This document shows, piece by piece, positions 1 through 64,000 of a stretch of DNA of 64,000 bases (its first letter is position 1; every line of letters starts with the position of its first letter). Under the pieces are notes generated by a model that saw only the letters and a program-made list of their open reading frames with translations, had not been told where the DNA came from and did not search any database. The DNA is from Lysobacter capsici (GTDB lineage: Bacteria > Pseudomonadota > Gammaproteobacteria > Xanthomonadales > Xanthomonadaceae), in contig NZ_CP094357.1 of NCBI RefSeq assembly GCF_014779555.2, positions 1,550,001-1,614,000 on the forward strand, read 5' to 3'. The position numbers were made by a program, and so were the translations under genes.

Positions 1-2
1 GT

Positions 3-770
3 CACGACGGCGATGCGCAGGCAACCACGGCCGAGGCCGAATGGGCGTTGCGGGTCGATCTGGCCGCGGCCTACCGGCTGGTCGCGCTGTTCGGCTGGGA
101 CGATCTCGTGTTCACCCATCTGACCGCGCGCATTCCCGGCCCCGAGCACCGTTTTCTGATCAACCGCTACGGCATGGGCTTCGACGAAATCACCGCCTCC
201 TCGCTGGTCAAGATCGGCCTCGACGGGCTGCCGGTGGACGAGGCGCTCAGCGATCAGCCGATCCCGGTCAACCCGGCCGGCTTCGTCATCCACAGCGCGG
301 TGCATGCCGCGCGCGACGACGCCTTGTGCGTGATGCACACCCATTCGCTCAACGGCATCGCGGTGTCGGCGCAGCGCGACGGGGTACTGCCGATCTCGCA
401 GCAATCGCTGTTCGTGCTGGCCGCGCTGGGCTATCACGACTACGAAGGCGTGGCGCTCAACGACGAGGAAAGGCCGCGGTTGGTGCGCGATCTGGGACGC
501 AATACCTTCCTGATGCTGCGCAACCATGGCCTGCTGACGGTCGGCGCGAGCGTCGCCGATGCGTTCCTGGCGATGTACATCTTCGAGGCCGCATGCGCGA
601 TCCAGGTGCGGGCGATGGCCGGCGGGGGCGACTTGTTGCGTATTCCCGCGCCGATTCTCGCCGGCATCCAGGCTCAGGCCGCGCAGGTCACGCGCGGGCT
701 CGGCGGCGCCCTGGCGTGGCCGTCGCTGCTGCGGCGATTGCAGCGGCACAATCCGGGCTACGATCGCTGA
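3..770 (+). CDS. Class II aldolase/adducin family protein, 5' end cut by window
   Basis: The reading frame is open from the first full codon of the window, so the start lies upstream; reading begins a few residues before the conserved stretch EWALRVDLAAAYRLVALFGW. The visible 255 codons carry the hallmarks of the class II aldolase/adducin fold: TARIPGPEHRFLIN, the metal-ligand motif MHTHSLNG and a second histidine in RNHGLLTVG. Members include fuculose-phosphate aldolase-like enzymes and many uncharacterised relatives; the substrate cannot be told from sequence. It is cytoplasmic, without signal peptide or membrane segment. The next gene starts 90 nt downstream on the same strand and encodes a transporter, so the two could be co-transcribed. 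Confidence 0.85.
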   Translation, partial: HDGDAQATTAEAEWALRVDLAAAYRLVALFGWDDLVFTHLTARIPGPEHRFLINRYGMGFDEITASSLVKIGLDGLPVDEALSDQPIPVNPAGFVIHSAVHAARDDALCVMHTHSLNGIAVSAQRDGVLPISQQSLFVLAALGYHDYEGVALNDEERPRLVRDLGRNTFLMLRNHGLLTVGASVADAFLAMYIFEAACAIQVRAMAGGGDLLRIPAPILAGIQAQAAQVTRGLGGALAWPSLLRRLQRHNPGYDR

Positions 771-860
771 GTCAGCTTCGCGCGGTGGCCGCTTCGCGCA
801 TCCGTGTTCCCGCCGCCGGCGTCGCGCCGGCTCGTACACCCCGTGGTCGGGAGATCCTTC

Positions 861-1748
861 GTGCAGGACAGCCTGTTGCTCAAGATCGGTCTGCCGATCG
901 CCATCGCCATCATCATGTGCGGCATCGGCCTGACCCTCAGCGGCGCGGATTTCCGTCGCATCGGCCAGCATCCCAAGCCGGTCGTGGTCGGCCTGATCGG
1001 CCATTATCTGTTGCTGCCGTTGCTCGGCTTCGCGGTGGCGTGGCTGTTTCCCGACTCGCTGGAATTCGCGGTCGGGTTCGTGCTGGTCGCGGCCTGTCCG
1101 AGCGGCAGCAGCTCCAACGCGCTGACCTTTCTCGCCCGCGGCAATGTCGCATTGGCGGTGACCTTGACGGTGATCAGCGCGCTGGTGACATTCATCAGCG
1201 TGCCGTTGCTGGTCAATCTGGCGTTGGACTGGTTCGGCGGCGAAACCCGCCATATCCGTTTACCGGTGGGCCAGACGGTGATGCACCTGGCCGCGCTGGT
1301 GCTGGTGCCGGTGTTGCTCGGCATGGGCTTGCGGCGTTTCGCACCAGCGTTGGCCCAGCGCATCGAGCCGTGGGTCAGCCGTTTCGCCTTGTTGCTGCTA
1401 TTGTTGCTGATCGTCGCGATCAGCGTCACTCAGCACGATCTGCTGCTGCGTACTTTCCCCGAACTGGGCCCGGCGGCGTTGCTGATGTGCAGCGCGGCGA
1501 TCGGCGGTGGCTTCGCGCTGGCGCGGGTCAGCGGCCTGGACTTGCGCGATTCGATCACGGTCGGGATGGAGGTCGGCGTGCAGAACAGCACGCTGGCGAT
1601 CGTGATCGCGCTGACCTTGTTGAACTCGCCGCAGGTCGCGGTGCCGGCGGCGATGTATGGCTTGCTGATGTATGTGCCGGCGTTCGCGGTGGTGATGCTG
1701 GGGCGGCGGGCGGTGGCGCGGGAGCAGGCGCGCGCGGCGGGCGTTTGA
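861..1748 (+). CDS. Bile acid:sodium symporter (BASS) family transporter
   Basis: A 295-aa integral membrane protein with about nine or ten hydrophobic segments, as in the BASS family of sodium-coupled organic anion carriers. Family-like features are the Gly/Pro-rich segment around CPSGSSSNALTFLARGNVAL and the later EVGVQNSTLAIVIAL stretch, which resembles the conserved helix-crossover motif. A GTG start at 861 was chosen because GGAG lies about 8 nt before it and the protein then begins just ahead of the first membrane helix; an upstream in-frame GTG at 804 would add a non-conserved leader. The substrate is unknown; bile acids are unlikely and organic acids such as pyruvate are possible. Confidence 0.85.
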   Translation: MQDSLLLKIGLPIAIAIIMCGIGLTLSGADFRRIGQHPKPVVVGLIGHYLLLPLLGFAVAWLFPDSLEFAVGFVLVAACPSGSSSNALTFLARGNVALAVTLTVISALVTFISVPLLVNLALDWFGGETRHIRLPVGQTVMHLAALVLVPVLLGMGLRRFAPALAQRIEPWVSRFALLLLLLLIVAISVTQHDLLLRTFPELGPAALLMCSAAIGGGFALARVSGLDLRDSITVGMEVGVQNSTLAIVIALTLLNSPQVAVPAAMYGLLMYVPAFAVVMLGRRAVAREQARAAGV

Positions 1749-1800
1749 AGGTTGTTACAAGGGCTCGTGGCCCTGATGCGGGTGGTACTTGCTTGCGCGT

Positions 1801-1932
1801 GCCCTCATCCGGCCCTTCGGGCCACCTTCTCCCGCAAGCGGGAGAAGGGTTTTTCGCAGCTTGCTCATGATCGTGACAAATCCCTCTTTAAAAGCCCCTC
1901 TCCCGCTTGCGGGAGAGGGGTTGGGGTGAGGG
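1801..1932. repeat. Pair of inverted REP elements (BIME-like)
   Basis: Two copies of a palindromic repeat with the core TCTCCCGC-AAGC/TTGC-GGGAGA lie in opposite orientation between convergent genes, at 1801-1849 and 1894-1932. Each has a GGTGAGGGC-type tail pointing outward. The same element pair recurs inside murL at 6266-6400. At the mRNA level the hairpins could act as 3' end stabilisers for the two convergent transcripts. Confidence 0.8.
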
Positions 1933-1942
1933 CCACGCAGCC

Positions 1943-2824
1943 TCAACGCCAATCGATCGATCCACGCACCACATTGCTGACCCGCCCACCCGACCAGACC
2001 TCCCCATCGCCATCCACGCGCAACTCCAGCCGCGCGTCGAAGCCGACTTCGCGGCCCTGGCTGACGGTATAACGCCCGTCGCGGCCCGGCAGGGCGCCGT
2101 TGTGGTTGAGCCATGCGGCCAGGGTGGCGTTGGCCGCGCCGGAGGCGGCGTCCTCGAACTGCGCCGGGGCGCCGACGAAGGCGCGCACGACCAGGTCGTA
2201 GTCCTGCCCGGCATCGGCGCGCGCGAACGCGCACAGGCCCATGCTCTCGGTGCTTTCGGCCAGCGCGCCGATCGCGGCCCAGTCCGGGCTGGCGGCGCGC
2301 AGCGCGGCTTCGTCGCGCAGTTCGGCCAGCCACCAGCGGCGGCCGCCGTCCATCAGCGCCGGCGGCAACGCGCCCAAGGGCAGATTGCGCAAAGTGTCGG
2401 CCAGACGCGGGTCGGCGGCGCTGGCGGTCTCGACCACCCGCGCGCGCGGCGTGCGCACCGCGATCGTGCGCGACTCGCCTTCGCCGCTCACCGACAACGG
2501 CAGCAGCCCGGCGACGCCCTCCTGCACCAGCACGCCGTCGACCGGCGTCGCCAGCCCGGCCTCGAGCACCACGCAGGCGGTGCCGACGCTGGGATGGCCG
2601 GCGAACGGCACCTCGCGGCGCGGGCTGAACATGCGGATGCGGTAACTCGCGCCGGGCTGGCTCGGCGGAAACACGAAGGTGGTTTCGGGCAGGCGGGTCC
2701 AGCGGGCGATGGCCTGCATGGCGGCGTCGTCGAGACCGTCGGCGTCGAGGACCACGGCCAGCGGATTGCCGGCGCCGGGCCGGTCGGCGAACACGTCCAG
2801 TTGCAGATAGCGGCGTTGCGTCAT
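1943..2824 (-). CDS. PhzF family isomerase/epimerase-like protein
   Basis: A 293-aa protein of the PhzF/diaminopimelate-epimerase fold. It shows the N-terminal LDVFADRPGAGNPLAVVLDADGL, the LPETTF motif whose Glu47 corresponds to the catalytic glutamate of PhzF, MFSPRREVPFAGHPSVGTA in the first half, and the equivalent DAASGAANATLAAWL in the second half. The ATG at 2824 has GGAAG about 9 nt upstream and begins at the conserved N-terminus; extending it would add a non-conserved proline-rich leader. The reaction is unknown: most family members are not in phenazine operons, and no phenazine genes are seen here. It stands alone, transcribed towards the BASS gene. Confidence 0.88.
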   Translation of the reverse strand: MTQRRYLQLDVFADRPGAGNPLAVVLDADGLDDAAMQAIARWTRLPETTFVFPPSQPGASYRIRMFSPRREVPFAGHPSVGTACVVLEAGLATPVDGVLVQEGVAGLLPLSVSGEGESRTIAVRTPRARVVETASAADPRLADTLRNLPLGALPPALMDGGRRWWLAELRDEAALRAASPDWAAIGALAESTESMGLCAFARADAGQDYDLVVRAFVGAPAQFEDAASGAANATLAAWLNHNGALPGRDGRYTVSQGREVGFDARLELRVDGDGEVWSGGRVSNVVRGSIDWR

Positions 2825-3231
2825 TCGGGTGGGCTTCCGAGGAGCCCGTGCAGGTGGCGGTACAAGGGCGGGGCCATGAGAGAGGAAAGAGTGGGGAAGC
2901 AATGAGAAACATCAGATAGAGCGGAGAAAACAGTCGGCCCGGCACCCCGCCGAAGCGGACCGCCGAAACCATCGGCCGGGCAACCCGCCGAAGCAAGCCC
3001 CCGAAACCAGCGGCCCGGCCCCTTCGTTCGGGAACCGGCCGCTTCGACTAGAATCGTCGCCTCATGCCCGGACTCCCGGGCGCGCGCGATGGCAAGCACG
3101 CGATTCTAGGCGCGCAGGACCGGCAAGTGTGCAAACCCGCGGCCCCGCATCGATGCGGCGCGGCGGGCCGATCGACCTGTCCCGGCCTTCGCCGGGGCTT
3201 GAAACCCGTAACGACAACCGAGGAAGACGTG
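2825..3231 (+). promoter_or_regulatory. Divergent intergenic region and leader of the aspartokinase operon
   Basis: No gene is seen in these 407 nt. A TAGAAT hexamer at 3049-3054 could be a -10 box for the rightward operon, but only a poor -35 (TTCGGG, 3027-3032) precedes it. The roughly 170-nt leader that would follow contains a 14-bp perfect palindrome (3145-3158, CCGCATCGATGCGG) and a 6-bp GC hairpin with a CTTC loop (3181-3196). No known lysine riboswitch pattern was recognised by eye. Confidence 0.35.
2934..3022. repeat. Short tandem repeat, 38-bp unit, about 2.3 copies
   Basis: A 38-nt unit beginning TCGGCC(C/G)GGCA(C/A)CCCGCCGAAG and ending CGAAACCA occurs at 2934-2971 and 2972-3009 with a few substitutions, followed by a partial third copy. 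It lies in the spacer between the divergent PhzF-like and aspartokinase genes. Confidence 0.75.
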
Positions 3232-5829
3232 GTGGCGCAAGCGACAGGCTGGGTGGTGCTCAAGTTCGGTGGTACTTCGGTATCCCGCCGCAACCGTTGG
3301 GACACGATCGGACGCCTGGCTTCGAAACGCCTGAAAGACGACGGCCGGCGCGTGCTGGTGGTGGTCTCGGCGTTGTCGGGCGTGACCAACGAGCTGCAGG
3401 CGATCGCGTATGCCGCGCCCGGCCAGGACGACGGCATCGCCGCGCGTTTCGCCGGTCTGGTCGAGCGTCACCGCACCTTCTGCGCTGAACTCGATCTCGA
3501 CCCGGACGCGGTGCTCGGCGAACGCCTGGCGAAACTGGTTGCGTTGGAAACCGATCCGCGCGCGGCGAGCCGCGCATTGGACTGGCAGGCCGAGGTGCTG
3601 GGGCAGGGCGAACTGCTGTCGTCCACCTTGGGCGCGGCCTACCTGCGCTCGCAGGGGCTCGACTTCGGGTGGTGCGATGCGCGCGACTGGCTCGACGCGG
3701 TGTCGTTGCCGAACGCGAGCGAGTGGGCGCAGCGCCTGTCGGTGAATTGCCGGCACCAGGCCGAAGCGGGTTTCGCCGAACGCTTCGACGCGCAGCCGAC
3801 CGCGATGCTGATCACCCAGGGCTTCATCGCCCGCCACGGCGACGGCGGCACCGCGATTCTCGGCCGCGGCGGTTCCGACACCTCGGCCGCGTACTTCGGC
3901 GCGTTGCTGAAGGCGCAGCGGGTCGAAATCTGGACCGACGTGCCCGGCATGTTCAGCGCCAATCCGCGCGAAGTGCCCGATGCGCGCCTGCTGGCGCGAC
4001 TGGATTACGCCGAGGCCCAGGAAATCGCCACCACCGGCGCCAAGGTCCTGCATCCGCGTTCGATCGCGCCGTGCCGCGACGCCGGCGTGCCGATGGCGAT
4101 CCTCGACACCGAACGCTTCGATCTGCCCGGCACCCGCATCGACGCCAGCGCGGCGACCGTGCCCGGGGTCAAGGCGATCAGCCGGCGCAACGGCATCGTG
4201 CTGGTGTCGATGGAAAGCATCGGCATGTGGCAGCAGGTCGGCTTCCTGGCCGACGTGTTCGAGCGGTTCAAGCGGCATGGCTTGTCGATCGACTTGATCG
4301 GTTCGTCGGAAACCAACGTGACGGTCTCGCTGGATCCGAGCGAGAACCTGGTCAACAGCAACGTGCTCGAAGCGCTGTCGGCCGATCTGGCCGAGGTGTG
4401 CCGGGTCAAGGTGATCGCGCCGTGCGCGGCGATCACCCTGGTCGGCCGCGGCATGCGTTCGCTGCTGCATCGATTGTCCGACATCTGGGCCGCGTTCGGT
4501 CGCGAGCGCGTGCATCTGATTTCGCAGTCGTCCAACGACCTCAACCTGACCTTCGTGATCGACGAGGCCGACGCCGACGGCCTGTTGCCGCATCTGCACC
4601 ACGAACTGATCCGCGGCGGCGCCATGCCGGTGCGCGACGACAGCGTGTTCGGCCCGAGCTGGCGCGAGATCGCGCACGGCAAGCCGCAACGCGCGCCGGC
4701 GTGGTGGCAGGGCCGGCGCGAACGCCTGCTGGCGATGGCCGATGCCGGCACCCCGCGCTACGTCTACGACCTGGCGACCGTGCGCGAACGCGCGCGCTCG
4801 CTGATCGGCACCGACGCGGTCGATCGCTGCTTCTACGCGATGAAGGCCAATTCGCACCCGGCCGTGCTCAAGACCATCGTCGGCGAAGGTTTCGGCCTGG
4901 AATGCGTGTCGCTGGCCGAGATCGAGCGGGTATTCGCCGCGATCCCGCACATGGCGCCCGAGCGGGTCTTGTTCACCCCGAGCTTCGCGCCGCGGCGCGA
5001 ATACGAAGCCGCGTTCAAGCGCGGTGTGATCGTCACCCTCGACAACATCGAAGCGCTGCAGCGCTGGCCCGAATTGTTCCGCGGCCGCACGTTGTGGCTG
5101 CGCCTGGACCTGGGCCACGGCGAAGGCCACCACGAGAAAGTCCGCACTGGCGGCGTCGCGGCCAAGTTCGGCCTGCCGTTGTCGCGTTTCGACGCTTTCA
5201 TCGAGCAGGCGCGCAAGCTCGATGTCCGCATCAGCGGCCTGCACGCGCACCTGGGCAGCGGCATCGACGATCCGCAGCACTGGCGCGGCGTCTACGCCAG
5301 CCTGGCCGGGTTGGCCGACAGCGTCGGTACGGTCGAGACCATCGACATCGGCGGCGGCTTGCCGATCGCCTATACGCCCGAAGCGCCGGCGTTCGATCTG
5401 GCGCAGTGGCGCGCCGGCCTGGATGAAATCAAGGCCGCGTACCCGCGTTATGGGCTGATCATCGAACCCGGCCGTTACCTGGTGGCCGAAAGCGGCGTGC
5501 TGCTGCTCGCGGTGACCCAGGTGATCGAAAAGGACGGCGTGCGCCGGATCGGTTGCGATGCCGGCATGAACGCGCTGATGCGTCCGGCGATGTACGAGGC
5601 CTACCACGGCATCCACAACCTGAGCCGCTTCGACGACAGCGCGGTCGCCGCGTTCGACGTGGTCGGCCCGGTGTGCGAGAGCAGCGACGTGCTCGGCCGC
5701 GGCCGGCCGATGCCGATCGCGACCGAGGAGGGCGACGTCATCCTGGTCGCCGACACCGGCGCCTACGGCATGGCCATGGCCAATACCTACAACCTGCGCG
5801 CGCTGCCGGCCGAGGAGGTGATCGAATGA
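3232..5829 (+). CDS. Bifunctional aspartate kinase/diaminopimelate decarboxylase
   Basis: An 865-aa fusion of the first and last enzymes of the lysine/DAP pathway. The N-terminal half is an aspartokinase: KFGGTSV near residue 10, the RGGSDTSAAYFGALL active-site region, then ACT-type regulatory sequence with SSETNVTVSLD and SQSSNDLNLTFVID. The C-terminal half is a PLP-dependent decarboxylase: YAMKANSHPAVL with the PLP lysine near residue 539, HAHLGSGID near 671, EPGRYLVAESG, and CESSDVLGRGR. The GTG at 3232 has GAGGA about 7 nt upstream; the adjacent GTG at 3229 is too close. Such fusions are typical of Xanthomonadaceae. The ACT region implies feedback control by lysine or another aspartate-family amino acid. 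It is followed 55 nt later by murL. Confidence 0.95.
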   Translation: MAQATGWVVLKFGGTSVSRRNRWDTIGRLASKRLKDDGRRVLVVVSALSGVTNELQAIAYAAPGQDDGIAARFAGLVERHRTFCAELDLDPDAVLGERLAKLVALETDPRAASRALDWQAEVLGQGELLSSTLGAAYLRSQGLDFGWCDARDWLDAVSLPNASEWAQRLSVNCRHQAEAGFAERFDAQPTAMLITQGFIARHGDGGTAILGRGGSDTSAAYFGALLKAQRVEIWTDVPGMFSANPREVPDARLLARLDYAEAQEIATTGAKVLHPRSIAPCRDAGVPMAILDTERFDLPGTRIDASAATVPGVKAISRRNGIVLVSMESIGMWQQVGFLADVFERFKRHGLSIDLIGSSETNVTVSLDPSENLVNSNVLEALSADLAEVCRVKVIAPCAAITLVGRGMRSLLHRLSDIWAAFGRERVHLISQSSNDLNLTFVIDEADADGLLPHLHHELIRGGAMPVRDDSVFGPSWREIAHGKPQRAPAWWQGRRERLLAMADAGTPRYVYDLATVRERARSLIGTDAVDRCFYAMKANSHPAVLKTIVGEGFGLECVSLAEIERVFAAIPHMAPERVLFTPSFAPRREYEAAFKRGVIVTLDNIEALQRWPELFRGRTLWLRLDLGHGEGHHEKVRTGGVAAKFGLPLSRFDAFIEQARKLDVRISGLHAHLGSGIDDPQHWRGVYASLAGLADSVGTVETIDIGGGLPIAYTPEAPAFDLAQWRAGLDEIKAAYPRYGLIIEPGRYLVAESGVLLLAVTQVIEKDGVRRIGCDAGMNALMRPAMYEAYHGIHNLSRFDDSAVAAFDVVGPVCESSDVLGRGRPMPIATEEGDVILVADTGAYGMAMANTYNLRALPAEEVIE

Positions 5830-5884
5830 CATCGACCTTCCGCAAACCCCGCGCGCGACTTGCTCTGATTTCGGGAAAACGCTT

Positions 5885-7363
5885 GTGAGTGCCCAATTCC
5901 AACGCGACGCGGTTCGCGCCTTCCGTTTCGTCCGCTACCATCTCGACGCCGCCACCGGTATCGCCGAACTGGTGTATGCCTTCGACGACGGCCCGGAGCT
6001 GATCGAAACCATCACCATTCCGGGCGCGCCGTTCGTCCTGGACGGCGCGCGCGAGCAAGCGGTGCGGCAGGCGCTGCGTCTGCTGCATCTGATCGCCGGC
6101 GTGAGCTATTACAAGGCGGCGGTGCCGGAGGAGATCCGCATCGACTCGTATGCGATCGATGCCGATGCGGCGGCGTTGCTGGAGCTGATCTATGTCAACG
6201 GGCTGGGCGAATTCGCGTATCGCAATGGCTTGAATCTGCATGGGAAGATCAAGTTTCCGGTGGGGCCCTCACCCCAGCCCTCTCCCGCAGGCGGGAGAGG
6301 GAGTAACGGCGTCGATGCGTCTGCCCTCGATGGTCCGTCCAGCACCGCTGCTCTTGATGGTCTCTCTCTCCCGCTTGCGGGAGAGGGCCGGGGTGAGGGC
6401 TACGCGCCCGCGCTGCGCCTGCGCGAACACGCTCTGGTCGCGATCGGCGGCGGCAAGGACTCGCTGGTCAGCATCGAAGCCCTGCGCGCGCTCGGCATCG
6501 AACAGACGGTCACCTGGATCGGCGGTTCGCAGTTGATCGCGGCCTGCGCCGCGCGCACCGAGCTGCCGACCCTCAACCTCGGCCGCGCGCTCGCGCCGCA
6601 GCTGTTCGAACTCAATCGCCAGGGCGCCTACAACGGGCATATCCCGGTCACCGTGGTGAACTCGGCGATCATGGTGCTGGCGGCGCTGCTGCACGGCGTC
6701 GATCAGGTCGTGTTCTCCAACGAACGCTCGGCCAGCTACGGCAGCCTGATCGAAGGCACCGGCGAGGTGAATCACCAGTGGTCGAAGGGCTGGGCCTGCG
6801 AGCAGGCGTTCGGCGATTACGTGCAGCGGCATGTCGCGGCCGATCTGCATTACTACTCGCTGCTGCGTCCGCTCAGCGAATTGGCGGTGGCGCGGCAGTT
6901 CGCCCGCACCGATCGTTACGACGCGCATTTCAGCAGCTGCAATCGCAATTTCCATATCCTGGGCGAGCGGCCGGCGAGTCGCTGGTGCGGGGTGTGTCCC
7001 AAGTGTCACTTCGTGTTCCTGGCGCTGGCGCCGTTCATGACCAAGCCTCGCTTGGTCGGCATCTTCGGCCGCAACCTGCTCGACGATCCGGGCCAGACCG
7101 AGGGCTACGACGCGCTGCTCGAATACCGCAACCACAAGCCGTTCGAATGCGTCGGCGAAGGCCGCGAGTCGCGCGCGGCGATGGCCGCGCTGAGCGAGCG
7201 TCCGGAATGGCGCGAAGACGCCCTGGTCGAACGTTTCGCGCGCGAGATCCGTCCGCAATTGGGCGACGACGATCTGCGCATCGAGCCGTTGCTGACGCTG
7301 GACGACGAACAGCGTCTGCCGCCGCGGCTGTGGGAGCGGTTGCGTGCGTATTTCGCAGCTTGA
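5885..7363 (+). CDS. murL: UDP-MurNAc-L-Ala-L-Glu epimerase (MurL) with an in-frame REP insertion
   Basis: A 492-aa homologue of MurL, described in Xanthomonas oryzae as converting UDP-MurNAc-L-Ala-L-Glu to the D-Glu form with ATP, so replacing glutamate racemase. Visible features are the IGGGKDS loop (residues 187-193), resembling the PP-loop of ATP-pyrophosphatases, and the cysteine-rich SCNRNFHI and [15 protein letters not shown]. The GTG at 5885 has GGGAA upstream. Immediate overlap with murD2, the ligase making its substrate, supports the assignment. Residues about 128-173 are the translation of two inverted REP elements ([10 protein letters not shown] and [11 protein letters not shown]) between the N-terminal domain and the ATP loop, making the protein longer than expected for the family. 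Confidence 0.9.
6266..6400. repeat. Inverted REP pair inserted within the murL reading frame
   Basis: Two copies of the CTCTCCCGC...GCGGGAGAGGG element with outward GGGGTGAGGGC-type tails (6266-6302 and 6363-6400) face each other inside murL. They match the intergenic pair at 1801-1932. The segment spans 135 nt, a multiple of three, and contains no stop in the murL frame, so it adds roughly 45 residues rich in Pro, Gly and Ala. Confidence 0.9.
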
Positions 7364-8735
7364 CGGTCGCGCGGTCGCGCTGTGGGGCTGGGGCCGCGAA
7401 GGTCGCGCGGCCTATCACGCGATCCGTTCGCGCCTGCCCGAACTCGCGCTGACCCTGTTTTGCTCGCACGAGGAAGCCGCCGATGCGCGCGCGCTCGGCG
7501 ACGTACGTTTGGCGATCGAAACCGCGGCTACCGCCGAGCGGTTGGGCGCATTCGAAATCATCGTGAAGTCGCCGGGCATCAGTCCGTATCGCGCCGAAGC
7601 CTTGGCGGCGGTGGAGCAGGGCGCGCGTTTTCTCGGCGGTACCGCGTTGTGGTTCGGCGAACACGGCGATGCGCGCACGGTCTGCGTGACCGGCACCAAG
7701 GGCAAGAGCACCACGACCTCGCTGCTGGCGCATCTGCTGCGCGCCGGCGGTCATCGCACCGCGCTGGCCGGCAACATCGGGTTGCCCTTGCTGGAAGTGC
7801 TCGATCCGCCGCGGCCGCCGGAGTTCTGGGCGATCGAGTTGTCGAGTTACCAGACCGGCGATGTCGGCGCGAGCGGCGCGCGGCCCGAGGTCGCGGTCGC
7901 GCTGAACCTCTATCCCGAACATCTCGACTGGCACGGCTCGCAGGCGCGTTATGTCGAGGACAAGCTGCGTCTGTTGACCGAAGGCAAGCCGCGCATCGCG
8001 GTGCTCAACGCCAACGATGCGGTGCTCGCGGGCTTGAAGTTGCCCGACAGCGAGATCCATTGGTTCGGCCACGCGGCCGGTTGGCATCTGCGCGGCGACG
8101 CGCTGTGGCGCGGCGATCGCGAGATCATGGACACCGCGTCCCTGCCGCTGCCCGGACGCCATAATCGCGGCAATCTGTGCGCGGTGTTGACCGCGATCGA
8201 AGCGCTCGGCATCGACGCGGCCCCGCTGGCGCCGCATGCGGCGAGTTTCAAGCCGTTGCCGAACCGGCTGCAGCCGCTCGGCACGCGCGACGGCATTGCT
8301 TACGTCAACGATTCGATCAGCACCACGCCGCATGCGAGTCTGGCGGCGCTGGATTGCTATTCGGATCGCCGCATCGCGCTGTTGGTCGGCGGCCACGATC
8401 GCGGCATCGACTGGCAGGCCTTCGCCGATGCGATGCGTCGGCGCGCGCCGGTCGCGATCGTGACCATGGGCGAGAACGGCCCGCGCATCCACGCGCTGCT
8501 GGCGCCGATCGCGGCGCAGTCGGATTTCCGTCTGAGCGCGGCCAAGGACCTCGCCGAGGCGATGGCGCAGGCGCGCGCGGCCCTGGGCGAGGCCGGAGGC
8601 ACGGTGCTGTTGTCGCCGGGCGCGCCGAGTTTCGGCCCGTATCGCGACTATGTCGCGCGCGGCCGCCATTTCGCCGAACTGGCCGGCTTCGATCCCGACG
8701 CGATCGTGGCCATCGACGGCCTGGGTATCGCCTGA
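7344..8735 (+). CDS. murD2: UDP-MurNAc-L-Ala--L-glutamate ligase (MurD2)
   Basis: A 463-aa Mur ligase. It has the N-terminal nucleotide-sugar binding start [11 protein letters not shown], the ATP P-loop GTKGKST (117-123), the central [10 protein letters not shown] and [12 protein letters not shown], and the C-terminal [15 protein letters not shown] and [12 protein letters not shown]. It is MurD-like, but its pairing with murL fits MurD2, which adds L-glutamate rather than D-glutamate to UDP-MurNAc-L-Ala in Xanthomonas. The GTG at 7344 lies 20 nt inside the end of murL, with GGGAG upstream, so translation is coupled. A canonical murD may exist elsewhere; this cannot be judged from the window. 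Confidence 0.9.
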
Positions 8736-8753
8736 CGCTTCGTTGCGCGCGCA

Positions 8754-8788
8754 GCCGCTGAAACGCAGGCGATGCCGCGTTTCGCGGC
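8754..8788 (+). terminator. GC-rich inverted repeat after murD2, possible terminator without T-tract
   Basis: GCCGC-T-GAAACGC pairs with GCGTTTC-GCGGC around a 10-nt loop, 12 bp with one bulged base, starting 19 nt after the murD2 stop. No run of T follows, so it may be a transcript-stabilising hairpin instead of an intrinsic terminator. Confidence 0.35.
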
Positions 8789-8903
8789 CCGCGGCGGGCC
8801 TTGTCGACTGATCGCGGCTGGTGTCGACAGGTCCGCGCCTGCCCACGCATCCGTCACCCGAACGCGCTAGGCTGGCCGCCATCGTCCACACCGGAGTCCG
8901 ACC

Positions 8904-9704
8904 ATGCGCCGTCTCGCCGCTGCCCTGTCGCTAGTGTTGTGTACCTCGCCCGCGTTCGCGGCGATGCAGACCAAACCGGTCGAATGGAAGATCGGCGAAG
9001 ACACCTTCAGCGGCGTGCTGGTGTTCGACGACGTCAACGCGATCAAGCGGCCGGGCCTGGTGATGGTGCCGAACTGGATGGGCGTCACCGACAACGCGAT
9101 CCAGCATGCCAAGGACATCGCCGGCGACAGTTACGTCGTGCTGGTCGCCGACGTCTACGGCAAGAACGTGCGGCCCAAGAACAAGGACGAAGCCAAGGCG
9201 GCGGTCGGCAAGGCTTACGCCGACGGCGGCGCGACCTTGCGCAAGCGCGTGAGCGAAGCGGTCGCGGTGTTGAAGGCGCAGGACAAGACCGCGCCGTTGA
9301 ATGCGGCGAAGATCGGCGCGCTGGGTTTCTGCTTCGGCGGCTCGACGGTGCTGGAACTGGCGCGCACCGGCGCCAACCTGGCCGGCGTGGTGAGCTTCCA
9401 TGGCGGGCTCAAGTCGCATTTGCCGAGCAACGGGGTCAAGGTCAACACTTCGGTGCTGGTGCTCAACGGCGCCGCCGACAAATCGGTGCCGAACGAGGAC
9501 ATCGTCGCGTTCGAGAAGGAAATGGACGAGGCCGGCGCGGACTGGCAACTGGTCAACTACAGCGGCGCGCGGCATTGCTTCGCCGAGATCGAGAACGCCA
9601 ACAATCCGCCGCAGGACAATTGCCGGTACGACGAGCGTGCGTCGAAGCGGTCGTTCGCGGCGATGCGGGGATTTTTTGCGGAGCGGTTTGGGAAGAAGGA
9701 TTGA
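8904..9704 (+). CDS. Exported dienelactone hydrolase family protein
   Basis: A 266-aa alpha/beta-hydrolase with an N-terminal signal peptide (MRRLAAALSLVLCTSPAFA, cleavage before AMQTK), so probably periplasmic. The catalytic triad typical of the family is visible: the nucleophile Cys143 in GFCFGGS, Asp192 in GAADKSVP and His224 in ARHCF. Family enzymes open lactone rings such as dienelactone or act on related esters; the real substrate is unknown. The ATG at 8904 follows a weak GGAG (CCGGAGTCCGACC). It appears monocistronic, between murD2 and a REP cluster. Confidence 0.88.
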   Translation: MRRLAAALSLVLCTSPAFAAMQTKPVEWKIGEDTFSGVLVFDDVNAIKRPGLVMVPNWMGVTDNAIQHAKDIAGDSYVVLVADVYGKNVRPKNKDEAKAAVGKAYADGGATLRKRVSEAVAVLKAQDKTAPLNAAKIGALGFCFGGSTVLELARTGANLAGVVSFHGGLKSHLPSNGVKVNTSVLVLNGAADKSVPNEDIVAFEKEMDEAGADWQLVNYSGARHCFAEIENANNPPQDNCRYDERASKRSFAAMRGFFAERFGKKD

Positions 9705-9732
9705 TCGGCCCGGATTGCGGGTCTTCGAGGTC

Positions 9733-10033
9733 GTAATTTCCGCGAACGCGGGAATTACGGCTGCGTTCGCATTGAGGTCGAGCGTTGAAGTTCGACGGTC
9801 GAGGTTGATGGTTGAAAGCGCGAGTTTTTACCGGCGCTCAAACGAGATTTTAGGCTGACCAATTTGATCTTTGATCGCGAATCTACAAGATCGTCATTCC
9901 CGCGAACGCGGGAATCCAGTGACTTTCGCGCGAGGAACCTCAAGAACATCATCCCCGCGGAGGCGGGGATCCAGGGCTTCTCGTGCGAGAACGTTTGAAG
10001 TCACTGGATTCCCGCGTTCGCGGGAATGACGGG
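9733..10033. repeat. Cluster of four palindromic REP elements of the CCCGCGAACGCGGG type
   Basis: The 539 nt between the dienelactone hydrolase gene and ispB carry no gene. They contain four palindromic units: 9733-9760 (GTAATTTCCGCGAACGCGGG type), 9892-9923 (GTCATTCCCGCGAACGCGGG followed by AATCCAGTGAC), 9946-9979 (CATCCCCGCGGAGGCGGGGA variant) and 9999-10033 (the inverted copy of the second). The second and fourth form a long inverted pair around the third. This family differs from the CTCCCGC and the GTAGGAGCGGC families elsewhere in the window. Confidence 0.85.
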
Positions 10034-10172
10034 TAGGGGGTATCGCGGGAATCGGTTGTATTGGCCGCTGTTCAAGAATCAAGACAACCGCAGCCTTGCA
10101 CGTCGGCAACCGTTTCAATAAACGGGGCGACTCACGAGCCGCAAGTCGATCACCGCACCACCCACCACAAGC

Positions 10173-10198
10173 AAAAACGGCGGCCCCAAGGCCGCCGT
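10173..10198 (-). terminator. Rho-independent terminator of ispB
   Basis: On the minus strand ACGGCGGCC pairs with GGCCGCCGT around a 4-nt loop (9 bp), followed by TTTTTGC, 46 nt beyond the ispB stop codon. Confidence 0.88.
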
Positions 10199-10243
10199 CG
10201 CAAACACACGATCGAAACAAGCGCGCCGCAGCGCGCCCAACCC

Positions 10244-11242
10244 TCAGTGATCCCGACTCACCGCATACCGCGCCAAGCCGCGCAGCGCGGCGGTGTAATC
10301 GTTGTCTTCCAGCCCTTCCAGCGCCGCGTCCGCCGCGTCGGCGTAGTCCTCGGCGCGCTTGCGGCTGTAATCCAGGCCGCCGGTGGCGCGGATCGCGGCG
10401 AGCACCTCGGGCATGGCGTCGGTGTCGCCGTGCTCGACCGCGGCGCGCAGGCGCGCGCGGGTGGCGTCGTCGCTGTGGGCGATGGCGTGGATCAGGGGCA
10501 GGGTGGCCTTGCCTTCGGCGAGGTCGTCGCCGAGGTTCTTGCCCAGGGTCTGCGCGTCGGAGGCGTAGTCGAGCACGTCGTCGGCGATCTGGAACGCATA
10601 GCCCAGGGCCATGCCGTAGTCGTGCAGGCGCTGTTGCACGCGCGCGTCGGCGCCGGCCAGCACCGCGCCCAGGCGGGTCGCGGCGGCGAACAGCACCGCG
10701 GTCTTGCGCTCGATCACGCGCAGGTAGGCGGCCTCGTCGGTGTCGGGGTTGCGCACGTGCAGCAGCTGCAACACCTCGCCCTCGGCGATGGCGTTGGTGG
10801 TGTCGGCGAGGATCTTCATCACTTCCAGGCGATCGAGTTCGACCATCAACTGGAAGCTGCGCGAGTACAGGAAGTCGCCGACCAGCACGCTGGCGGCGTT
10901 GCCCCAGACCGCGTTGGCAGTCTTGCGGCCGCGGCGCAGGTCGGATTCGTCGACCACGTCGTCGTGCAGCAAGGTCGCGGTGTGGATGAACTCGACCACC
11001 GCGGCGAGCTGGTGCGCGTCCGGCCCGCGGTGGTTCAGGGCCCCGGCCGCCAACAGCAGCAGCATCGGCCGCAGCCGCTTGCCGCCGGCGCCGACGATGT
11101 ACTCGGCCACCTGGTTGATCAGCACCACGTCCGAGGCCAGCCGGCGCCGGATCAGGGCGTCGACGGCCGTCATGTCGTTGTGGGCCAGGGCCTGGATGCT
11201 CGCCAGATCGGGGACGGACAGGGACGTAGCGCTGGAGGACAT
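10244..11242 (-). CDS. ispB: Octaprenyl diphosphate synthase (polyprenyl synthetase)
   Basis: A 332-aa all-alpha trans-prenyltransferase that extends farnesyl diphosphate with isopentenyl diphosphate to make the ubiquinone side chain. The family motifs are in place: GGKRLRP (53-59), the first aspartate-rich motif HDDVVDESDLRRG (93-105), QLLHVRN, and the second aspartate-rich motif QIADDVLDY (218-226). Length and the small residues before the first Asp motif fit long-chain (C40) synthases. The ATG at 11242 follows GGCCGCCTC-type leader with no strong Shine-Dalgarno. It has its own promoter and terminator and is monocistronic. Chain length (octa- versus nona-) is inferred from the family. Confidence 0.93.
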   Translation of the reverse strand: MSSSATSLSVPDLASIQALAHNDMTAVDALIRRRLASDVVLINQVAEYIVGAGGKRLRPMLLLLAAGALNHRGPDAHQLAAVVEFIHTATLLHDDVVDESDLRRGRKTANAVWGNAASVLVGDFLYSRSFQLMVELDRLEVMKILADTTNAIAEGEVLQLLHVRNPDTDEAAYLRVIERKTAVLFAAATRLGAVLAGADARVQQRLHDYGMALGYAFQIADDVLDYASDAQTLGKNLGDDLAEGKATLPLIHAIAHSDDATRARLRAAVEHGDTDAMPEVLAAIRATGGLDYSRKRAEDYADAADAALEGLEDNDYTAALRGLARYAVSRDH

Positions 11243-11261
11243 GAGGCGGCCGGGTCGTGGG

Positions 11262-11296
11262 GACAGGAATTATAGGGCTTGTGTGGTTTGTGTCTC
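11262..11296 (-). promoter_or_regulatory. Predicted sigma-70 promoter of ispB
   Basis: On the minus strand a perfect TATAAT (plus-strand 11269-11274) is preceded by GAGACA (11291-11296; 4 of 6 matches to TTGACA) with a 16-nt spacer. Initiation would fall about 20 nt before the ispB start codon. Confidence 0.6.
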
Positions 11297-11552
11297 AGTC
11301 CGCACACGGGCGGCCGCGAACGAGACCTGGCGCGCGCTTCTTACTGAAGCAGCTGAATTCGGAACGTCGTCGAATAACTCATAATTTGCAGCCTTTTTCA
11401 GCCTAAATGAGAGGCTCATCGCGCTGTATTTTCACGCTTTATCTGCGCTAGCAGCGCTAGTGTCTGACATCGAAAGTGGAAATAAGTTTGCCATCGGGAC
11501 TGGGTTGATGTGCCGCATCGCCGGGAAGCTCCAGCGGTCGGCGCCGAGTCGA

Positions 11553-11577
11553 CAAACTGCCAAGAATTGTCAGTTTG
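11553..11577. promoter_or_regulatory. Dyad at enhancer distance from the sigma-54 promoter
   Basis: CAAACTG and CAGTTTG form a perfect 7-bp inverted repeat with an 11-nt spacer, centred near 11565. That is about 115 nt upstream of the start site predicted from the sigma-54 promoter, the usual place for an enhancer-binding protein. The identity of any activator is unknown. Confidence 0.35.
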
Positions 11578-11654
11578 GTGACCCCCAGGGGCAGGTTATT
11601 GCAGGCGGAATCTCGTTTTTGATGTGAACTGTGTTGAAATCACAATGTGATGGA

Positions 11655-11670
11655 TGGCACACTATTTGCA
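11655..11670 (+). promoter_or_regulatory. Predicted sigma-54 (RpoN) promoter of the giant surface-protein operon
   Basis: TGGCACACTATTTGCA matches the -24/-12 consensus TGGCAC-N5-TTGC exactly, with GG (11656-11657) and GC (11668-11669) separated by 10 nt. Transcription would start near 11681. An overlapping CRP/Clp-like half-match, TGTGATGGATGGCACA (11646-11661, 9 of 10 conserved positions), could add catabolite or c-di-GMP-linked control or be coincidence. Confidence 0.65.
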
Positions 11671-11681
11671 GCCGTGTCCTA

Positions 11682-12257
11682 TTAAGCAGTACGTACTGCG
11701 TATTGCGATAGGGGTTCCACAGAGGATCTGTTGCATCTGAACACTGCGCTTAGTCGTAGTGGGGCGTGTAACAGGGGTGGAAAAAAGGGGGGCACGTTAT
11801 GACGTGTCAGGGGTTAAGACTCGGTATCCATGGGGATGTCGCTGTTCCTTCCGCCGTATCGGCGGTCTCTGTCTGCGTGTCGCGTGGCCGTGCAATGGCG
11901 GCCGGGGGCGAGCAGTTCCTACCTGGTAGTCGATGTGAATCGCCAAGCCATTCCGGCGCTGGCGCATGGGGCGAATGGCCCTTGCGCGTGGCAGACGGAT
12001 AGCCGAAGGCGGTTTCGAGACGGGCGTCTGCATCAAAGGACGCTCGTTTTGTGTGGATTTGCTGCGTGTCGCGAGTGGTATGCGAAACGCATGGAAGCCA
12101 GGCATCAAGCACTCGCCGTACCCGTACGAACTCGCAACACAAGGCATTGCCAGCAGTAAGCACGTCGACCAGCCGCTTGGCGCCGACGACACCTCACCGC
12201 ACCGGTGACTGTCGCCGCCGTTCCCGGCGCTTACCGAACTCCTGTTTGGGCTACCGC
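11682..12257 (+). other. Long leader of the giant surface-protein gene, no gene seen
   Basis: About 575 nt separate the predicted sigma-54 start site from the ATG at 12258. Short open frames occur on both strands but lack ribosome sites and coding character. G-rich and self-complementary stretches are present (for example around 11940-11985, GCCATTCCGGCGC facing GGGCGAATGGCC), so a structured 5' UTR is possible. No known riboswitch class was recognised. Confidence 0.4.
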
Positions 12258-15200
12258 ATGAATATCGTCACTACCCGCACCCCGGCCAGCCAGTCGTCAG
12301 CTCGTCGCGACTCCCGTGCTGGATCCCGCATCGCTCGAACCGGGGCGCGTGTATTGCTTGCCGCCATGCTGGCGCTGGCGGCCTTGCCGGCCATGGCGCA
12401 GTTCGCCAATCCCTTGCGCAACACCGCGACGATCACGCCGCCGACGAACGTGACCAACGTCGACACGGCCTGTACCGCGAACGGCGGCACCTTCAATGCG
12501 ACCACCGGCGCCTGCTCGGCGACGGACTCGAACACGCTGGCGGCGGTGTCGGACCTGAGCGTCACCAAGACGGTGTCGAACCCGACGCCGACGGTGGGCA
12601 CCAACGTCACCTTCACCGTGACCGTCGCCAACGCCGGCCCGTCCGCGGCCGTCGCCACCAACGTGACCGACCAGCTGCCGGCCGGTTACACCTTCGTCTC
12701 GGCCACGCCGAGCGTGGGCACCTACAACGCCGGCACCGGCGTGTGGGCGGTGGGCACCCTGGCCTCGGGCGCGAACGCGACCTTGCAGATCGTCGCGACC
12801 GTGCTGCCGACCGGCCCGTACGCGAACACCGCGACCGCGACCTCCAGTTCGACCGACCCGACCCCGGGCAACAACACCGCGACCAGCACGCCGGTGCCGG
12901 TGGCTTCGGCCGATCTGGCCGTGACCAAGACCGCGTCGAGCGCTACGCCGACCGTCGGTACCAACATCACCTTCACCGTGACCGTCAGCAACAACGGTCC
13001 GTCGGCCGCGGCCGGCGTCAACGTCAACGATCAGCTGCCGGCCGGTTACACCTTCGTTTCCGCCACGCCGAGCGTGGGCACCTACAACGCCGGCACCGGC
13101 GTGTGGGCCGTCGGCGCTCTGGCCTCGGGCGCGAACGCGACCCTGCAGATCGTCGCCACCGTGCGCGCCACCGGTCCGTACGCGAACACCGCGACGGCGA
13201 CGTCGACCACCAACGATCCGACCCCGGGCAACAACACCGCGACCAATACCCCGGTGCCGGTGGCTTCGGCCGACCTGGCCGTGACCAAGACCGCGTCGAG
13301 CGCGACCCCGATCATCGGCAGCAATGTCACCTTCACCGTGACCGTCAGCAACAACGGCCCGTCGGCCGCGGCTGGCGTCAACGTCAACGATCAGCTGCCC
13401 GCGGGTTACACCTTCGTCTCGGCCACGCCGAGCGTGGGTACCTATAACGCCGGTACCGGCGTGTGGGCGGTGGGTGCGCTGGCCTCGGGCGCGAACGCGA
13501 CCCTGCAGATCGTCGCCACCGTGCTGCCGACCGGCCCGTATGCGAATACCGCGACCGCGACCTCGACCACCGGCGATCCGACGCCGGGCAACAACACCGC
13601 GACCAATACGCCGGTGCCGGTCGCATCCGCCGATCTGGCGGTGACCAAGACCGCGTCGAGCGCGACCCCGACGGTCGGTACCAACGTCACCTTCACCGTG
13701 ACCGTCAGCAACAACGGTCCTTCGGCGGCGGCCGCGGTCAACGTCAACGATCAGCTGCCGGCCGGTTACACCTTCGTTTCGGCGACGCCGAGCGTGGGTA
13801 CCTACAACGCCGGCACCGGCGTGTGGGCCGTCGGCGGCCTGGCTTCGGGTGCGAACGCGACCTTGCAGATTGTCGCGACCGTATTGCCGACTGGCCCGTA
13901 CGCGAACACCGCGACGGCCACCTCGACCACGAACGATCCGACCCCGGGCAACAACACCGCGACCAATACGCCGGTTCCGGTGGCTTCGGCCGATCTGGCG
14001 GTGACCAAGACCGCGTCGAGCGCGACCCCGATTGTCGGCACCAACGTCACCTTCACCGTGACCGTCAGCAATAACGGCCCGTCGGCCGCGGCTGGCGTCA
14101 ACGTCAACGATCAGCTGCCCGCCGGTTACACCTTCGTTTCGGCCACGCCGAGCGTGGGCACTTATAACGCTGGTACGGGTGTGTGGGCCGTCGGCGGCCT
14201 GGCCTCGGGCGCGAATGCGACCTTGCAGATCGTCGCGACCGTGTTGCCGAACGGACCGTACGCGAACACTGCGACGGCCACCTCGACCACCAACGATCCG
14301 ACGCCGGGCAACAACACCGCGACCAATACGCCGGTTCCGGTGGCTTCGGCCGATCTGGCCGTGACCAAGACCGCGTCGAGCGCTACGCCGACCGTCGGTA
14401 CCAACATCACCTTCACCGTGACCGTCAGCAACAACGGCCCGTCGGCTGCGGCCGGTGTGAACGTCAACGATCAGCTGCCGGCGGGTTACACCTTCGTCTC
14501 GGCCACGCCGAGCGTGGGCACCTACAACGCGGGCACCGGTGTGTGGGCCGTCGGCGGCCTGGCTTCGGGTGCGAACGCGACCTTGCAGATTGTCGCCACC
14601 GTGTTGCCGACCGGCCCGTACGCGAACACCGCGACGGCCACCTCGACCACCAACGATCCGACCCCGGGCAACAACACCGCGACCAATACGCCGACGCCGG
14701 TGGCTTCGGCCGATCTCGTCGTGACCAAGACCGCGTCGAGCGCTACGCCGACCGTCGGTACCAACATCACCTTCACCGTGACCGTCAGCAATAACGGTCC
14801 GTCGGCCGCGGCCGGCGTCAACGTCAACGATCAGCTGCCCGCGGGTTACACCTTCGTTTCGGCGACGCCGAGCGTGGGCACCTATAACGCCGGCACCGGC
14901 GTGTGGGCCGTCGGCGGCCTGGCTTCGGGCGCGAACGCGACCTTGCAGATCGTCGCGACCGTGCTGCCGAATGGTCCGTACGCCAACACCGCGACGGCAA
15001 CCTCGACCACCAACGATCCGACCCCGGGCAACAACACCGCGACCAATACGCCGGTTCCGGTGGCCTCGGCCGACCTGGCCGTGACCAAGACCGCATCGAG
15101 CGCGACCCCGACCGTCGGTACCAACATCACCTTCACCGTGGCCGTCAGCAATAACGGTCCGTCCGCTGCGGCCGGTGTGAACGTCAACGATCAGCTGCCG

Positions 15201-18200
15201 GCCGGTTACACCTTCGTTTCGGCGACGCCGAGCGTGGGTACCTATAACGCCGGCACCGGCGTGTGGGCGGTCGGCGGCCTGGCTTCGGGCGCGAACGCGA
15301 CCTTGCAGATTGTCGCGACCGTATTGCCGACTGGCCCGTACGCGAACACCGCGACGGCGACCTCGACCACCAACGATCCGACCCCGGGCAACAACACCGC
15401 GACCAATACGCCGGTTCCGGTGGCTTCGGCCGATCTGGCCGTGACCAAGACCGCGTCGAGCGCCACGCCGACCGTCGGTACCAACGTCACCTTCACCGTG
15501 ACCGTCAGCAATAACGGCCCGTCGGCCGCGGCTGGCGTCAACGTCAACGATCAGCTGCCGGCCGGTTACACCTTCGTTTCGGCGACGCCGAGCGTGGGTA
15601 CCTATAACGCCGGCACCGGCGTGTGGGCGGTCGGCGGCCTGGCTTCGGGCGCGAACGCGACCTTGCAGATCGTCGCGACCGTGCTGCCGAATGGTCCGTA
15701 CGCGAACACCGCGACGGCCACCTCGACCACCAACGATCCGACCCCGGGCAACAACACCGCGACCAATACGCCGGCTCCGGTGGCTTCGGCCGATCTGGCC
15801 GTGACCAAGACCGCGTCGAGCGCGACGCCGACCGTCGGTACCAACGTCACCTTCACCGTGACTGTCAGCAACAACGGTCCGTCGGCCGCGGCCGGTGTGA
15901 ACGTCAACGATCAGCTGCCGGCGGGTTACACCTTCGTCTCGGCGAATCCGAGCGTGGGCACCTATAACGCTGGCACCGGTGTGTGGGCGGTCGGCGGCTT
16001 GGCTTCGGGCGCGAACGCGACCTTGCAGATCGTCGCGACCGTGCTGCCGACCGGTCCGTACGCGAACACCGCGACGGCCACCTCGACCACCAACGATCCG
16101 ACCCCGGGCAACAACACCGCGACCAATACGCCGACGCCGGTGGCTTCGGCTGATCTGGCCGTCACCAAGACCGCGTCGAGCGCGACCCCGACCGTCGGTA
16201 CCAACATCACCTTCACCGTGACCGTCAGCAACAACGGCCCGTCGGCCGCGGCTGGCGTCAATGTCAACGATCAGCTGCCGGCCGGTTACACCTTCGTCTC
16301 GGCGACGCCGAGCGTGGGTACCTACAACGCCGGCACCGGCGTGTGGGCGGTCGGCGCGCTCGCGTCGGGCGCCAACGCGACCCTGGATATCGTCGCCACC
16401 GTGCTGCCGAACGGCCCGTACGCGAACACCGCGACGGCGACCTCCACCACGAGCGATCCGACCCCGGGCAACAACACCGCGACCAATACGCCGGTTCCGG
16501 TCGCTTCGGCCGACCTGGCGGTGACCAAGACCGCGTCGAGCGCTACGCCGATCGTCGGTACCAACATCACCTTCACCGTGACTGTCAGCAACAACGGTCC
16601 GTCGGCCGCGGCCGGCGTCAACGTCAACGACCAACTGCCCGCGGGTTACACCTTCGTCTCGGCGAATCCGAGCGTGGGCACCTACAACGCCGGCACCGGC
16701 GTGTGGGCGGTTGGCGCGCTGGCTTCGGGCGCCAACGCGACCCTGGATATCGTCGCCACCGTGCTGCCGAACGGTCCGTACGCGAACACCGCGACGGCGA
16801 CCTCGACCACCAGCGATCCGACTCCGGGCAACAACACCGCGACCAATACGCCGGTTCCGGTGGCATCCGCCGACCTGGCGGTGACCAAGACCGCGTCGAG
16901 CGCTACGCCGATCGTCGGTACCAACGTCACCTTCACCGTGACCGTCAGCAACAACGGCCCTTCGGCCGCGGCCGGCGTCAACGTCAACGATCAGCTGCCG
17001 GCCGGTTATACCTTCGTCTCGGCGAATCCGAGCGTGGGCACCTACAACGCCGGCACCGGCGTGTGGGCGGTCGGCGCGCTGGCTTCGGGCGCCAACGCGA
17101 CCCTGGATATCGTCGCCACCGTGCTGCCGAACGGCCCGTACGCGAACACCGCGACGGCGACCTCGACCACGAACGATCCGACCCCGGGCAACAACACCGC
17201 GACCAACACGCCGACGCCGGTCGCTTCGGCCGATCTGGCCGTGACCAAGACCGTGTCGAACCCGAATCCGCCGATCGGCTCGACCATCACCTTCACCGTC
17301 ACCGTTTCCAACGCCGGTCCGTCGGCCGCGGCGGACGTGGTCGTCAACGACGCGCTGCCCAGCGGTTACACCTTCGTCTCGGCCACGCCGAGCGCGGGCA
17401 CCTACAACGCCGGCACCGGCGTGTGGACCGTCGGTGCGCTCGCGGTCGGCGTCAGCCAGACCCTGACCGTCAGCGCGGTCGTGCTCGAGACCGGCAGCTA
17501 CGCCAATACCGCCACCGGCACCTCGACCACCAACGATCCGACCCCGGGCAACAACACCTCGACCTCGACGCCGACCCCGGTCGCCAACCCGAGCCTGTCG
17601 CTGGTCAAGGCCGCGCCGACCAACGCCGACAACGACGGCAGCGGCACCGTGACCCTGGGCGATGTGCTGACCTACACCGTCACCGCGACCAACACCGGCA
17701 ACATCACCCTCACCAACGTGGTGGTCAGCGACGCCCAGCTGACTCCGGCCAGCCAGACCTGCCCGAGCGTCCCGGTCGGCGGCACCTGCGTGCTGACCGG
17801 CACCCACACCGTCACCTTGAGCGAAGTCACCGCGGGCGAGATCGTCAACAACGCCAGCGTGGTCTCGACCGAAGTCACCACCCCGGTGCCGGCGACCCGC
17901 ACCACCCCGACCGCCCGTCGCCCGATCGTCGCCGTCGCCGACAGCGGCGCGGTGACCAGTGGCGCCAGTGGCGGCACCGCCGTGCCCAACGTGCTGGTCA
18001 ACGACACCTTGAACGGCCAGCCCGCGACCACCGCGACGGTGGCGATCAGCCAGGTCTCCAGCAGCAACCCGAACATCACCATCGATCCGCTCACCGGCGC
18101 GGTCAACGTCGCCGCGGGCACCGCGGCGGGCAATTACACCCTGCGTTATCGGATCTGCGAGATCGCCGATCCGACCAATTGCTCGGAAGCCGACGTCGCT

Positions 18201-21200
18201 GTGCAGGTGGGCGCCGCCGCGATCCTGGCGGTGGACGACACCGGCACGCCGGTCAACGGCAGCACCGGCGGCACCGCGGTGGCGGACGTGCGCGGCAACG
18301 ATCTGCTCAACGGCGCTCCGGTCGTCGCGGCCGACGTCACCCTGACCCAGGTTTCGACCACCAACCCGGGCGTCACCCTCAACACGACCAGCGGCGCGGT
18401 GACTGTCGCCCCGGGCACCCCGGCCGGCACGTACACCCTCGTGTATCAGCTGTGCGAAGTGCTGAACCCGACCAACTGCGACGACGCCACCGTGACGGTC
18501 ACCGTCAACGCGGCGCCGATCGTGGCCAACGACGACACCGGCACGCCGGTCAACGGCCGCACCGGCGGTACCGCGGTGCCCGATGTGCGCGTCAACGACA
18601 CGCTCAACGGCAACCCGGTCGTCGCGGCTGACGTGACTCTGAGTCAGGTCTCGACCACCAACCCGGGCGTCACCCTCAACACGACCACCGGTGCGGTGAC
18701 TGTCGCCGCGGGCACTCCGGCCGGCACGTACACGCTCGTGTACCGCCTGTGCGAAGTGCTGAACCCGACCAACTGCGACGACGCCACCGTGACGGTGACG
18801 GTCGACGCGGCGGCGATCGTGGCGAACAACGACACCGGTACGCCGGTCAACGGCAGCACCGGCGGCACCGCCGTGCCGAACGTGCTGGTCAACGACACCC
18901 TCGATGGCAACCCGGTCACCCCGGCTGACGTCACCCTGACCCAGGTTTCGACCACCAATCCGGGCGTCACCCTCAACACCACCACCGGTGCGGTGAACGT
19001 TGCCCCGGGTACTCCGGCCGGCACCTACACGCTGACCTACCAGATCTGCGAACTGCTCAACCCGACCAACTGCGACGACGCCACCGTGACCGTGACGGTC
19101 GATGCGGCGCCGATCGTGGCCAATGACGACACCGGCGCTCCGGTCAACGGTCGCACCGGCGGTACCGCGGTGGCGGACGTGCGGGTCAACGACACGCTCA
19201 ACGGCAACCCGGTCGTCGCGGCCGACGTCACCCTGAGCCAGGTCTCGACCACCAACCCGGGCGTGACCCTCAACACCACCACCGGTGCGGTGACTGTCGC
19301 CGCGGGCACCCCGGCGGGTACGTACACGCTGGTGTATCGCCTGTGCGAAGTGCTGAACCCGACCAACTGCGACGACGCCACCGTGACGGTGACGGTCGAC
19401 GCGGCGGCGATCGTGGCGAACAACGACACGGGTACGCCGGTCAACGGCAGCACCGGCGGCACTGCGGTGCCCAACGTGCTGGTCAACGACACGCTGGACG
19501 GCAACCCGGTCACCCCGGCCGATGTCACCCTGACCCAGGTTTCGACCACCAACCCGGGCGTCACCCTCAACACGACCACCGGTGCAGTGAATGTCGCTCC
19601 GGGCACCCCGGCCGGCACCTACACGCTGACCTACCAGATCTGCGAACTGCTCAACCCGACCAACTGCGACGACGCGACTGTGACTGTCACCGTCGATGCG
19701 GCGCCGATCGTGGCCAACGACGACACCGGCACGCCGGTCAACGGTCGCACCGGCGGTACCGCGGTGCCGGACGTGCGGGTCAACGACACGCTCAACGGCA
19801 ACCCGGTCGTCGCGGCCGACGTCACCCTGAGCCAGGTCTCGACCACCAACCCGGGCGTCACCCTCAACACCACCACCGGTGCAGTGACTGTCGCCGCAGG
19901 CACCCCGGCGGGCACGTACACGCTCGTGTACCGCCTGTGCGAAGTGCTGAACCCGACCAACTGCGACGACGCCACCGTGACCGTGACGGTCGACGCGGCG
20001 GCGATCGTGGCGAACAACGACACCGGTACGCCGGTCAACGGCAGCACCGGCGGCACCGCGGTGCCGAACGTGCTGGTCAACGACACCCTCGATGGCAACC
20101 CGGTCACCCCGGCTGACGTCACCCTGACCCAGGTTTCGACCACCAATCCGGGCGTCACCCTCAACACGACCACGGGTGCAGTGAACGTCGCTCCGGGTAC
20201 TCCGGCCGGCACCTACACGCTGACCTACCAGATCTGCGAACTGCTGAACCCGACCAACTGCGACGACGCCACCGTGACGGTCACCGTCGATGCGGCGCCG
20301 ATCGTGGCCAACGACGACACCGGCACGCCGGTCAACGGTCGCACCGGCGGTACCGCGGTGGCGGACGTGCGGGTCAACGACACGCTCAATGGCAACCCGG
20401 TCGTCGCGGCCGACGTCACCCTGAGTCAGGTCTCGACCACCAACCCGGGCGTCACCCTCAACACCACCACCGGTGCGGTGAATGTCGCCGCGGGCACCCC
20501 GGCGGGTACGTACACGCTCGTGTACCGCCTGTGCGAAGTGCTGAACCCGAGCAACTGCGACGACGCCACCGTGACGGTGACGGTCGACGCGGCGGCGATC
20601 GTGGCGAACAACGACACGGGTACGCCGGTCAACGGCAGCACCGGCGGTACCGCGGTGCCGAACGTGCTGGTCAACGACACCCTCGATGGCAACCCGGTCA
20701 CCCCGGCTGACGTCACCCTGACCCAGGTCTCGACCACCAACCCGGGCGTCACCCTCAACACCACCACCGGTGCGGTGAACGTTGCCCCAGGTACTCCGGC
20801 CGGCACCTACACGCTGACCTACCAGATCTGCGAACTGCTCAACCCGACCAACTGCGACGACGCGACTGTGACTGTCACCGTCGATGCGGCGCCGATCGTG
20901 GCCAACGACGACACCGGCACGCCGGTTAACGGCCGTACCGGCGGTACCGCGGTGGCGGACGTGCGGGTCAACGACACGCTCAACGGCAACCCGGTCGTTG
21001 CGGCCGACGTGACCCTGAGCCAGGTCTCGACCACCAACCCGGGCGTGACCCTCAACACCACCACCGGTGCGGTGACTGTCGCCGCAGGCACCCCGGCGGG
21101 CACGTACACGCTCGTGTACAGCCTGTGCGAAGTGCTCAACCCGACCAACTGCGACGACGCCACCGTGACGGTGACGGTCGACGCGGCGGCGATCGTGGCG

Positions 21201-24200
21201 AACAACGACACCGGTACCCCGGTCAACGGCAGCACCGGCGGCACTGCGGTGCCCAACGTGCTGGTCAACGACACGCTGGACGGCAACCCGGTCACCCCGG
21301 CCGATGTCACCCTGACCCAGGTTTCGACCACCAACCCGGGCGTCACCCTCAACACGACCACGGGTGCAGTGAATGTCGCTCCGGGCACCCCGGCCGGCAC
21401 CTACACGCTGACCTACCAGATCTGCGAACTGCTGAACCCGACCAACTGCGACGACGCGACTGTGACTGTCACCGTCGATGCGGCGCCGATCGTGGCCAAC
21501 GACGACACCGGCACGCCGGTCAACGGACGCACCGGCGGTACCGCGGTGGCGGACGTGCGCGTCAACGACACGCTCAACGGCAACCCGGTCGTCGCGGCCG
21601 ACGTGACCCTGAGCCAGGTCTCGACCACCAACCCGGGCGTCACCCTCAACACCACCACCGGTGCGGTGACTGTCGCCGCAGGCACCCCGGCGGGTACGTA
21701 CACGCTGGTGTACCGCCTGTGCGAAGTGCTGAACCCGACCAACTGCGACGACGCCACCGTGACCGTGACCGTCGACGCCGCGCCGATCGTGGCGGCGGAC
21801 GACACCGGTACCCCGGTCAACGGCAGCACCGGCGGCATCGCGGTGACCGACGTGCGCGGCAACGACACCCTCAACGGTGTGGTCGTTACTCCGGCCGAGG
21901 TGACCCTGAGCCAAGTCTCGTCGACCAACCCGGGCATCACCCTCAACACCGGCACCGGTGCGGTCGATGTCGCGCCGAACACGCCGGCGGGTACGTACAC
22001 CCTGGTGTACCGCCTGTGCGAAGTGCTGAACCCGAGCAACTGCGACGACGCCACCGTGACCGTCACGGTCAATGCGGCGCCGATCGTGGCCAACGACGAC
22101 ACCGGTACCCCGGTCAACGGCAGCACCGGCGGCATCGCGGTGACCGACGTGCGCGGCAACGACACCCTCAACGGTGTGGCCGTTACCCCGGCCGAAGTGA
22201 CCCTGAGCCAGGTCTCGTCGACCAACCCGGGCATCACCCTCGACACCGGCACCGGCGCGGTCAACGTCGCCGCAGGCACCCCGGCGGGCACGTACACGCT
22301 GGTGTACCGCCTGTGCGAAGTGCTGAACCCGAGCAACTGCGACGACGCCACCGTGACCGTCACGGTCAATGCGGCGCCGATCGTGGCCAACGACGACACC
22401 GGCGCTCCGGTCAACGGCCGCACCGGCGGCACCGCGGTGGCGGACGTGCGCGTCAACGACACCCTCAACGGCAACCCGGTCGTTCCGGCCGAGGTCACCC
22501 TGAGCCAGGTTTCGACCACCAACCCGGGCATCACCCTCAACACCGGCACCGGTGCGGTCGATGTCGCGCCGAACACGCCGGCGGGTACGTACACCCTGGT
22601 GTACCGCCTGTGCGAAGTGCTGAACCCGAGCAACTGCGACGACGCCACCGTGACCGTGACGGTCAACGCCGCGCCGATCGTGGCGACCAACGACACCGGC
22701 GCGCCGGTGGACGGTCGCAGCGGCGGTGTGGCGGTGCCCAACGTGCTGGTCAACGACACCCTCAACGGTAATCCGGTGACGCCGGCCGACGTGGCCCTGA
22801 CCCAGGTCTCGACCAGCAACCCCGGCGTGACCCTGGACCCGGCCACCGGCGCGGTGAACGTCGCGCCCGGCACGCCGGCGGGCAGTTACACGCTGACCTA
22901 CCAGATCTGCGAACTGCTCAACCCGAGCAACTGCTCGACCGCCACGGTCAGCGTCACCGTCAATGCCACCGTGATCGATGCGGTGGACGACGTGGTCGCC
23001 ACCCCGGTCAACGGCAACACCGGCGGCACCAACGTGATCAACGTGCTCGCCAACGACACCCTCGGCGGCAGCGCGGTGAATCCGGTCGACGTCAACGTCA
23101 CCCCGGTCAGCAGCGGTCCGCTGACGGTCAAGGCCGACGGCGGCGTGGATGTCGCGCCGGGCACCCCGGCCGGCACCTACACCGTCACCTACCAGCTGTG
23201 CGAGGTGTTGAACCCGAGCAACTGCGACACCGCCACGGTGACCATCACCGTGACCGCGCCGGCCATCACCGCGACCGACGATCCGGCCGGCGGCACCGGC
23301 GTCACCCCGCAGAACACCCCGGTGACGACCAACGTGATCGCCAACGACACGCTCAACGGCGCGCCGATCGATCCGAACCTGGTGACGATCACGGTCAGCA
23401 CCGATCCGAGCAACGGCACCGTGGTGGTCAACACCGACGGCACCATCACCTACACGCCGCGCGCCAACTTCAGCGGCACCGACAGCTACGTCTACACGAT
23501 TTGCGAGAAGCTCAATCCGACCAACTGCGCGACCGCCACGGTCACCGTCACGGTGCAGCCGAACACGGTCACCGCGACGCCGGATACCGCCCAGACCAAC
23601 CAGCAGACGCCGGTGACGATCAATGTGATCGGCAACGACAGCGTGACCGGCGCGCCGCTGGATCCGGGCTCGCTGACCATCGCCAACCCGCCGGCCAACG
23701 GCACGGTCACCTGCGCGGCCGGTTCGTGCACCTACACGCCGAACCAGTTCTTCGCCGGCACCGACACGTTCACCTACCGCGTCTGCGACACCTCGTCGCC
23801 GACCCCGGTGTGCGCGACCGCTTCGGTGACGATCACGGTGCTCGCCAATGCGCCGGTGCTGCGTCTGGTCAAGACCTCGGCGACGCGCGAGGTGAAGATC
23901 GGCGATCTGGTCCGCTACACCGTGCAGGTCGAGAACGTCGGCGATTCGCCCGCGGTCAACGCGACCCTGGTCGACATCCCGCCGGCCGGCTTCACCTTCG
24001 TCGACAACTCGCTGACGGTGGACGACGACAACAAGAACGGCGTGATCGCCAGCGCCAACCCGCTGCGCATCACCGGCATCGATGTCGGCATCGGCGGCAA
24101 GGCCACGGTCAGCTACTTCCTGCGCGTCGGCGCCGGCGTCGGCAAGGGCGTGCACAAGAACCAGGTCGCCGGCTACGACAGCAACGGCACCAAGATCAGT

Positions 24201-25586
24201 AACGATGCGACCGCCGAAGTGGTGATGGCGGGCGATCCGCTGCTCGAGGACAGCCTGATCGTCGGCAGCGTGTTCGACGACCGCGACAGCGACGGCTGGC
24301 AGGATCCGGCCAAGGCCACCGGCGTGAAGGTGCAGGGCGGCTTCGCTCCGGGTGCCTACGTCGCCGGTTCGACCACGGTCGACCGCGGCCAGGGCCCGGT
24401 CGCCGAGCCCGACGCCAGCGCGCCGCTGCTGCACGGCATCGCGCTGGGCCGGATCGACGGCCGCAGCTCCGACGCGGTCTCGCCCGAGCAGCATCAACTG
24501 GTCGTGCGCCAGACGCTCAGCGCGCTGGAGTTCGCCGACGACTTCGTGCTGACCACCGACGAAGGCACCACGGTGCGGATGGACGCGGCCGGCAAGACCA
24601 CGGTCGAGCGCAGCCGCGGCGACGCCGCCAAGGGCCTGACCGCGCAGGATCTGCAGGTCAGCCGCCAGGTCAGCCAGGGCGCGAGCGGTTACGTCGTGTC
24701 GTACACGATCCGCAACAACGGGGTCGAGGAACGCGGCATCCCGGGCGTGCGCATCGCCTCGGTCGAAGGCTTGATCATGGAAACCGACGCCTACGGCCGT
24801 TACCACCTGGAAGGCATCGAAGGCGGCAACTCGTCGCGGGGACGCAACTTCATCCTCAAGGTCGACGCCGCCACCTTGCCGCCGGGCACGGTGTTCACCA
24901 CCGAAAACCCGCGCGTGCGCCGCATCACCCAGGGCGTGCCGACCCGCTTCGACTTCGGCGTCAAGCTGCCGCCGGGCGAGATCGGCAGCAGCAAGTCGAA
25001 CACCGACGTCGAACTGGGCGAGGTGTTCTTCGAAGCCGGCAGCGCCAAGGTCAAGACCGACTACACGCCGATGTTCCAGGACATCGCCGGCAAGCTGCGC
25101 GACGCCGGCGGCGGCAGCGTCACCGTCACCGCGCAGGCCGAAGAGGAGGCGCTCGCCTTCGCCCGCGCCCGCGCCGTGCAGACCGAACTGATGCGACAGC
25201 TGGAATCCGATCCGGAACTGGCGCGCAAGGTGCAGGTCGACGTGGTCGCCGGTGTCGACGCGAGCCAGGCGCTGGTCAGCCTGGATCCGGCGATCCGCTT
25301 GGGCGAGGTGTTGTTCGACACCGACCAGGCCACGATCAAGCCGCAGTACAAGCCCTTGATCAGCGAAATCGCCAAGGCGCTCAACCAACAGGGCAGTGGG
25401 GCGGTCGGTGTGATCGGCCGCGCCGACAAACGCGGCGCGGCCGCCTACAACGTGCAACTGGGTCTACGCCGTGCCAAGGCCGTGTTCGAAGCGATCTCGG
25501 CCGAACTCAAGCCCGAGGTGAGGCAGAAAGTGCGAGTTGACATCACTGACGACACCCAGGCGCCAGTCGGCGTGGGCAACCGCTGA
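12258..25586 (+). CDS. Giant exported DUF11/Ig-like repeat protein with C-terminal OmpA-like modules
   Basis: A 4,442-aa protein. A long signal peptide (twin-Arg-containing n-region, hydrophobic VLLAAMLALAALPAMA, cleavage before QFANP near residue 48) sends it to the periplasm. Then come 14 DUF11 repeats of 120 aa (99-1778), a divergent DUF11-like unit with DNDGSGTVTLGDVLTY, a divergent Ig-like unit, 16 units of 99 aa (1993-3576), a degenerate unit, two bacterial Ig-like domains with TYTPRANFSGTDSY (about 3673-3865), another DUF11, a carboxypeptidase-regulatory-like segment, and two OmpA-like modules beginning GEVFFEAGSAKV and GEVLFDTDQATIK. The last keeps the D and R pattern (GRADKRG, LRRAKAV) that binds peptidoglycan. 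The ATG at 12258 was chosen for the signal peptide; no clear Shine-Dalgarno precedes it. Role inferred: cell-wall-anchored surface fibre or adhesin. Confidence 0.85.
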   Translation: MNIVTTRTPASQSSARRDSRAGSRIARTGARVLLAAMLALAALPAMAQFANPLRNTATITPPTNVTNVDTACTANGGTFNATTGACSATDSNTLAAVSDLSVTKTVSNPTPTVGTNVTFTVTVANAGPSAAVATNVTDQLPAGYTFVSATPSVGTYNAGTGVWAVGTLASGANATLQIVATVLPTGPYANTATATSSSTDPTPGNNTATSTPVPVASADLAVTKTASSATPTVGTNITFTVTVSNNGPSAAAGVNVNDQLPAGYTFVSATPSVGTYNAGTGVWAVGALASGANATLQIVATVRATGPYANTATATSTTNDPTPGNNTATNTPVPVASADLAVTKTASSATPIIGSNVTFTVTVSNNGPSAAAGVNVNDQLPAGYTFVSATPSVGTYNAGTGVWAVGALASGANATLQIVATVLPTGPYANTATATSTTGDPTPGNNTATNTPVPVASADLAVTKTASSATPTVGTNVTFTVTVSNNGPSAAAAVNVNDQLPAGYTFVSATPSVGTYNAGTGVWAVGGLASGANATLQIVATVLPTGPYANTATATSTTNDPTPGNNTATNTPVPVASADLAVTKTASSATPIVGTNVTFTVTVSNNGPSAAAGVNVNDQLPAGYTFVSATPSVGTYNAGTGVWAVGGLASGANATLQIVATVLPNGPYANTATATSTTNDPTPGNNTATNTPVPVASADLAVTKTASSATPTVGTNITFTVTVSNNGPSAAAGVNVNDQLPAGYTFVSATPSVGTYNAGTGVWAVGGLASGANATLQIVATVLPTGPYANTATATSTTNDPTPGNNTATNTPTPVASADLVVTKTASSATPTVGTNITFTVTVSNNGPSAAAGVNVNDQLPAGYTFVSATPSVGTYNAGTGVWAVGGLASGANATLQIVATVLPNGPYANTATATSTTNDPTPGNNTATNTPVPVASADLAVTKTASSATPTVGTNITFTVAVSNNGPSAAAGVNVNDQLPAGYTFVSATPSVGTYNAGTGVWAVGGLASGANATLQIVATVLPTGPYANTATATSTTNDPTPGNNTATNTPVPVASADLAVTKTASSATPTVGTNVTFTVTVSNNGPSAAAGVNVNDQLPAGYTFVSATPSVGTYNAGTGVWAVGGLASGANATLQIVATVLPNGPYANTATATSTTNDPTPGNNTATNTPAPVASADLAVTKTASSATPTVGTNVTFTVTVSNNGPSAAAGVNVNDQLPAGYTFVSANPSVGTYNAGTGVWAVGGLASGANATLQIVATVLPTGPYANTATATSTTNDPTPGNNTATNTPTPVASADLAVTKTASSATPTVGTNITFTVTVSNNGPSAAAGVNVNDQLPAGYTFVSATPSVGTYNAGTGVWAVGALASGANATLDIVATVLPNGPYANTATATSTTSDPTPGNNTATNTPVPVASADLAVTKTASSATPIVGTNITFTVTVSNNGPSAAAGVNVNDQLPAGYTFVSANPSVGTYNAGTGVWAVGALASGANATLDIVATVLPNGPYANTATATSTTSDPTPGNNTATNTPVPVASADLAVTKTASSATPIVGTNVTFTVTVSNNGPSAAAGVNVNDQLPAGYTFVSANPSVGTYNAGTGVWAVGALASGANATLDIVATVLPNGPYANTATATSTTNDPTPGNNTATNTPTPVASADLAVTKTVSNPNPPIGSTITFTVTVSNAGPSAAADVVVNDALPSGYTFVSATPSAGTYNAGTGVWTVGALAVGVSQTLTVSAVVLETGSYANTATGTSTTNDPTPGNNTSTSTPTPVANPSLSLVKAAPTNADNDGSGTVTLGDVLTYTVTATNTGNITLTNVVVSDAQLTPASQTCPSVPVGGTCVLTGTHTVTLSEVTAGEIVNNASVVSTEVTTPVPATRTTPTARRPIVAVADSGAVTSGASGGTAVPNVLVNDTLNGQPATTATVAISQVSSSNPNITIDPLTGAVNVAAGTAAGNYTLRYRICEIADPTNCSEADVAVQVGAAAILAVDDTGTPVNGSTGGTAVADVRGNDLLNGAPVVAADVTLTQVSTTNPGVTLNTTSGAVTVAPGTPAGTYTLVYQLCEVLNPTNCDDATVTVTVNAAPIVANDDTGTPVNGRTGGTAVPDVRVNDTLNGNPVVAADVTLSQVSTTNPGVTLNTTTGAVTVAAGTPAGTYTLVYRLCEVLNPTNCDDATVTVTVDAAAIVANNDTGTPVNGSTGGTAVPNVLVNDTLDGNPVTPADVTLTQVSTTNPGVTLNTTTGAVNVAPGTPAGTYTLTYQICELLNPTNCDDATVTVTVDAAPIVANDDTGAPVNGRTGGTAVADVRVNDTLNGNPVVAADVTLSQVSTTNPGVTLNTTTGAVTVAAGTPAGTYTLVYRLCEVLNPTNCDDATVTVTVDAAAIVANNDTGTPVNGSTGGTAVPNVLVNDTLDGNPVTPADVTLTQVSTTNPGVTLNTTTGAVNVAPGTPAGTYTLTYQICELLNPTNCDDATVTVTVDAAPIVANDDTGTPVNGRTGGTAVPDVRVNDTLNGNPVVAADVTLSQVSTTNPGVTLNTTTGAVTVAAGTPAGTYTLVYRLCEVLNPTNCDDATVTVTVDAAAIVANNDTGTPVNGSTGGTAVPNVLVNDTLDGNPVTPADVTLTQVSTTNPGVTLNTTTGAVNVAPGTPAGTYTLTYQICELLNPTNCDDATVTVTVDAAPIVANDDTGTPVNGRTGGTAVADVRVNDTLNGNPVVAADVTLSQVSTTNPGVTLNTTTGAVNVAAGTPAGTYTLVYRLCEVLNPSNCDDATVTVTVDAAAIVANNDTGTPVNGSTGGTAVPNVLVNDTLDGNPVTPADVTLTQVSTTNPGVTLNTTTGAVNVAPGTPAGTYTLTYQICELLNPTNCDDATVTVTVDAAPIVANDDTGTPVNGRTGGTAVADVRVNDTLNGNPVVAADVTLSQVSTTNPGVTLNTTTGAVTVAAGTPAGTYTLVYSLCEVLNPTNCDDATVTVTVDAAAIVANNDTGTPVNGSTGGTAVPNVLVNDTLDGNPVTPADVTLTQVSTTNPGVTLNTTTGAVNVAPGTPAGTYTLTYQICELLNPTNCDDATVTVTVDAAPIVANDDTGTPVNGRTGGTAVADVRVNDTLNGNPVVAADVTLSQVSTTNPGVTLNTTTGAVTVAAGTPAGTYTLVYRLCEVLNPTNCDDATVTVTVDAAPIVAADDTGTPVNGSTGGIAVTDVRGNDTLNGVVVTPAEVTLSQVSSTNPGITLNTGTGAVDVAPNTPAGTYTLVYRLCEVLNPSNCDDATVTVTVNAAPIVANDDTGTPVNGSTGGIAVTDVRGNDTLNGVAVTPAEVTLSQVSSTNPGITLDTGTGAVNVAAGTPAGTYTLVYRLCEVLNPSNCDDATVTVTVNAAPIVANDDTGAPVNGRTGGTAVADVRVNDTLNGNPVVPAEVTLSQVSTTNPGITLNTGTGAVDVAPNTPAGTYTLVYRLCEVLNPSNCDDATVTVTVNAAPIVATNDTGAPVDGRSGGVAVPNVLVNDTLNGNPVTPADVALTQVSTSNPGVTLDPATGAVNVAPGTPAGSYTLTYQICELLNPSNCSTATVSVTVNATVIDAVDDVVATPVNGNTGGTNVINVLANDTLGGSAVNPVDVNVTPVSSGPLTVKADGGVDVAPGTPAGTYTVTYQLCEVLNPSNCDTATVTITVTAPAITATDDPAGGTGVTPQNTPVTTNVIANDTLNGAPIDPNLVTITVSTDPSNGTVVVNTDGTITYTPRANFSGTDSYVYTICEKLNPTNCATATVTVTVQPNTVTATPDTAQTNQQTPVTINVIGNDSVTGAPLDPGSLTIANPPANGTVTCAAGSCTYTPNQFFAGTDTFTYRVCDTSSPTPVCATASVTITVLANAPVLRLVKTSATREVKIGDLVRYTVQVENVGDSPAVNATLVDIPPAGFTFVDNSLTVDDDNKNGVIASANPLRITGIDVGIGGKATVSYFLRVGAGVGKGVHKNQVAGYDSNGTKISNDATAEVVMAGDPLLEDSLIVGSVFDDRDSDGWQDPAKATGVKVQGGFAPGAYVAGSTTVDRGQGPVAEPDASAPLLHGIALGRIDGRSSDAVSPEQHQLVVRQTLSALEFADDFVLTTDEGTTVRMDAAGKTTVERSRGDAAKGLTAQDLQVSRQVSQGASGYVVSYTIRNNGVEERGIPGVRIASVEGLIMETDAYGRYHLEGIEGGNSSRGRNFILKVDAATLPPGTVFTTENPRVRRITQGVPTRFDFGVKLPPGEIGSSKSNTDVELGEVFFEAGSAKVKTDYTPMFQDIAGKLRDAGGGSVTVTAQAEEEALAFARARAVQTELMRQLESDPELARKVQVDVVAGVDASQALVSLDPAIRLGEVLFDTDQATIKPQYKPLISEIAKALNQQGSGAVGVIGRADKRGAAAYNVQLGLRRAKAVFEAISAELKPEVRQKVRVDITDDTQAPVGVGNR
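12552..17591 (+). repeat. Tandem array of 14 DUF11 repeats, 360-nt unit
   Basis: Each unit begins DLAVTKTASSATP and ends PVPVASA, exactly 120 codons, with no insertion or deletion across 5,040 nt. Units 2-13 are nearly identical in DNA; units 1 and 14 are more diverged (TKTVSNP). Differences among the inner units are mostly synonymous or confined to a few positions (TVGTN/IVGTN, SATPS/SANPS, LQIV/LDIV). Confidence 0.97.
18234..22985 (+). repeat. Tandem array of 16 Ig-like repeats, 297-nt unit with 594-nt alternation
   Basis: Units of exactly 99 codons start DDTGTPVNG or NDTGTPVNG and contain NPTNCDDATVTVTV. In the central part two types alternate: one with NGRTGG, VVAADVTLSQ and YRLCEVL, the other with NGSTGG, VTPADVTLTQ and YQICELL, giving a 594-nt higher-order repeat copied at least four times. 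Flanking units at about 17935-18233 and 22986-23270 are degenerate relatives. Confidence 0.96.
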
Positions 25587-25596
25587 GGACATGACC

Positions 25597-28500
25597 ATGA
25601 AGATGAAGATGAAGCTTCTGGACATGACCCTGATCGGCCTGCTCTCGGCCGGTGCAGCCACGCCCGCGTACGCGCAGAAAGCCGGCGCCAACAACCCGAC
25701 GCAGAACGCGCCGGCCCGCGACACCGGCCGGCGCACCACGTCGGTCCCGGTGGACCTGAGCTCGCTCGACAAGCCCCAGCCGCAGACCGAGGCGCTCGAA
25801 CCGGTGCCGCGCGCGAAGTGCGAAGGCAGCGAGTGCCGCAGCGACGAGGGCCTGCTGTTCCGCGTGCGCACGCGCGGCGAAGACAAGCCGGTGGCCGAAG
25901 GCGACGACGCCAACGCGCTGCAGGCCAATCGCCGCGTCGACGTGGTGCGCGAAAACCTGACCCCGGGCGCGGCCAAGATCGCCGGCAAGTTCCAGATCGA
26001 CCTGCCCAACGGCGGCGTGATCTGGGCCACCGAAGATCCCACCCTCGGCCCGCCGGTGCTCAACGTCCAGGCCGGTTCGATCGCGCCGTTCGAGAACGGC
26101 CGCATCACCAAGCCGCTGCGTTTCCACGGTTACACCAACTACGCGTCGTTCATCGACAAGTTGCAGGTCACCGTGTACCGCGGCAGCGACACCGACCTGG
26201 TCACGCCGCTGGCCACCATCGACCTGCCGGTCGACAACGTGTCCGAACAGGAGTGGGACGGCGTCCTGCCGTCCAACATCAACCTGCTGGCCGGCGACGA
26301 GTTGATCTACATCGCCCGCGCCTACGGCAAGGACGGCGCGTTCGACGAAATCAATCCGCAGCGCATCCAACTGGTCAAGCCCGAGGAATACGAACGCGGC
26401 GTACAGATCCAGCGCGAGGAAGTGCAGCGCACCCTCGGCCAGGCGATCGACGATCGCGGCGCGCAGGACATCGAGATCACCAGCTCGATCTACGGCACCA
26501 ACGCGATCCGCATCCAGAACATCCCGGTGTACGGCTCGCGCGTGCGCATCTACGGCCGCGACATCCCGCGCGATGCGCAGCTCACGATCAACGACCAGAC
26601 CTTCCCGATCGACCTGGAGCGCAAGTTCGCCGCCGAGTTCCTCGAACCGGTCGGCCCGCACACCTACGCGGTCAAGATCAAGAACCGCGGCGGCGGCGAG
26701 CTGGAGAAGAACCTCGACGTCAACGTGACCGGCAAGTACAGCTTCCTGGTCGCGCTGGCCGACGTGACCCTGTCGGAGAACAACGTCAGCGGCAACATCG
26801 AACCGCTGGCCGCCGGCGACAACGGCCGCTACGACGACAGCTTCATCAGCGAAGGCCGCCTGGCGTTTTATTTGAAGGGGAAGGTGCAGGGCAAGTACCT
26901 GATCACCGCCCAGGCCGACACCCACGAAAACGAAATCAAGCGGCTGTTCAACGGCTTCTTCGACGCGCAGGCGCAGGACATCTTCCGCCGCCTCGACCCG
27001 AACCTGTACTACCCGGTGTACGGCGACGATTCCAACACCTACCGCGACGTCGACACCCAGGGCAAGCTGTACCTGCGCGTGGACTGGGACCAGAACCAGG
27101 CGCTGTGGGGCAACTTCAACACCGGCATGACCGGCACCGAGTACGCCCAGTACAACCGCTCGCTGTACGGCGCGGCCTTGAACTGGCGCAGCCGCAACAC
27201 CACCGTGCTCGGCGACCCGAAGAGCGAACTCAAGCTGTTCGGCTCCGAAGCGCAGAGCGCGCTGGGCCACACCGAATTCCTCGGCACCGGCAACAGCCTG
27301 TACATGCTGCGCCACACCGATATCCTGCCGGGTTCGGAAAAAGTCACGGTCGAAATCCGCGACGTCAGCACCGGCCGGGTCGAATCGCGCGTCGATTTGA
27401 AGCGCGGCGCCGACTACGAAATCAACGACATGCAGGGCCGCATCCTGCTCAGCCGGCCGTTGTCGCAGATCACCCGCGAGAACGTGCGCACCTTGACCCG
27501 CGACACCCCGCTGGACGGCTACACCCAGCGCCTGCTGGTGGATTACGAATACGTCCCGGCCGGATTCCAGGTCGACGACGTCAGCGCCGGTTTCCGCGGC
27601 AAGCAATGGTTCGGCGATCACTTCGCCGTCGGCGGCACCTACGTCGACGAAAACCGCAGCGGCGACGACTACAGCCTCAAGGGCGTCGACCTGACCCTGC
27701 AGGCCGGTCGCGGCACCTACCTGAAACTGGAAAAGACCCGCACCGAATCCACCGCCGCGCCGATCTGGTACTCGACCAACGGCGGCGTCGACTTCACCCG
27801 CATCAACGCGATCACCGGCGCCCGCCGTGGCGACGCCGACAAGGTCGAAGCGCGCGCCAACTTCAAGGAACTGGGCTGGACCCAGCTCGACTGGAGCGTG
27901 GGCGCGTGGTGGCGCGACATCGATCAGGGCTTCTCGATCTCGCGTTACGACAACGGCGAAGCGGTGCAGGAATATGGCGCCGAGTTCCTGGGTTACTTCA
28001 CCGAGAACTTCAGCCTGTTCGGCCGCCACACCCGTCGCGAACGCGGCGATGAAGCGCTCGAACAGAGCCAGCTGACCGCCGACTGGCGCATCACCAACGA
28101 CGACCAGCTCGGCGCCGAACTGCGCCGCGTGCGCGAGGAGCGCAACGCCGCGTCGTTGAGCCCGGACATCGACGCGATGCTGTTCGCGCTGAGCTACCGT
28201 CACCGCATCGGCTCGACCCTCGAGCTGTACGCGACCGGCCAATACACCCTCGATGACGACGGCGGCAAGTACGACCGCAACGACCTGCTGACCGTGGGCG
28301 CGCGCTACCTGTTCGGCGACCGTTCCAGCGTCGGCGCCGAAGTCAGCAGCGGCAGCCGCGGCGAAGCCGGCAAGGTCGACGCCGAGTACCGCCTGAGCAC
28401 CGACCATACCCTGTACGGCGCCTACACCTTCAGCACCGACAGCACGCAGCGCGATCCGCTGTTCGACAGCGCCTTGCAGACCGGCTGGACCATCGGCCAG

Positions 28501-29397
28501 CGCTGGCGTTTGAACAACCAGACCAACCTGTACAACGAAAGCCAGTTCCTCAAGGACCCGCGCGATTCCAGCGAAGGGATCATGCACACCTTCGGCATGG
28601 ATTTTTATCCGGCCGAAGGCTGGAACCTGGGCTTCGCGGTGATGGACGGCGACCTGGAAGCGGCGACCGGCCACGTCGACCGCCGCGCCTACAGCCTCAG
28701 CGGCGGACGCGTCGATCCCAACACCGACTGGTCGAGCAAGATCGAATACCGCAAGGACAGCGGCGCCGAGCGTCGCGAAGCCTGGGTCACCAGCAACCGC
28801 TTGTTCTACAAGGTCAACGAAGACTGGCGCATCGCCGCGCGCTTCCTGTACTCCGACATCAAGGACGAAATCGACGTCAGCCGCGGCGCCAAGACCGTCG
28901 AAGGCAACCTCGGCTTCGCCTACCGCCCGCACGACAGCTCGCGCTGGGCCGCGTTCGGCAAGTACGTGTACCTCTACGACCTGGCCACCATCGGCCAGGA
29001 CGGCGGCAACCAGTACGACCAGCGCTCGCAGGTGCTGTCGTTCGAAGGCATCTACCGCATCGACGACAAGTGGGAACTGGGCGGCAAGGCCGCGAGCCGT
29101 TGGGGCGACTACCGCATGGGCCGCGGCACCGGCCTGTGGCTGGACAGCCGCGCCGACTTCCTCGCCGGCCAGGTGCGCTACCACCTGATCGCCAAATGGG
29201 ACGCCCTGGCCGAATACCGCTGGCTGGCGGTCAAGGACGGCGGCGACAAGCGCGGCTGGCTGATCGGCGTGGACCGTCAGATCGGCGACAACTTCAAGGT
29301 CGGCGTGGGCTACAACTTCACCGACTTCAGCGACGATTTGACCGATCTGGAATACGACAACAAGGGCTGGTTCTTGAATCTGGCGGGTTACTACTGA
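25597..29397 (+). CDS. Large outer-membrane beta-barrel protein, partner of the giant repeat protein
   Basis: A 1,266-aa exported protein. A short KMKMK n-region and hydrophobic segment end at TPAYA, with cleavage before QK near residue 25. Residues about 30-400 look like periplasmic beta-sandwich domains (for example INDQTFPIDLERKFAAEF). From about 420 to the end, amphipathic strands alternate with charged turns, and the chain ends in LNLAGYY, an aromatic C-terminus typical of BAM-assembled barrels. The ATG at 25597 lies 7 nt after GAGGA; ATG 25591 is too close. It starts 10 nt after the giant gene and is followed by a strong terminator, so the two form an operon. A role in anchoring or exposing the partner is inference. 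No plug domain or TonB box was recognised. Confidence 0.8.
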   Translation: MKMKMKLLDMTLIGLLSAGAATPAYAQKAGANNPTQNAPARDTGRRTTSVPVDLSSLDKPQPQTEALEPVPRAKCEGSECRSDEGLLFRVRTRGEDKPVAEGDDANALQANRRVDVVRENLTPGAAKIAGKFQIDLPNGGVIWATEDPTLGPPVLNVQAGSIAPFENGRITKPLRFHGYTNYASFIDKLQVTVYRGSDTDLVTPLATIDLPVDNVSEQEWDGVLPSNINLLAGDELIYIARAYGKDGAFDEINPQRIQLVKPEEYERGVQIQREEVQRTLGQAIDDRGAQDIEITSSIYGTNAIRIQNIPVYGSRVRIYGRDIPRDAQLTINDQTFPIDLERKFAAEFLEPVGPHTYAVKIKNRGGGELEKNLDVNVTGKYSFLVALADVTLSENNVSGNIEPLAAGDNGRYDDSFISEGRLAFYLKGKVQGKYLITAQADTHENEIKRLFNGFFDAQAQDIFRRLDPNLYYPVYGDDSNTYRDVDTQGKLYLRVDWDQNQALWGNFNTGMTGTEYAQYNRSLYGAALNWRSRNTTVLGDPKSELKLFGSEAQSALGHTEFLGTGNSLYMLRHTDILPGSEKVTVEIRDVSTGRVESRVDLKRGADYEINDMQGRILLSRPLSQITRENVRTLTRDTPLDGYTQRLLVDYEYVPAGFQVDDVSAGFRGKQWFGDHFAVGGTYVDENRSGDDYSLKGVDLTLQAGRGTYLKLEKTRTESTAAPIWYSTNGGVDFTRINAITGARRGDADKVEARANFKELGWTQLDWSVGAWWRDIDQGFSISRYDNGEAVQEYGAEFLGYFTENFSLFGRHTRRERGDEALEQSQLTADWRITNDDQLGAELRRVREERNAASLSPDIDAMLFALSYRHRIGSTLELYATGQYTLDDDGGKYDRNDLLTVGARYLFGDRSSVGAEVSSGSRGEAGKVDAEYRLSTDHTLYGAYTFSTDSTQRDPLFDSALQTGWTIGQRWRLNNQTNLYNESQFLKDPRDSSEGIMHTFGMDFYPAEGWNLGFAVMDGDLEAATGHVDRRAYSLSGGRVDPNTDWSSKIEYRKDSGAERREAWVTSNRLFYKVNEDWRIAARFLYSDIKDEIDVSRGAKTVEGNLGFAYRPHDSSRWAAFGKYVYLYDLATIGQDGGNQYDQRSQVLSFEGIYRIDDKWELGGKAASRWGDYRMGRGTGLWLDSRADFLAGQVRYHLIAKWDALAEYRWLAVKDGGDKRGWLIGVDRQIGDNFKVGVGYNFTDFSDDLTDLEYDNKGWFLNLAGYY

Positions 29398-29441
29398 CCC
29401 CCGGCGTCCACCCGCACCGCTTCGACACATGAGTCAAAAAA

Positions 29442-29470
29442 GGGCGTCCGCAAGGACGCCCTTTTCTTTT
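29442..29470 (+). terminator. Rho-independent terminator of the giant surface-protein operon
   Basis: GGGCGTCC pairs with GGACGCCC around a GCAA tetraloop, preceded by AAAAAA and followed by TTTTCTTTT, 44 nt after the barrel-gene stop. Confidence 0.93.
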
Positions 29471-29505
29471 GCAGCTAGCCAGATCGCTCCGCAACCACGC
29501 CCGCC

Positions 29506-29551
29506 CCCTGTAGGAGCGGCGCAAGCCGCGACCGCGACACCTCAACCACGT
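29506..29551. repeat. REP element, GTAGGAGCGGC family, copy 1
   Basis: CCCTGTAGGAGCGGCGCAAG followed by CCGCGACCGCGACACCTCAA; the core GCGGC-GCAA-GCCGC is a hairpin. It closely matches the copies at 30267 and 31183. Confidence 0.85.
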
Positions 29552-29648
29552 CGCCCCTTGTGCTCGTGCGTGATACATCGGCCACGAGCATCACTCGTCA
29601 TGCAGCGCCGCGCATTCACTGCCTTCAACCGCATTCCAACGACCCGCC

Positions 29649-30146
29649 TTACGTCTCTCGGGCCAAGCCTTCAAGGTAGGGAATGTCATCGTTGAACTGC
29701 AGCACCACCCACGCAGCATCCGCCTTGATGCAGAAAAACACGCATTCAGACGCTGCCGGCCTGGGCGCGGAGTGCAGCCTGAAAACCTCGAAATGCCGTC
29801 TTCCATCCAGAATCAGCGAAACCATGTCCATCACTCTGAACGACAGATAGGCCCGCAAATTCGACAGATCGACATCGCTGGTCCGAGGCGTCTGCCTGAC
29901 AATAAACGGCCTGATATCGAACTCAAGACTGCCCAAACCACGTTCAAGGCGTTCGACGCCATCGAATGCCAAGGTCGGGTTCCAGGTGTAGAAACCCTTC
30001 AAGGCCTGTTCGATACCAGCGTCGTCCCTAGCCTCGATGAGATAGGCGGAGCCACTGTATCCCCTGATACATCCGACCATCGCTGCGGTTCCGTAAAGAA
30101 ACCCATCCAGCCGCGCGATTTCCTTCTGCGCTTCAATCACGTTCAT
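29649..30146 (-). CDS. Hypothetical protein, immunity-like context
   Basis: A 165-aa soluble protein starting MNVIEAQKEIARLDGFLYG, with a C-terminal AAWVVLQFNDDIPYLEGLA. No family was recognised. The ATG at 30146 was preferred to one 24 nt upstream because the chain is helical and regular from there, but the ribosome site is weak in both cases. It is on the same strand as the RHS toxin and its immunity gene, at the far end of a run of small minus-strand genes flanked by REP elements. An orphan immunity role is possible but rests on context only. Confidence 0.6.
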   Translation of the reverse strand: MNVIEAQKEIARLDGFLYGTAAMVGCIRGYSGSAYLIEARDDAGIEQALKGFYTWNPTLAFDGVERLERGLGSLEFDIRPFIVRQTPRTSDVDLSNLRAYLSFRVMDMVSLILDGRRHFEVFRLHSAPRPAASECVFFCIKADAAWVVLQFNDDIPYLEGLARET

Positions 30147-30266
30147 AGCGGTCGGGCCGGTTACGGCCACTAAAGCCTCGGGCGCAGTCTACGTCTTCAA
30201 GATCGTCAGCGCTGCCCCGCGTGCCACCGAGCCCGCTACGTCAATCCGAGCGATAACCACGGTGGC

Positions 30267-30315
30267 CCCCTGTAGGAGCGGCGTAAGCCGCGACCGCGAA
30301 CTCCCACCCACGTCG
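30267..30315. repeat. REP element, GTAGGAGCGGC family, copy 2
   Basis: CCCCCTGTAGGAGCGGCGTA then AGCCGCGACCGCGAACTCCC. It is a close variant of the copy at 29506. The surrounding gap 30147-30545 holds nothing else that I can recognise. Confidence 0.85.
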
Positions 30316-30545
30316 TCACTTGCCCCAAGCAAGACCCGACACACCGCGGGCGCCGCCAATACGATCCGGCCACCGTATTGCCCAGTACACCTCACGTCAT
30401 CGGGTAGCCCGCCACCGACCGAAAAACGCCCGCCCCCCAATTCTGCGCTTATGAAGCAAAATGGCCCGGAAAACGCACGGCCCGGCAAACCTCATTCCCA
30501 ACACGCGCGCATTCGAACCCGAACCCGCCTGATGCAGGAGTCGCG

Positions 30546-30802
30546 ATGAAATTCGATTTCGAACAGATCGGAAGTCGGAAGCGTTCTGCAACGAGATCGC
30601 ACAAGACATGGTTCGCCTGTTCGGAATTTCATGGGAGGAAGCCGAAGGCCGAATCAACCGCGAGTGGAAAGGCAAGCGCATGACCGGCAAGGTACTCATC
30701 ATCTATCACGAACCACCCGATCACTGGGCGCAACGCATTTACTACGAGGAAAGCGTTCTGTGGTGGGTCGATTAGCACCTGCCCGTCAAGCCGTATCCGT
30801 GA
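30546..30802 (+). pseudogene. Broken copy of the 85-aa gene that follows
   Basis: This copy keeps the ATG and the CAGGAG ribosome site of its neighbour but is one base shorter near codon 8 (GAACAGATCGGAAGTCGG against GACACAGATGCAACCTCGG), which shifts the frame. It also carries TAG at 30773-30775 where the intact copy has CAG. Restored, it would read FCNEIAQDMVRLFGISWEEA and so on, clearly paralogous. It is a recent decay product of the duplication. Confidence 0.88.
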
Positions 30803-30887
30803 AGATGCGGGTCGAGTCAAGCGACTGTTTCGGCTCCTCCCTCCCAACGCGCATTCAGACCCAAACCCGCCTGATTCAGGAGCCGCG

Positions 30888-31145
30888 ATGAAATTTGACC
30901 TCGACACAGATGCAACCTCGGAAGCGTTCTGCGACGACATCGCACAAGAGATGATGCGCCTGTTCGGAGTTTCACGGGAGGAAGCGGTAGGTCGAATCAA
31001 CCGTGAATGGAAAGATAAGCCCTTGATCGGTGATGTACTCATCATCTATCACGAAACCGCCAATTACTGGGCGCAATGCATCTACCACGAAGAAGACGTT
31101 ATGTGGTGGATCGATCAGCACCTTCGCGTCAAGCCGTACCCGTGA
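30888..31145 (+). CDS. Small conserved acidic protein, 85 aa, function unknown
   Basis: The protein starts MKFDLDTDATSEAFCDDIAQ and contains MMRLFGVSREEAVGRINREW followed by a Trp/Tyr-rich second half (YHETANYWAQCIYHEEDVMWW). A strong CAGGAG lies 6 nt before the ATG. It has no membrane segment or signal. It is the intact member of a tandem pair, and it sits on the plus strand among minus-strand immunity-like genes. I do not recognise a named family; small proteins like this occur near RHS loci, so a role in toxin immunity is possible but unproven. Confidence 0.75.
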   Translation: MKFDLDTDATSEAFCDDIAQEMMRLFGVSREEAVGRINREWKDKPLIGDVLIIYHETANYWAQCIYHEEDVMWWIDQHLRVKPYP

Positions 31146-31182
31146 AAACGCGAGCCGAGTCCCGCGACATCCCTGGTTCCAT

Positions 31183-31229
31183 CCTGTAGGAGCGGCGCAA
31201 GCCGCGACCGCGACACCTCAACCACGTCG
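31183..31229. repeat. REP element, GTAGGAGCGGC family, copy 3
   Basis: TCCTGTAGGAGCGGCGCAAG then CCGCGACCGCGACACCTCAA, followed by the same CCACGTCG tail as copy 1, so about 45 nt are almost identical between copies 1 and 3. Confidence 0.87.
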
Positions 31230-31297
31230 GCCCATGGCCCGCGCTTCACCGGCGTGTCGGCTCGCCTCGCTTATAAACGATACTTTCACCCTGCACC

Positions 31298-31567
31298 TCA
31301 GGTCGCCGTGACTTCATTGGCCTGTTTCCACAACGCAGTGAATTCTTGCTCCGAAATTTCTTCGCCTACGTCTTGTTCTTCAACTGCCAAGACCGGCTGA
31401 TCGGTAAGGTCATATCTTGGGTCGCGCTCAGACTCCCGCGTTGCCCAATACAAACTTATTCCGAATTGGTTGATCTGCCGAACGATCATCCCATCAAGGA
31501 CTTCGCAGTAGTAAAACCCGTCTTCGTTGTCGAGAGAGACCGTATAGAACTTGTAAAACTTGATCAT
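31298..31567 (-). CDS. Hypothetical small protein in the immunity-like run
   Basis: An 89-aa acidic protein (MIKFYKFYTVSLDNEDGFYY, ending LWKQANEVTAT) with an aromatic N-terminal half suggesting a small beta-sheet domain. It starts 43 nt after the end of the upstream minus-strand gene and probably shares its transcript. Base composition is lower in GC than the core genes of the window. No family was recognised; an immunity role is suggested by context only. Confidence 0.6.
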   Translation of the reverse strand: MIKFYKFYTVSLDNEDGFYYCEVLDGMIVRQINQFGISLYWATRESERDPRYDLTDQPVLAVEEQDVGEEISEQEFTALWKQANEVTAT

Positions 31568-31609
31568 TCGAGGGCTTCCGACAAGAAGGTGGTGAGTCGT
31601 GGTGGTGGC

Positions 31610-32068
31610 TTAGATTTCAAAGGCCTTCTTTGCGCTTTCCAGAAAATTCACCGGAGTCTCCCCGGTTAAATTTCCTTCAAGTGAGGCCAACGCTATCAGC
31701 TCAATTCTGCTGGCCAGAGGACGAGCGGTGTTAATTCGCTCGATCAAGAATTGCGAGTGATCGGCGATAGGCATGCCCATCACGAAGAGTGAATTTATGC
31801 AGTCCAAGGCTGTAACTAGCACGTTGCTGTCGTCACTGGTGGCTATCTCCATCAGCAAGTCGAGAGATCTTTTCTCCGGCACACTCCCTAGTGCATCGGC
31901 GCATCTGGAGATCCATTCTGCAGATTTGATAGGGATTTCTTCGCCGAGCTTGATCCAGTCCTCTTGATTGAAGTCGCACAGGATCGCGGCACATACGTCG
32001 ATGCCTACATCGGACCAGTAGTCGACAGAAGGGCTTCGGTTAATTTCGGCGTCCAGCTTGGCAAACAT
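31610..32068 (-). CDS. Hypothetical helical protein, possible immunity protein
   Basis: A 152-aa acidic protein beginning MFAKLDAEINRSPSVDYWSD. The middle (SAEWISRCADALGSVPEKRS and LLMEIATSDDSNVLVTALDC) has a spacing reminiscent of HEAT-like helical repeats. It precedes the 89-aa gene on the same strand and is AT-richer than the chromosome around it. HEAT-like and SUKH proteins are common as orphan immunity genes near polymorphic toxins, and both appear here. Assignment to immunity is inference from context. Confidence 0.65.
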   Translation of the reverse strand: MFAKLDAEINRSPSVDYWSDVGIDVCAAILCDFNQEDWIKLGEEIPIKSAEWISRCADALGSVPEKRSLDLLMEIATSDDSNVLVTALDCINSLFVMGMPIADHSQFLIERINTARPLASRIELIALASLEGNLTGETPVNFLESAKKAFEI

Positions 32069-32210
32069 AGTCAGTGCTGTATTGGATGGTGAGGATGCAT
32101 GTTAGCCGCATGTCTTCGAACCGCGAACCATTAGGCAACGGTTGGGCTCCTGCGAGCATGGACAACCCGTTGACACGCGGATTTCTCAGTAGCAATTTCT
32201 GCACCGGAGC

Positions 32211-32375
32211 CTAGAAACTCCTTACACAGCGGCCCCACCGCCGAAATACCGGTGGATTTTTTGCGCCTACGTTTTGGGCGCACACTCGGCGCGTTTCCGC
32301 GTCGGGAGGGCGGCTAATACAACACCCGCAAGGGGAATACACCCGCCGTCTGTGTACGGTTTCTAGCCTCCCGAC
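32211..32375 (+). other. Nested inverted repeats upstream of the XAC0095-like gene
   Basis: An imperfect inverted repeat of 22-23 nt has arms at 32211-32233 (starting CTAGAAACTCC) and 32345-32366 (ending ACGGTTTCTAG). Inside and overlapping it is a perfect 9-bp stem GTCGGGAGG (32301-32309) with CCTCCCGAC (32367-32375), so the two stems compete for the right arm region. Smaller stems (CCGT/ACGG, CCCGC/GCGGC) lie within. It resembles a structured RNA or the ends of a small cassette. Apart from this the 364-nt gap 32069-32432 shows no gene. Confidence 0.4.
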
Positions 32376-32432
32376 ATCCCGCCTGCGACTTCGCGCAGCG
32401 CGGACCACCGGTCCATGGAGCGGAGCGCGCCT

Positions 32433-32630
32433 ATGCCCCGCAAGACGCCGTCCGCCCCGCGTGCGGACAGCGTTGTGCTACCCGTCGATGCCTACCTTGA
32501 ACTGCAAGCGTTCCACGACGAACTGGTCGGCATCGCCCACACCATCGATCCGACGACCGAACCGGCCCCGGCCGTCCGCGAACCCGAGCAATCGCGCCGC
32601 CGCGCTTTGGCCAAAGTCTTCCGGCTATAG
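32433..32630 (+). CDS. XAC0095-like small protein
   Basis: A 65-aa protein (MPRKTPSAPRADSVVLPVDA) whose core VVLPVDAYLELQAFHDELVG resembles the short family named after Xanthomonas XAC0095, proteins of about 60-90 aa specific to Xanthomonadaceae and of uncertain, possibly regulatory, role. GGAG lies 7 nt before the ATG at 32433; an alternative ATG at 32415 would add six residues. The family call is from memory of its motif and is tentative. Confidence 0.6.
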   Translation: MPRKTPSAPRADSVVLPVDAYLELQAFHDELVGIAHTIDPTTEPAPAVREPEQSRRRALAKVFRL

Positions 32631-32798
32631 GCCGAACAAATGGATCGCAGCCTCAAGGCGATCCGACCGGCGTAACACCGCAGCGACCGGCCGTCGTCGA
32701 TCGCGACGGCGGCCGCACCGGGCAAACGACCGCACGCGGGGCGCCAACGCCCGCGCACGCACTGTTTTGACCAAGGTCTGGACGAAATCAGGCCCAAG

Positions 32799-32813
32799 GA
32801 AAATAGGGGTCAG
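32799..32813. repeat. Left arm of a 15-bp perfect inverted repeat around the SUKH/RAYT segment
   Basis: GAAAATAGGGGTCAG here is the exact reverse complement of 34701-34715. The arms enclose about 1.9 kb with the SMI1/KNR4 gene, the RAYT gene and RAYT remnants. A related motif, AAAGTCCACTCTG followed by CTATTTTC, also occurs at 32831-32852 and 34691-34715. Confidence 0.75.
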
Positions 32814-32865
32814 GGTATATTTTCTAAGTAAAGTCCACTCTGCCTATTTTCAGGGACGATGATAC

Positions 32866-32990
32866 GCCCTCGATACCGACTGGTTCCGGGTCATGATCGA
32901 AGTCCAGTTGCAGCGGCGAGCACGTCCAGTAAAGATAGGTTATCCGTTTAAGGTTGAGGGGGTGGAGAGTGGAATGGAAGGTTCACTCTA
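32866..32990 (+). pseudogene. Decayed 3' fragment of a RAYT transposase gene
   Basis: The stretch TCGATACCGACTGGTTCCGG and the following bases align with the 3' part of the RAYT genes downstream (TCGGTACCGACCGATTCCGG, then ATCGAAGCTCAGTTACAGCG), up to the shared GAGAGTGGAATGGAA ending. No open frame remains. The rest of the gap 32631-33023 shows no gene. Confidence 0.75.
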
Positions 32991-33023
32991 GCCTTGTTTC
33001 TATTCTTGTCGCATCAGTGTTTT

Positions 33024-33476
33024 CTAAACAATAATTTTTAAATGATCAGAAATGCATTTAATTATAAAGCTATCAAAAGAAATCCAGGTTATTTGAGGTG
33101 AGGTGTCGCCTTCGATATATTGCCATATCGGTGGGTCGTTATGGCCGTTGACGACAAAGAAGTTAAATTCGTAACCTTGATGCATCGAGAATATAAATGA
33201 TTCATCGGGGCTCGGGAGTTTTGTGGAATTTTCTTTTAACAGAGCTTCCGCTTCGCCGCGCAAAGATTCTAAGTGTGGGTAGAAAATATCTGTGCCACGC
33301 AGAAAATCTCCGGCGCCCCATCCCATGGCCAGCAGAAATTCCCTGTACGAATCGGGCAGTGCGTATCCAATGCGCTTCTCCAATGCGGATACTTCAGTCG
33401 AGCTACATCCTCTAATTTGCAATGGAGTGCATATCTTCTCTCTTGTGAGCAGAGAGATTAATTCATTCTTTTTCAT
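33024..33476 (-). CDS. SMI1/KNR4 (SUKH) family immunity-like protein
   Basis: A 150-aa protein with the SUKH pattern: an early helix ending GCSSTEVSALEKRIGYALPD, then YREFLLAMGWGAGDFLRGTD and the later MHQGYEFNFFVV and PPIWQYIEGD, followed by a C-terminal helix around SFDSFIIKCI. SUKH proteins are known immunity proteins of bacterial polymorphic toxins. The gene is strikingly AT-rich for this chromosome, a sign of recent transfer. It lies on the same strand as the RHS gene but is separated from it by the RAYT insertion, so it is probably an orphan immunity gene for a toxin tip now lost or carried by competitors. Confidence 0.88.
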   Translation of the reverse strand: MKKNELISLLTREKICTPLQIRGCSSTEVSALEKRIGYALPDSYREFLLAMGWGAGDFLRGTDIFYPHLESLRGEAEALLKENSTKLPSPDESFIFSMHQGYEFNFFVVNGHNDPPIWQYIEGDTSPQITWISFDSFIIKCISDHLKIIV

Positions 33477-33614
33477 CGTGTTTTCGACAATGCATGGGGC
33501 AAAGAGAGAGATAGAGAGCAGAGAGCACTTTCCTTAGTCCCGTATCCGTAATGGACCGATGGTGGTCGGCGGCATGCTAAAGCAGGCTGTGTGTCTCCAG
33601 CAACGAAGCACAGT

Positions 33615-34379
33615 ATGCCTCCACAGCCTAGAATTGATCTGCCCCACATCGCGCAACATGTCGTTCAACGCGGTAACGATCGACGCCCCTGTTTCTTTCA
33701 GGACCTGGATTACCTTCGCTACTTGAGTGAACTACACGAACTGGCCGCGCGGGCCGGCTGTGTGATCCACGCCTATGTGCTGATGACGAATCACGTCCAT
33801 TTGTTGCTTACGCCATCTCGGGTGGGGCAGGTGAGTGCGGTCATGCAGGCGCTGGGACGGCGGTATGTCCGCTATGTTAATGATCGTTATCATCGCACCG
33901 GTACCCTGTGGGAAGGGCGGCACAAGGCGTGCCCTGTCGACACAGATAGCTATTTGCTGCACTGCTATCGGTATATAGAACTCAATCCCGTGCGTGCAGG
34001 GATAGTGAGCGCGCCAGGCGATTATCGCTGGTCCAGCTATCACGCGAATGCGTCTGGCCAATCCAATGCTCTGCTCACTCCGCATCCCACCTATCTGGCG
34101 CTGGGTACGGACAGCGCATATCGTCAACACGCTTATGCCCGCTTGGTTGCAGAGATACTAAATCCAGACAAAGTGGCGCTTATTCGGCTGCGACTGCAGC
34201 GCCAACACGCACTCGGCACTGACCGGTTTCGAGCCATGAACGAAGCCCAGTTGCAGCGGCGCGCAGGTCCGGCAAAGATCGGGCGTCCGTGGAAGGATCG
34301 GCGAGGGGCGGAGAGTGGAACGGAAAGTGCACTCTGCCCCCTGTTTCGGAGCTCAACCCGGTGCGCGAGGGGACGGTGA
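33615..34379 (+). CDS. REP-associated tyrosine transposase (RAYT)
   Basis: A 254-aa Y1/HUH single-strand transposase of the IS200-like RAYT group. The metal-binding HUH histidines are His60 and His62 in NHVHLL, and the catalytic tyrosine is probably Tyr120 in YRYIELNPVRAG. The start MPPQPRIDLPHIAQHVVQRG matches the usual RAYT N-terminus, so ATG 33615 was preferred to an upstream GTG. The normal stop appears lost: where the second copy has CTC TGA, this gene has CTC TGC and reads on into 17 extra residues derived from the neighbouring fragment. RAYTs mobilise REP elements, several families of which lie in this window. Activity is uncertain. Confidence 0.92.
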   Translation: MPPQPRIDLPHIAQHVVQRGNDRRPCFFQDLDYLRYLSELHELAARAGCVIHAYVLMTNHVHLLLTPSRVGQVSAVMQALGRRYVRYVNDRYHRTGTLWEGRHKACPVDTDSYLLHCYRYIELNPVRAGIVSAPGDYRWSSYHANASGQSNALLTPHPTYLALGTDSAYRQHAYARLVAEILNPDKVALIRLRLQRQHALGTDRFRAMNEAQLQRRAGPAKIGRPWKDRRGAESGTESALCPLFRSSTRCARGR

Positions 34380-34704
34380 GCTCGCCAGGGGATTATCGCT
34401 GGTCCAGCTATCGCGCAAATACATCGGGCGAGCCGAGCACCTTACTCACTCCCCGGTCTACTTGACCTTGGATGCGGACGATACAAGCCCTCAGCAGGCT
34501 TATGCCAGCTTGGTTGCAGAAGCCCTAAATCCAGACGACGTGGCTTTGATTCGGCTGCGACTGCAGCGACAGCACGCACTCGGTACCGACCGATTCCGGA
34601 GTGTGATCGAAGCTCAGTTACAGCGGCGCGCAGGTCCGGCAAAGATTGGGCGTCCGTGCAAGGATCGACCGGGGCCGGAGAGTGGAATGGAAAGTCCACT
34701 CTGA
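34351..34704 (+). pseudogene. Second, frameshifted partial RAYT copy
   Basis: From GCTCAACCCGGTGCG to the stop TGA at 34702 this segment aligns with codons from about LNPVRAG to the end of the preceding RAYT gene. The catalytic N-terminal two fifths are missing. An indel near 34450 (CTCACTCCCCGGTC against CTCACTCCGCATCCC) shifts the frame, so it cannot encode a working enzyme. The first copy runs on into it. Confidence 0.85.
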
Positions 34705-34715
34705 CCCCTATTTTC
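34701..34715. repeat. Right arm of the 15-bp perfect inverted repeat
   Basis: CTGACCCCTATTTTC is the exact reverse complement of 32799-32813. It directly includes the stop codon of the partial RAYT copy. Confidence 0.75.
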
Positions 34716-34729
34716 GCTTCGCTGATATG

Positions 34730-35164
34730 TTAAATAGAAAGTCTTAAGGTATCTGAGCCATCATATTCATTCAGGCTGTCCAGTTCTGGGAAGATGCGAT
34801 CCTGGTCAAAATTTGCGCCGAAAAAATATCTTTTCCCCGGAGCCTTCCAATAAGCATAGTCGATATTTTCAATTCCGAATTTCAATCCGCATGCAAGACA
34901 AGGATCATTTTTTCCGAATAAAAATATAATTAATTGGTTCAGCTCTAATTTGGTTCCTTCGAGGAAATTGTACTCTCTGGCTTCTTGGGCTTCTGATAAT
35001 TTAATTTTTTTGTGTGGAATGTCTTTCCAGTCTATCCCGCTGCCTGCCGTATTCCACGGGAGGTTTTCAAGCTTGGCTTTTAACTGATCTGCAATTTCAA
35101 TGGGCACGATGAGTGCGTGTCCTAAATTTATCCATTCTTGTAGGTGGTAGTCGCTATTAATCAT
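34730..35164 (-). CDS. Cognate immunity protein of the RHS toxin (predicted)
   Basis: A 144-aa protein beginning MINSDYHLQEWINLGHALIV and ending LDSLNEYDGSDTLRLSI, containing a CLACG pair of cysteines. Its ATG at 35164 is one base after the TAA of the giant RHS gene, the normal position of an immunity gene, so translation is probably coupled. It shares the low GC content of the toxin tip, which fits exchange of tip and immunity as one module. The family was not recognised. Predicted role: binding the C-terminal toxin domain inside the producer cell. Confidence 0.75.
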   Translation of the reverse strand: MINSDYHLQEWINLGHALIVPIEIADQLKAKLENLPWNTAGSGIDWKDIPHKKIKLSEAQEAREYNFLEGTKLELNQLIIFLFGKNDPCLACGLKFGIENIDYAYWKAPGKRYFFGANFDQDRIFPELDSLNEYDGSDTLRLSI

Positions 35165-35165
35165 A

Positions 35166-38100
35166 TTAATTCTCCGGAAAATGCCGTAGCAACTCGATGT
35201 ATTTAGCTTCTGTCCCGCCTTCGATTAGGTTCAAGCCAAAATACCAGTTTGGACGCTTTCTGCCTCCAGTGCGATCCCACCAATTCACATGAAATCCGTA
35301 TTCTTCATCAAAGTCTATGCGCCAACCACGTGCGCCGTCAGGGCTCATTCTACCAGTCACGCGTCCAACGTTGGGCCCGATTTCTTGAATGAAGTCAACG
35401 GAATCATCTCCTAGTCCGGATAATTTTTTCGCATACTGTCTAGCGGAATTAAAAGAGTCAAATGTTTTGAAATTTTCAGTGCCTTTTGATAGCTTTTTTA
35501 ATATTTTCAGGCGATCTATGTCGCCTAATGCGCCAATTTGTGCATATGTGTTCTTTGGCCCTGAGCCGCTGGGGCCAAAAAGCTCCACTTCCTTAGCGGC
35601 ATTCATTCGATCGCGAACCACGACCTCAAGTTTGTTTTTCGCAACCTCAATATAAGCTTTTGCGTTACGTGCGGCGCCGATGATCATGTCCCTGCCCATC
35701 GACGCGCCAATGCCTACGGCAACAGTGCTAGCTAGGCCGATGGTGAACGCTGCCGCTGAGTCGGATACCGGGCGGACGGCCGCCACCTCATCCCCTTCGA
35801 CCGCTCCAAAAATACCTTTGGCATAGGCATCGGATAGTGGGGTCTTAATATATTTATCGATTTTTTGGTTGATCCATTCTCCTGCAATTTGCTCGGTAGC
35901 CAGCCCAACAATCGTCTTCGGAATGCCGCCTAGTGCGAACTGAGTGACGATAACTGCGCCACGTACGTTGTCCTCACCTAAGGTCTCGATTGCACTACCC
36001 AAGGCCGCTTGCCCTTCAACTATGACGCCAGAGGCCGCTACAGCGAAACTATGAAGTGTTGACTTTGTACTGAACGGATCTCCACCAAAGACATCTATTT
36101 CTATGCCAAAGGGGTTTGCGTCGTGAAGGGAGTACGGTACGCCCGATTCGTTATATTTTAATGGATACTTTCCTCGTGATTGCCGTGTGAGTAAATTTTC
36201 CTTTTCCTCAGTGCTCAAGTCATCGAAGCTATTTAATTTGTTGTTCTCCGATCTGGCTAGGGCATCGCGATCATCCCGCGCAGCCAGAAGGCCCTGCATA
36301 TCAGGATCGGTGACAATACGGCGCGCTTGCTCGGGAGAGTAGCCAGCCTTCCTAAGCTCGTCATATGCCCCGCGGGAAGCGTCTTTAAGGCCTCTAGTCG
36401 CTCGAACATCCCGCACACCCAGTGCCATAGCGTTGCCGAGGACATTGCCTAGCGCATTACCAAATGCGTCCAACGCAATCCGCCCATAGTGGATCTCGTC
36501 ATTGAACCCAAACGCACGACGGGTGTGGACGCTGACGACGCCACCGATCATGCCATTGGCAAGATCGGCGCCGAAATTACCGGCACCTTGGAAGTCCTTG
36601 GATGGGGGTAGTCCGACAGATTTGCTGATCTGCGCCGATACCAAGCTACTCAAGGCGTCCGCTGTAATGCCTCGCCAGCTGAAGCTGACGTCCATACCTG
36701 CAACTTTTTGGCCGATGTAGCTTGCGCCGGCTCCGCCTAGCGCGAGACCAGCGGCTCTTCCGTACTGGAGTTTTTCGACGGCCTGTCCAACGGAACCCCA
36801 TTGGGCAAACATCCCGCCGGTAATTGCGCCCGTTACGCCACCGACAATTACGCCACGCCAGTTGAAGCTGGTGACGCCCATCATGCTGCCGACCGCTTGG
36901 CTGGCCAAGCTACTGGCCGCGCCCGCTACCGCGCCTGCATACACGCCGGTACCAAAAGAGATTGAAGCGGCAGCTGTCGTTCCTCCTACGGCTGCGGCGG
37001 TTCCTCCCACGGCTGCGGTGGTTCCTGCGGCGGCGCCTGCTCCCGCACTTGCAGCGACAGTACCCGTAGTCGCACCTGCGCCAGCAGCGGCTCCACCGGC
37101 AGCTCCGGCAGCGGGGCCGGTCATTGCCCCCCAAGTACCGACTGCTACGGCCACGGCCACGACGATCATGATGACCATGCCAAGCGTGTCGCAATGCGGC
37201 GGCGGTGGGATAAACGGCAAAGTCGGCGTAGTCGACCCAATCGCCTCCGCCGGGTTATACGGCTTGAACGTACCCGCATCATTGCGACTGACATCGACGT
37301 TCGGCACGTCCAACATCAAACCGCCACCGATCTCCTGCTCCGGATCGCCCAGACCGTTCGCCTGCGCCAGCACGTACCACTGCTGTTCGTTGCCGTACAC
37401 GCGTTTCGCCAGGTCGCGCAGGGTCTCGCCGGCCAGCGCGGTGACCTTGCCGCCGCCGGCTTCGTACATGCCCATGCCGTTGAGGCTGACGATGCCGAGT
37501 GCGCCTTCGCGCACTTGCGCCATCTGCTGGCCGCCGGCGTAGGCGAACAGGTAGTTCGGTTTGGTCGTGCCGGTCTGGGTGAACTGGCCGTTGCTCAGGG
37601 TGCCTTCGCGGCGGGTCTGGACCTGGCCGTCGCCGTTGTAGGCGTAGTAGCGCACGCGGTCGTCGAGGGTGCCGTTCTTCAGGCGGGTGTTTTCGACCTG
37701 CGAGATCAGGCGGCCGAAGGCGTCGTACGTCAGCGTGTTGGTGGTGGGCTTGTAGTTGTTGTCGGTGCTGACGCCGCTGACGATCTTTTCCTGGTAGCTC
37801 TCCCAACCTTCGTAGGTGACGGTGTAGGTGTGCATGTAGCCGGGGGCGAAGGTGCGGTAGCTCGTGGCCTTGCCGGAGCCGTCGTAGGTGCTCTGATTGT
37901 TGTTGTCGAGATAGTCGACGCGGCTCTTGACCACGGTGAGCACGCTAAGGTCGGTGCTCTGGCGGCCGTTGGCGTTGTCCAGCGACGCGATCTGTACCCA
38001 GTTGGTGGCTGCTTCGTTGCGGCCGGTCGTGCTCTGGTAGATCAGGCGGCCGTCGGCGTCGTAGGCGTAGGCTTCGGCGCCTTGCAGCCAGCCGCTGTAG

Positions 38101-41100
38101 TCGTAGGTCTCGTACTCCTCGTGGATGTCGCTGTTGCCATAACGGGTCCAGGTGGTGCCTTCGGGGTAGTACGTGCGGCTGCCGAGCTGGCGGTTGTTGG
38201 CGTCGTAGCTGAAGACGCGGTTGATGCCGCCGAAGTTGCTGCTTCCCGCCAGTTGCTCGTGGAATTCGACGGTGCGGTTGCCGCGCAGGTCGTAGTTGCT
38301 GCGCTGCACTTTGAGGTTGTTGAAGCGGTAGAAGGTGCGGGTGACCGCGTTGCCGGCGGCGTCGTAACCCAAAAGGTACGAGTCGCCGCCTTGCTCGGTC
38401 AGCACGATCTGGCCGTTCACCATGCGGCCGTTGTTGATCGCGATGCGGTTCTCGGCGTCGTAGGTGAACCAGTAGTCGCGCACGTCGATCGGCGTGGGCG
38501 TGCTCGCCATGGTGCTGGCGGTGGTTGCGGTGCCGGCGCTCTCGGCCTCGGGTGCCATGTCGAAGCTCAGGCTGCTTTCGACCGGACCGCCGGGTTGCGA
38601 CAGTGGCCCGCCGCCGCGCTGGAACTGGACGGTGAGGTGGAAGCTCATGTCGACGTAGGCGCCGAAGCTGTCGGTGGCCCGCACGGTGATGTTGTAACCT
38701 CCGTTCTGGCCGGGCGGGGACAAGTCGAAGTAGTGGCCGCCGCTAGCGCTGTAGCTGTACACGACCCAGGCCGGCGAGTTGACCAGCTGATACGTCAGCG
38801 GATTGCCGTCTGGGTCGATGAAGGCATTCGCCGGCCAGATCTCGTAGTCGCCGCTGCCGGCGCTTTCCGAAATCACCATCGACTTGTTGGTCGGCGTGTA
38901 GTTGCGTATCGGCGGGTTGTTGGGCGGCGCGACCGCATTGACCGTGATCACGAAGCTGGTCGAGGCCGAGTCGTAGCCATCGGAACCTGTGACGGTGACG
39001 GTGTAGCTACCCGCGGTGCTGGGCGTGCCGGTGATGACGCCGGTGCTGCTCATGCTCAGGCCCGGCGGCAGGCCGGTCGCGCTGTAGGTGGTTAGCTGTC
39101 CGCCGCCCGGATCGGTGAACGCGGGAATCTGATAGGCGAAGCCAGTACCGACGCCGGCGGTCTGGTTCGGGATCGACGAGGCGACCGGCGGCTGATTGAC
39201 GTAGCTGCCGAAGCCGAAATCCATTGTCTTGCTGGCGCCGAACGCGTCGGTGGCGGTGTAGTAGAGACGCACGTTGCTCGCGCCGCTGGCCACGCCGCTG
39301 ATGGTGCGGCTTTGCGCGTCGAAGCTCAGGCCGGCGGGCAGGCCGGTGAGCTGGTAGGCGAGCGCATCGCCTTCTGGATCGGTGAAGGCCGGCAGTTGGT
39401 AGCTGTACCAGTGTCCGGCCACCGCCCAAGGCATCGTGAATTCCGACGGCGGGTTGGGCGCACGGTTGTTGGCGCGCACGGTGATCGCCAACGTCGTGGT
39501 CTTGGCCGCGCCGCTGGTGTCGGTGGCGGTGAAGCTGACGGTGTAGACGGTGCCGGCAGGGATGTCGCCGGGGACGCGGCCGATCAGCCGCAATTCCGGG
39601 CGCACTGGGTTGTCGATACGCTGGAACGACATCCATGCGGGCAGGCCGCTGGCGGTAACGGTGAAGCTGTCGCCATCGGGGTCGGTAAATACCTGCGAAA
39701 GCGGGCTCGACCAGCTGAAATCGCTGTAGTTCATCGCGACCACGGCGGGCAACGGCGACGGACCGGTCGGCGCGCTGTTGGCGGCGGCGTTGACGTGGAT
39801 CGTCTTGATCACCGACAGGCCGTTCTGGTCGGTCGCGCGCAGCATCACCGCGAACACGCCGACCGCGGTCGGGTCGGCGCGCAGCAGCATCGTGGCCGGA
39901 TCGATCTGCAGCCACGACGGCAGCGAACTCAGATTGTCGATGCTCAGACGCAGCTGATCGCCGATGTCCAGGTCATAGAAATAATCGCTGGCGCGCAGGG
40001 TCTTGGTGAGGTTGGTGCCGACCTTGACCGGGATCGTTTCCGGCGCGGTGTTGAACACTTGCGGGCCGACGTTGCTGCGCACGTACAAGGTGAACGTGGT
40101 CGCGGCCGCGTTGCCGGGGTTGCCGGTTTCCGAGGCGAGCAGGCGGATCGACAGGTCTTGGTCGGCGGCGTTGGCGGCGGGCTGGGCGGTGAAGATGATC
40201 TGGCCGGTGGCCGCGTCGCGGCGCGCGGTCAGCCACGCGGGCAAGGGGCTGCCGTCGGCGAGGCTGATCTGCAGGGTCAGCGGGTCTTGCTGGGCATCGA
40301 GGAAGATCTCGTTGAACACCAGTGCGAACTCGGTGGTCGCGCCCTTGTGGACCGAACGCGAGGGCGGCGACTGCACCAGTTGCGGCGCGGTGTTGATCGC
40401 CGGCACTTCGGCCGAGTCGGGGCCGTAACCGGCCGAGGCCTGCACCCGACGCCGGTTGCCGACCGCGTCGTAGCTGTAGGTCAGGTCGAACGCGCGCTTG
40501 GCCGCGCCGTTGGATAGGTCGTCCTGCACCACGCGCTGGATACGGTTGTTGCTGTCGTACCACGTGCGGGTGATGGTATGCACCACCTTGCCGCCGGCGT
40601 CGGTGGTGTTGACTTCTTCCAGCGTGCGGTTGCCGGCGGCGTCGTATTCGTAGCGGTGGGTCGGGGCGGCGCCGTTCTCGTGCAGTGCCTTGATCAGGCC
40701 GTTGGCGTAGTACGTGGTGTAACGGATGGCATCCCCAGCCGGACCGCCGGCTTGGGTTTCCGCGGTGATCTGTCCGGTGGTGGCGTCGTAGGCGTAGTTG
40801 AAATCGCGGCCGCTGAGGTTGTTATGGTCGGTCAGGCGGCCGTAGACGTCGTAGTCCCACGAGAGCTGGTGCAGACGCACCGTTTCGCCATCGCGGTCGA
40901 CGACCGTCGAAGCATTGATCGACCAGAGGGTTTCGTAAATCTTGCGGCCCTGCGTGTCGTAGGCGTAACCGGTGCCTACACCCATCGCGGTGCGCGACAG
41001 CAGCAACCGGTGCTGGCTGTCGTACTCGTACCGCGCCAGATTGTTGAGCGCGTCGAACACCTGGACGCGGTCGCCGTTCTGGTTCAGGACATAGCGTTGC

Positions 41101-44100
41101 AGCGCCGAACGCGTGCGTCCGCCGGCACCGTTGGCGAGGTAGTCGCCGATCTGGATCACGCGGCCCAACCGGTCGTAGTCCTGGTAGGTCAGGTAGCCGA
41201 GCGGGTTCTGGGTGATACGTTGGTTGCCCAGCGCGTCGAACGCGAATCGGGTCGTCTGACCCAGCGCGTCGCGCGTGGCGATCAGGCGGCCGGTCGCATC
41301 GTATTCGTTGGTACGAGTATTTCCGTTGGCATCGCGGGTGCCGATCAGGCGGCCAAGCGCATCGTAGAACCACTGGTTGACCGGGCGCACCCAGCTGACC
41401 GCGCCGGTGTCCGATACGACCTGGACGATCGGGCGTTCGTCGCGCACGACCTGGTTGGACTCGTTGTACTGGTAGTTGGTGCGGTAGCCGCGCGCGTCGA
41501 TCACTTCCAGCACGTTGCCCCAGCGATCCAGACGCTGCTGGACGTTGGTTGTGGCGTTCGGGTCGGCGGTATGCGACGGCAGGCGGGTGGCGGTGATGCG
41601 GCCCAGACGATCGGTGGTGTTCCAGGTGATCGCGTCTACTTTCTGCCCGTCGGACGTGGCGACCACGTGGGCCTCGCGCACTTGATGGCCGGCGAGGTTG
41701 TAGCCGAAGTTCTTGACCACGAAGGTTTCGTTCGACGTGACCAGCCGGCCGGCGCCATCGTAACCGTAGTTCAGGCTGCCCGCGATGCCGGCATAGGTCT
41801 TCTGGACGATCTCGCCGAACGCGTTGTAGACCACCGCCTCGGACTGGTCGGTGCCGGAACCGCCGCCGTTGAGCAGGTCGCGGGTCTGGCTGGTGCCGGT
41901 CTGGCGGCCGGCCTTGTCGTAGCTGTACCACGAGTGGACGCGCACATCGTAGGCAGCTTCGCTGCCGGACAGGACGGTCCACCGGTGGGTGACGTTGTCG
42001 GCTGCGTCGTAGTCGCTGTAGGTGGACTGATCGTTGCTGTCGATCGTGACGACCGCGCGGCCCTGCCAGTCGTAGCGGATACGGTCGATCTGGTCCTTGT
42101 TGTCGTCCGCAATTACGTTCCCGGCGGCATTCTTGCCATTGGCGAACCGGCGCGTCAGCACGATATTGCCGAATGCGTCGTAGATCATGTTGGTGAACGG
42201 GGAGACGTACTCGTACATCCACGACGTCGTCAAATCCCGATCGGTGCCGCTGCCCAGCAAGGAGAAGGTCGTATCGTTGATGACCGCGCGCACCGGTTCG
42301 GTCACGCTGACCGCATTGCCGAGCGAGTCGTAGTCGGTTTTGGTGACGCCGGTATCGTCGATAACCTCGGTGACGCGGTTTTCGCCGTTGTAGCGGAACT
42401 GGGTGAACACATCGCGCACGCCGGAGCTGCCGTCGTTGCGCTGGAAGTGGCGTACCACCGCCTGGATCGACTTGCGGCCCAATGCGTCGTAGCCATAACG
42501 GATCGTGCGATCGTAACCGCTGATGTCGTCGCCGGCCGGCGGCGTATTGGGCGGCGCCAGCGTGGTCAGGCCGATAGTCGACACGGCGCGGGCGAACTCG
42601 ACGGTTTCGGTGACTTCGCCGGTGGCGTTGTACTGGCTGCGGGTCACATAGCCTTCGGCATCGACCGTCATCGTCACCCGGCCGACCAAGTCGTAATAGG
42701 TGTAGCTGTCGGCCCAGCGCGCATCGGCCTGGCCCGCGGTGCCTTGCAACAGGATCGATTCCTTGACCTTGTTGCCGAAACCGTCGTACTCGACCCGCAC
42801 GGTCGGCGAGCCGGTCGCGGCGACGCCGGCGGCGGTGTAGTAGGTGACCTGCGCCTGTTCGATCTGCACGGCGAGGCCGCGCTGGTCGTAGCGCGTGGTG
42901 ATGGTGCGGTCCTGCGCGCCGGCCACGACCGCGCCGGCGGTTTCGATCTGCGCCAGCGTGATCGGCTGGCCCGCGCTCCATCCCGCGATCGCGGCGGTGT
43001 TGAGGCGAGCTTCGTAGCGGCGCAGCTGGGTTTTCTGGCCGAAACCGTCGTAGCTGTTGCGGGTGACGTAATTTTCCTGGTCGATGTCGTAGGCCAGTTG
43101 CCCCAGCGCGTCGTAGACCTTGTAGCTGTAGTTGCCGCGCACATCCTTCTGCACCACGGCGCGGCCGAGTGCGTCGTAAACGATTTCGATGGTCGGCTGG
43201 ATGCCCGAGGCGACCAGTTGCCCGTTGGCCGGATCGATCTTGCCGGCATCGGGAAAGATCGTGCGGATCTGGTTGCCGCGGTTGTCGTACTCGTAGCGGG
43301 TGATGCGCGCGCGCCCGCCATCGGCATCTTCGAGGCGACGGATTACGTTGCCCAGCGCGTCGTATTCGGTGCGGGTGGCGATACGGCGCACGCCATAGCT
43401 CTGGGTGCCGGCGGCGTCGACGCTGGCGATCCAAACGTCCGGGCTGATTTCGGCGGTGCGGCGGCCGGCGGCGTCGTATTCGTAATTCCAGATGTTTCCG
43501 TTCTTGTTGCGCAGCGCGGTGACCTGGCCCAGCGGGTTATAGGTGTACTCCTCGTACTGGTTGAGCGCGTCGGTGACGCGGACCACCCGGCTCATCGCGT
43601 CGTAGGCGGTCGTGGTCTTGCGCACATCGGCGATGCCGGCGACCGCGGCCGATACCGCGGCCTCGTTCATCGGCGTGGCGATGGAGATGTATCCGCCGTA
43701 GCGGCGGGTCTCGATGGCGCGACCGGCGCCATCAAAGCGCTGCTCGTTGACCGCGCCGAGATTATCGATGGTAAAGCGCACGCGGCCGGCGGCGTCGAAT
43801 ACGTACTGGGTCGAGCGATAACGATCGGCGCTGGCGTAGGCGCCGGCCGCGTTAAGGGCGGCGTTGACGTCGGCCGGCGTCGCCACCGGGCCGAGGGCGA
43901 TCGCTACGTTGTATTGATATTGCGCGGTCACCCGGCCGGCGCCGTCGTAGCGGCGTTCGTTGACCAGATAGGTGCTGGCGCTGTTCTGGGTCAGGGTGTA
44001 GCGCTCGCGGCCGGCGGCGTCGTAGATGCGGCGCACGACCGCGTCGGTGCTGGCGTTCTGTGCGGCGACGGCGGCGATGTCGGCGACCGTGGCGGTGCCG

Positions 44101-47100
44101 GCGGACAGCTTGGCCCACAACGCGGCATTGATCGTCGCGGCTTGGGCGTGACGGCGCCCCACGATGACGCGGCCGGCGGCATCGTAGCTGCGCGTGCTGA
44201 TGTAGCCCGCGCTGTCGACCGTCGCGGCGATGCGGCCGGCGCTGTCGTAGACCTGGTAGCTGCGCAGGTCGCGCGCATCGCTGGTGATTGCCGTGGTGCG
44301 CGAACGCAGAGTCGCTTCGGCGAGTGGATCGCCGGCGATCAATTGCGCCTTGAGCGTCACGTCGATGGTGATCGCACTGGCGTAGGCGCGGGTCCCGACT
44401 GTGCGGCCGGCGGCGTCGTACAGCAATTCGACCACGGCGCCGTAGGCATCGACGCTGAAATGCGCGCGGCCGGCGCTGTCGTAGGTCGTGTAGTCGACCA
44501 GGTCGGTGGCGTTGTCGACCGGGGTGACGTCGATGACGTCCTGCGGCGTGGCGGTGCCGGCGACCAGCTTGGCGCGCAGGGTCGGGTTGAGCTGGGCCGC
44601 GTGCGCGTAACGCTTATGCACGGTCTGGCGACCGGCGGCGTCGTAGACGTACGAGATCACCGTGCCGGCGTTGTCGACGGTGGTGCGCAACTCGCCGAGC
44701 ACGGTGAACACCTGGTAGGTGACCAGATCGCGTGCACGGTCGGTCGCTGCATCGTTGCGCAGCGCGTCGAGGTTGAAATCGCTCAGCTGCGCCGTACCGC
44801 CGAACAGCTTGTTGAGCATGGTCGTGCCGAAATCCGGCCACAGCGCCGCGTAGTTCCGGATCACCGAGACCCGGCCGGCGGCGTCGTAGGTGAATTCCTG
44901 GATCGTGCCGATCGTGCTCAATACCAGCCGCGCGCGGCCGTCGCGGTCGTAGACGGTGTAGCTGCCCGGGTCGGTCGAGCCCCATGCGAGACGTGCATCG
45001 AGCTGCGCGATGGTGGTGGTGTCGGTCAGCGTCGACACGTTGGTCGCGGCGATGAAGGTCCGCGTCGCGACGACCTTGCCGGTGACATCGAACCAGTTGC
45101 GCGTCATCACCCCGAGCGGATCGACCGTATAGATCATCCGGTCGGCTTCGTCGTAATAGAATCGGGTGACGTTGCCGGTCGCATCGGTGCGACGCACGAC
45201 GTTGTCGTTGGCGTCGTAGGCGTAACTCGTGATCAGGTTCAAGCCAGCCGGATCGAGGCGTTCGGCGGTACGGCGACCGAGGGCATCGTAGTCGTACTGG
45301 ATCGTGCGCGCCTGCGCGGTGCCGGCGCCTTCGGTGACCGTGATCTGACGACCCAGGGCGTCGTAGGTGTAGGCGGTGCGCAGGTTCAATCCAGCCGGAT
45401 CGGCGGCGACCTGGGTCAGGCGGCCTTCGCGGTCGTAGATGTAGGCGGTCTTGCGGCCGCTGGCGTCGGTGACTTCGCTCTGGCGGCCCTGGCCGTCGTA
45501 GCGGTAGGTCGTGGTCAGCGCCAGGCCCGCGGGATCTTCGATCCGCTGCAGCAGGCGGCCGACCGCGTCGTAGCGCAGCTCGACCCGGCGCCCGGTGCGA
45601 TCGACCGTCGCGCTGAGCAGGCCGCGCGCGTCGTACTCGTTGGCATCGGCGCGGCCGAGCGCGTCGGTGGTGCTCTTGAGGTTGCCGTCGCGATCGTAGA
45701 GGTAGCTGGTGTTGGCGACGGTGCCGCCCGGCAAGGGCGTTGCGACGTTCACCTGCTGGCCGTGGCGATTGAAGGTCGTGGTCACGCTCACGCCTTCGGG
45801 CGTGGTGACGGTGGTGGTGCGATTGGTGGTGTCGTAGGCGCTGGTAGTGGTGCGTCCTAGCGCGTCGGTGACGCTGAGCACGCGGCCGTAGGCGTCGTAG
45901 CTGGTGCTGACCAGCTCTTGGCGGCTCATGACGGTCTGGCTGGCGGTCAGCTGGCGGCCGAGGCGGTCGTAGGTATAAATGGTCGCGATACCGCGGCCAT
46001 CGGTCGCGCTGGTGATTCGACCGAATGCATCGTAGACCGATCCCGCGCCGCGCTGCTCGGCCTTGCCCACTGCATCGGTACGCGCGGTCAGCAGGCCGCG
46101 CTTGTCGTATTGATAGTCGCTGATCGACGCGGCGGCCGTGCCGTAGGCGCGTTCCTCGCGAATCTGCTCGTTGAACGCGTTATAGGTGTAGCGAGTGCTC
46201 GAACCTTCGGCGTCGAGCGTGCTCGCGACTTGGCCGCGATTGGTGTAGGTGATGCTGCGTCGACTGTCGCTCGCGGCCACGTAAGCCAAGGTGGTGATGG
46301 CGGTGGCGGCGCTGTCGCGGCTGCCGGCGCTGGCCAGGGTGATGCGGCCGGTGTAAGCGGTGGTGTCGCGCACTTCGCCGAAGGCGTTGTAACGGATCTC
46401 GGTCACTTCGCCTTGCGCGTTCGCCACGCCGCTGGTATTGGCCACGCCCTTGACCGTGAAGGTGGGCTGGCCGCTGGCATCGTAGAAATACCAGGTCTTG
46501 TTGCCGGCCGCGTCGATGCTTTCGATGCGCTGACCGAGGTTGTTGTAGTTGTGACGAACGCCGTACTGCGCATAGATTGCATCGAGCTGCGCCTCGGTCA
46601 TCCCGGCGGTGACGCGGGTCGAGCCTTCGCCGTCGAGTTCGCCGATCAACTCGCCGAACACGTTGTAGCGCAAGCGGCCTTCGCGCACCTCGCTGGTGTC
46701 GGCGGCCGTCTCGGTGCGCAGCACGCGGCCTTGCGCGTCGTAGCTGTAGCGGGTGACGGTGCCTTCGGCGTTGCGCTCGGTGCTCAAGCGGCCGACGACG
46801 TCGTAGCCGCGACGGGTTTCCCGCAGCGCGCCGGTGATCGCCGATGCGTGCAGGGTCGCCAGGGTTTCGCTGCCACTCAGGCCGGTCAGCTGCTTGGCAT
46901 AAGCCAGCACCGCGCGTTCGTTGCGCGCTTCGTCGAACACGAATTCGGTCAGGTAGCCTTCGGCGTTCAACTGGCCGACGACGTTGCCGCGGCCATCGTA
47001 GAACCAGCGGGTGAGTTGATCGGCGGCGGCGTTCGCCGGGCGCAGTTGCGCGAGCGTGCCGGCGGCGCGCTGCGCGCTCGCGGTCACGGTTGCATAGGCC

Positions 47101-49817
47101 TTGCTGGCGATGCGGCGGCCGGCGAGGTCGTAGCTGTGTTCGACCAGATAGCCTTCGGCGTCGAGCTGGCCGGTCTGACGGCCGCTGGCGTCGTAGAAAT
47201 AGCGGACAATGCGTTCGGTGGCCGCGGTACCGGCCGCATCCGTCATGCGGGTCTGCAACAGGCGGCCTGCGCCGTCATAGGTAAAGGTGGTGATCGTGCC
47301 CTCGGCATCGGTCTGGCTCACCAGACGACCTAAGGCATCGTAAAGGTGGCTATCGACACGATCCTCGGTCGACAGCGCGGGGCGAGCGTCTTCGATCATG
47401 TCGTAGACAAAGATGGTGCCGACCATCCAGCCCGGACGAAAGATACTCAGACTCTGGGCGCTTGACGTCGTACCACCGCCCGGGTCGCCAGGGCCCGGGT
47501 CGCCTGGGCCTTCAGGCTCGCCCGAACTTCCGTCCTGCCACGACACGGGATTCACCCGCGTGGCGTATCGCTTGGTCTGAACGATGCGTCCGAGCGCATC
47601 GCGAACGAATTCAGTAACCGAGCCGGTTTCGTCGACCTGACCCGACAACAGGCCTTCGGCATCGTAAAAATAGTACGTGCGCGCACCGCCCGCATCCTCG
47701 CTCGCGCGCAAGCGACCGGCGGTGTCGTAGTAGTTCTTCGACACCGTCCGCGCCGCGCCGCCGCTGAACGCCGAATCGGTGACGCTGATCAGCTGGCCGG
47801 CCTTGTCGCGGACTTCGACCCGCAGCAGGTCGTTGCTGGTCACGCCGTCGTTGACCGTGCCGCCCTCGATCACCATGCGCACGCTGGCGCCGGAGTCCTG
47901 ATAGGTCCATTGGCTGACGATGCGGCGCAGTTGGTCGCTGCCGGCGCCGACCTTCTCGGTGACCACTTCCGACCGCAGGCGGTCCATGCCGTCGTAGAGG
48001 TAGGTCGTGGTGTGGCTGACGTCGCGGCCATCGTCGACGGCCGTGGTCGAGCTGCGCATCAGCCGGCGCTGGGTCAGCAGGCCGTGCGCGTCGTAGAGGT
48101 ATTGCACGATCTCGGTGGCGTCGTTCTCCACGCCGTTGCCCGAGGCGTCGACCGAACTGTACGTCTTGGTTCCCGACAGGCGGCCTTTGCCGTTGTAAGT
48201 CGATTCGCTCAACGTGCTCTGCGCGCGTTGCGACGTGGTGGCCCAGGCGGTCAGGCCGGCCAGAGTCATCGCGCCGCTGTAGGCCGCGCCCAGGTACTGC
48301 CGCGATTTCGACACCTGGCCCGCGCCGGCGCCGACGGTTTCGTACTCGAACTCATGCACCGCGCCGAGCGCGTCGATCACGAAGCGCACGCGGTCCTGGG
48401 CGTCGTAGACGTACGAGGTGGTCAGGCCGCCGCTCGGCGCCTGCGCGCCCAGTTCGCGGTCCGCATCCAGGCCGCTGTAGACCGTTTCGCTGGCCAGCTG
48501 GTTGGTTGCGGTGTAGGTGCGCTGCACCGCGGTCGCCGCCGTGCCGGACGCCGGATTGACCGTGTTCCACTGCCACAGCACATTACCGTTGGCGTCGTAC
48601 TGGTACACCGTCTCGCTCAAGGTGGCGCTGCCGCGCACCGCCTTGACCCAGGTGACGTTGCCGCTGGCGTCGTAGCTGTACTGGGTCAGGTCGCGCACGC
48701 CCGACACCGCCGGCGAACGCACTTCGATCAACTGCCCCGCCGCATCGTAGACATAGCCCCACGAGCGTCCGGTCGAGTCGGCGACTTCGGTGCTGCGGTT
48801 GGCGGTGTCGTAGGTGAAGGTCAGGGTCTGGCCGGCGCCGTCGCTGTCGTCGGTGTTGACGTCGCCGCGGGTCAGCGTGCGCACCCGGCCTTGCGCGTCG
48901 TAGGTGTAGCTGACCAGCGTGCCGTCGCTCTGCCGCACCTGGCTCAGTTGCAGGCTGCTGGCGTCGACATAGGTATAGACAGTGTGGAAACGGTAGCCGT
49001 CGTTGTTGGCGAAATTGCTGGTGTCCCAGGCGTCGCGATCGCCCGCGGCATCGGCTGGGGTCAGGTCGACCAGCACCGAGCTCAACCGGCCCGAGCCGTC
49101 GTAACCGTAGGTGACTTGCTCGTTGACCACGCCATTGATGCGGGTCGACAACGTGCTCAACCGGCCATTGGCGTCGTAACCGAAGATCAGCGCTTCCTGC
49201 GGCCCGCCCTCGACCGCTTGCACTTCGCTGACGCGGTTGCTGGCGTCGTACACGACGTTCCAGGTGGCCTTGGACACGCCATCGGACTTGAGGTCGCGAA
49301 TCCGCGTCAGCCGGCCCTTGAGCGTGGCGTCGGCGTGGTTGGCGTACTGCTCCTCGCGACGCGTGCTGCCTTCGACCCAGGTCCAGGTGCTGGTGGCGCC
49401 GTCGCGGTTAAGCGTGTCGTGCGCGCCGTCGCCGGTGGTCGAGCGATACAGGTCGGCGCTGACGAATGCGAAGTCCTGGTACGAGCCATCGCCGCTGTAC
49501 CGGCGCATCACGCTGCCGGCGGCGTTGAGCGTGCCCGACAGCAGTTCGACCCGACGCTCGAAGCCGGTGATCCAGGCATCGGCGCCGACATCGGCCAGCA
49601 GGCCACGGCTGTTGTACGTGCGCTGCGCGGCGATGGTCATGCCGCGGAACAGCAATTGCTCGTCCTGACTCTGCAGCAGCAGATTGCCGGTGGCGATATT
49701 GACGTACTGGTTGTCCTTGCCCTGACCCAGCCGCGCGCCGCCGCCCAGACCGGTGCCGATCTGACTCGCCGAGCCGTTGAACAGGCCCAGACCGTTACCC
49801 GAAATCACTGCCGACAT
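35166..49817 (-). CDS. Giant RHS/YD-repeat polymorphic toxin with LysM-like domain and C-terminal toxin tip
   Basis: A 4,883-aa protein. GGGGAAG lies 5 nt before the ATG. No signal peptide or PAAR domain is seen. After an N-terminal stretch (QYVNIATGNLLLQSQDEQLL) come thousands of residues of YD repeats of the type YDAAGRV, interrupted by a Pro/Gly linker near residue 770. Residues about 3140-3740 are several cadherin-like/putative Ig domains (DPEGDALAYQLTGLPAGLSF). YD repeats resume, then a LysM-like module (LAGETLRDLAKRVYGNEQQW, near 4120), a hydrophobic segment MVIMIVVAVAVAVG (near 4213) and a Gly/Ala-rich part. The final 150-200 residues form the variable tip, with GWRIDFDEEYGFHVNWWD near the end; nuclease-like activity is a guess. 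GC content falls sharply over the last 2 kb. Confidence 0.88.
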   Translation of the reverse strand: MSAVISGNGLGLFNGSASQIGTGLGGGARLGQGKDNQYVNIATGNLLLQSQDEQLLFRGMTIAAQRTYNSRGLLADVGADAWITGFERRVELLSGTLNAAGSVMRRYSGDGSYQDFAFVSADLYRSTTGDGAHDTLNRDGATSTWTWVEGSTRREEQYANHADATLKGRLTRIRDLKSDGVSKATWNVVYDASNRVSEVQAVEGGPQEALIFGYDANGRLSTLSTRINGVVNEQVTYGYDGSGRLSSVLVDLTPADAAGDRDAWDTSNFANNDGYRFHTVYTYVDASSLQLSQVRQSDGTLVSYTYDAQGRVRTLTRGDVNTDDSDGAGQTLTFTYDTANRSTEVADSTGRSWGYVYDAAGQLIEVRSPAVSGVRDLTQYSYDASGNVTWVKAVRGSATLSETVYQYDANGNVLWQWNTVNPASGTAATAVQRTYTATNQLASETVYSGLDADRELGAQAPSGGLTTSYVYDAQDRVRFVIDALGAVHEFEYETVGAGAGQVSKSRQYLGAAYSGAMTLAGLTAWATTSQRAQSTLSESTYNGKGRLSGTKTYSSVDASGNGVENDATEIVQYLYDAHGLLTQRRLMRSSTTAVDDGRDVSHTTTYLYDGMDRLRSEVVTEKVGAGSDQLRRIVSQWTYQDSGASVRMVIEGGTVNDGVTSNDLLRVEVRDKAGQLISVTDSAFSGGAARTVSKNYYDTAGRLRASEDAGGARTYYFYDAEGLLSGQVDETGSVTEFVRDALGRIVQTKRYATRVNPVSWQDGSSGEPEGPGDPGPGDPGGGTTSSAQSLSIFRPGWMVGTIFVYDMIEDARPALSTEDRVDSHLYDALGRLVSQTDAEGTITTFTYDGAGRLLQTRMTDAAGTAATERIVRYFYDASGRQTGQLDAEGYLVEHSYDLAGRRIASKAYATVTASAQRAAGTLAQLRPANAAADQLTRWFYDGRGNVVGQLNAEGYLTEFVFDEARNERAVLAYAKQLTGLSGSETLATLHASAITGALRETRRGYDVVGRLSTERNAEGTVTRYSYDAQGRVLRTETAADTSEVREGRLRYNVFGELIGELDGEGSTRVTAGMTEAQLDAIYAQYGVRHNYNNLGQRIESIDAAGNKTWYFYDASGQPTFTVKGVANTSGVANAQGEVTEIRYNAFGEVRDTTAYTGRITLASAGSRDSAATAITTLAYVAASDSRRSITYTNRGQVASTLDAEGSSTRYTYNAFNEQIREERAYGTAAASISDYQYDKRGLLTARTDAVGKAEQRGAGSVYDAFGRITSATDGRGIATIYTYDRLGRQLTASQTVMSRQELVSTSYDAYGRVLSVTDALGRTTTSAYDTTNRTTTVTTPEGVSVTTTFNRHGQQVNVATPLPGGTVANTSYLYDRDGNLKSTTDALGRADANEYDARGLLSATVDRTGRRVELRYDAVGRLLQRIEDPAGLALTTTYRYDGQGRQSEVTDASGRKTAYIYDREGRLTQVAADPAGLNLRTAYTYDALGRQITVTEGAGTAQARTIQYDYDALGRRTAERLDPAGLNLITSYAYDANDNVVRRTDATGNVTRFYYDEADRMIYTVDPLGVMTRNWFDVTGKVVATRTFIAATNVSTLTDTTTIAQLDARLAWGSTDPGSYTVYDRDGRARLVLSTIGTIQEFTYDAAGRVSVIRNYAALWPDFGTTMLNKLFGGTAQLSDFNLDALRNDAATDRARDLVTYQVFTVLGELRTTVDNAGTVISYVYDAAGRQTVHKRYAHAAQLNPTLRAKLVAGTATPQDVIDVTPVDNATDLVDYTTYDSAGRAHFSVDAYGAVVELLYDAAGRTVGTRAYASAITIDVTLKAQLIAGDPLAEATLRSRTTAITSDARDLRSYQVYDSAGRIAATVDSAGYISTRSYDAAGRVIVGRRHAQAATINAALWAKLSAGTATVADIAAVAAQNASTDAVVRRIYDAAGRERYTLTQNSASTYLVNERRYDGAGRVTAQYQYNVAIALGPVATPADVNAALNAAGAYASADRYRSTQYVFDAAGRVRFTIDNLGAVNEQRFDGAGRAIETRRYGGYISIATPMNEAAVSAAVAGIADVRKTTTAYDAMSRVVRVTDALNQYEEYTYNPLGQVTALRNKNGNIWNYEYDAAGRRTAEISPDVWIASVDAAGTQSYGVRRIATRTEYDALGNVIRRLEDADGGRARITRYEYDNRGNQIRTIFPDAGKIDPANGQLVASGIQPTIEIVYDALGRAVVQKDVRGNYSYKVYDALGQLAYDIDQENYVTRNSYDGFGQKTQLRRYEARLNTAAIAGWSAGQPITLAQIETAGAVVAGAQDRTITTRYDQRGLAVQIEQAQVTYYTAAGVAATGSPTVRVEYDGFGNKVKESILLQGTAGQADARWADSYTYYDLVGRVTMTVDAEGYVTRSQYNATGEVTETVEFARAVSTIGLTTLAPPNTPPAGDDISGYDRTIRYGYDALGRKSIQAVVRHFQRNDGSSGVRDVFTQFRYNGENRVTEVIDDTGVTKTDYDSLGNAVSVTEPVRAVINDTTFSLLGSGTDRDLTTSWMYEYVSPFTNMIYDAFGNIVLTRRFANGKNAAGNVIADDNKDQIDRIRYDWQGRAVVTIDSNDQSTYSDYDAADNVTHRWTVLSGSEAAYDVRVHSWYSYDKAGRQTGTSQTRDLLNGGGSGTDQSEAVVYNAFGEIVQKTYAGIAGSLNYGYDGAGRLVTSNETFVVKNFGYNLAGHQVREAHVVATSDGQKVDAITWNTTDRLGRITATRLPSHTADPNATTNVQQRLDRWGNVLEVIDARGYRTNYQYNESNQVVRDERPIVQVVSDTGAVSWVRPVNQWFYDALGRLIGTRDANGNTRTNEYDATGRLIATRDALGQTTRFAFDALGNQRITQNPLGYLTYQDYDRLGRVIQIGDYLANGAGGRTRSALQRYVLNQNGDRVQVFDALNNLARYEYDSQHRLLLSRTAMGVGTGYAYDTQGRKIYETLWSINASTVVDRDGETVRLHQLSWDYDVYGRLTDHNNLSGRDFNYAYDATTGQITAETQAGGPAGDAIRYTTYYANGLIKALHENGAAPTHRYEYDAAGNRTLEEVNTTDAGGKVVHTITRTWYDSNNRIQRVVQDDLSNGAAKRAFDLTYSYDAVGNRRRVQASAGYGPDSAEVPAINTAPQLVQSPPSRSVHKGATTEFALVFNEIFLDAQQDPLTLQISLADGSPLPAWLTARRDAATGQIIFTAQPAANAADQDLSIRLLASETGNPGNAAATTFTLYVRSNVGPQVFNTAPETIPVKVGTNLTKTLRASDYFYDLDIGDQLRLSIDNLSSLPSWLQIDPATMLLRADPTAVGVFAVMLRATDQNGLSVIKTIHVNAAANSAPTGPSPLPAVVAMNYSDFSWSSPLSQVFTDPDGDSFTVTASGLPAWMSFQRIDNPVRPELRLIGRVPGDIPAGTVYTVSFTATDTSGAAKTTTLAITVRANNRAPNPPSEFTMPWAVAGHWYSYQLPAFTDPEGDALAYQLTGLPAGLSFDAQSRTISGVASGASNVRLYYTATDAFGASKTMDFGFGSYVNQPPVASSIPNQTAGVGTGFAYQIPAFTDPGGGQLTTYSATGLPPGLSMSSTGVITGTPSTAGSYTVTVTGSDGYDSASTSFVITVNAVAPPNNPPIRNYTPTNKSMVISESAGSGDYEIWPANAFIDPDGNPLTYQLVNSPAWVVYSYSASGGHYFDLSPPGQNGGYNITVRATDSFGAYVDMSFHLTVQFQRGGGPLSQPGGPVESSLSFDMAPEAESAGTATTASTMASTPTPIDVRDYWFTYDAENRIAINNGRMVNGQIVLTEQGGDSYLLGYDAAGNAVTRTFYRFNNLKVQRSNYDLRGNRTVEFHEQLAGSSNFGGINRVFSYDANNRQLGSRTYYPEGTTWTRYGNSDIHEEYETYDYSGWLQGAEAYAYDADGRLIYQSTTGRNEAATNWVQIASLDNANGRQSTDLSVLTVVKSRVDYLDNNNQSTYDGSGKATSYRTFAPGYMHTYTVTYEGWESYQEKIVSGVSTDNNYKPTTNTLTYDAFGRLISQVENTRLKNGTLDDRVRYYAYNGDGQVQTRREGTLSNGQFTQTGTTKPNYLFAYAGGQQMAQVREGALGIVSLNGMGMYEAGGGKVTALAGETLRDLAKRVYGNEQQWYVLAQANGLGDPEQEIGGGLMLDVPNVDVSRNDAGTFKPYNPAEAIGSTTPTLPFIPPPPHCDTLGMVIMIVVAVAVAVGTWGAMTGPAAGAAGGAAAGAGATTGTVAASAGAGAAAGTTAAVGGTAAAVGGTTAAASISFGTGVYAGAVAGAASSLASQAVGSMMGVTSFNWRGVIVGGVTGAITGGMFAQWGSVGQAVEKLQYGRAAGLALGGAGASYIGQKVAGMDVSFSWRGITADALSSLVSAQISKSVGLPPSKDFQGAGNFGADLANGMIGGVVSVHTRRAFGFNDEIHYGRIALDAFGNALGNVLGNAMALGVRDVRATRGLKDASRGAYDELRKAGYSPEQARRIVTDPDMQGLLAARDDRDALARSENNKLNSFDDLSTEEKENLLTRQSRGKYPLKYNESGVPYSLHDANPFGIEIDVFGGDPFSTKSTLHSFAVAASGVIVEGQAALGSAIETLGEDNVRGAVIVTQFALGGIPKTIVGLATEQIAGEWINQKIDKYIKTPLSDAYAKGIFGAVEGDEVAAVRPVSDSAAAFTIGLASTVAVGIGASMGRDMIIGAARNAKAYIEVAKNKLEVVVRDRMNAAKEVELFGPSGSGPKNTYAQIGALGDIDRLKILKKLSKGTENFKTFDSFNSARQYAKKLSGLGDDSVDFIQEIGPNVGRVTGRMSPDGARGWRIDFDEEYGFHVNWWDRTGGRKRPNWYFGLNLIEGGTEAKYIELLRHFPEN

Positions 49818-50189
49818 GCCGACTTCCCCAAGATAGTTCGATGGTTCGCCGCTTTCTGTCAGCGGCCTATCTACCTATCCATGGGACGGGGAAAAGGTTT
49901 AGGTCGGATGAAGTGTTATTTCAGTCGGTTTTTTCTCCTGAGATTAGTTATGAATATGGGACAATTGAAATCTAGCGGACCCGGCCCGGCACGCCCGGCC
50001 GCTGAATCGCCGCGCAGTACCGATGCGCATTGCCCCTAAACCGTTTGCCCCATGGCGCGGATACAAATCTGTGGCCCGGGGCGCCATGCCGCATCCCCGA
50101 TCCATCGCGGCACCGTCTAGTCTCCAATGGTGCCCCGGGCCACACTCAAGCAATGACCGCGCCGCGACGGCGCATTCGAGGTAAAGGCG
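49818..50189. promoter_or_regulatory. Divergent intergenic region between the RHS gene and the export operon
   Basis: These 372 nt must carry promoters for both giant RHS (leftward) and the TPR/flagellar operon (rightward). The RHS-proximal part (49900-49975) is AT-rich, with TTTTTT and ATTAGTTATGAAT stretches suitable for a promoter, but no confident -35/-10 pair was found. A strong inverted repeat occupies the operon-proximal part. No gene is seen. Confidence 0.4.
50071..50143. repeat. 17-bp near-perfect inverted repeat before the TPR gene
   Basis: GTGGCCCGGGGCGCCAT (50071-50087) pairs with ATGGTGCCCCGGGCCAC (50127-50143) with one mismatch at DNA level (a possible G-U pair in RNA) around a 39-nt loop. 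It ends 46 nt before the first start codon of the export operon. No T-tract follows on either strand, so it is more likely a regulatory or stabilising structure than a terminator. Confidence 0.75.
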
Positions 50190-50768
50190 ATGGGTTACGA
50201 CAAGCTGGACAACGAAGAACTGCTGCGCCTGGCGCTGGACGCGATCAACAACGGTCGCGACGCGGACTCGCTGGTGATGCTCAAGACGCTGCTCGAACGC
50301 GATCCCAAGCACGTCCACGCGCAGTACCTGCTGGCCGCGCAGCACGCGCAACTGGGCATGTTCGAACGCGCCGAGGCCGGGTTCCGCGCCGCGGTCGCGG
50401 GCGCGCCGGATCTGGCGATCGCACGTTTCCAGCTCGGCCAGTTGCTGGTGATGAAGGGCACTGTCGAGGAAGCGACGCAGATGCTGGCGCCGCTCGCCGA
50501 TCGCGGCGATGCCCTGGCCGCCTATGCGCGCGCCTTGGTCGCGGCCGCCAACGAAGACGCGCCCACCGCGGTGCGCGAACTCGACCAAGGCCTGGCCCTG
50601 CCGCAGGAAATTCCCGCGCTGGCCGGCGACATGCAGCGTCTGCGCGATCGCCTGAGCGTGCAGGGCGCCGACCTCGCGACGATGCAGGCCACCGAGGCGG
50701 CCCTGGCCGAGACCAATCCGATCGGCGCCAATCCGATGTTCCTGGCCAGCTACGGGCGCGAGCACTGA
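50190..50768 (+). CDS. TPR-repeat protein, first gene of the flagellar-type export operon
   Basis: A 192-aa soluble protein (MGYDKLDNEELLRLALDAIN) with tetratricopeptide-like helices, for example LLERDPKHVHAQYLLAAQHAQ... and the following FERAEAGFRAAVAGAPDLAI. TPR proteins of this size often serve as type III secretion chaperones or regulators. It starts after a GAGGTAAAGG ribosome site and is separated by 6 nt from the next gene, so it heads a tight operon that leads into fliQ. A chaperone role is inference. Confidence 0.75.
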   Translation: MGYDKLDNEELLRLALDAINNGRDADSLVMLKTLLERDPKHVHAQYLLAAQHAQLGMFERAEAGFRAAVAGAPDLAIARFQLGQLLVMKGTVEEATQMLAPLADRGDALAAYARALVAAANEDAPTAVRELDQGLALPQEIPALAGDMQRLRDRLSVQGADLATMQATEAALAETNPIGANPMFLASYGREH

Positions 50769-50774
50769 TCGGCG

Positions 50775-51158
50775 ATGTCGATCGACCGTCTATCGACGAC
50801 CGCTTCGCTGATCGCCGCGCTGCGGTCGGAGCTGAGCCGCAAGACCGAACGCGTCGGCGGCAAGAACACGCCCGCGTCGGAGGAAACGCCGCCGCCGGCG
50901 CGCGCCGGCAAGCGCGACCTCGCCGCGCTGCGGCGTGATCTGGCCGAAGTGCTCAAGGATGTTCCGGCCGGCGACGCCGAAGCGCTGGACGCGGCAAGGC
51001 CACGTGTAATTCGCACCATATTGCTATGGGAATTTGGCAGTGAGTTGCGCGAACACAGCCAATGGCAGCCGATGCTGGACTCGCTGGTGCAGACCCTGCA
51101 GACCGACGAATCCCACCGCCAGGCCATGTCGCGCCTGCTTTCCGAACTTCGCGTCTGA
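50775..51158 (+). CDS. Hypothetical protein in the export operon
   Basis: A 127-aa charged, helical protein (MSIDRLSTTASLIAALRSEL) with a Pro-rich linker near residues 35-43 and a C-terminal helical domain (VIRTILLWEFGSELREHSQW). No family was recognised. Tight spacing with the TPR gene before it links it to the export system. It might be a small chaperone, substrate or regulator, but nothing in the sequence decides this. Confidence 0.65.
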   Translation: MSIDRLSTTASLIAALRSELSRKTERVGGKNTPASEETPPPARAGKRDLAALRRDLAEVLKDVPAGDAEALDAARPRVIRTILLWEFGSELREHSQWQPMLDSLVQTLQTDESHRQAMSRLLSELRV

Positions 51159-51360
51159 AACCGTGAGACGGGTTCGATGCAATCTGTGTTGACAGGCACG
51201 AATTTATCGAGTTAGCGTTCGCCACCTCGCCGATTTGCTGAATCAGTTATGCAACACGGCGGGAGCATTATCGAGACACAGGGGGTCGGCCATCGTCCAT
51301 GGGGATGGGTGAGGGTCGATCGAAAATCAGCAGTTCGACGTTTGGAGACGACGTCAGGAT

Positions 51361-52494
51361 ATGGAACGCATGGACGTGCGGGTCACGCAGCTGCGTGGCT
51401 TTCTTGCAACAGATCCAACCAATATCAATCTCGCTTGCGACCTGGCCGATGCCTTGTGCGCGCAAGCCGAGTACGCGCAGGCCGACGCCGTGTTGCGGGG
51501 CTTGCCCGACGGCGAGACCGCGCCCGGGCCGGCGTTCCGCCTGGCCCGGATCGATCTGATCCACGGCCGCCATGCGCAGGCCGAGGCCGGTTATCGCGGC
51601 CTGATCGAACACGGCCACGACAATCTCGCGATCCGTCACGACCTGGCGTTCGCCCAGCTGTGCCAGCGTCATGTCGACGATGCCGCGGCCACGGTCGAGG
51701 CCGCGCTCGCGCGGTTCGAACCGGCTCCGGCGCTGTTCGTGCTCAAGGGCCGCATCGAGCTGATGCGCGAGCGTTACGATGAGGCGGTCGACGCGCTCGA
51801 TCGCGCGCTGCAGCTCGATCCCGACGACGAAGCCGCGCAGGGCGTGCGCGCCCTGGCCCTGTTCGACGCCAGCCGTTTCGAAGAGGCCGCGGTCGCCGCG
51901 CGCGACTGCCTGCTGCGCTATCCCGAACAACACGAAGCGCTGCTGGTCGCCGGCACCATGTCGTTGTGGCAGAGCGATCTGGACAGCGCGCAGGCGCTGT
52001 TCGAACGCGGCCTGCAGCGGCATCCGAATTCGGGCCGCGCGCTGTCGGGCTACGGCCAGTTGCAGATGCTGCGCAACGACTTGCCGGCCGCGCGCGACAC
52101 CTTGCATCACGCGGTCGTGGCGATGCCCGATCACATCGGCACCTGGCATGCATTGGCCTGGACGCAGTTGTTGCAGAACGATCGCGACGCGGCCGAAACC
52201 AGCTACCGCAAGGCCTACGAGCTCGACCGCAATTTCGGCGACACCCATGGCGGGCTCGCGCTGATCGACGCCTTGCGCGGCGATTACGATGCCGCCGAGC
52301 AGGGCATCAAGCGCGCCTTGCGTCTGGATCCGCAGGCGGTCACCGCGCGCTACGCCAAGACCCTGGTGCTCGAAGCGCGCGGCGAAAACGCCGCCGCCGA
52401 TGCCTTGATGGGCGAGCTGATGCCCGGCAGTCCGCTGCCGGTGCACGAATTCGCCCAGCGCCTGAAAGCCACCCTCGGAATCCAACCGCGCTAA
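51361..52494 (+). CDS. TPR-repeat protein upstream of fliQ
   Basis: A 377-aa soluble protein made almost wholly of TPR-type helical pairs, for example AALARFEPAPALFVLKGRIE, ALDRALQLDPDDEAAQGVRA, LFERGLQRHPNSGRALSGYG and TSYRKAYELDRNFGDTHGGL. No signal peptide. Start ATG 51361 is listed; ATG 51370 is an alternative with AGGA about 12 nt upstream. It ends 19 nt before fliQ, where fliP would stand in a conventional fliPQR cluster. Role unknown; a scaffold or chaperone for the export apparatus is plausible from context. Confidence 0.78.
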   Translation: MERMDVRVTQLRGFLATDPTNINLACDLADALCAQAEYAQADAVLRGLPDGETAPGPAFRLARIDLIHGRHAQAEAGYRGLIEHGHDNLAIRHDLAFAQLCQRHVDDAAATVEAALARFEPAPALFVLKGRIELMRERYDEAVDALDRALQLDPDDEAAQGVRALALFDASRFEEAAVAARDCLLRYPEQHEALLVAGTMSLWQSDLDSAQALFERGLQRHPNSGRALSGYGQLQMLRNDLPAARDTLHHAVVAMPDHIGTWHALAWTQLLQNDRDAAETSYRKAYELDRNFGDTHGGLALIDALRGDYDAAEQGIKRALRLDPQAVTARYAKTLVLEARGENAAADALMGELMPGSPLPVHEFAQRLKATLGIQPR

Positions 52495-52513
52495 CCCCGC
52501 CCGGAGCAGTGCC

Positions 52514-52777
52514 ATGGATTCCGATTTCGCGATCCGTCTGCTGACGGACACGCTGTTGGCGGCCGTCAAAATGTCGGCGCCGATCCTGCTGGCGACTTTG
52601 GTCGTCGGTCTGCTGATTTCGATCGTGCAGGTCGTCACCCAGGTTCAGGAAATGACTTTGACCTTCGTGCCCAAGCTGGGCGTGGTGGTCGTGGTCTGCC
52701 TGGGGCTGGGCAGTTGGATGCTGTCGGTCGCGATCGAACTGGCCAAGCGCATGTTCGAAGTGGCGGCGGGACTGTAG
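52514..52777 (+). CDS. fliQ: Flagellar-type export gate protein FliQ
   Basis: An 87-aa protein with two membrane helices (LAAVKMSAPILLATLVVGLL and VVVVCLGLGSWMLSVAIELA) joined by the conserved loop VQVVTQVQEMTLTFVPKLG. It is part of the FliP5-Q4-R1 export gate in the inner membrane. GGAG precedes the ATG. FliR follows after 2 nt; no fliP lies upstream in this window. Confidence 0.95.
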   Translation: MDSDFAIRLLTDTLLAAVKMSAPILLATLVVGLLISIVQVVTQVQEMTLTFVPKLGVVVVVCLGLGSWMLSVAIELAKRMFEVAAGL

Positions 52778-52779
52778 CG

Positions 52780-53562
52780 ATGAACGCCGCCACCGTGGAT
52801 GGTCTGGAACGCTTCGTCGGCATGCTCGGCCTGGCCTTCCTGCGCTATCTGCCGCCGATCGCGCTGGCCTCGTTGTCGCCGTTGAACTGGGCGCCGCCGC
52901 TGGTGCGCATCGCCCTGGCGATGGCGCTGGCGTGGATGACGGTGCTGGCGATGCCGGTCGACGCGTGGAGTGCGATGCCGACCCAGGCCGGCGGCTGGAT
53001 CGCGGCCGCCATCGTCGAATTGAGCATCGGTTTCGTGTTCGGCCTGGTGGTGATGATGCCGCAGGCCGCGCTGCATCTGTCGGGCTGGCTGGTCGACGTG
53101 CAGGCCGGCCTGAGCGCGGCGGCGATCTTCAATCCGGGCGGGCAGGGCGACATGCAGTCGATGATCGGCACCGCGCTGATGCTGCTGGCGACGGTGCTGT
53201 TCTTCACCCTGGACCTGCACCTTGAGCTGTATCGCGCGCTGGTTGCGAGTACTGCGGTGATGCCGGTGGGCGGCGCGGGGCTGCATCTGGACGTGGAAGC
53301 GTTTTTCGGGCTGATCGGCAGCAGTTTCCTGCTGGCGCTGATGATCGTCGCGCCGGTGATGCTGGGCCTGTTCGCGGTCGACGTCGGCGTGGCCTACGCG
53401 ACCCGCTCGATGCCGCAGGCCAATGTGTACTTCCTGATGCTGCCGCTGAAGATCTTGGTCGCGCTGCTGCTGTTGGTGGCGACGCTGCCGTTCGTGCCCG
53501 CGTTGATGGGGCGGTTGTTCCGCGATGCGTTCGCTCGCGCGCCGGCGATCCTGGGAGGCTGA
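52780..53562 (+). CDS. fliR: Flagellar-type export gate protein FliR
   Basis: A 260-aa membrane protein with about six hydrophobic segments and FliR-type signatures: FVFGLVVMMPQAALHLSGWL, the following VQAGLSAAAIFNPGGQGD, and PVMLGLFAVDVGVAYATRSM then PQANVYFLMLPLKI. It caps the export gate with FliP and FliQ. The ATG at 52780 begins 2 nt after the fliQ stop; flhB starts 2 nt after its own stop, so the three are translated as a block. Confidence 0.95.
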   Translation: MNAATVDGLERFVGMLGLAFLRYLPPIALASLSPLNWAPPLVRIALAMALAWMTVLAMPVDAWSAMPTQAGGWIAAAIVELSIGFVFGLVVMMPQAALHLSGWLVDVQAGLSAAAIFNPGGQGDMQSMIGTALMLLATVLFFTLDLHLELYRALVASTAVMPVGGAGLHLDVEAFFGLIGSSFLLALMIVAPVMLGLFAVDVGVAYATRSMPQANVYFLMLPLKILVALLLLVATLPFVPALMGRLFRDAFARAPAILGG

Positions 53563-53564
53563 CC

Positions 53565-54710
53565 GTGTCGCAGGGCGATCAGGACAAGACCGAGCAACCG
53601 ACCCCGTATCGGCTGGAGGAAGCGCGCAAGCGCGGCGAAGTGGCCAAAAGCCCCGACGTCGCCGGCGCGCTGGTGATGATCGTGTTCGCCGCGGTGATCG
53701 CGGTGACCGGTGCCGGCGTGGCCAGCGCGCTGGCGACCGCGACCCGGCGCATGCTGCAGCTGTCGGGCAATGCGCCGGCCTTGAACGGTTCGTTCTTCGA
53801 CTGGGTGATGCGGTCCTACGCGCCGGTGTGGCAGGCGCTGACGCCGCTGGTGCTGGGGCTGTTGATCGCGGCGGTGGTGGCCAACGTGCTGCAGACCGGG
53901 CCGATGTTCACCACCCATCCGCTCAAGCCCGATTTCAAGCGCATGAACCCGGCCAACACGGTCAAGCGGATCTTCTCGATGCGCACGATCTGGGAGCTCG
54001 GCAAGCTGGTGGTCAAGTGTCTGATGCTGGCCGGCATTTGCGCCTTGTTCGTGTGGAAGGCGCGCGCGCTGGCCGAGGCCACCGCGATGAGCCTGCCGCA
54101 GCGGCTGGGTTCGCTGGTGCTGTCGGGTTTCATCAAGACCTCGGTGTACGTGCTGTTGGTGATCGGGTTGGCGGCGCTCATCGACCTGATGTTCAGCCGC
54201 CGCGAATTCATGAAGCGCATGCGCATGAGCCGGCGCGAGCTGCGCGACGAGGTCAAGCGCCGCGACGGCGATCCGGCGGTGAAGTCCAAGCAGAAACAGC
54301 AATTGCGCGATCTGCTCAAGAAGGCGCGCGCGCTGAGCAAGGTGCAGGAAGCCGATGTGATCCTGACCAACCCGACCCACGTCGCGGTGGCGCTGCGTTA
54401 TCGGCCCGGGCAGATGCTGGCGCCGGTGGTGCTGGCCAAGGGCGCGGGCATGTTCAGTCAGCGCATCCGCGCGCTCGCCGCGCGTCACGGCATCCCGATC
54501 GTGCGGGTGCCGCCGCTGGCGCGCGCGCTGTATCAGGAATGCGAGATCGACGGTCCGGTGCCCGAGGACCGCTACGCGCAACTCGCGCCGATTTACCGGC
54601 AGCTGTGGGCCGACAAGGCCGCGGCGAAAGCTTCGAAGACTCACGACGCTTCCAATAGCGCCCCGACGAACCACGCCCAACCGAACGAAGCGAAGGACGC
54701 GTCACCATGA
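53565..54710 (+). CDS. flhB: Flagellar-type export switch protein FlhB
   Basis: A 381-aa protein of the expected length. It has the N-terminal DKTEQPTPYRLEEARKRGEV, four membrane helices, a charged cytoplasmic linker, and the self-cleavage site NPTH at residues 269-272 (VILTNPTHVAVALRY), the same position as in Salmonella FlhB. The retained cleavage site implies that substrate-specificity switching can still occur. GTG start at 53565 with GGGAGG upstream. Its stop overlaps the flhA start (ATGA). The C-terminal tail is longer and Ala/Asn/Pro-rich. Confidence 0.96.
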   Translation: MSQGDQDKTEQPTPYRLEEARKRGEVAKSPDVAGALVMIVFAAVIAVTGAGVASALATATRRMLQLSGNAPALNGSFFDWVMRSYAPVWQALTPLVLGLLIAAVVANVLQTGPMFTTHPLKPDFKRMNPANTVKRIFSMRTIWELGKLVVKCLMLAGICALFVWKARALAEATAMSLPQRLGSLVLSGFIKTSVYVLLVIGLAALIDLMFSRREFMKRMRMSRRELRDEVKRRDGDPAVKSKQKQQLRDLLKKARALSKVQEADVILTNPTHVAVALRYRPGQMLAPVVLAKGAGMFSQRIRALAARHGIPIVRVPPLARALYQECEIDGPVPEDRYAQLAPIYRQLWADKAAAKASKTHDASNSAPTNHAQPNEAKDASP

Positions 54711-56773
54711 AAGACCTGTTCGGCCAACTGTGGAGCGGCAAGCGCGACCTGGCCCTGATCGCGATGGTGATCGGCGTGCTGACCGTGCTGTTCGTGCCGG
54801 TGCCGGCGCCGATGCTCGACTTCCTGCTGGTGATCAACATCTCGATCGCGCTGCTGATCCTGCTGATCACCTTCTTCACCGAAACGCCGCTGAAGTTCTC
54901 GACCTTCCCGACCATCCTGCTGCTGTCGACCCTGCTGCGGCTGGCGCTCAACGTCTCGGCGACGCGGCTGATCCTGGAAGGCGCCGACGCGGGCCGGGTG
55001 ATCAACGCGATCGGCGAGTTCGTGGTCGGCGGCAACTACATCGTCGGCATCGTGGTGTTCCTGATCCTGGTGGTGGTGCAGTACGTGGTGGTGACCAGCG
55101 GCGCGCAGCGCGTGGCCGAGGTCGCCGCGCGCTTCACCCTGGACAGCATGCCCGGCAAGCAGATGAGCATCGACGCCGACATGAACATGGGCCTGATCGA
55201 CGAACACGAGGCCCGTCACCGCCGCGCGATGGTCGAGAAGGAAGCCAATTTCTACGGCGCGATGGACGGCGCGACCAAGTTCGTCAAGGGCGACGCGATC
55301 GCCGGCATCATCATCATCCTGACCAATATCGTCGGCGGCCTGGCGATCGGCATCGCCCAGCTCGGCCTGTCCTGGGGCGAGGCGGTGCAGCGCTTCACCC
55401 TGCTGACCATCGGCGACGGCATCGTCACCCAGATCCCGTCGCTGGTGATCGCGGTCGCCACCGGCATCATCATCACCCGCGCCGCGGCCGATGCGCAGCT
55501 GGGCTCGGAAATTCCCAAGCAGGTGCTCAACAACCCGCGCGCGTTGCTGATCGTCGCGATCTCGCTGTTCGCGGTGCTGCTGCTGCCGGGCTTTCCGAAA
55601 CTGCCGGTGCTGTTCGTGCTGATCGTGCTCAGCGCGCTGATCTGGGTGGCGATGCGCGCGCAGCGCGCGGCCAAGGCCGAGGACGATCCCGACAACGTCG
55701 AAGCGTCCACCAGCGGCGGCGCGGCCAAGCCGGCCGACGAACTGCAGCAGTGGATGAAGATCGAACCGATCGAAGTACGCCTGGGCAGCGAGCTGTCGAC
55801 CGCGCTGATCGGCGCCAACAGCGATCTGGTCGAACGCATCGCCAACCTGCGCAAGCAGTTCGCGCTCGACCTGGGTTTCGTCCTGCCCAAGGTGCAGACC
55901 AGCCAGCGCACCGAACTGGCGGCCAACCGTTACGAAATCCATTTCCAGGGTTGCCGCGTGGGGCAGGGCGAGTTGTCGGTCGACCGGGTCATGGCGATCA
56001 ATCCGGGCGGAAATCGCGCCAAGCTCGAAGGCCCGGATACCCGCGATCCGGCCTACGGCCTGCCGGCGCAATGGATCGCCAAGGACGCGCGCCAGTTCGC
56101 GCGCAGCGCCGGCTACACCCTGGTCGATCCCGACACGGTGCTGATGACCCACCTGAGCGAACTGGTCAAGCGCCAGGCCGCCGACCTGCTGACCCGCGCC
56201 GATACCGAGCGCCTGCTGCAGCGCGTGCGCGATCAGCACGGTTCGCTGATCGACGAACTGATCCCGAACGTGCTCAGTTTTTCCGACGTGCAGAAAGTGC
56301 TGCAGTTGCTGCTGCGCGAGCAGGTCAGCATCCGCCATATCGAAGCGATCCTGGAAGTGCTGGTCGATGCCGGCAAGACACTGAAATCGCCCGACGATCT
56401 GGCCGAACGCGTGCGCGAACGGCTCGGTCCGATGATCTGCCAGGGCCTGCGCGACGCGCAGGGCGACCTGCATGTGCTCACGCTCGCGCCGGAACTCGAG
56501 CGCAGCCTGATGGCCAATGCGCGTCCGGGCGATTTCAAGGGCGGGCTGTTCAACGAAGTCGGCCAACTCGACGGCTTCATGAAAAACCTCGGGCGTCAGG
56601 CCGAATCGATGATGGGCCGCAATCTCAGCCCGGTCGTGTTGTGTCCCTCGCCGGTGCGGCGTTCGCTGCGCGCCTTGCTGCACCGTTCGATGCCTTACGT
56701 CGCCGTGCTGGGTCTCAACGAGATCCCGGCGACCACCTCGGTGCGTTCCTTCGCCGCCATTCAAGCCAACTGA
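54707..56773 (+). CDS. flhA: Flagellar-type export gate protein FlhA
   Basis: A 688-aa protein: an N-terminal half with about eight membrane helices, the conserved cytoplasmic loop RFTLDSMPGKQMSIDADMNM and the following DEHEARHRRAMVEKEANFYG, and a C-terminal cytoplasmic domain from about residue 345 (WMKIEPIEVRLGSEL) that forms the nonameric export ring. Length and motifs are complete, so the gate should function. The start overlaps the end of flhB by 4 nt. FlhF, FlhG and other flagellar regulators that often follow flhA are absent; a rod gene follows instead. Confidence 0.96.
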   Translation: MKDLFGQLWSGKRDLALIAMVIGVLTVLFVPVPAPMLDFLLVINISIALLILLITFFTETPLKFSTFPTILLLSTLLRLALNVSATRLILEGADAGRVINAIGEFVVGGNYIVGIVVFLILVVVQYVVVTSGAQRVAEVAARFTLDSMPGKQMSIDADMNMGLIDEHEARHRRAMVEKEANFYGAMDGATKFVKGDAIAGIIIILTNIVGGLAIGIAQLGLSWGEAVQRFTLLTIGDGIVTQIPSLVIAVATGIIITRAAADAQLGSEIPKQVLNNPRALLIVAISLFAVLLLPGFPKLPVLFVLIVLSALIWVAMRAQRAAKAEDDPDNVEASTSGGAAKPADELQQWMKIEPIEVRLGSELSTALIGANSDLVERIANLRKQFALDLGFVLPKVQTSQRTELAANRYEIHFQGCRVGQGELSVDRVMAINPGGNRAKLEGPDTRDPAYGLPAQWIAKDARQFARSAGYTLVDPDTVLMTHLSELVKRQAADLLTRADTERLLQRVRDQHGSLIDELIPNVLSFSDVQKVLQLLLREQVSIRHIEAILEVLVDAGKTLKSPDDLAERVRERLGPMICQGLRDAQGDLHVLTLAPELERSLMANARPGDFKGGLFNEVGQLDGFMKNLGRQAESMMGRNLSPVVLCPSPVRRSLRALLHRSMPYVAVLGLNEIPATTSVRSFAAIQAN

Positions 56774-56784
56774 GCGATCCCGCC

Positions 56785-57456
56785 GTGACCGACACCTTGC
56801 AAGCCATCGCCCGCGCCTTGAGCACCGACGTGCAGACCTTGGGCACGATCAGCCACAACGTCGCCAACATGAACACCCCGGGCTATCGCGGCGTGCGCGC
56901 GGTGCCGGAGTTCAGCCAGCAGGCGCTGCTGCGCACGTCGCTGGACCAGACCGACGGCAGCGTGATGCAGACCGCGCGCAAGCTCGATCTGGCGCTGCAG
57001 GGCCCGGGCTTCTTCGTGGTCGAACGCGAGGGCGAGCCGCTGCTGGTGCGCTCGGGCGCCTTCCGGGTCGATGCGCAGGGGCAACTGGTGACCGCCAACG
57101 GCGACATCGTGCGCGGTCCTAACGCGCCGATCGGAACCGATCTGGATGCCTTGCGCGTGGACGCCGACGGCGCCTTGTGGAACGGCGAGCAGAGCCTAGG
57201 CCAACTCGAATTGATCACCGTCGCCGATGCCGGCGCGCTGCGCCCGGCCGGCGGCGGTGCGTACCGCTACGAAGGCGAGCAAGGGCAGTGGAGCGGTCAG
57301 GTGATCCAGGGCGCGCTCGAGGCCGCCAACATCGACGCGGCCGGCGAAACCATCCGCCTGATGGAAACCACGCGCCACGCCGAATCGGTGCAGCGCGCGA
57401 TCTCGATTTACGACAAAGCCATGGACACCGGCATCAACCGCCTCGGCGACAACTGA
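56785..57456 (+). CDS. flgF: Flagellar proximal-rod protein FlgF
   Basis: A 223-aa rod protein starting at GTG 56785 (TDTLQAIARALSTDVQTLGT), with the rod motif SHNVANMNTPGYRGVRAVPE, a central GPGFFVVEREGEPLLVRSGA and a C-terminal helix IRLMETTRHAESVQRAISIY. It is somewhat shorter than typical FlgF (about 250 aa). The C-terminal helix and the position just before flgG support FlgF. It starts 11 nt after the flhA stop. Confidence 0.88.
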   Translation: MTDTLQAIARALSTDVQTLGTISHNVANMNTPGYRGVRAVPEFSQQALLRTSLDQTDGSVMQTARKLDLALQGPGFFVVEREGEPLLVRSGAFRVDAQGQLVTANGDIVRGPNAPIGTDLDALRVDADGALWNGEQSLGQLELITVADAGALRPAGGGAYRYEGEQGQWSGQVIQGALEAANIDAAGETIRLMETTRHAESVQRAISIYDKAMDTGINRLGDN

Positions 57457-57473
57457 ATCAACGGAGCACGACC

Positions 57474-58253
57474 ATGATCGACGCACTCTATATTTCCGCC
57501 AGCGGCCTGCGCGGCGAACAGAAACAGATCGACGTGATTTCCAACAACGTCGCCAACATGCAGACCCCGGGCTTCAAGCGCAGCCGGGTCAACTTCGCCG
57601 AAGTCGCGACCGCGGCCGTCGCCGCCCAGTCCAACGAATCGGAGCTGACGACGCAGTCGCTGATGCGCGGCAACGGCGCGCGGGTGATCTCGACCTCGAC
57701 CCTGTTCTCGCCCGGCGAAATGCGCCAGACCCAGGGCGCGCTGGACCTGGCGATCGACGGCAATGGTTTCTTCGAACTCGAAGCCGCCGACGGCAGCACG
57801 GTCTACACCCGCGACGGTCAGTTCCGGCTCGACGACGAAGGGTTCCTGGCCTCGATCCACGGCCAGCGCCTGGCCCATTCGGTGCAGATTCCGGCCGACG
57901 CCAAGGACATCCGCATCGATGCCAAGGGCGAGATCACCGCGCTGCTGGCCGGCGACGAGGCGCGTTCGGTGCTCGGCGACATCGAGCTGGCGACCTTCGC
58001 CGCGCCCGATGCGCTGGTCTCGATCGGCAACAACCGCTACGTACCCAACGAGGCGTCGGGCACGGTGTCCTACGGCCGCCCCAACGAGCCGGGCTTCGGC
58101 GGGCTGCAGCAGGGTTATGTCGAACTGGCCAACGTCGAGATGATCGACGAGATGTCGGCGCTGGTGCTGGCGCAGCGCGCGTATCAGCTCAATGCGCGCG
58201 TGCTGCAGGCGGCCGATCAGGTGCTCGAAACCATCAACAATCTGCGTCGCTGA
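57474..58253 (+). CDS. flgG: Flagellar distal-rod protein FlgG
   Basis: A 259-aa protein of normal FlgG length. It has IDVISNNVANMQTPGFKRSR near residue 20, the central GALDLAIDGNGFFELEAADG and the C-terminal VEMIDEMSALVLAQRAYQLN and LETINNL. FlgG builds the distal rod that passes through the P and L rings, so its retention fits a conduit crossing both the peptidoglycan and the outer membrane. GGAG lies upstream of the ATG. Confidence 0.94.
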   Translation: MIDALYISASGLRGEQKQIDVISNNVANMQTPGFKRSRVNFAEVATAAVAAQSNESELTTQSLMRGNGARVISTSTLFSPGEMRQTQGALDLAIDGNGFFELEAADGSTVYTRDGQFRLDDEGFLASIHGQRLAHSVQIPADAKDIRIDAKGEITALLAGDEARSVLGDIELATFAAPDALVSIGNNRYVPNEASGTVSYGRPNEPGFGGLQQGYVELANVEMIDEMSALVLAQRAYQLNARVLQAADQVLETINNLRR

Positions 58254-58263
58254 GACCGCTGTG

Positions 58264-58995
58264 ATGCGACTGCCCGCTTGCGCCGTCCTGTTGCTGTCCA
58301 CGCTCGCCGCGCCGCTGGCGACGGGCGCGGTCGCGCCTGTCGGCACGCCGGGGCAGTTGGTCAGCGCGGACGCGATCGCGCGCACGGTCGAGGCCGAGTT
58401 GCGCGCGCGCCTGCAGGCGGCGGGACGTACCCAGGCCAGCGTGAAAGTGGCTGGACGAATCGACGATCAGACCGTTCCCGCCGGCGCGCTGAGCACCGTG
58501 GTCGGCAGCATCGCCGGACGCTGGCCGCGCGCGCGGGTCGGCGTGCCGGTGCAGTTGCGCGTCGACGGCGCGGTCGCGCGCACCCTGACGGTGTGGGTCG
58601 AAAGCCAGGACCTGCGCAATGTGCCGACCTACAGCGCCGATTATCCGGCGCGCCGTGCCGGCGAAGCCATCGCCCTGGCCACGGCGCAGGTCGACATGAA
58701 TTGCTGCACCGGCGACGCGCTGGAATCGATCGACGCCGTGCAGTCGCTGCGCCTGAAGCGTTCGGTGCGCGCCGGGCAACCGGCGATGGCCGCCGATTTC
58801 GAAGTCATTCCCGACGTGCAGGCGCAACAGCCCGTGCATATCGATGTCGCCCGCGGCGCGGTGCGGCTCAGCGTACCCGGCATCGCCCTGCGCGACGGCC
58901 GGATCGGCGAGCGCATCCCGGTGCGCGCCGACGATGGAGAACGAACCGTGGTTTCACGCGTCACCGGAAAACAAAAGGTGCAAGTGGATGAATAA
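58264..58995 (+). CDS. flgA: P-ring assembly chaperone FlgA
   Basis: A 243-aa exported protein with a signal peptide (MRLPACAVLLLSTLAAPLATGAV) and a C-terminal SAF-like domain (MNCCTGDALESIDAVQSLRL, then KRSVRAGQPAMAADFEVIPD and VVSRVTGKQKVQVDE). FlgA is a periplasmic chaperone for FlgI, which is encoded two genes downstream. Its stop overlaps the start of flgH by 8 nt. Confidence 0.88.
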   Translation: MRLPACAVLLLSTLAAPLATGAVAPVGTPGQLVSADAIARTVEAELRARLQAAGRTQASVKVAGRIDDQTVPAGALSTVVGSIAGRWPRARVGVPVQLRVDGAVARTLTVWVESQDLRNVPTYSADYPARRAGEAIALATAQVDMNCCTGDALESIDAVQSLRLKRSVRAGQPAMAADFEVIPDVQAQQPVHIDVARGAVRLSVPGIALRDGRIGERIPVRADDGERTVVSRVTGKQKVQVDE

Positions 58996-59656
58996 GCACG
59001 CCCCTACGCGGCATGCGCTGGTTCCAAGGCTGGCTCCGATCGTGTTGGCCGTCGCGGCGGTCTGCGCCGGTCCGGCGATCGCGCAGCAGTCGATGCCGCA
59101 GCAGATCGAACCGATGCCGATGCCGGCCCCCGCGCCATCGCGCGAAAGCCTGATCGACGTGAACGGCTATCGCGGCCTGGCCGCGGATCATCGCGCGCAC
59201 CGCATCGGCGATGTGATCACGGTGTACGTGATCGAAGCCACGCGGGCCAAGTCGCAGGCCGCCACCGACGCGTCCAGCGATCTGGACATGCGCGCCGGCC
59301 TGACCTCGCCGTCGACCGATTTCGATGCGCGTCTGGGCCTGGGCGGCAGCAACCGCGCCGGCGCGCAGACCACGCGCGTGGGCGAGTTGCGCACCCAGAT
59401 TTCGGCGCAAGTGGTCGCGGTGACGCCCGACGGCAGCCTGCAGATCCAGGGTCTGCAGACGCTCAAGGTCAACGGCGAGAAGCAGACCATCAAGGTCAGC
59501 GGCCTGGTCCGTCCCGAGGACGTCGGCCCCGACAACACCGTGCTCTCGCACCGCATCGCCAACGCCGATCTGGAATTGGTCGGCGTCGGCGTGGTCAGTT
59601 CGTCGCAACGTCAGAGCCTGATCTATCGCATGTTCAAGTGGCTGAGGTTGATGTGA
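58988..59656 (+). CDS. flgH: Flagellar L-ring protein FlgH, without a lipobox
   Basis: A 222-aa exported protein whose FlgH features include LAADHRAHRIGDVITVYVIE, the central LRTQISAQVVAVTPDGSLQI and LQTLKVNGEKQTIKVSGLVR, and the end LELVGVGVVSSSQRQS. Canonical FlgH is a lipoprotein anchored in the outer membrane. Here the only signal-peptide cysteine (Cys26 in VAAVCAG) has Val at -1, not the Gly/Ala/Ser a lipobox needs, and an ordinary AIA cleavage site follows at 30-32. It is therefore probably cleaved by signal peptidase I and not lipidated. Confidence 0.9.
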   Translation: MNKHAPTRHALVPRLAPIVLAVAAVCAGPAIAQQSMPQQIEPMPMPAPAPSRESLIDVNGYRGLAADHRAHRIGDVITVYVIEATRAKSQAATDASSDLDMRAGLTSPSTDFDARLGLGGSNRAGAQTTRVGELRTQISAQVVAVTPDGSLQIQGLQTLKVNGEKQTIKVSGLVRPEDVGPDNTVLSHRIANADLELVGVGVVSSSQRQSLIYRMFKWLRLM

Positions 59657-60795
59657 GCGCGATGACGACTTTCAAGAATCTGTTGCTGACCGGCGTCGCG
59701 CTCGGTGCGTTGCTGGGCGCGTGCGCGAGCGCGCAGGCCGCGGCCGGCGTGCGGGTCAAGGAACTCGCCCGCGTCGCCGGCGTGCGCGACAACCCGCTGA
59801 CCGGGTACGGCCTGGTGTTCGGTCTGTCCGGCTCGGGCGACTCGGCGCGCAATCGCGCGACGTTGCAGTCGGTCGCCAACACCTTGCGCAACTTCGGCGT
59901 CAACGTCAGCGAGGCCGACCTGGCCAGCCGCAACGTCGCCGCGGTGATCGTGACCGCGCGTCTGCCGGCGTTCGCCGAGCCCGGGCAGATGCTCGACGTG
60001 CAGGTCGCCTCGTCCGGCGACGCGCGCAGTCTGACCGGCGGCACCTTGATGCTCACGCCGCTGTCGGGTCCGGACGGTCGCGTGTACGCCATCGCGCAGG
60101 GCGCGATCTCGGTCGGCGGCTATCAGTTCGAAGGCGTCACCGCTTCGCTGCAGAAAAACCATCCGACCGTCGGCTGGGTGCCGCAGGGCGCCAGCGTCGA
60201 ACAGGGCTCGCCCTTGCGCGTGGCCGGCGACGGGCGCTCGCTCAGCATCCTGCTCAACGAGCCGGATTTCACCAATGCCGAGCGCATCGCCGATGCGATT
60301 CGCGGGTCGGTGTCGGGGGCCAGTGTGCGCGCCGAGCATGCCGGCAAGGTCACGGTGGCGTATGCGAATGCGCCGGCCAACTTGGTCTCGGAAATATCGC
60401 GCCTGGAAAACCTGTCGGTGCAGCCGCAGCGCAAGGCGCGGGTGGTGGTCAACGAGCGCACCGGCACCGTGGTCGCCGGCGGCGACGTGCGCCTGGGCGA
60501 GGTGACCGTGTCGCACGGCGATCTCAAGGTCGAGATCCGCACCGACTACACCGTGTCGCAGCCCGAGGGCGTGTTCGTGCGTCCGGGCAGCAGCATCGGT
60601 TCGGTGGTGGTGCCGCGCACGGAAATTAAAGCCGACGAAGGTCCGGCGCCGCTGGTCAGCGTGCGCGAAGACGCGAGCGTGGCCGAACTGGTGTCGGCCC
60701 TGCGCGCGATCAAGCTCAGCACGCGCGACGTGATCGCGGTACTTCAGTCGATCAAGGCCGCCGGCGCCTTGGACGGCGAACTGGTGATCCAGTGA
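59653..60795 (+). CDS. flgI: Flagellar P-ring protein FlgI
   Basis: A 380-aa exported protein: signal peptide (LLLTGVALGALLGACASAQA), then VRVKELARVAGVRDNPLTGY, GLVFGLSGSGDSARNRATLQ, and the C-terminal SVREDASVAELVSALRAIKL. The GTG at 59653 overlaps the flgH stop and has GAGG 5 nt upstream; the ATG at 59662 is an alternative three codons in. It forms the ring in the peptidoglycan layer. No flgJ follows, so the muramidase for rod penetration must be elsewhere or absent. Confidence 0.93.
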   Translation: MSAMTTFKNLLLTGVALGALLGACASAQAAAGVRVKELARVAGVRDNPLTGYGLVFGLSGSGDSARNRATLQSVANTLRNFGVNVSEADLASRNVAAVIVTARLPAFAEPGQMLDVQVASSGDARSLTGGTLMLTPLSGPDGRVYAIAQGAISVGGYQFEGVTASLQKNHPTVGWVPQGASVEQGSPLRVAGDGRSLSILLNEPDFTNAERIADAIRGSVSGASVRAEHAGKVTVAYANAPANLVSEISRLENLSVQPQRKARVVVNERTGTVVAGGDVRLGEVTVSHGDLKVEIRTDYTVSQPEGVFVRPGSSIGSVVVPRTEIKADEGPAPLVSVREDASVAELVSALRAIKLSTRDVIAVLQSIKAAGALDGELVIQ

Positions 60796-60859
60796 TGCAC
60801 GGGTTTACGAGCAGCGGCATATCGATGGCGGTTTACGGCATTTTCCAGGGGAAGCGGCA

Positions 60860-61234
60860 ATGAGCAGCGACATCACCACCGAAGCGGTCCGGCTCGCGCT
60901 GGGCATGCAGGATCTGCAGGCGCGCCTGGCCAGCGCGAACATCGCCGGCGCCAACCGCGCCGACGCGCGCGTGCAGCGCGCCGACTTCGGCCGCCTGCAA
61001 GGTCTGTTGAACGAAGCCGCGCAGGCCGGCGGTCGCGATTCCGAACTCGCCGCGCGCCTGCATCAGGCCACGAGCAGTCCCGAATCGGTGCCGGTCGCCT
61101 CGGTCGGGCAGACCGTGCAACTCGACGAACAGGTCGGCGACATGGTCGCGGCGAGCCTGAACTACCAATCCCTGAGCGAAGCGCTGAGCCGGCATTTCGG
61201 CCTGATGCGCCTGGCCGTCACCGGAAGGAGCTGA
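60860..61234 (+). CDS. flgB: Flagellar proximal-rod protein FlgB (divergent)
   Basis: A 124-aa protein with the FlgB outline: an N-terminal helix (LALGMQDLQARLASANIAGA, then NRADARVQRADFG) replacing the usual SNNIANADTPGY, a variable middle and the C-terminal VGDMVAASLNYQSLSEALSR helix. It is slightly short and diverged at the ANAxTPG-type motif (ANIAGANRAD). A good AGGGGAAG precedes the ATG. The order flgB-flgC-fliE is classic. Confidence 0.85.
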   Translation: MSSDITTEAVRLALGMQDLQARLASANIAGANRADARVQRADFGRLQGLLNEAAQAGGRDSELAARLHQATSSPESVPVASVGQTVQLDEQVGDMVAASLNYQSLSEALSRHFGLMRLAVTGRS

Positions 61235-61236
61235 GC

Positions 61237-61629
61237 ATGGCCATCGAATCGATCCTCGACGCCGCGCGCGCGGGCATGCAGTACGAACGCCTGCGCCTGG
61301 ATGCGTCCAGCCGCAACATCGCCGCGGCCAACGTGCCGGTCGCCGCCGGCCACGGCGCGACCCGCTTGAGCGTCGGCGCGCCCGGATTGAACGGAGCGGC
61401 CGGCGGTTTCGCCGCCGCGGTGTCCGAACAGCCCACCGGCCTGCGCGAAGTCAACGACCCGGCGCATCCGATGGCCGACAAGGACGGCATGGTCCATTAC
61501 CCGGCCACCGACATGGTCGGCGAAATGACCACGCTGATGACCGCCAGCCGCGGCTACGAAGCCAACGTGCGTTCGTTCAACCTGCTGCGCGGCATGATGC
61601 TGCGCGCGCTCGAAATAGGAGCCAAGTGA
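61237..61629 (+). CDS. flgC: Flagellar proximal-rod protein FlgC
   Basis: A 130-aa protein of normal length: LDAARAGMQYERLRLDASSR and NIAAANVPV at the N-terminus, REVNDPAHPMADKDGMVHYP in the middle (the FlgC YDPxHPxAD..GYV motif, modified), and MTTLMTASRGYEANVRSFNL near the end. It starts 2 nt after flgB, with GGAGCTGAGC upstream. Confidence 0.92.
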   Translation: MAIESILDAARAGMQYERLRLDASSRNIAAANVPVAAGHGATRLSVGAPGLNGAAGGFAAAVSEQPTGLREVNDPAHPMADKDGMVHYPATDMVGEMTTLMTASRGYEANVRSFNLLRGMMLRALEIGAK

Positions 61630-61952
61630 TGAGCGTGGAAGCCATCGGTGCGATCGCGCTCAGCGCGCTCGCGCAACCCGAAACCATCCGCACCGACGCG
61701 ATCGCGCCGACCGCGAACGCCGGCATCAAGGGCGCGGATTTCATGAACGTGATGGGCGCCGGCCTGAGCCGCGCCGACCAGAGCCTGCGCAGCGCCGACA
61801 CCCAGTTGCGCGCGCTCGCCGCCGGTCAGGACATCCCGATCCACGAGGTGATGATCGCGATGGAACAAGCGCGCATGGACCTGACCCTGGTCGTCGAGGT
61901 CCGTAACCGGATGCTCGAGAGCTACCAGGAACTGACCCGCATGCAGTTGTGA
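61629..61952 (+). CDS. fliE: Rod adapter protein FliE
   Basis: A 107-aa protein that joins the MS ring to the rod. The C-terminal half has the family signature: a DIPIHEVMIAMEQARMDLTL helix followed by VVEVRNRMLESYQELTRMQL. ATG 61629 overlaps the flgC stop (TGATG) and has AGGAG 7 nt upstream, so it was preferred to the GTG at 61626. Confidence 0.93.
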   Translation: MSVEAIGAIALSALAQPETIRTDAIAPTANAGIKGADFMNVMGAGLSRADQSLRSADTQLRALAAGQDIPIHEVMIAMEQARMDLTLVVEVRNRMLESYQELTRMQL

Positions 61953-61966
61953 CCTGAACCACGCCC

Positions 61967-63394
61967 ATGAATCCCAAAAGCTATTTCGTTTCCCTGTCCC
62001 CGGCCGCGCGGGTGAGCCTGATCGTCGGCGTGCTGGCGATCGTGGCGCTGACCGCCGGCATGCTGTGGTGGCTGATGGCGCCGCGCCAGCAACTGCTGTT
62101 CGGCAAGCTGCGCGAAGCCGACACCGCCGAGATCGTGCAGTCGCTCAACGAGTGGAAGGTCCCGCATCAGATCATCGACGGCGGCACCGGCATCACCGTC
62201 GCCGCCGACAGCGTGTACGAAACCCGCATGCGCCTGCTGTCGGCCGGCGTGCCGCGCGGCGGCCATGTCGGTTTCGAGCTGTTCGACGATGCCGATTTCG
62301 GCGTCACCGAGTTCGCCCAGCGGGTCAATTACCAGCGCGCGCTGCAGGGCGAGATCGAACGCACCGTGGCTTCGCTGCCGGGCGTGCAGACCGCGCGCGT
62401 GCATCTGACCATCCGTCGTCCGGGCATGTTCGTCGGCGATCGCGAAAGCTCCAAGGCCTCGGTCGCGGTGGCGATGAATCCCGGCGAGACCCTGGCGCGA
62501 CCGCAGGTGCAGGGCATCCGCAGCCTGGTCGCCTCGGCGGTGGAAGGGCTGGCCGTGGCCGACGTGTCGGTGCTCGATTCCAACGGCACCTTGCTGGCCG
62601 GCGGCGCCGACGGCGGGCGCGGCGCGATCGCGCTGGACGAACGCTCCGACGAGGAAGCGCGGCTGGAAGACCGCATCCGTCTGCGCGTGGTCGAACTGCT
62701 CGGCCAGGTGCTCAACAACGAGGAGTTCAAGGTCTCGGTCGATGCGAGCCTGAACTTCGACGCGGTGCGCGAGGTCAGCGAGCGTCCGATCGCGCAGGGC
62801 GACGACGGCAACGGCCTGCTCGCGCGCAAGCGGATCAATTCCAGCCAGGCGCCCGACGCCGCCGGCCGCAGTCAGAGCCAGGAAGAATCCGAGTACGTGC
62901 ACGGCATGTCGCGCGAGGAGATTTCGCGCGCGCCGGGCCGGGTCGAGCGTTTGTCTGTCGCGGTGATCCTGCCGCAGCACCTGGACGAGCAGGAGGTCGC
63001 GCGGATCCATTCGCTGATCTCGGCCGCGGCCGGCATCGACACCAATCGCGGCGACCGCCTGGAAGTCTCGCGCCTGCCGAGCGGCAAGGTCCGCGCGACG
63101 CCGCCCGCAGTGGCCGCGTTGACCGCGCCGCAACCCGCCGATCGCGTCGCGCTCGCCGCGCCGCACGGCAATCTGATCGCCAACCGCTCGTTGCAACTGC
63201 AGCCGTGGATGCCGTGGGCGCTGGCCGGCGCGGTCGGCCTGCTGCTCGGCGCGATCTTCGCCTTCGCCGCGCAGCGCAAGCCGCGCAAGCTCAGCGCCGA
63301 AGAACGCGAAGCGGTGCTGGCCAAGCTGCGCGGCTGGCTGTCGGAAGGGCAGATGCCGGTCGAGCATCGCATCGTCGCGAGCAAAACCCCATGA
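61967..63394 (+). CDS. fliF: MS-ring protein FliF, shortened
   Basis: A 475-aa inner-membrane ring protein, against about 550 aa in typical FliF. It has an N-terminal membrane helix (VSLIVGVLAIVALTAGMLWW), ring-building motifs (VGFELFDDADFGVTEFAQRV, NYQRALQGEIERTVASLPGV, ARVHLTIRRPGMFVGDRESS), a second helix near 415-434 (PWALAGAVGLLLGAIFAFAA), and a cytoplasmic tail of about 38 residues. The tail, which in FliF binds FliG, is short (EEREAVLAKLRGWLSEGQMP). Its stop overlaps the start of the next gene (ATGA). Confidence 0.93.
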   Translation: MNPKSYFVSLSPAARVSLIVGVLAIVALTAGMLWWLMAPRQQLLFGKLREADTAEIVQSLNEWKVPHQIIDGGTGITVAADSVYETRMRLLSAGVPRGGHVGFELFDDADFGVTEFAQRVNYQRALQGEIERTVASLPGVQTARVHLTIRRPGMFVGDRESSKASVAVAMNPGETLARPQVQGIRSLVASAVEGLAVADVSVLDSNGTLLAGGADGGRGAIALDERSDEEARLEDRIRLRVVELLGQVLNNEEFKVSVDASLNFDAVREVSERPIAQGDDGNGLLARKRINSSQAPDAAGRSQSQEESEYVHGMSREEISRAPGRVERLSVAVILPQHLDEQEVARIHSLISAAAGIDTNRGDRLEVSRLPSGKVRATPPAVAALTAPQPADRVALAAPHGNLIANRSLQLQPWMPWALAGAVGLLLGAIFAFAAQRKPRKLSAEEREAVLAKLRGWLSEGQMPVEHRIVASKTP

Positions 63395-63867
63395 GCACCC
63401 TGGGCGAACGCAAGAGCGCGCTGTTGCTGCTGAGCCTGGGCGCGTCCGACCAGCGCCAGCTGCTGGCGCGGTTGCCGGCGGCGTCGGCGCGCACCATCCG
63501 CGCGCTGATGCACGACCTGCGTCGCAGCCAGCTGCCGGCGGCGGAACTCGTCGACGCCTTGCTCGGCGACGAGATGCGCGGCCTGACCGCGCGCACCTCG
63601 CTGGACGTCGATCAACTGGTCGCGTTGTCGACCACCTTGCCGCATGCCTGGTTCGCGCGGGTGCTGTCGGTGTGGACCGGGGTCGATCGCAATTTCTGCC
63701 TGGCCTTGCTCGATAATCGGGTCGCCGCGTCGGTGCGCGAGGAACTCGATCGCATCGGCCGGATGCCGCCGAAGCTGGCCGATGCCCTGCGCGCCGAATC
63801 GCTGCAACTAGTGTCCGAAGCGATGGCCGTGCCCGTCGCCGCGTCGCCGGCCAGGGGGCGCGTGTGA
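63391..63867 (+). CDS. fliG: Minimal FliG-like protein lacking the torque domain
   Basis: A 158-aa protein in the fliG position. The start (GERKSALLLLSLGASDQRQL) resembles the FliG N-terminal KAAILLLSLG region, followed by helices ending VREELDRIGRMPPKLADALR that resemble the FliG EEL..G..kl.d segment. Typical FliG has about 330 aa. The C-terminal domain with the charged torque helix is not evident and the protein stops at VAASPARGRV, overlapping the next start codon. It may still link the FliF ring to a sorting platform. The FliG identity is from position plus weak similarity; a divergent unrelated adaptor is possible. Confidence 0.65.
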   Translation: MSTLGERKSALLLLSLGASDQRQLLARLPAASARTIRALMHDLRRSQLPAAELVDALLGDEMRGLTARTSLDVDQLVALSTTLPHAWFARVLSVWTGVDRNFCLALLDNRVAASVREELDRIGRMPPKLADALRAESLQLVSEAMAVPVAASPARGRV

Positions 63868-64000
63868 TGGAGCGCATTCCCGCCAGCCACGGGCGCATCG
63901 TCGACTTGTCGACCTTGTTGCAGCCGGCCGCGGCGCCGAACACGGCGCCGTCGCAGCCGCGCCCGGATCCGGCCGCCGAACTCGAACGCGAACGCAAGGC
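63867..64000 (+). CDS. fliH: FliH-like protein, start only (runs off the window)
   Basis: ATG 63867 overlaps the preceding stop (TGATG) and opens a frame to the window end: MERIPASHGRIVDLSTLLQP, then a Pro/Ala-rich stretch and the beginning of a charged helix (AAELERERKA). A Pro-rich start followed by a long charged helix, directly after a fliG position, fits FliH, the regulator of the FliI ATPase. Only 44 codons are visible, so the call rests mostly on gene order. Confidence 0.5.
   Translation, partial: MERIPASHGRIVDLSTLLQPAAAPNTAPSQPRPDPAAELERERK

Follow-up and report, generated by a model that had tools for sequence, protein, structure and literature searches.

A giant repeat protein of Lysobacter capsici and its conserved barrel-like partner: a candidate type V-like pair with a peptidoglycan anchor

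Few answers are known to the question of how giant Gram-negative proteins cross the outer membrane, and this question is raised by a locus of the soil bacterium Lysobacter capsici that we analyzed within a window of 64,000 nucleotides (contig NZ_CP094357.1, positions 1,550,001 to 1,614,000; coordinates below are those of the window). The original prediction described one exported chain of 4,442 aa with two repeat arrays and a C-terminal OmpA-like anchor. As proposed, the open frame 12258-25586 (+) translates as a single 4,442-aa chain without any internal stop, and a Sec-type signal with an AMA/Q site, read by eye, is present at its start. The domain search suggested as a check matched all the expected families, with DUF11 (E=0), the Ig-like Big_9 (7.7e-23) and OmpA (9.7e-11) in Pfam and TIGR01451 (3.2e-211) in NCBIfam. 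However, the span considered at that time leaves out the most important feature, the partner gene at 25597-29397, which begins ten bases further on. The features of the two genes are the following.

12258..25586, + strand: giant repeat protein, 4,442 aa (open frame, Pfam/NCBIfam)
12258..12398, + strand: aa 1-47, signal peptide of the Sec type, read by eye with a cut at AMA/Q
12549..17588, + strand: 14 DUF11 units of 120 aa, aa 98-1777 (TRF, register alignment)
17586..17885, + strand: DUF7507-like bridging domain with 2 Cys, aa 1777-1876 (Pfam)
17934..22982, + strand: 17 Ig-like units of 99 aa, aa 1893-3575, mostly alternating A/B, with a C-x7-C pair in each
22983..23852, + strand: three degenerate Ig-like units (Big_9 / Cadherin_4), aa 3576-3865 (Pfam)
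23859..24206, + strand: divergent last (15th) DUF11-like domain, aa 3868-3983
24702..24977, + strand: conserved SdrD-B-like core module, aa 4149-4240
25023..25217, + strand: degenerate OmpA-like domain, aa 4256-4320
25308..25556, + strand: OmpA-like domain with motif GRADKRGAAAYNVQLGLRRAKAV, aa 4351-4433
25585..25589, + strand: GAGGA that shares bases with the giant's stop codon and is likely the ribosome site of the partner
25597..29397, + strand: partner outer-membrane protein, 1,266 aa, C-terminus GWFLNLAGYY
26842..29394, + strand: putative transmembrane barrel of about 850 aa (weak Pfam, C-terminal aromatic signal, strand pattern)

With 14 tandem and one divergent DUF11 domain, the giant has many such domains in one chain, as in the GhpA/GhlA filament proteins, and no tip domain was recognised at its N-terminus. 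The single DUF11 and Ig units had no convincing relative in the PDB. The last DUF11-like domain was weakly matched by a solved 123-aa structure named 'OmpA-like domain-containing protein' (PDB 9ifr_A; E 0.0085 by profile and 0.072 with the single sequence), which may be the DUF11 domain of a related protein. No consensus promoter was found on the + strand between 11200 and 12400, and a megablast search against plasmid DNA gave no match.

Around the two genes, the window holds several other frames. Upstream, a single frame (3064-5829, +) combines an amino acid kinase with ACT domains and an Orn/DAP/Arg decarboxylase domain, and is probably an aspartate kinase joined to a diaminopimelate decarboxylase. 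Between 10000 and 36000, the sole Rfam match was sRNA-Xcc1, downstream of the pair (32301-32383, +; 78.4 bits against a cut-off of 53), with none inside the pair. It is followed by a Y1 transposase of the IS200-like Pfam family (33591-34379, +), which lies between the pair and a gene for a 4,883-aa RHS-repeat protein (35166-49817, -) with four He_PIG Ig-like domains, then small frames. One of these small frames (33024-33476) is of the SUKH/SMI1-KNR4 immunity type, and the RHS locus looks like a polymorphic toxin locus.

We compared the units of the two arrays at the DNA and the protein level. TRF reported a DUF11 array at 12560-17564 (period 360, 13.9 copies, 90% match, 0% indel) and an Ig-like array at 18234-22961 (period 297, 15.9 copies, 85% match, 0% indel), in agreement with the 14 DUF11 and 16 Ig-like repeats with zero indels counted before. 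The Ig-like unit is less uniform than had been described, most of this array being an alternation of two units, A and B (198 aa together). As for internal homogenisation, it was observed in the protein, where DUF11 units 2-13 are 93-98% identical and the five Ig B units 100% identical, but not in the DNA, where the mean dS between units was 0.29 for DUF11 (12 units), 0.15 for Ig A (6 units) and 0.22 for Ig B (5 units). Over all pairs of the same units, dN/dS was 0.09 for DUF11, 0.07 for Ig A and 0 for Ig B. In the five Ig B units (18825-21497), 28 of 99 codons vary, all of them synonymously and with all 28 bases in third position. These low dN/dS values and the synonymous-only variation of the B units indicate that the units are held by selection on the protein and not by recent gene conversion, an explanation that we dropped because the unit DNA differs while the protein is identical. 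Each repeat is under strong selection as a folded unit. The partner gene of this genome differs from those of its close relatives G001 and G003 by a dS of 0.10, below the between-unit dS (0.15-0.29).

The arrays themselves differ between relatives. In G001 the orthologue carries a single TRF array (360 nt, 25 copies), and in G007 it carries 17 copies of 321 nt, so that arrays of 360, 321 and 297 nt are found among orthologues. The passengers of two fused members, described below, contain Calx-beta and Ca_tandemer repeats, and the passenger repeat kinds found here are known from surface-adhesin stalks. Giant frames in relatives reach 6,222 aa. In Root690 (L044/L087), the array is split over several frames, which could come from an assembly error in the repeats as well as from real decay, and this case was left out of the array comparison. 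Since the length of the array and the type of repeat change quickly from species to species while the core and the barrel are kept, these results suggest a fixed mount for an interchangeable stalk.

We analyzed the end of the giant chain, where OmpA-like modules had been proposed in the plural. The last domain was confirmed (aa 4352-4413, PF00691; 42.3 bits against a cut-off of 27.2 in Pfam), whereas the preceding one is degenerate and stayed below the Pfam cut-off (aa 4256-4320; 12 bits with a home-built profile). In the PDB, the profile of the last domain matched Pal (1.8e-8). The Asp and Arg of the OmpA-like motif are the residues that bind peptidoglycan, and both are kept (GRADKRG...RRAKAV in the giant, GHADERG...RRANAV in Pal). 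In our alignment A2, D530, R544 and R545 were invariant in 5 of 5 rows, and judging from the motif the last OmpA-like domain probably binds peptidoglycan. An OmpA-family search of the whole genome gave 14 matches, two of which are on giant frames, the present one and a 4,967-aa frame at 5.62 Mb. An intact motif is also what would be expected if the repeats were periplasmic and the giant served as a tether or spacer along the cell wall, held by OmpA and the barrel and stabilising the envelope. The disulfide-type cysteine pairs of the chain would suit the oxidising periplasm in the same way.

The stop codon of the giant (25584-25586) is followed by the partner ATG at 25597, ten bases on, and the two genes are likely translationally coupled. 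By eye, the partner starts with the signal peptide MKMKMKLLDMTLIGLLSAGAATPAYA/Q, and its C-terminus (GWFLNLAGYY) is of the outer-membrane type. Pfam reported only DUF2490, OMP_b-brl, DUF7435 and NtrZ on the window partner, all below cut-off, NCBIfam gave nothing at E up to 1 and the PDB nothing at E up to 10. Among nine partner members, weak DUF2490 matches were found in eight and weak OMP_b-brl matches in four, and the best Pfam outer-membrane match was Porin_4 in one member (6.4e-7). Partner profiles searched against the PDB matched only an antibody light chain, SYG-2 or, weakly, YadA. A home-made strand count (threshold 0.24) gave 32 segments in the last 851 aa of the partner and 19 in the last 580 aa of LptD, whose barrel has 26 strands; little weight is given to this count, which does not discriminate, the DUF11 repeats scoring about as densely as the partner (3.3 against 3.8 per 100 aa). 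Overall, these features point to a protein that is probably of the barrel type, with a large outer-membrane barrel and a beta-sandwich N-terminal part; 28-38 strands would be a crude guess.

In existing annotation, members of the partner family are named hypothetical, OmpA family or TonB-dependent receptor. The latter name was given in 7 of 20 plasmid records, among the matches listed (24 matched), and would fit a TonB-dependent or other uptake channel with the giant as an accessory. One of these names belongs to the partner of Sulfitobacter guttiformis, an annotation to which Pfam gave no support. We searched for Plug and TonB receptor families and obtained no Pfam match in the window partner, in eight other members or in this Sulfitobacter member, which makes an uptake channel very improbable.

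To evaluate how far the two proteins belong together, we searched for both in other genomes. With the partner protein as query, a match was obtained in 27 of 60 genomes, the own genome included, and in 20 of 20 of the genus, in one case as fragments only. A partner profile of 13 rows (E up to 1e-10) matched 53 of 369 genomes of a class sample and 58 of 398 genomes of a phylum sample, the two samples overlapping, and the spread is patchy, 316 of the 369 class genomes being without a barrel match. The giant chain was followed by its SdrD-B-like core module (aa 4149-4240), which was found in 51 of the 369 class genomes. Both barrel and core were present in 48 of these genomes, the barrel only in 5, the core only in 3 and neither in 313 (Fisher p 1e-50, not corrected for phylogeny). 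At 57 of 69 core places, the core is followed on its strand by a barrel at no more than 6 kb, and the other 12 had no barrel match on the same contig.

At 33 of the 57 adjacent places, core and barrel are part of one uninterrupted open frame. Fusions were counted from open-frame lengths, and G077, G335 and G359, which have separate frames, were left out. Fusion is commonest in the smaller members, since many of the 33 are about 1,400-2,300 aa long without a giant array. The domain order in the fused chains is repeats, core, OmpA where present, and barrel. The longest fused frame, of 11,777 aa (L102+L103, G170:C2, in a stretch of 53% GC), follows this order, its 15 DUF11 hits preceding the core, the OmpA domain and the barrel; no signal peptide is visible in it, and its N-terminus may be incomplete. 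Gene order is reversed in Hydromonas (L090), with the partner before the giant.

The pair occurs in Alpha-, Beta- and Gammaproteobacteria, plasmids included. The partner was found on contigs of Lysobacter, Thermomonas, Hydromonas, Formosimonas and Stenotrophomonas (8 loci) and in 24 plasmid records. On a plasmid of Croceibacterium atlanticum, a product of about 2,037 aa named 'OmpA family protein' is followed by the partner 14 bases later, and other plasmid members come from Eleftheria terrae, Vibrio campbellii and Sinorhizobium meliloti, where the genes overlap. In Sulfitobacter guttiformis, a 6,195-aa giant DUF11 gene takes up 35% of the 53-kb plasmid pSG53 (L129). The L. capsici genome itself holds a second pair (G000:C1:5619438-5638093; L009 and L063), formed by the 4,967-aa frame and a partner 60% identical to that of the window. 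This paralogous giant has two arrays, of 300 nt in 10.1 copies and of 369 nt in 21.9 copies.

Taken together, these results show that the giant and the barrel-like protein form a conserved pair and one functional unit. The giant had appeared without any route in sight, and this no longer holds with a conserved barrel-like partner ten bases away and often fused. The repeats could also be surface-exposed by another route, such as type II secretion, with the barrel only anchoring the chain or having another role, and an invasin-like adhesin of Acinetobacter has been reported as a type II substrate, according to the available part of the source (PMC9245377). The fusion of barrel and core in more than half of the adjacent places and the occurrence of the pair across three classes and on plasmids both speak for the barrel being the active partner, and we regard such a separate route as improbable. 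In the accessible part of the open-licence PMC literature we found no description of the pair, which is weak evidence.

We examined the position of the OmpA domain relative to the two partners. In 77 loci, it was found at the giant C-terminus in 12, at the barrel N-terminus in 19, at the fusion junction in 14 and on a separate neighbouring gene in 6; none was found in 25 (16 two-gene and 9 fused), and one locus had a barrel without core. In 36 further stretches, mostly from same-genus and same-family orthologues, OmpA was on the giant C-terminus in 29, none was found in 1 and 6 had no core in the stretch. Of the 84 OmpA domains scoring at least 20 in the 77 loci, 14 are encoded by separate frames and 70 by frames that hold the core or the barrel. 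All the in-chain domains, 70 of 70 in these loci and 29 of 29 in the 36 stretches, are located at the core/barrel junction, although many giants are incomplete in the stretches fetched, so that an OmpA domain deep within the array may have escaped notice. Two OmpA domains of the 36 stretches are in frames without a recognised core. Among ten separate OmpA frames, nine immediately follow the barrel and share its strand, three of them behind fused chains counted as having none. In Vibrio campbellii (L127:17349-18260), the gene directly behind the barrel encodes a lipoprotein with two OmpA domains (lipobox read by eye). The absence of a detected OmpA in 25 of 77 loci indicates that the anchor is not universal. 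In the chains examined, the OmpA domain was seen on one or the other partner, between the two or next to them, but at no other place, which suggests that the giant C-terminus and the barrel N-terminus are neighbours at the peptidoglycan.

The restriction of in-chain OmpA to the junction beside the barrel would also fit the periplasmic tether. However, the periplasm is far narrower than the length of a chain of about 35 domains and 4,442 aa, let alone those of the longest relatives, even if such a chain could lie flat. In addition, near relatives differ in the kind and number of their repeats, an exchange more readily expected of a surface stalk than of a structural spacer. Elsewhere, a giant DUF11 protein forms external filaments: in the available part of its description, GhlA of Litorilinea, with 49 DUF11 domains, was identified in fractions with surface hook filaments of about 180 nm (PMC13319060). 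On these grounds we consider it unlikely that the repeats stay in the periplasm.

We therefore favour, with modest confidence, a type V-like pair in which the giant is the passenger and the barrel-like protein its dedicated partner, the repeats being displayed through the barrel as a fibre. In Lysobacter the two are encoded by separate genes, while other bacteria have them fused in a single chain. Both proteins would be exported by Sec, as suggested by the signal peptides read by eye, and the partner would insert in the outer membrane, as its C-terminal signal predicts. The core and OmpA of the giant would sit against the barrel on its periplasmic side, as the domain shuffling suggests, and bind peptidoglycan through the motif. 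The N-terminal repeats would be threaded through the barrel to the outside, where they would fold into a fibre estimated very roughly at 130 nm, a value obtained by applying the GhlA spacing (49 domains for about 180 nm) to 35 domains. Passage through the barrel and surface display are thus the presumed steps of this scheme. The 46 cysteines of the giant, which come in pairs, are many for a chain threaded unfolded and speak against surface exposure. Lysobacter is a genus known for predation, and the fibre would plausibly serve for attachment to surfaces, kin or prey. In the portion of a review that was available, type 5 passengers are said to be poor in cysteines, which lie near one another where they occur (PMC8151025); the C-x7-C spacing in 19 of 23 pairs fits this remark in its second half, but 46 is not few.

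The gene pair is conserved, widely spread and apparently unnamed, with natural fusions, and the position of its anchor serves as an internal map of the topology. Should the repeats be exported by the barrel, the pair would add a type V-like route and give a function to an unclassified barrel family. If the repeats stay inside, it would represent an unexpected giant envelope tether.

We compared the pair with known secretion and adhesin systems. For types Va, Vb and Ve, the statement that no known route accounts for the crossing was upheld, their parts being unmatched. Searched in Pfam at E up to 10, where HMMER filters drop most matches above about 0.1, the nine partner members had no type Vb partner domains (POTRA, ShlB/FhaC barrel) and no T11SS / Slam DUF560, and the N-terminal TPS domain was absent from the 16 families reported on the giant. 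The type Va barrel PF03797 was absent in the nine partner members and in three fused chains (the latter at E up to 0.01), and the type Ve family PF11924 gave no match in the giant or the nine partner members. Weak YadA-anchor (type Vc) matches were obtained in one of the nine partner members (0.0082) and in a Sinorhizobium member (0.14), and profile A3 weakly matched YadA 2lme (E 0.0024). A lead to 'DUF11' as T11SS cargo was false, the prefix matches being mostly DUF1194.

The type Va barrel is small and 12-stranded. The fused members are like type Va in having an N-terminal passenger and a C-terminal barrel region in one chain, with a signal peptide visible in some of them (L113, for example), and unlike it in the size of the barrel region (about 850 aa) and in the OmpA and core between passenger and barrel. 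As in type Vb (TpsA/TpsB, FhaB/FhaC), two adjacent genes encode a very large repetitive exoprotein and a dedicated outer-membrane partner. Some TpsA proteins also retain a C-terminal part in the periplasm, as stated in the available portion of PMC8151025. In contrast with type Vb, the conserved module is at the exoprotein C-terminus, fused single chains are common and OmpA is located at the junction. Type Ve proteins (intimin/YeeJ) have Ig-like stalks and, in some cases, a periplasmic domain that interacts with peptidoglycan, according to the accessible part of PMC6555100. The pair shares both traits, but the barrel is N-terminal in type Ve and the order of the fused chains is the opposite.

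The giant chain of many DUF11 domains is like the GhpA/GhlA grappling hooks, which are found in other phyla (Litorilinea belongs to the Chloroflexota and Aureispira to the Bacteroidota), GhpA being reportedly the subject of work by Lien et al. in 2024. GhlA is described as having no signal peptide, which suggests that it uses another route, and the available part of its description mentions neither a barrel partner nor an OmpA anchor (PMC13319060); a signal peptide is present here. By analogy, the Lysobacter fibres could be a counterpart of these hooks. In AtaA-TpgA, a long surface fibre has its membrane part in complex with a separate peptidoglycan-binding protein, as far as the accessible part of PMC13082670 states. 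Adjacent OmpA genes, such as that of the Vibrio lipoprotein, are alike in this respect, whereas the barrel and the passenger are others and the anchor is on either partner, between them or separate. It is a tentative idea, which we hold as possible and somewhat doubtful, that these pairs form a separate class of outer-membrane protein secretion, widespread in Pseudomonadota, in which an unclassified barrel of about 850 residues, as a partner or fused, displays DUF11/Ig-like fibres with a mobile peptidoglycan anchor. Overall, the pair would best be compared to a type V system with a built-in anchor, with a logic comparable to that of AtaA-TpgA, and we file it in none of these systems.
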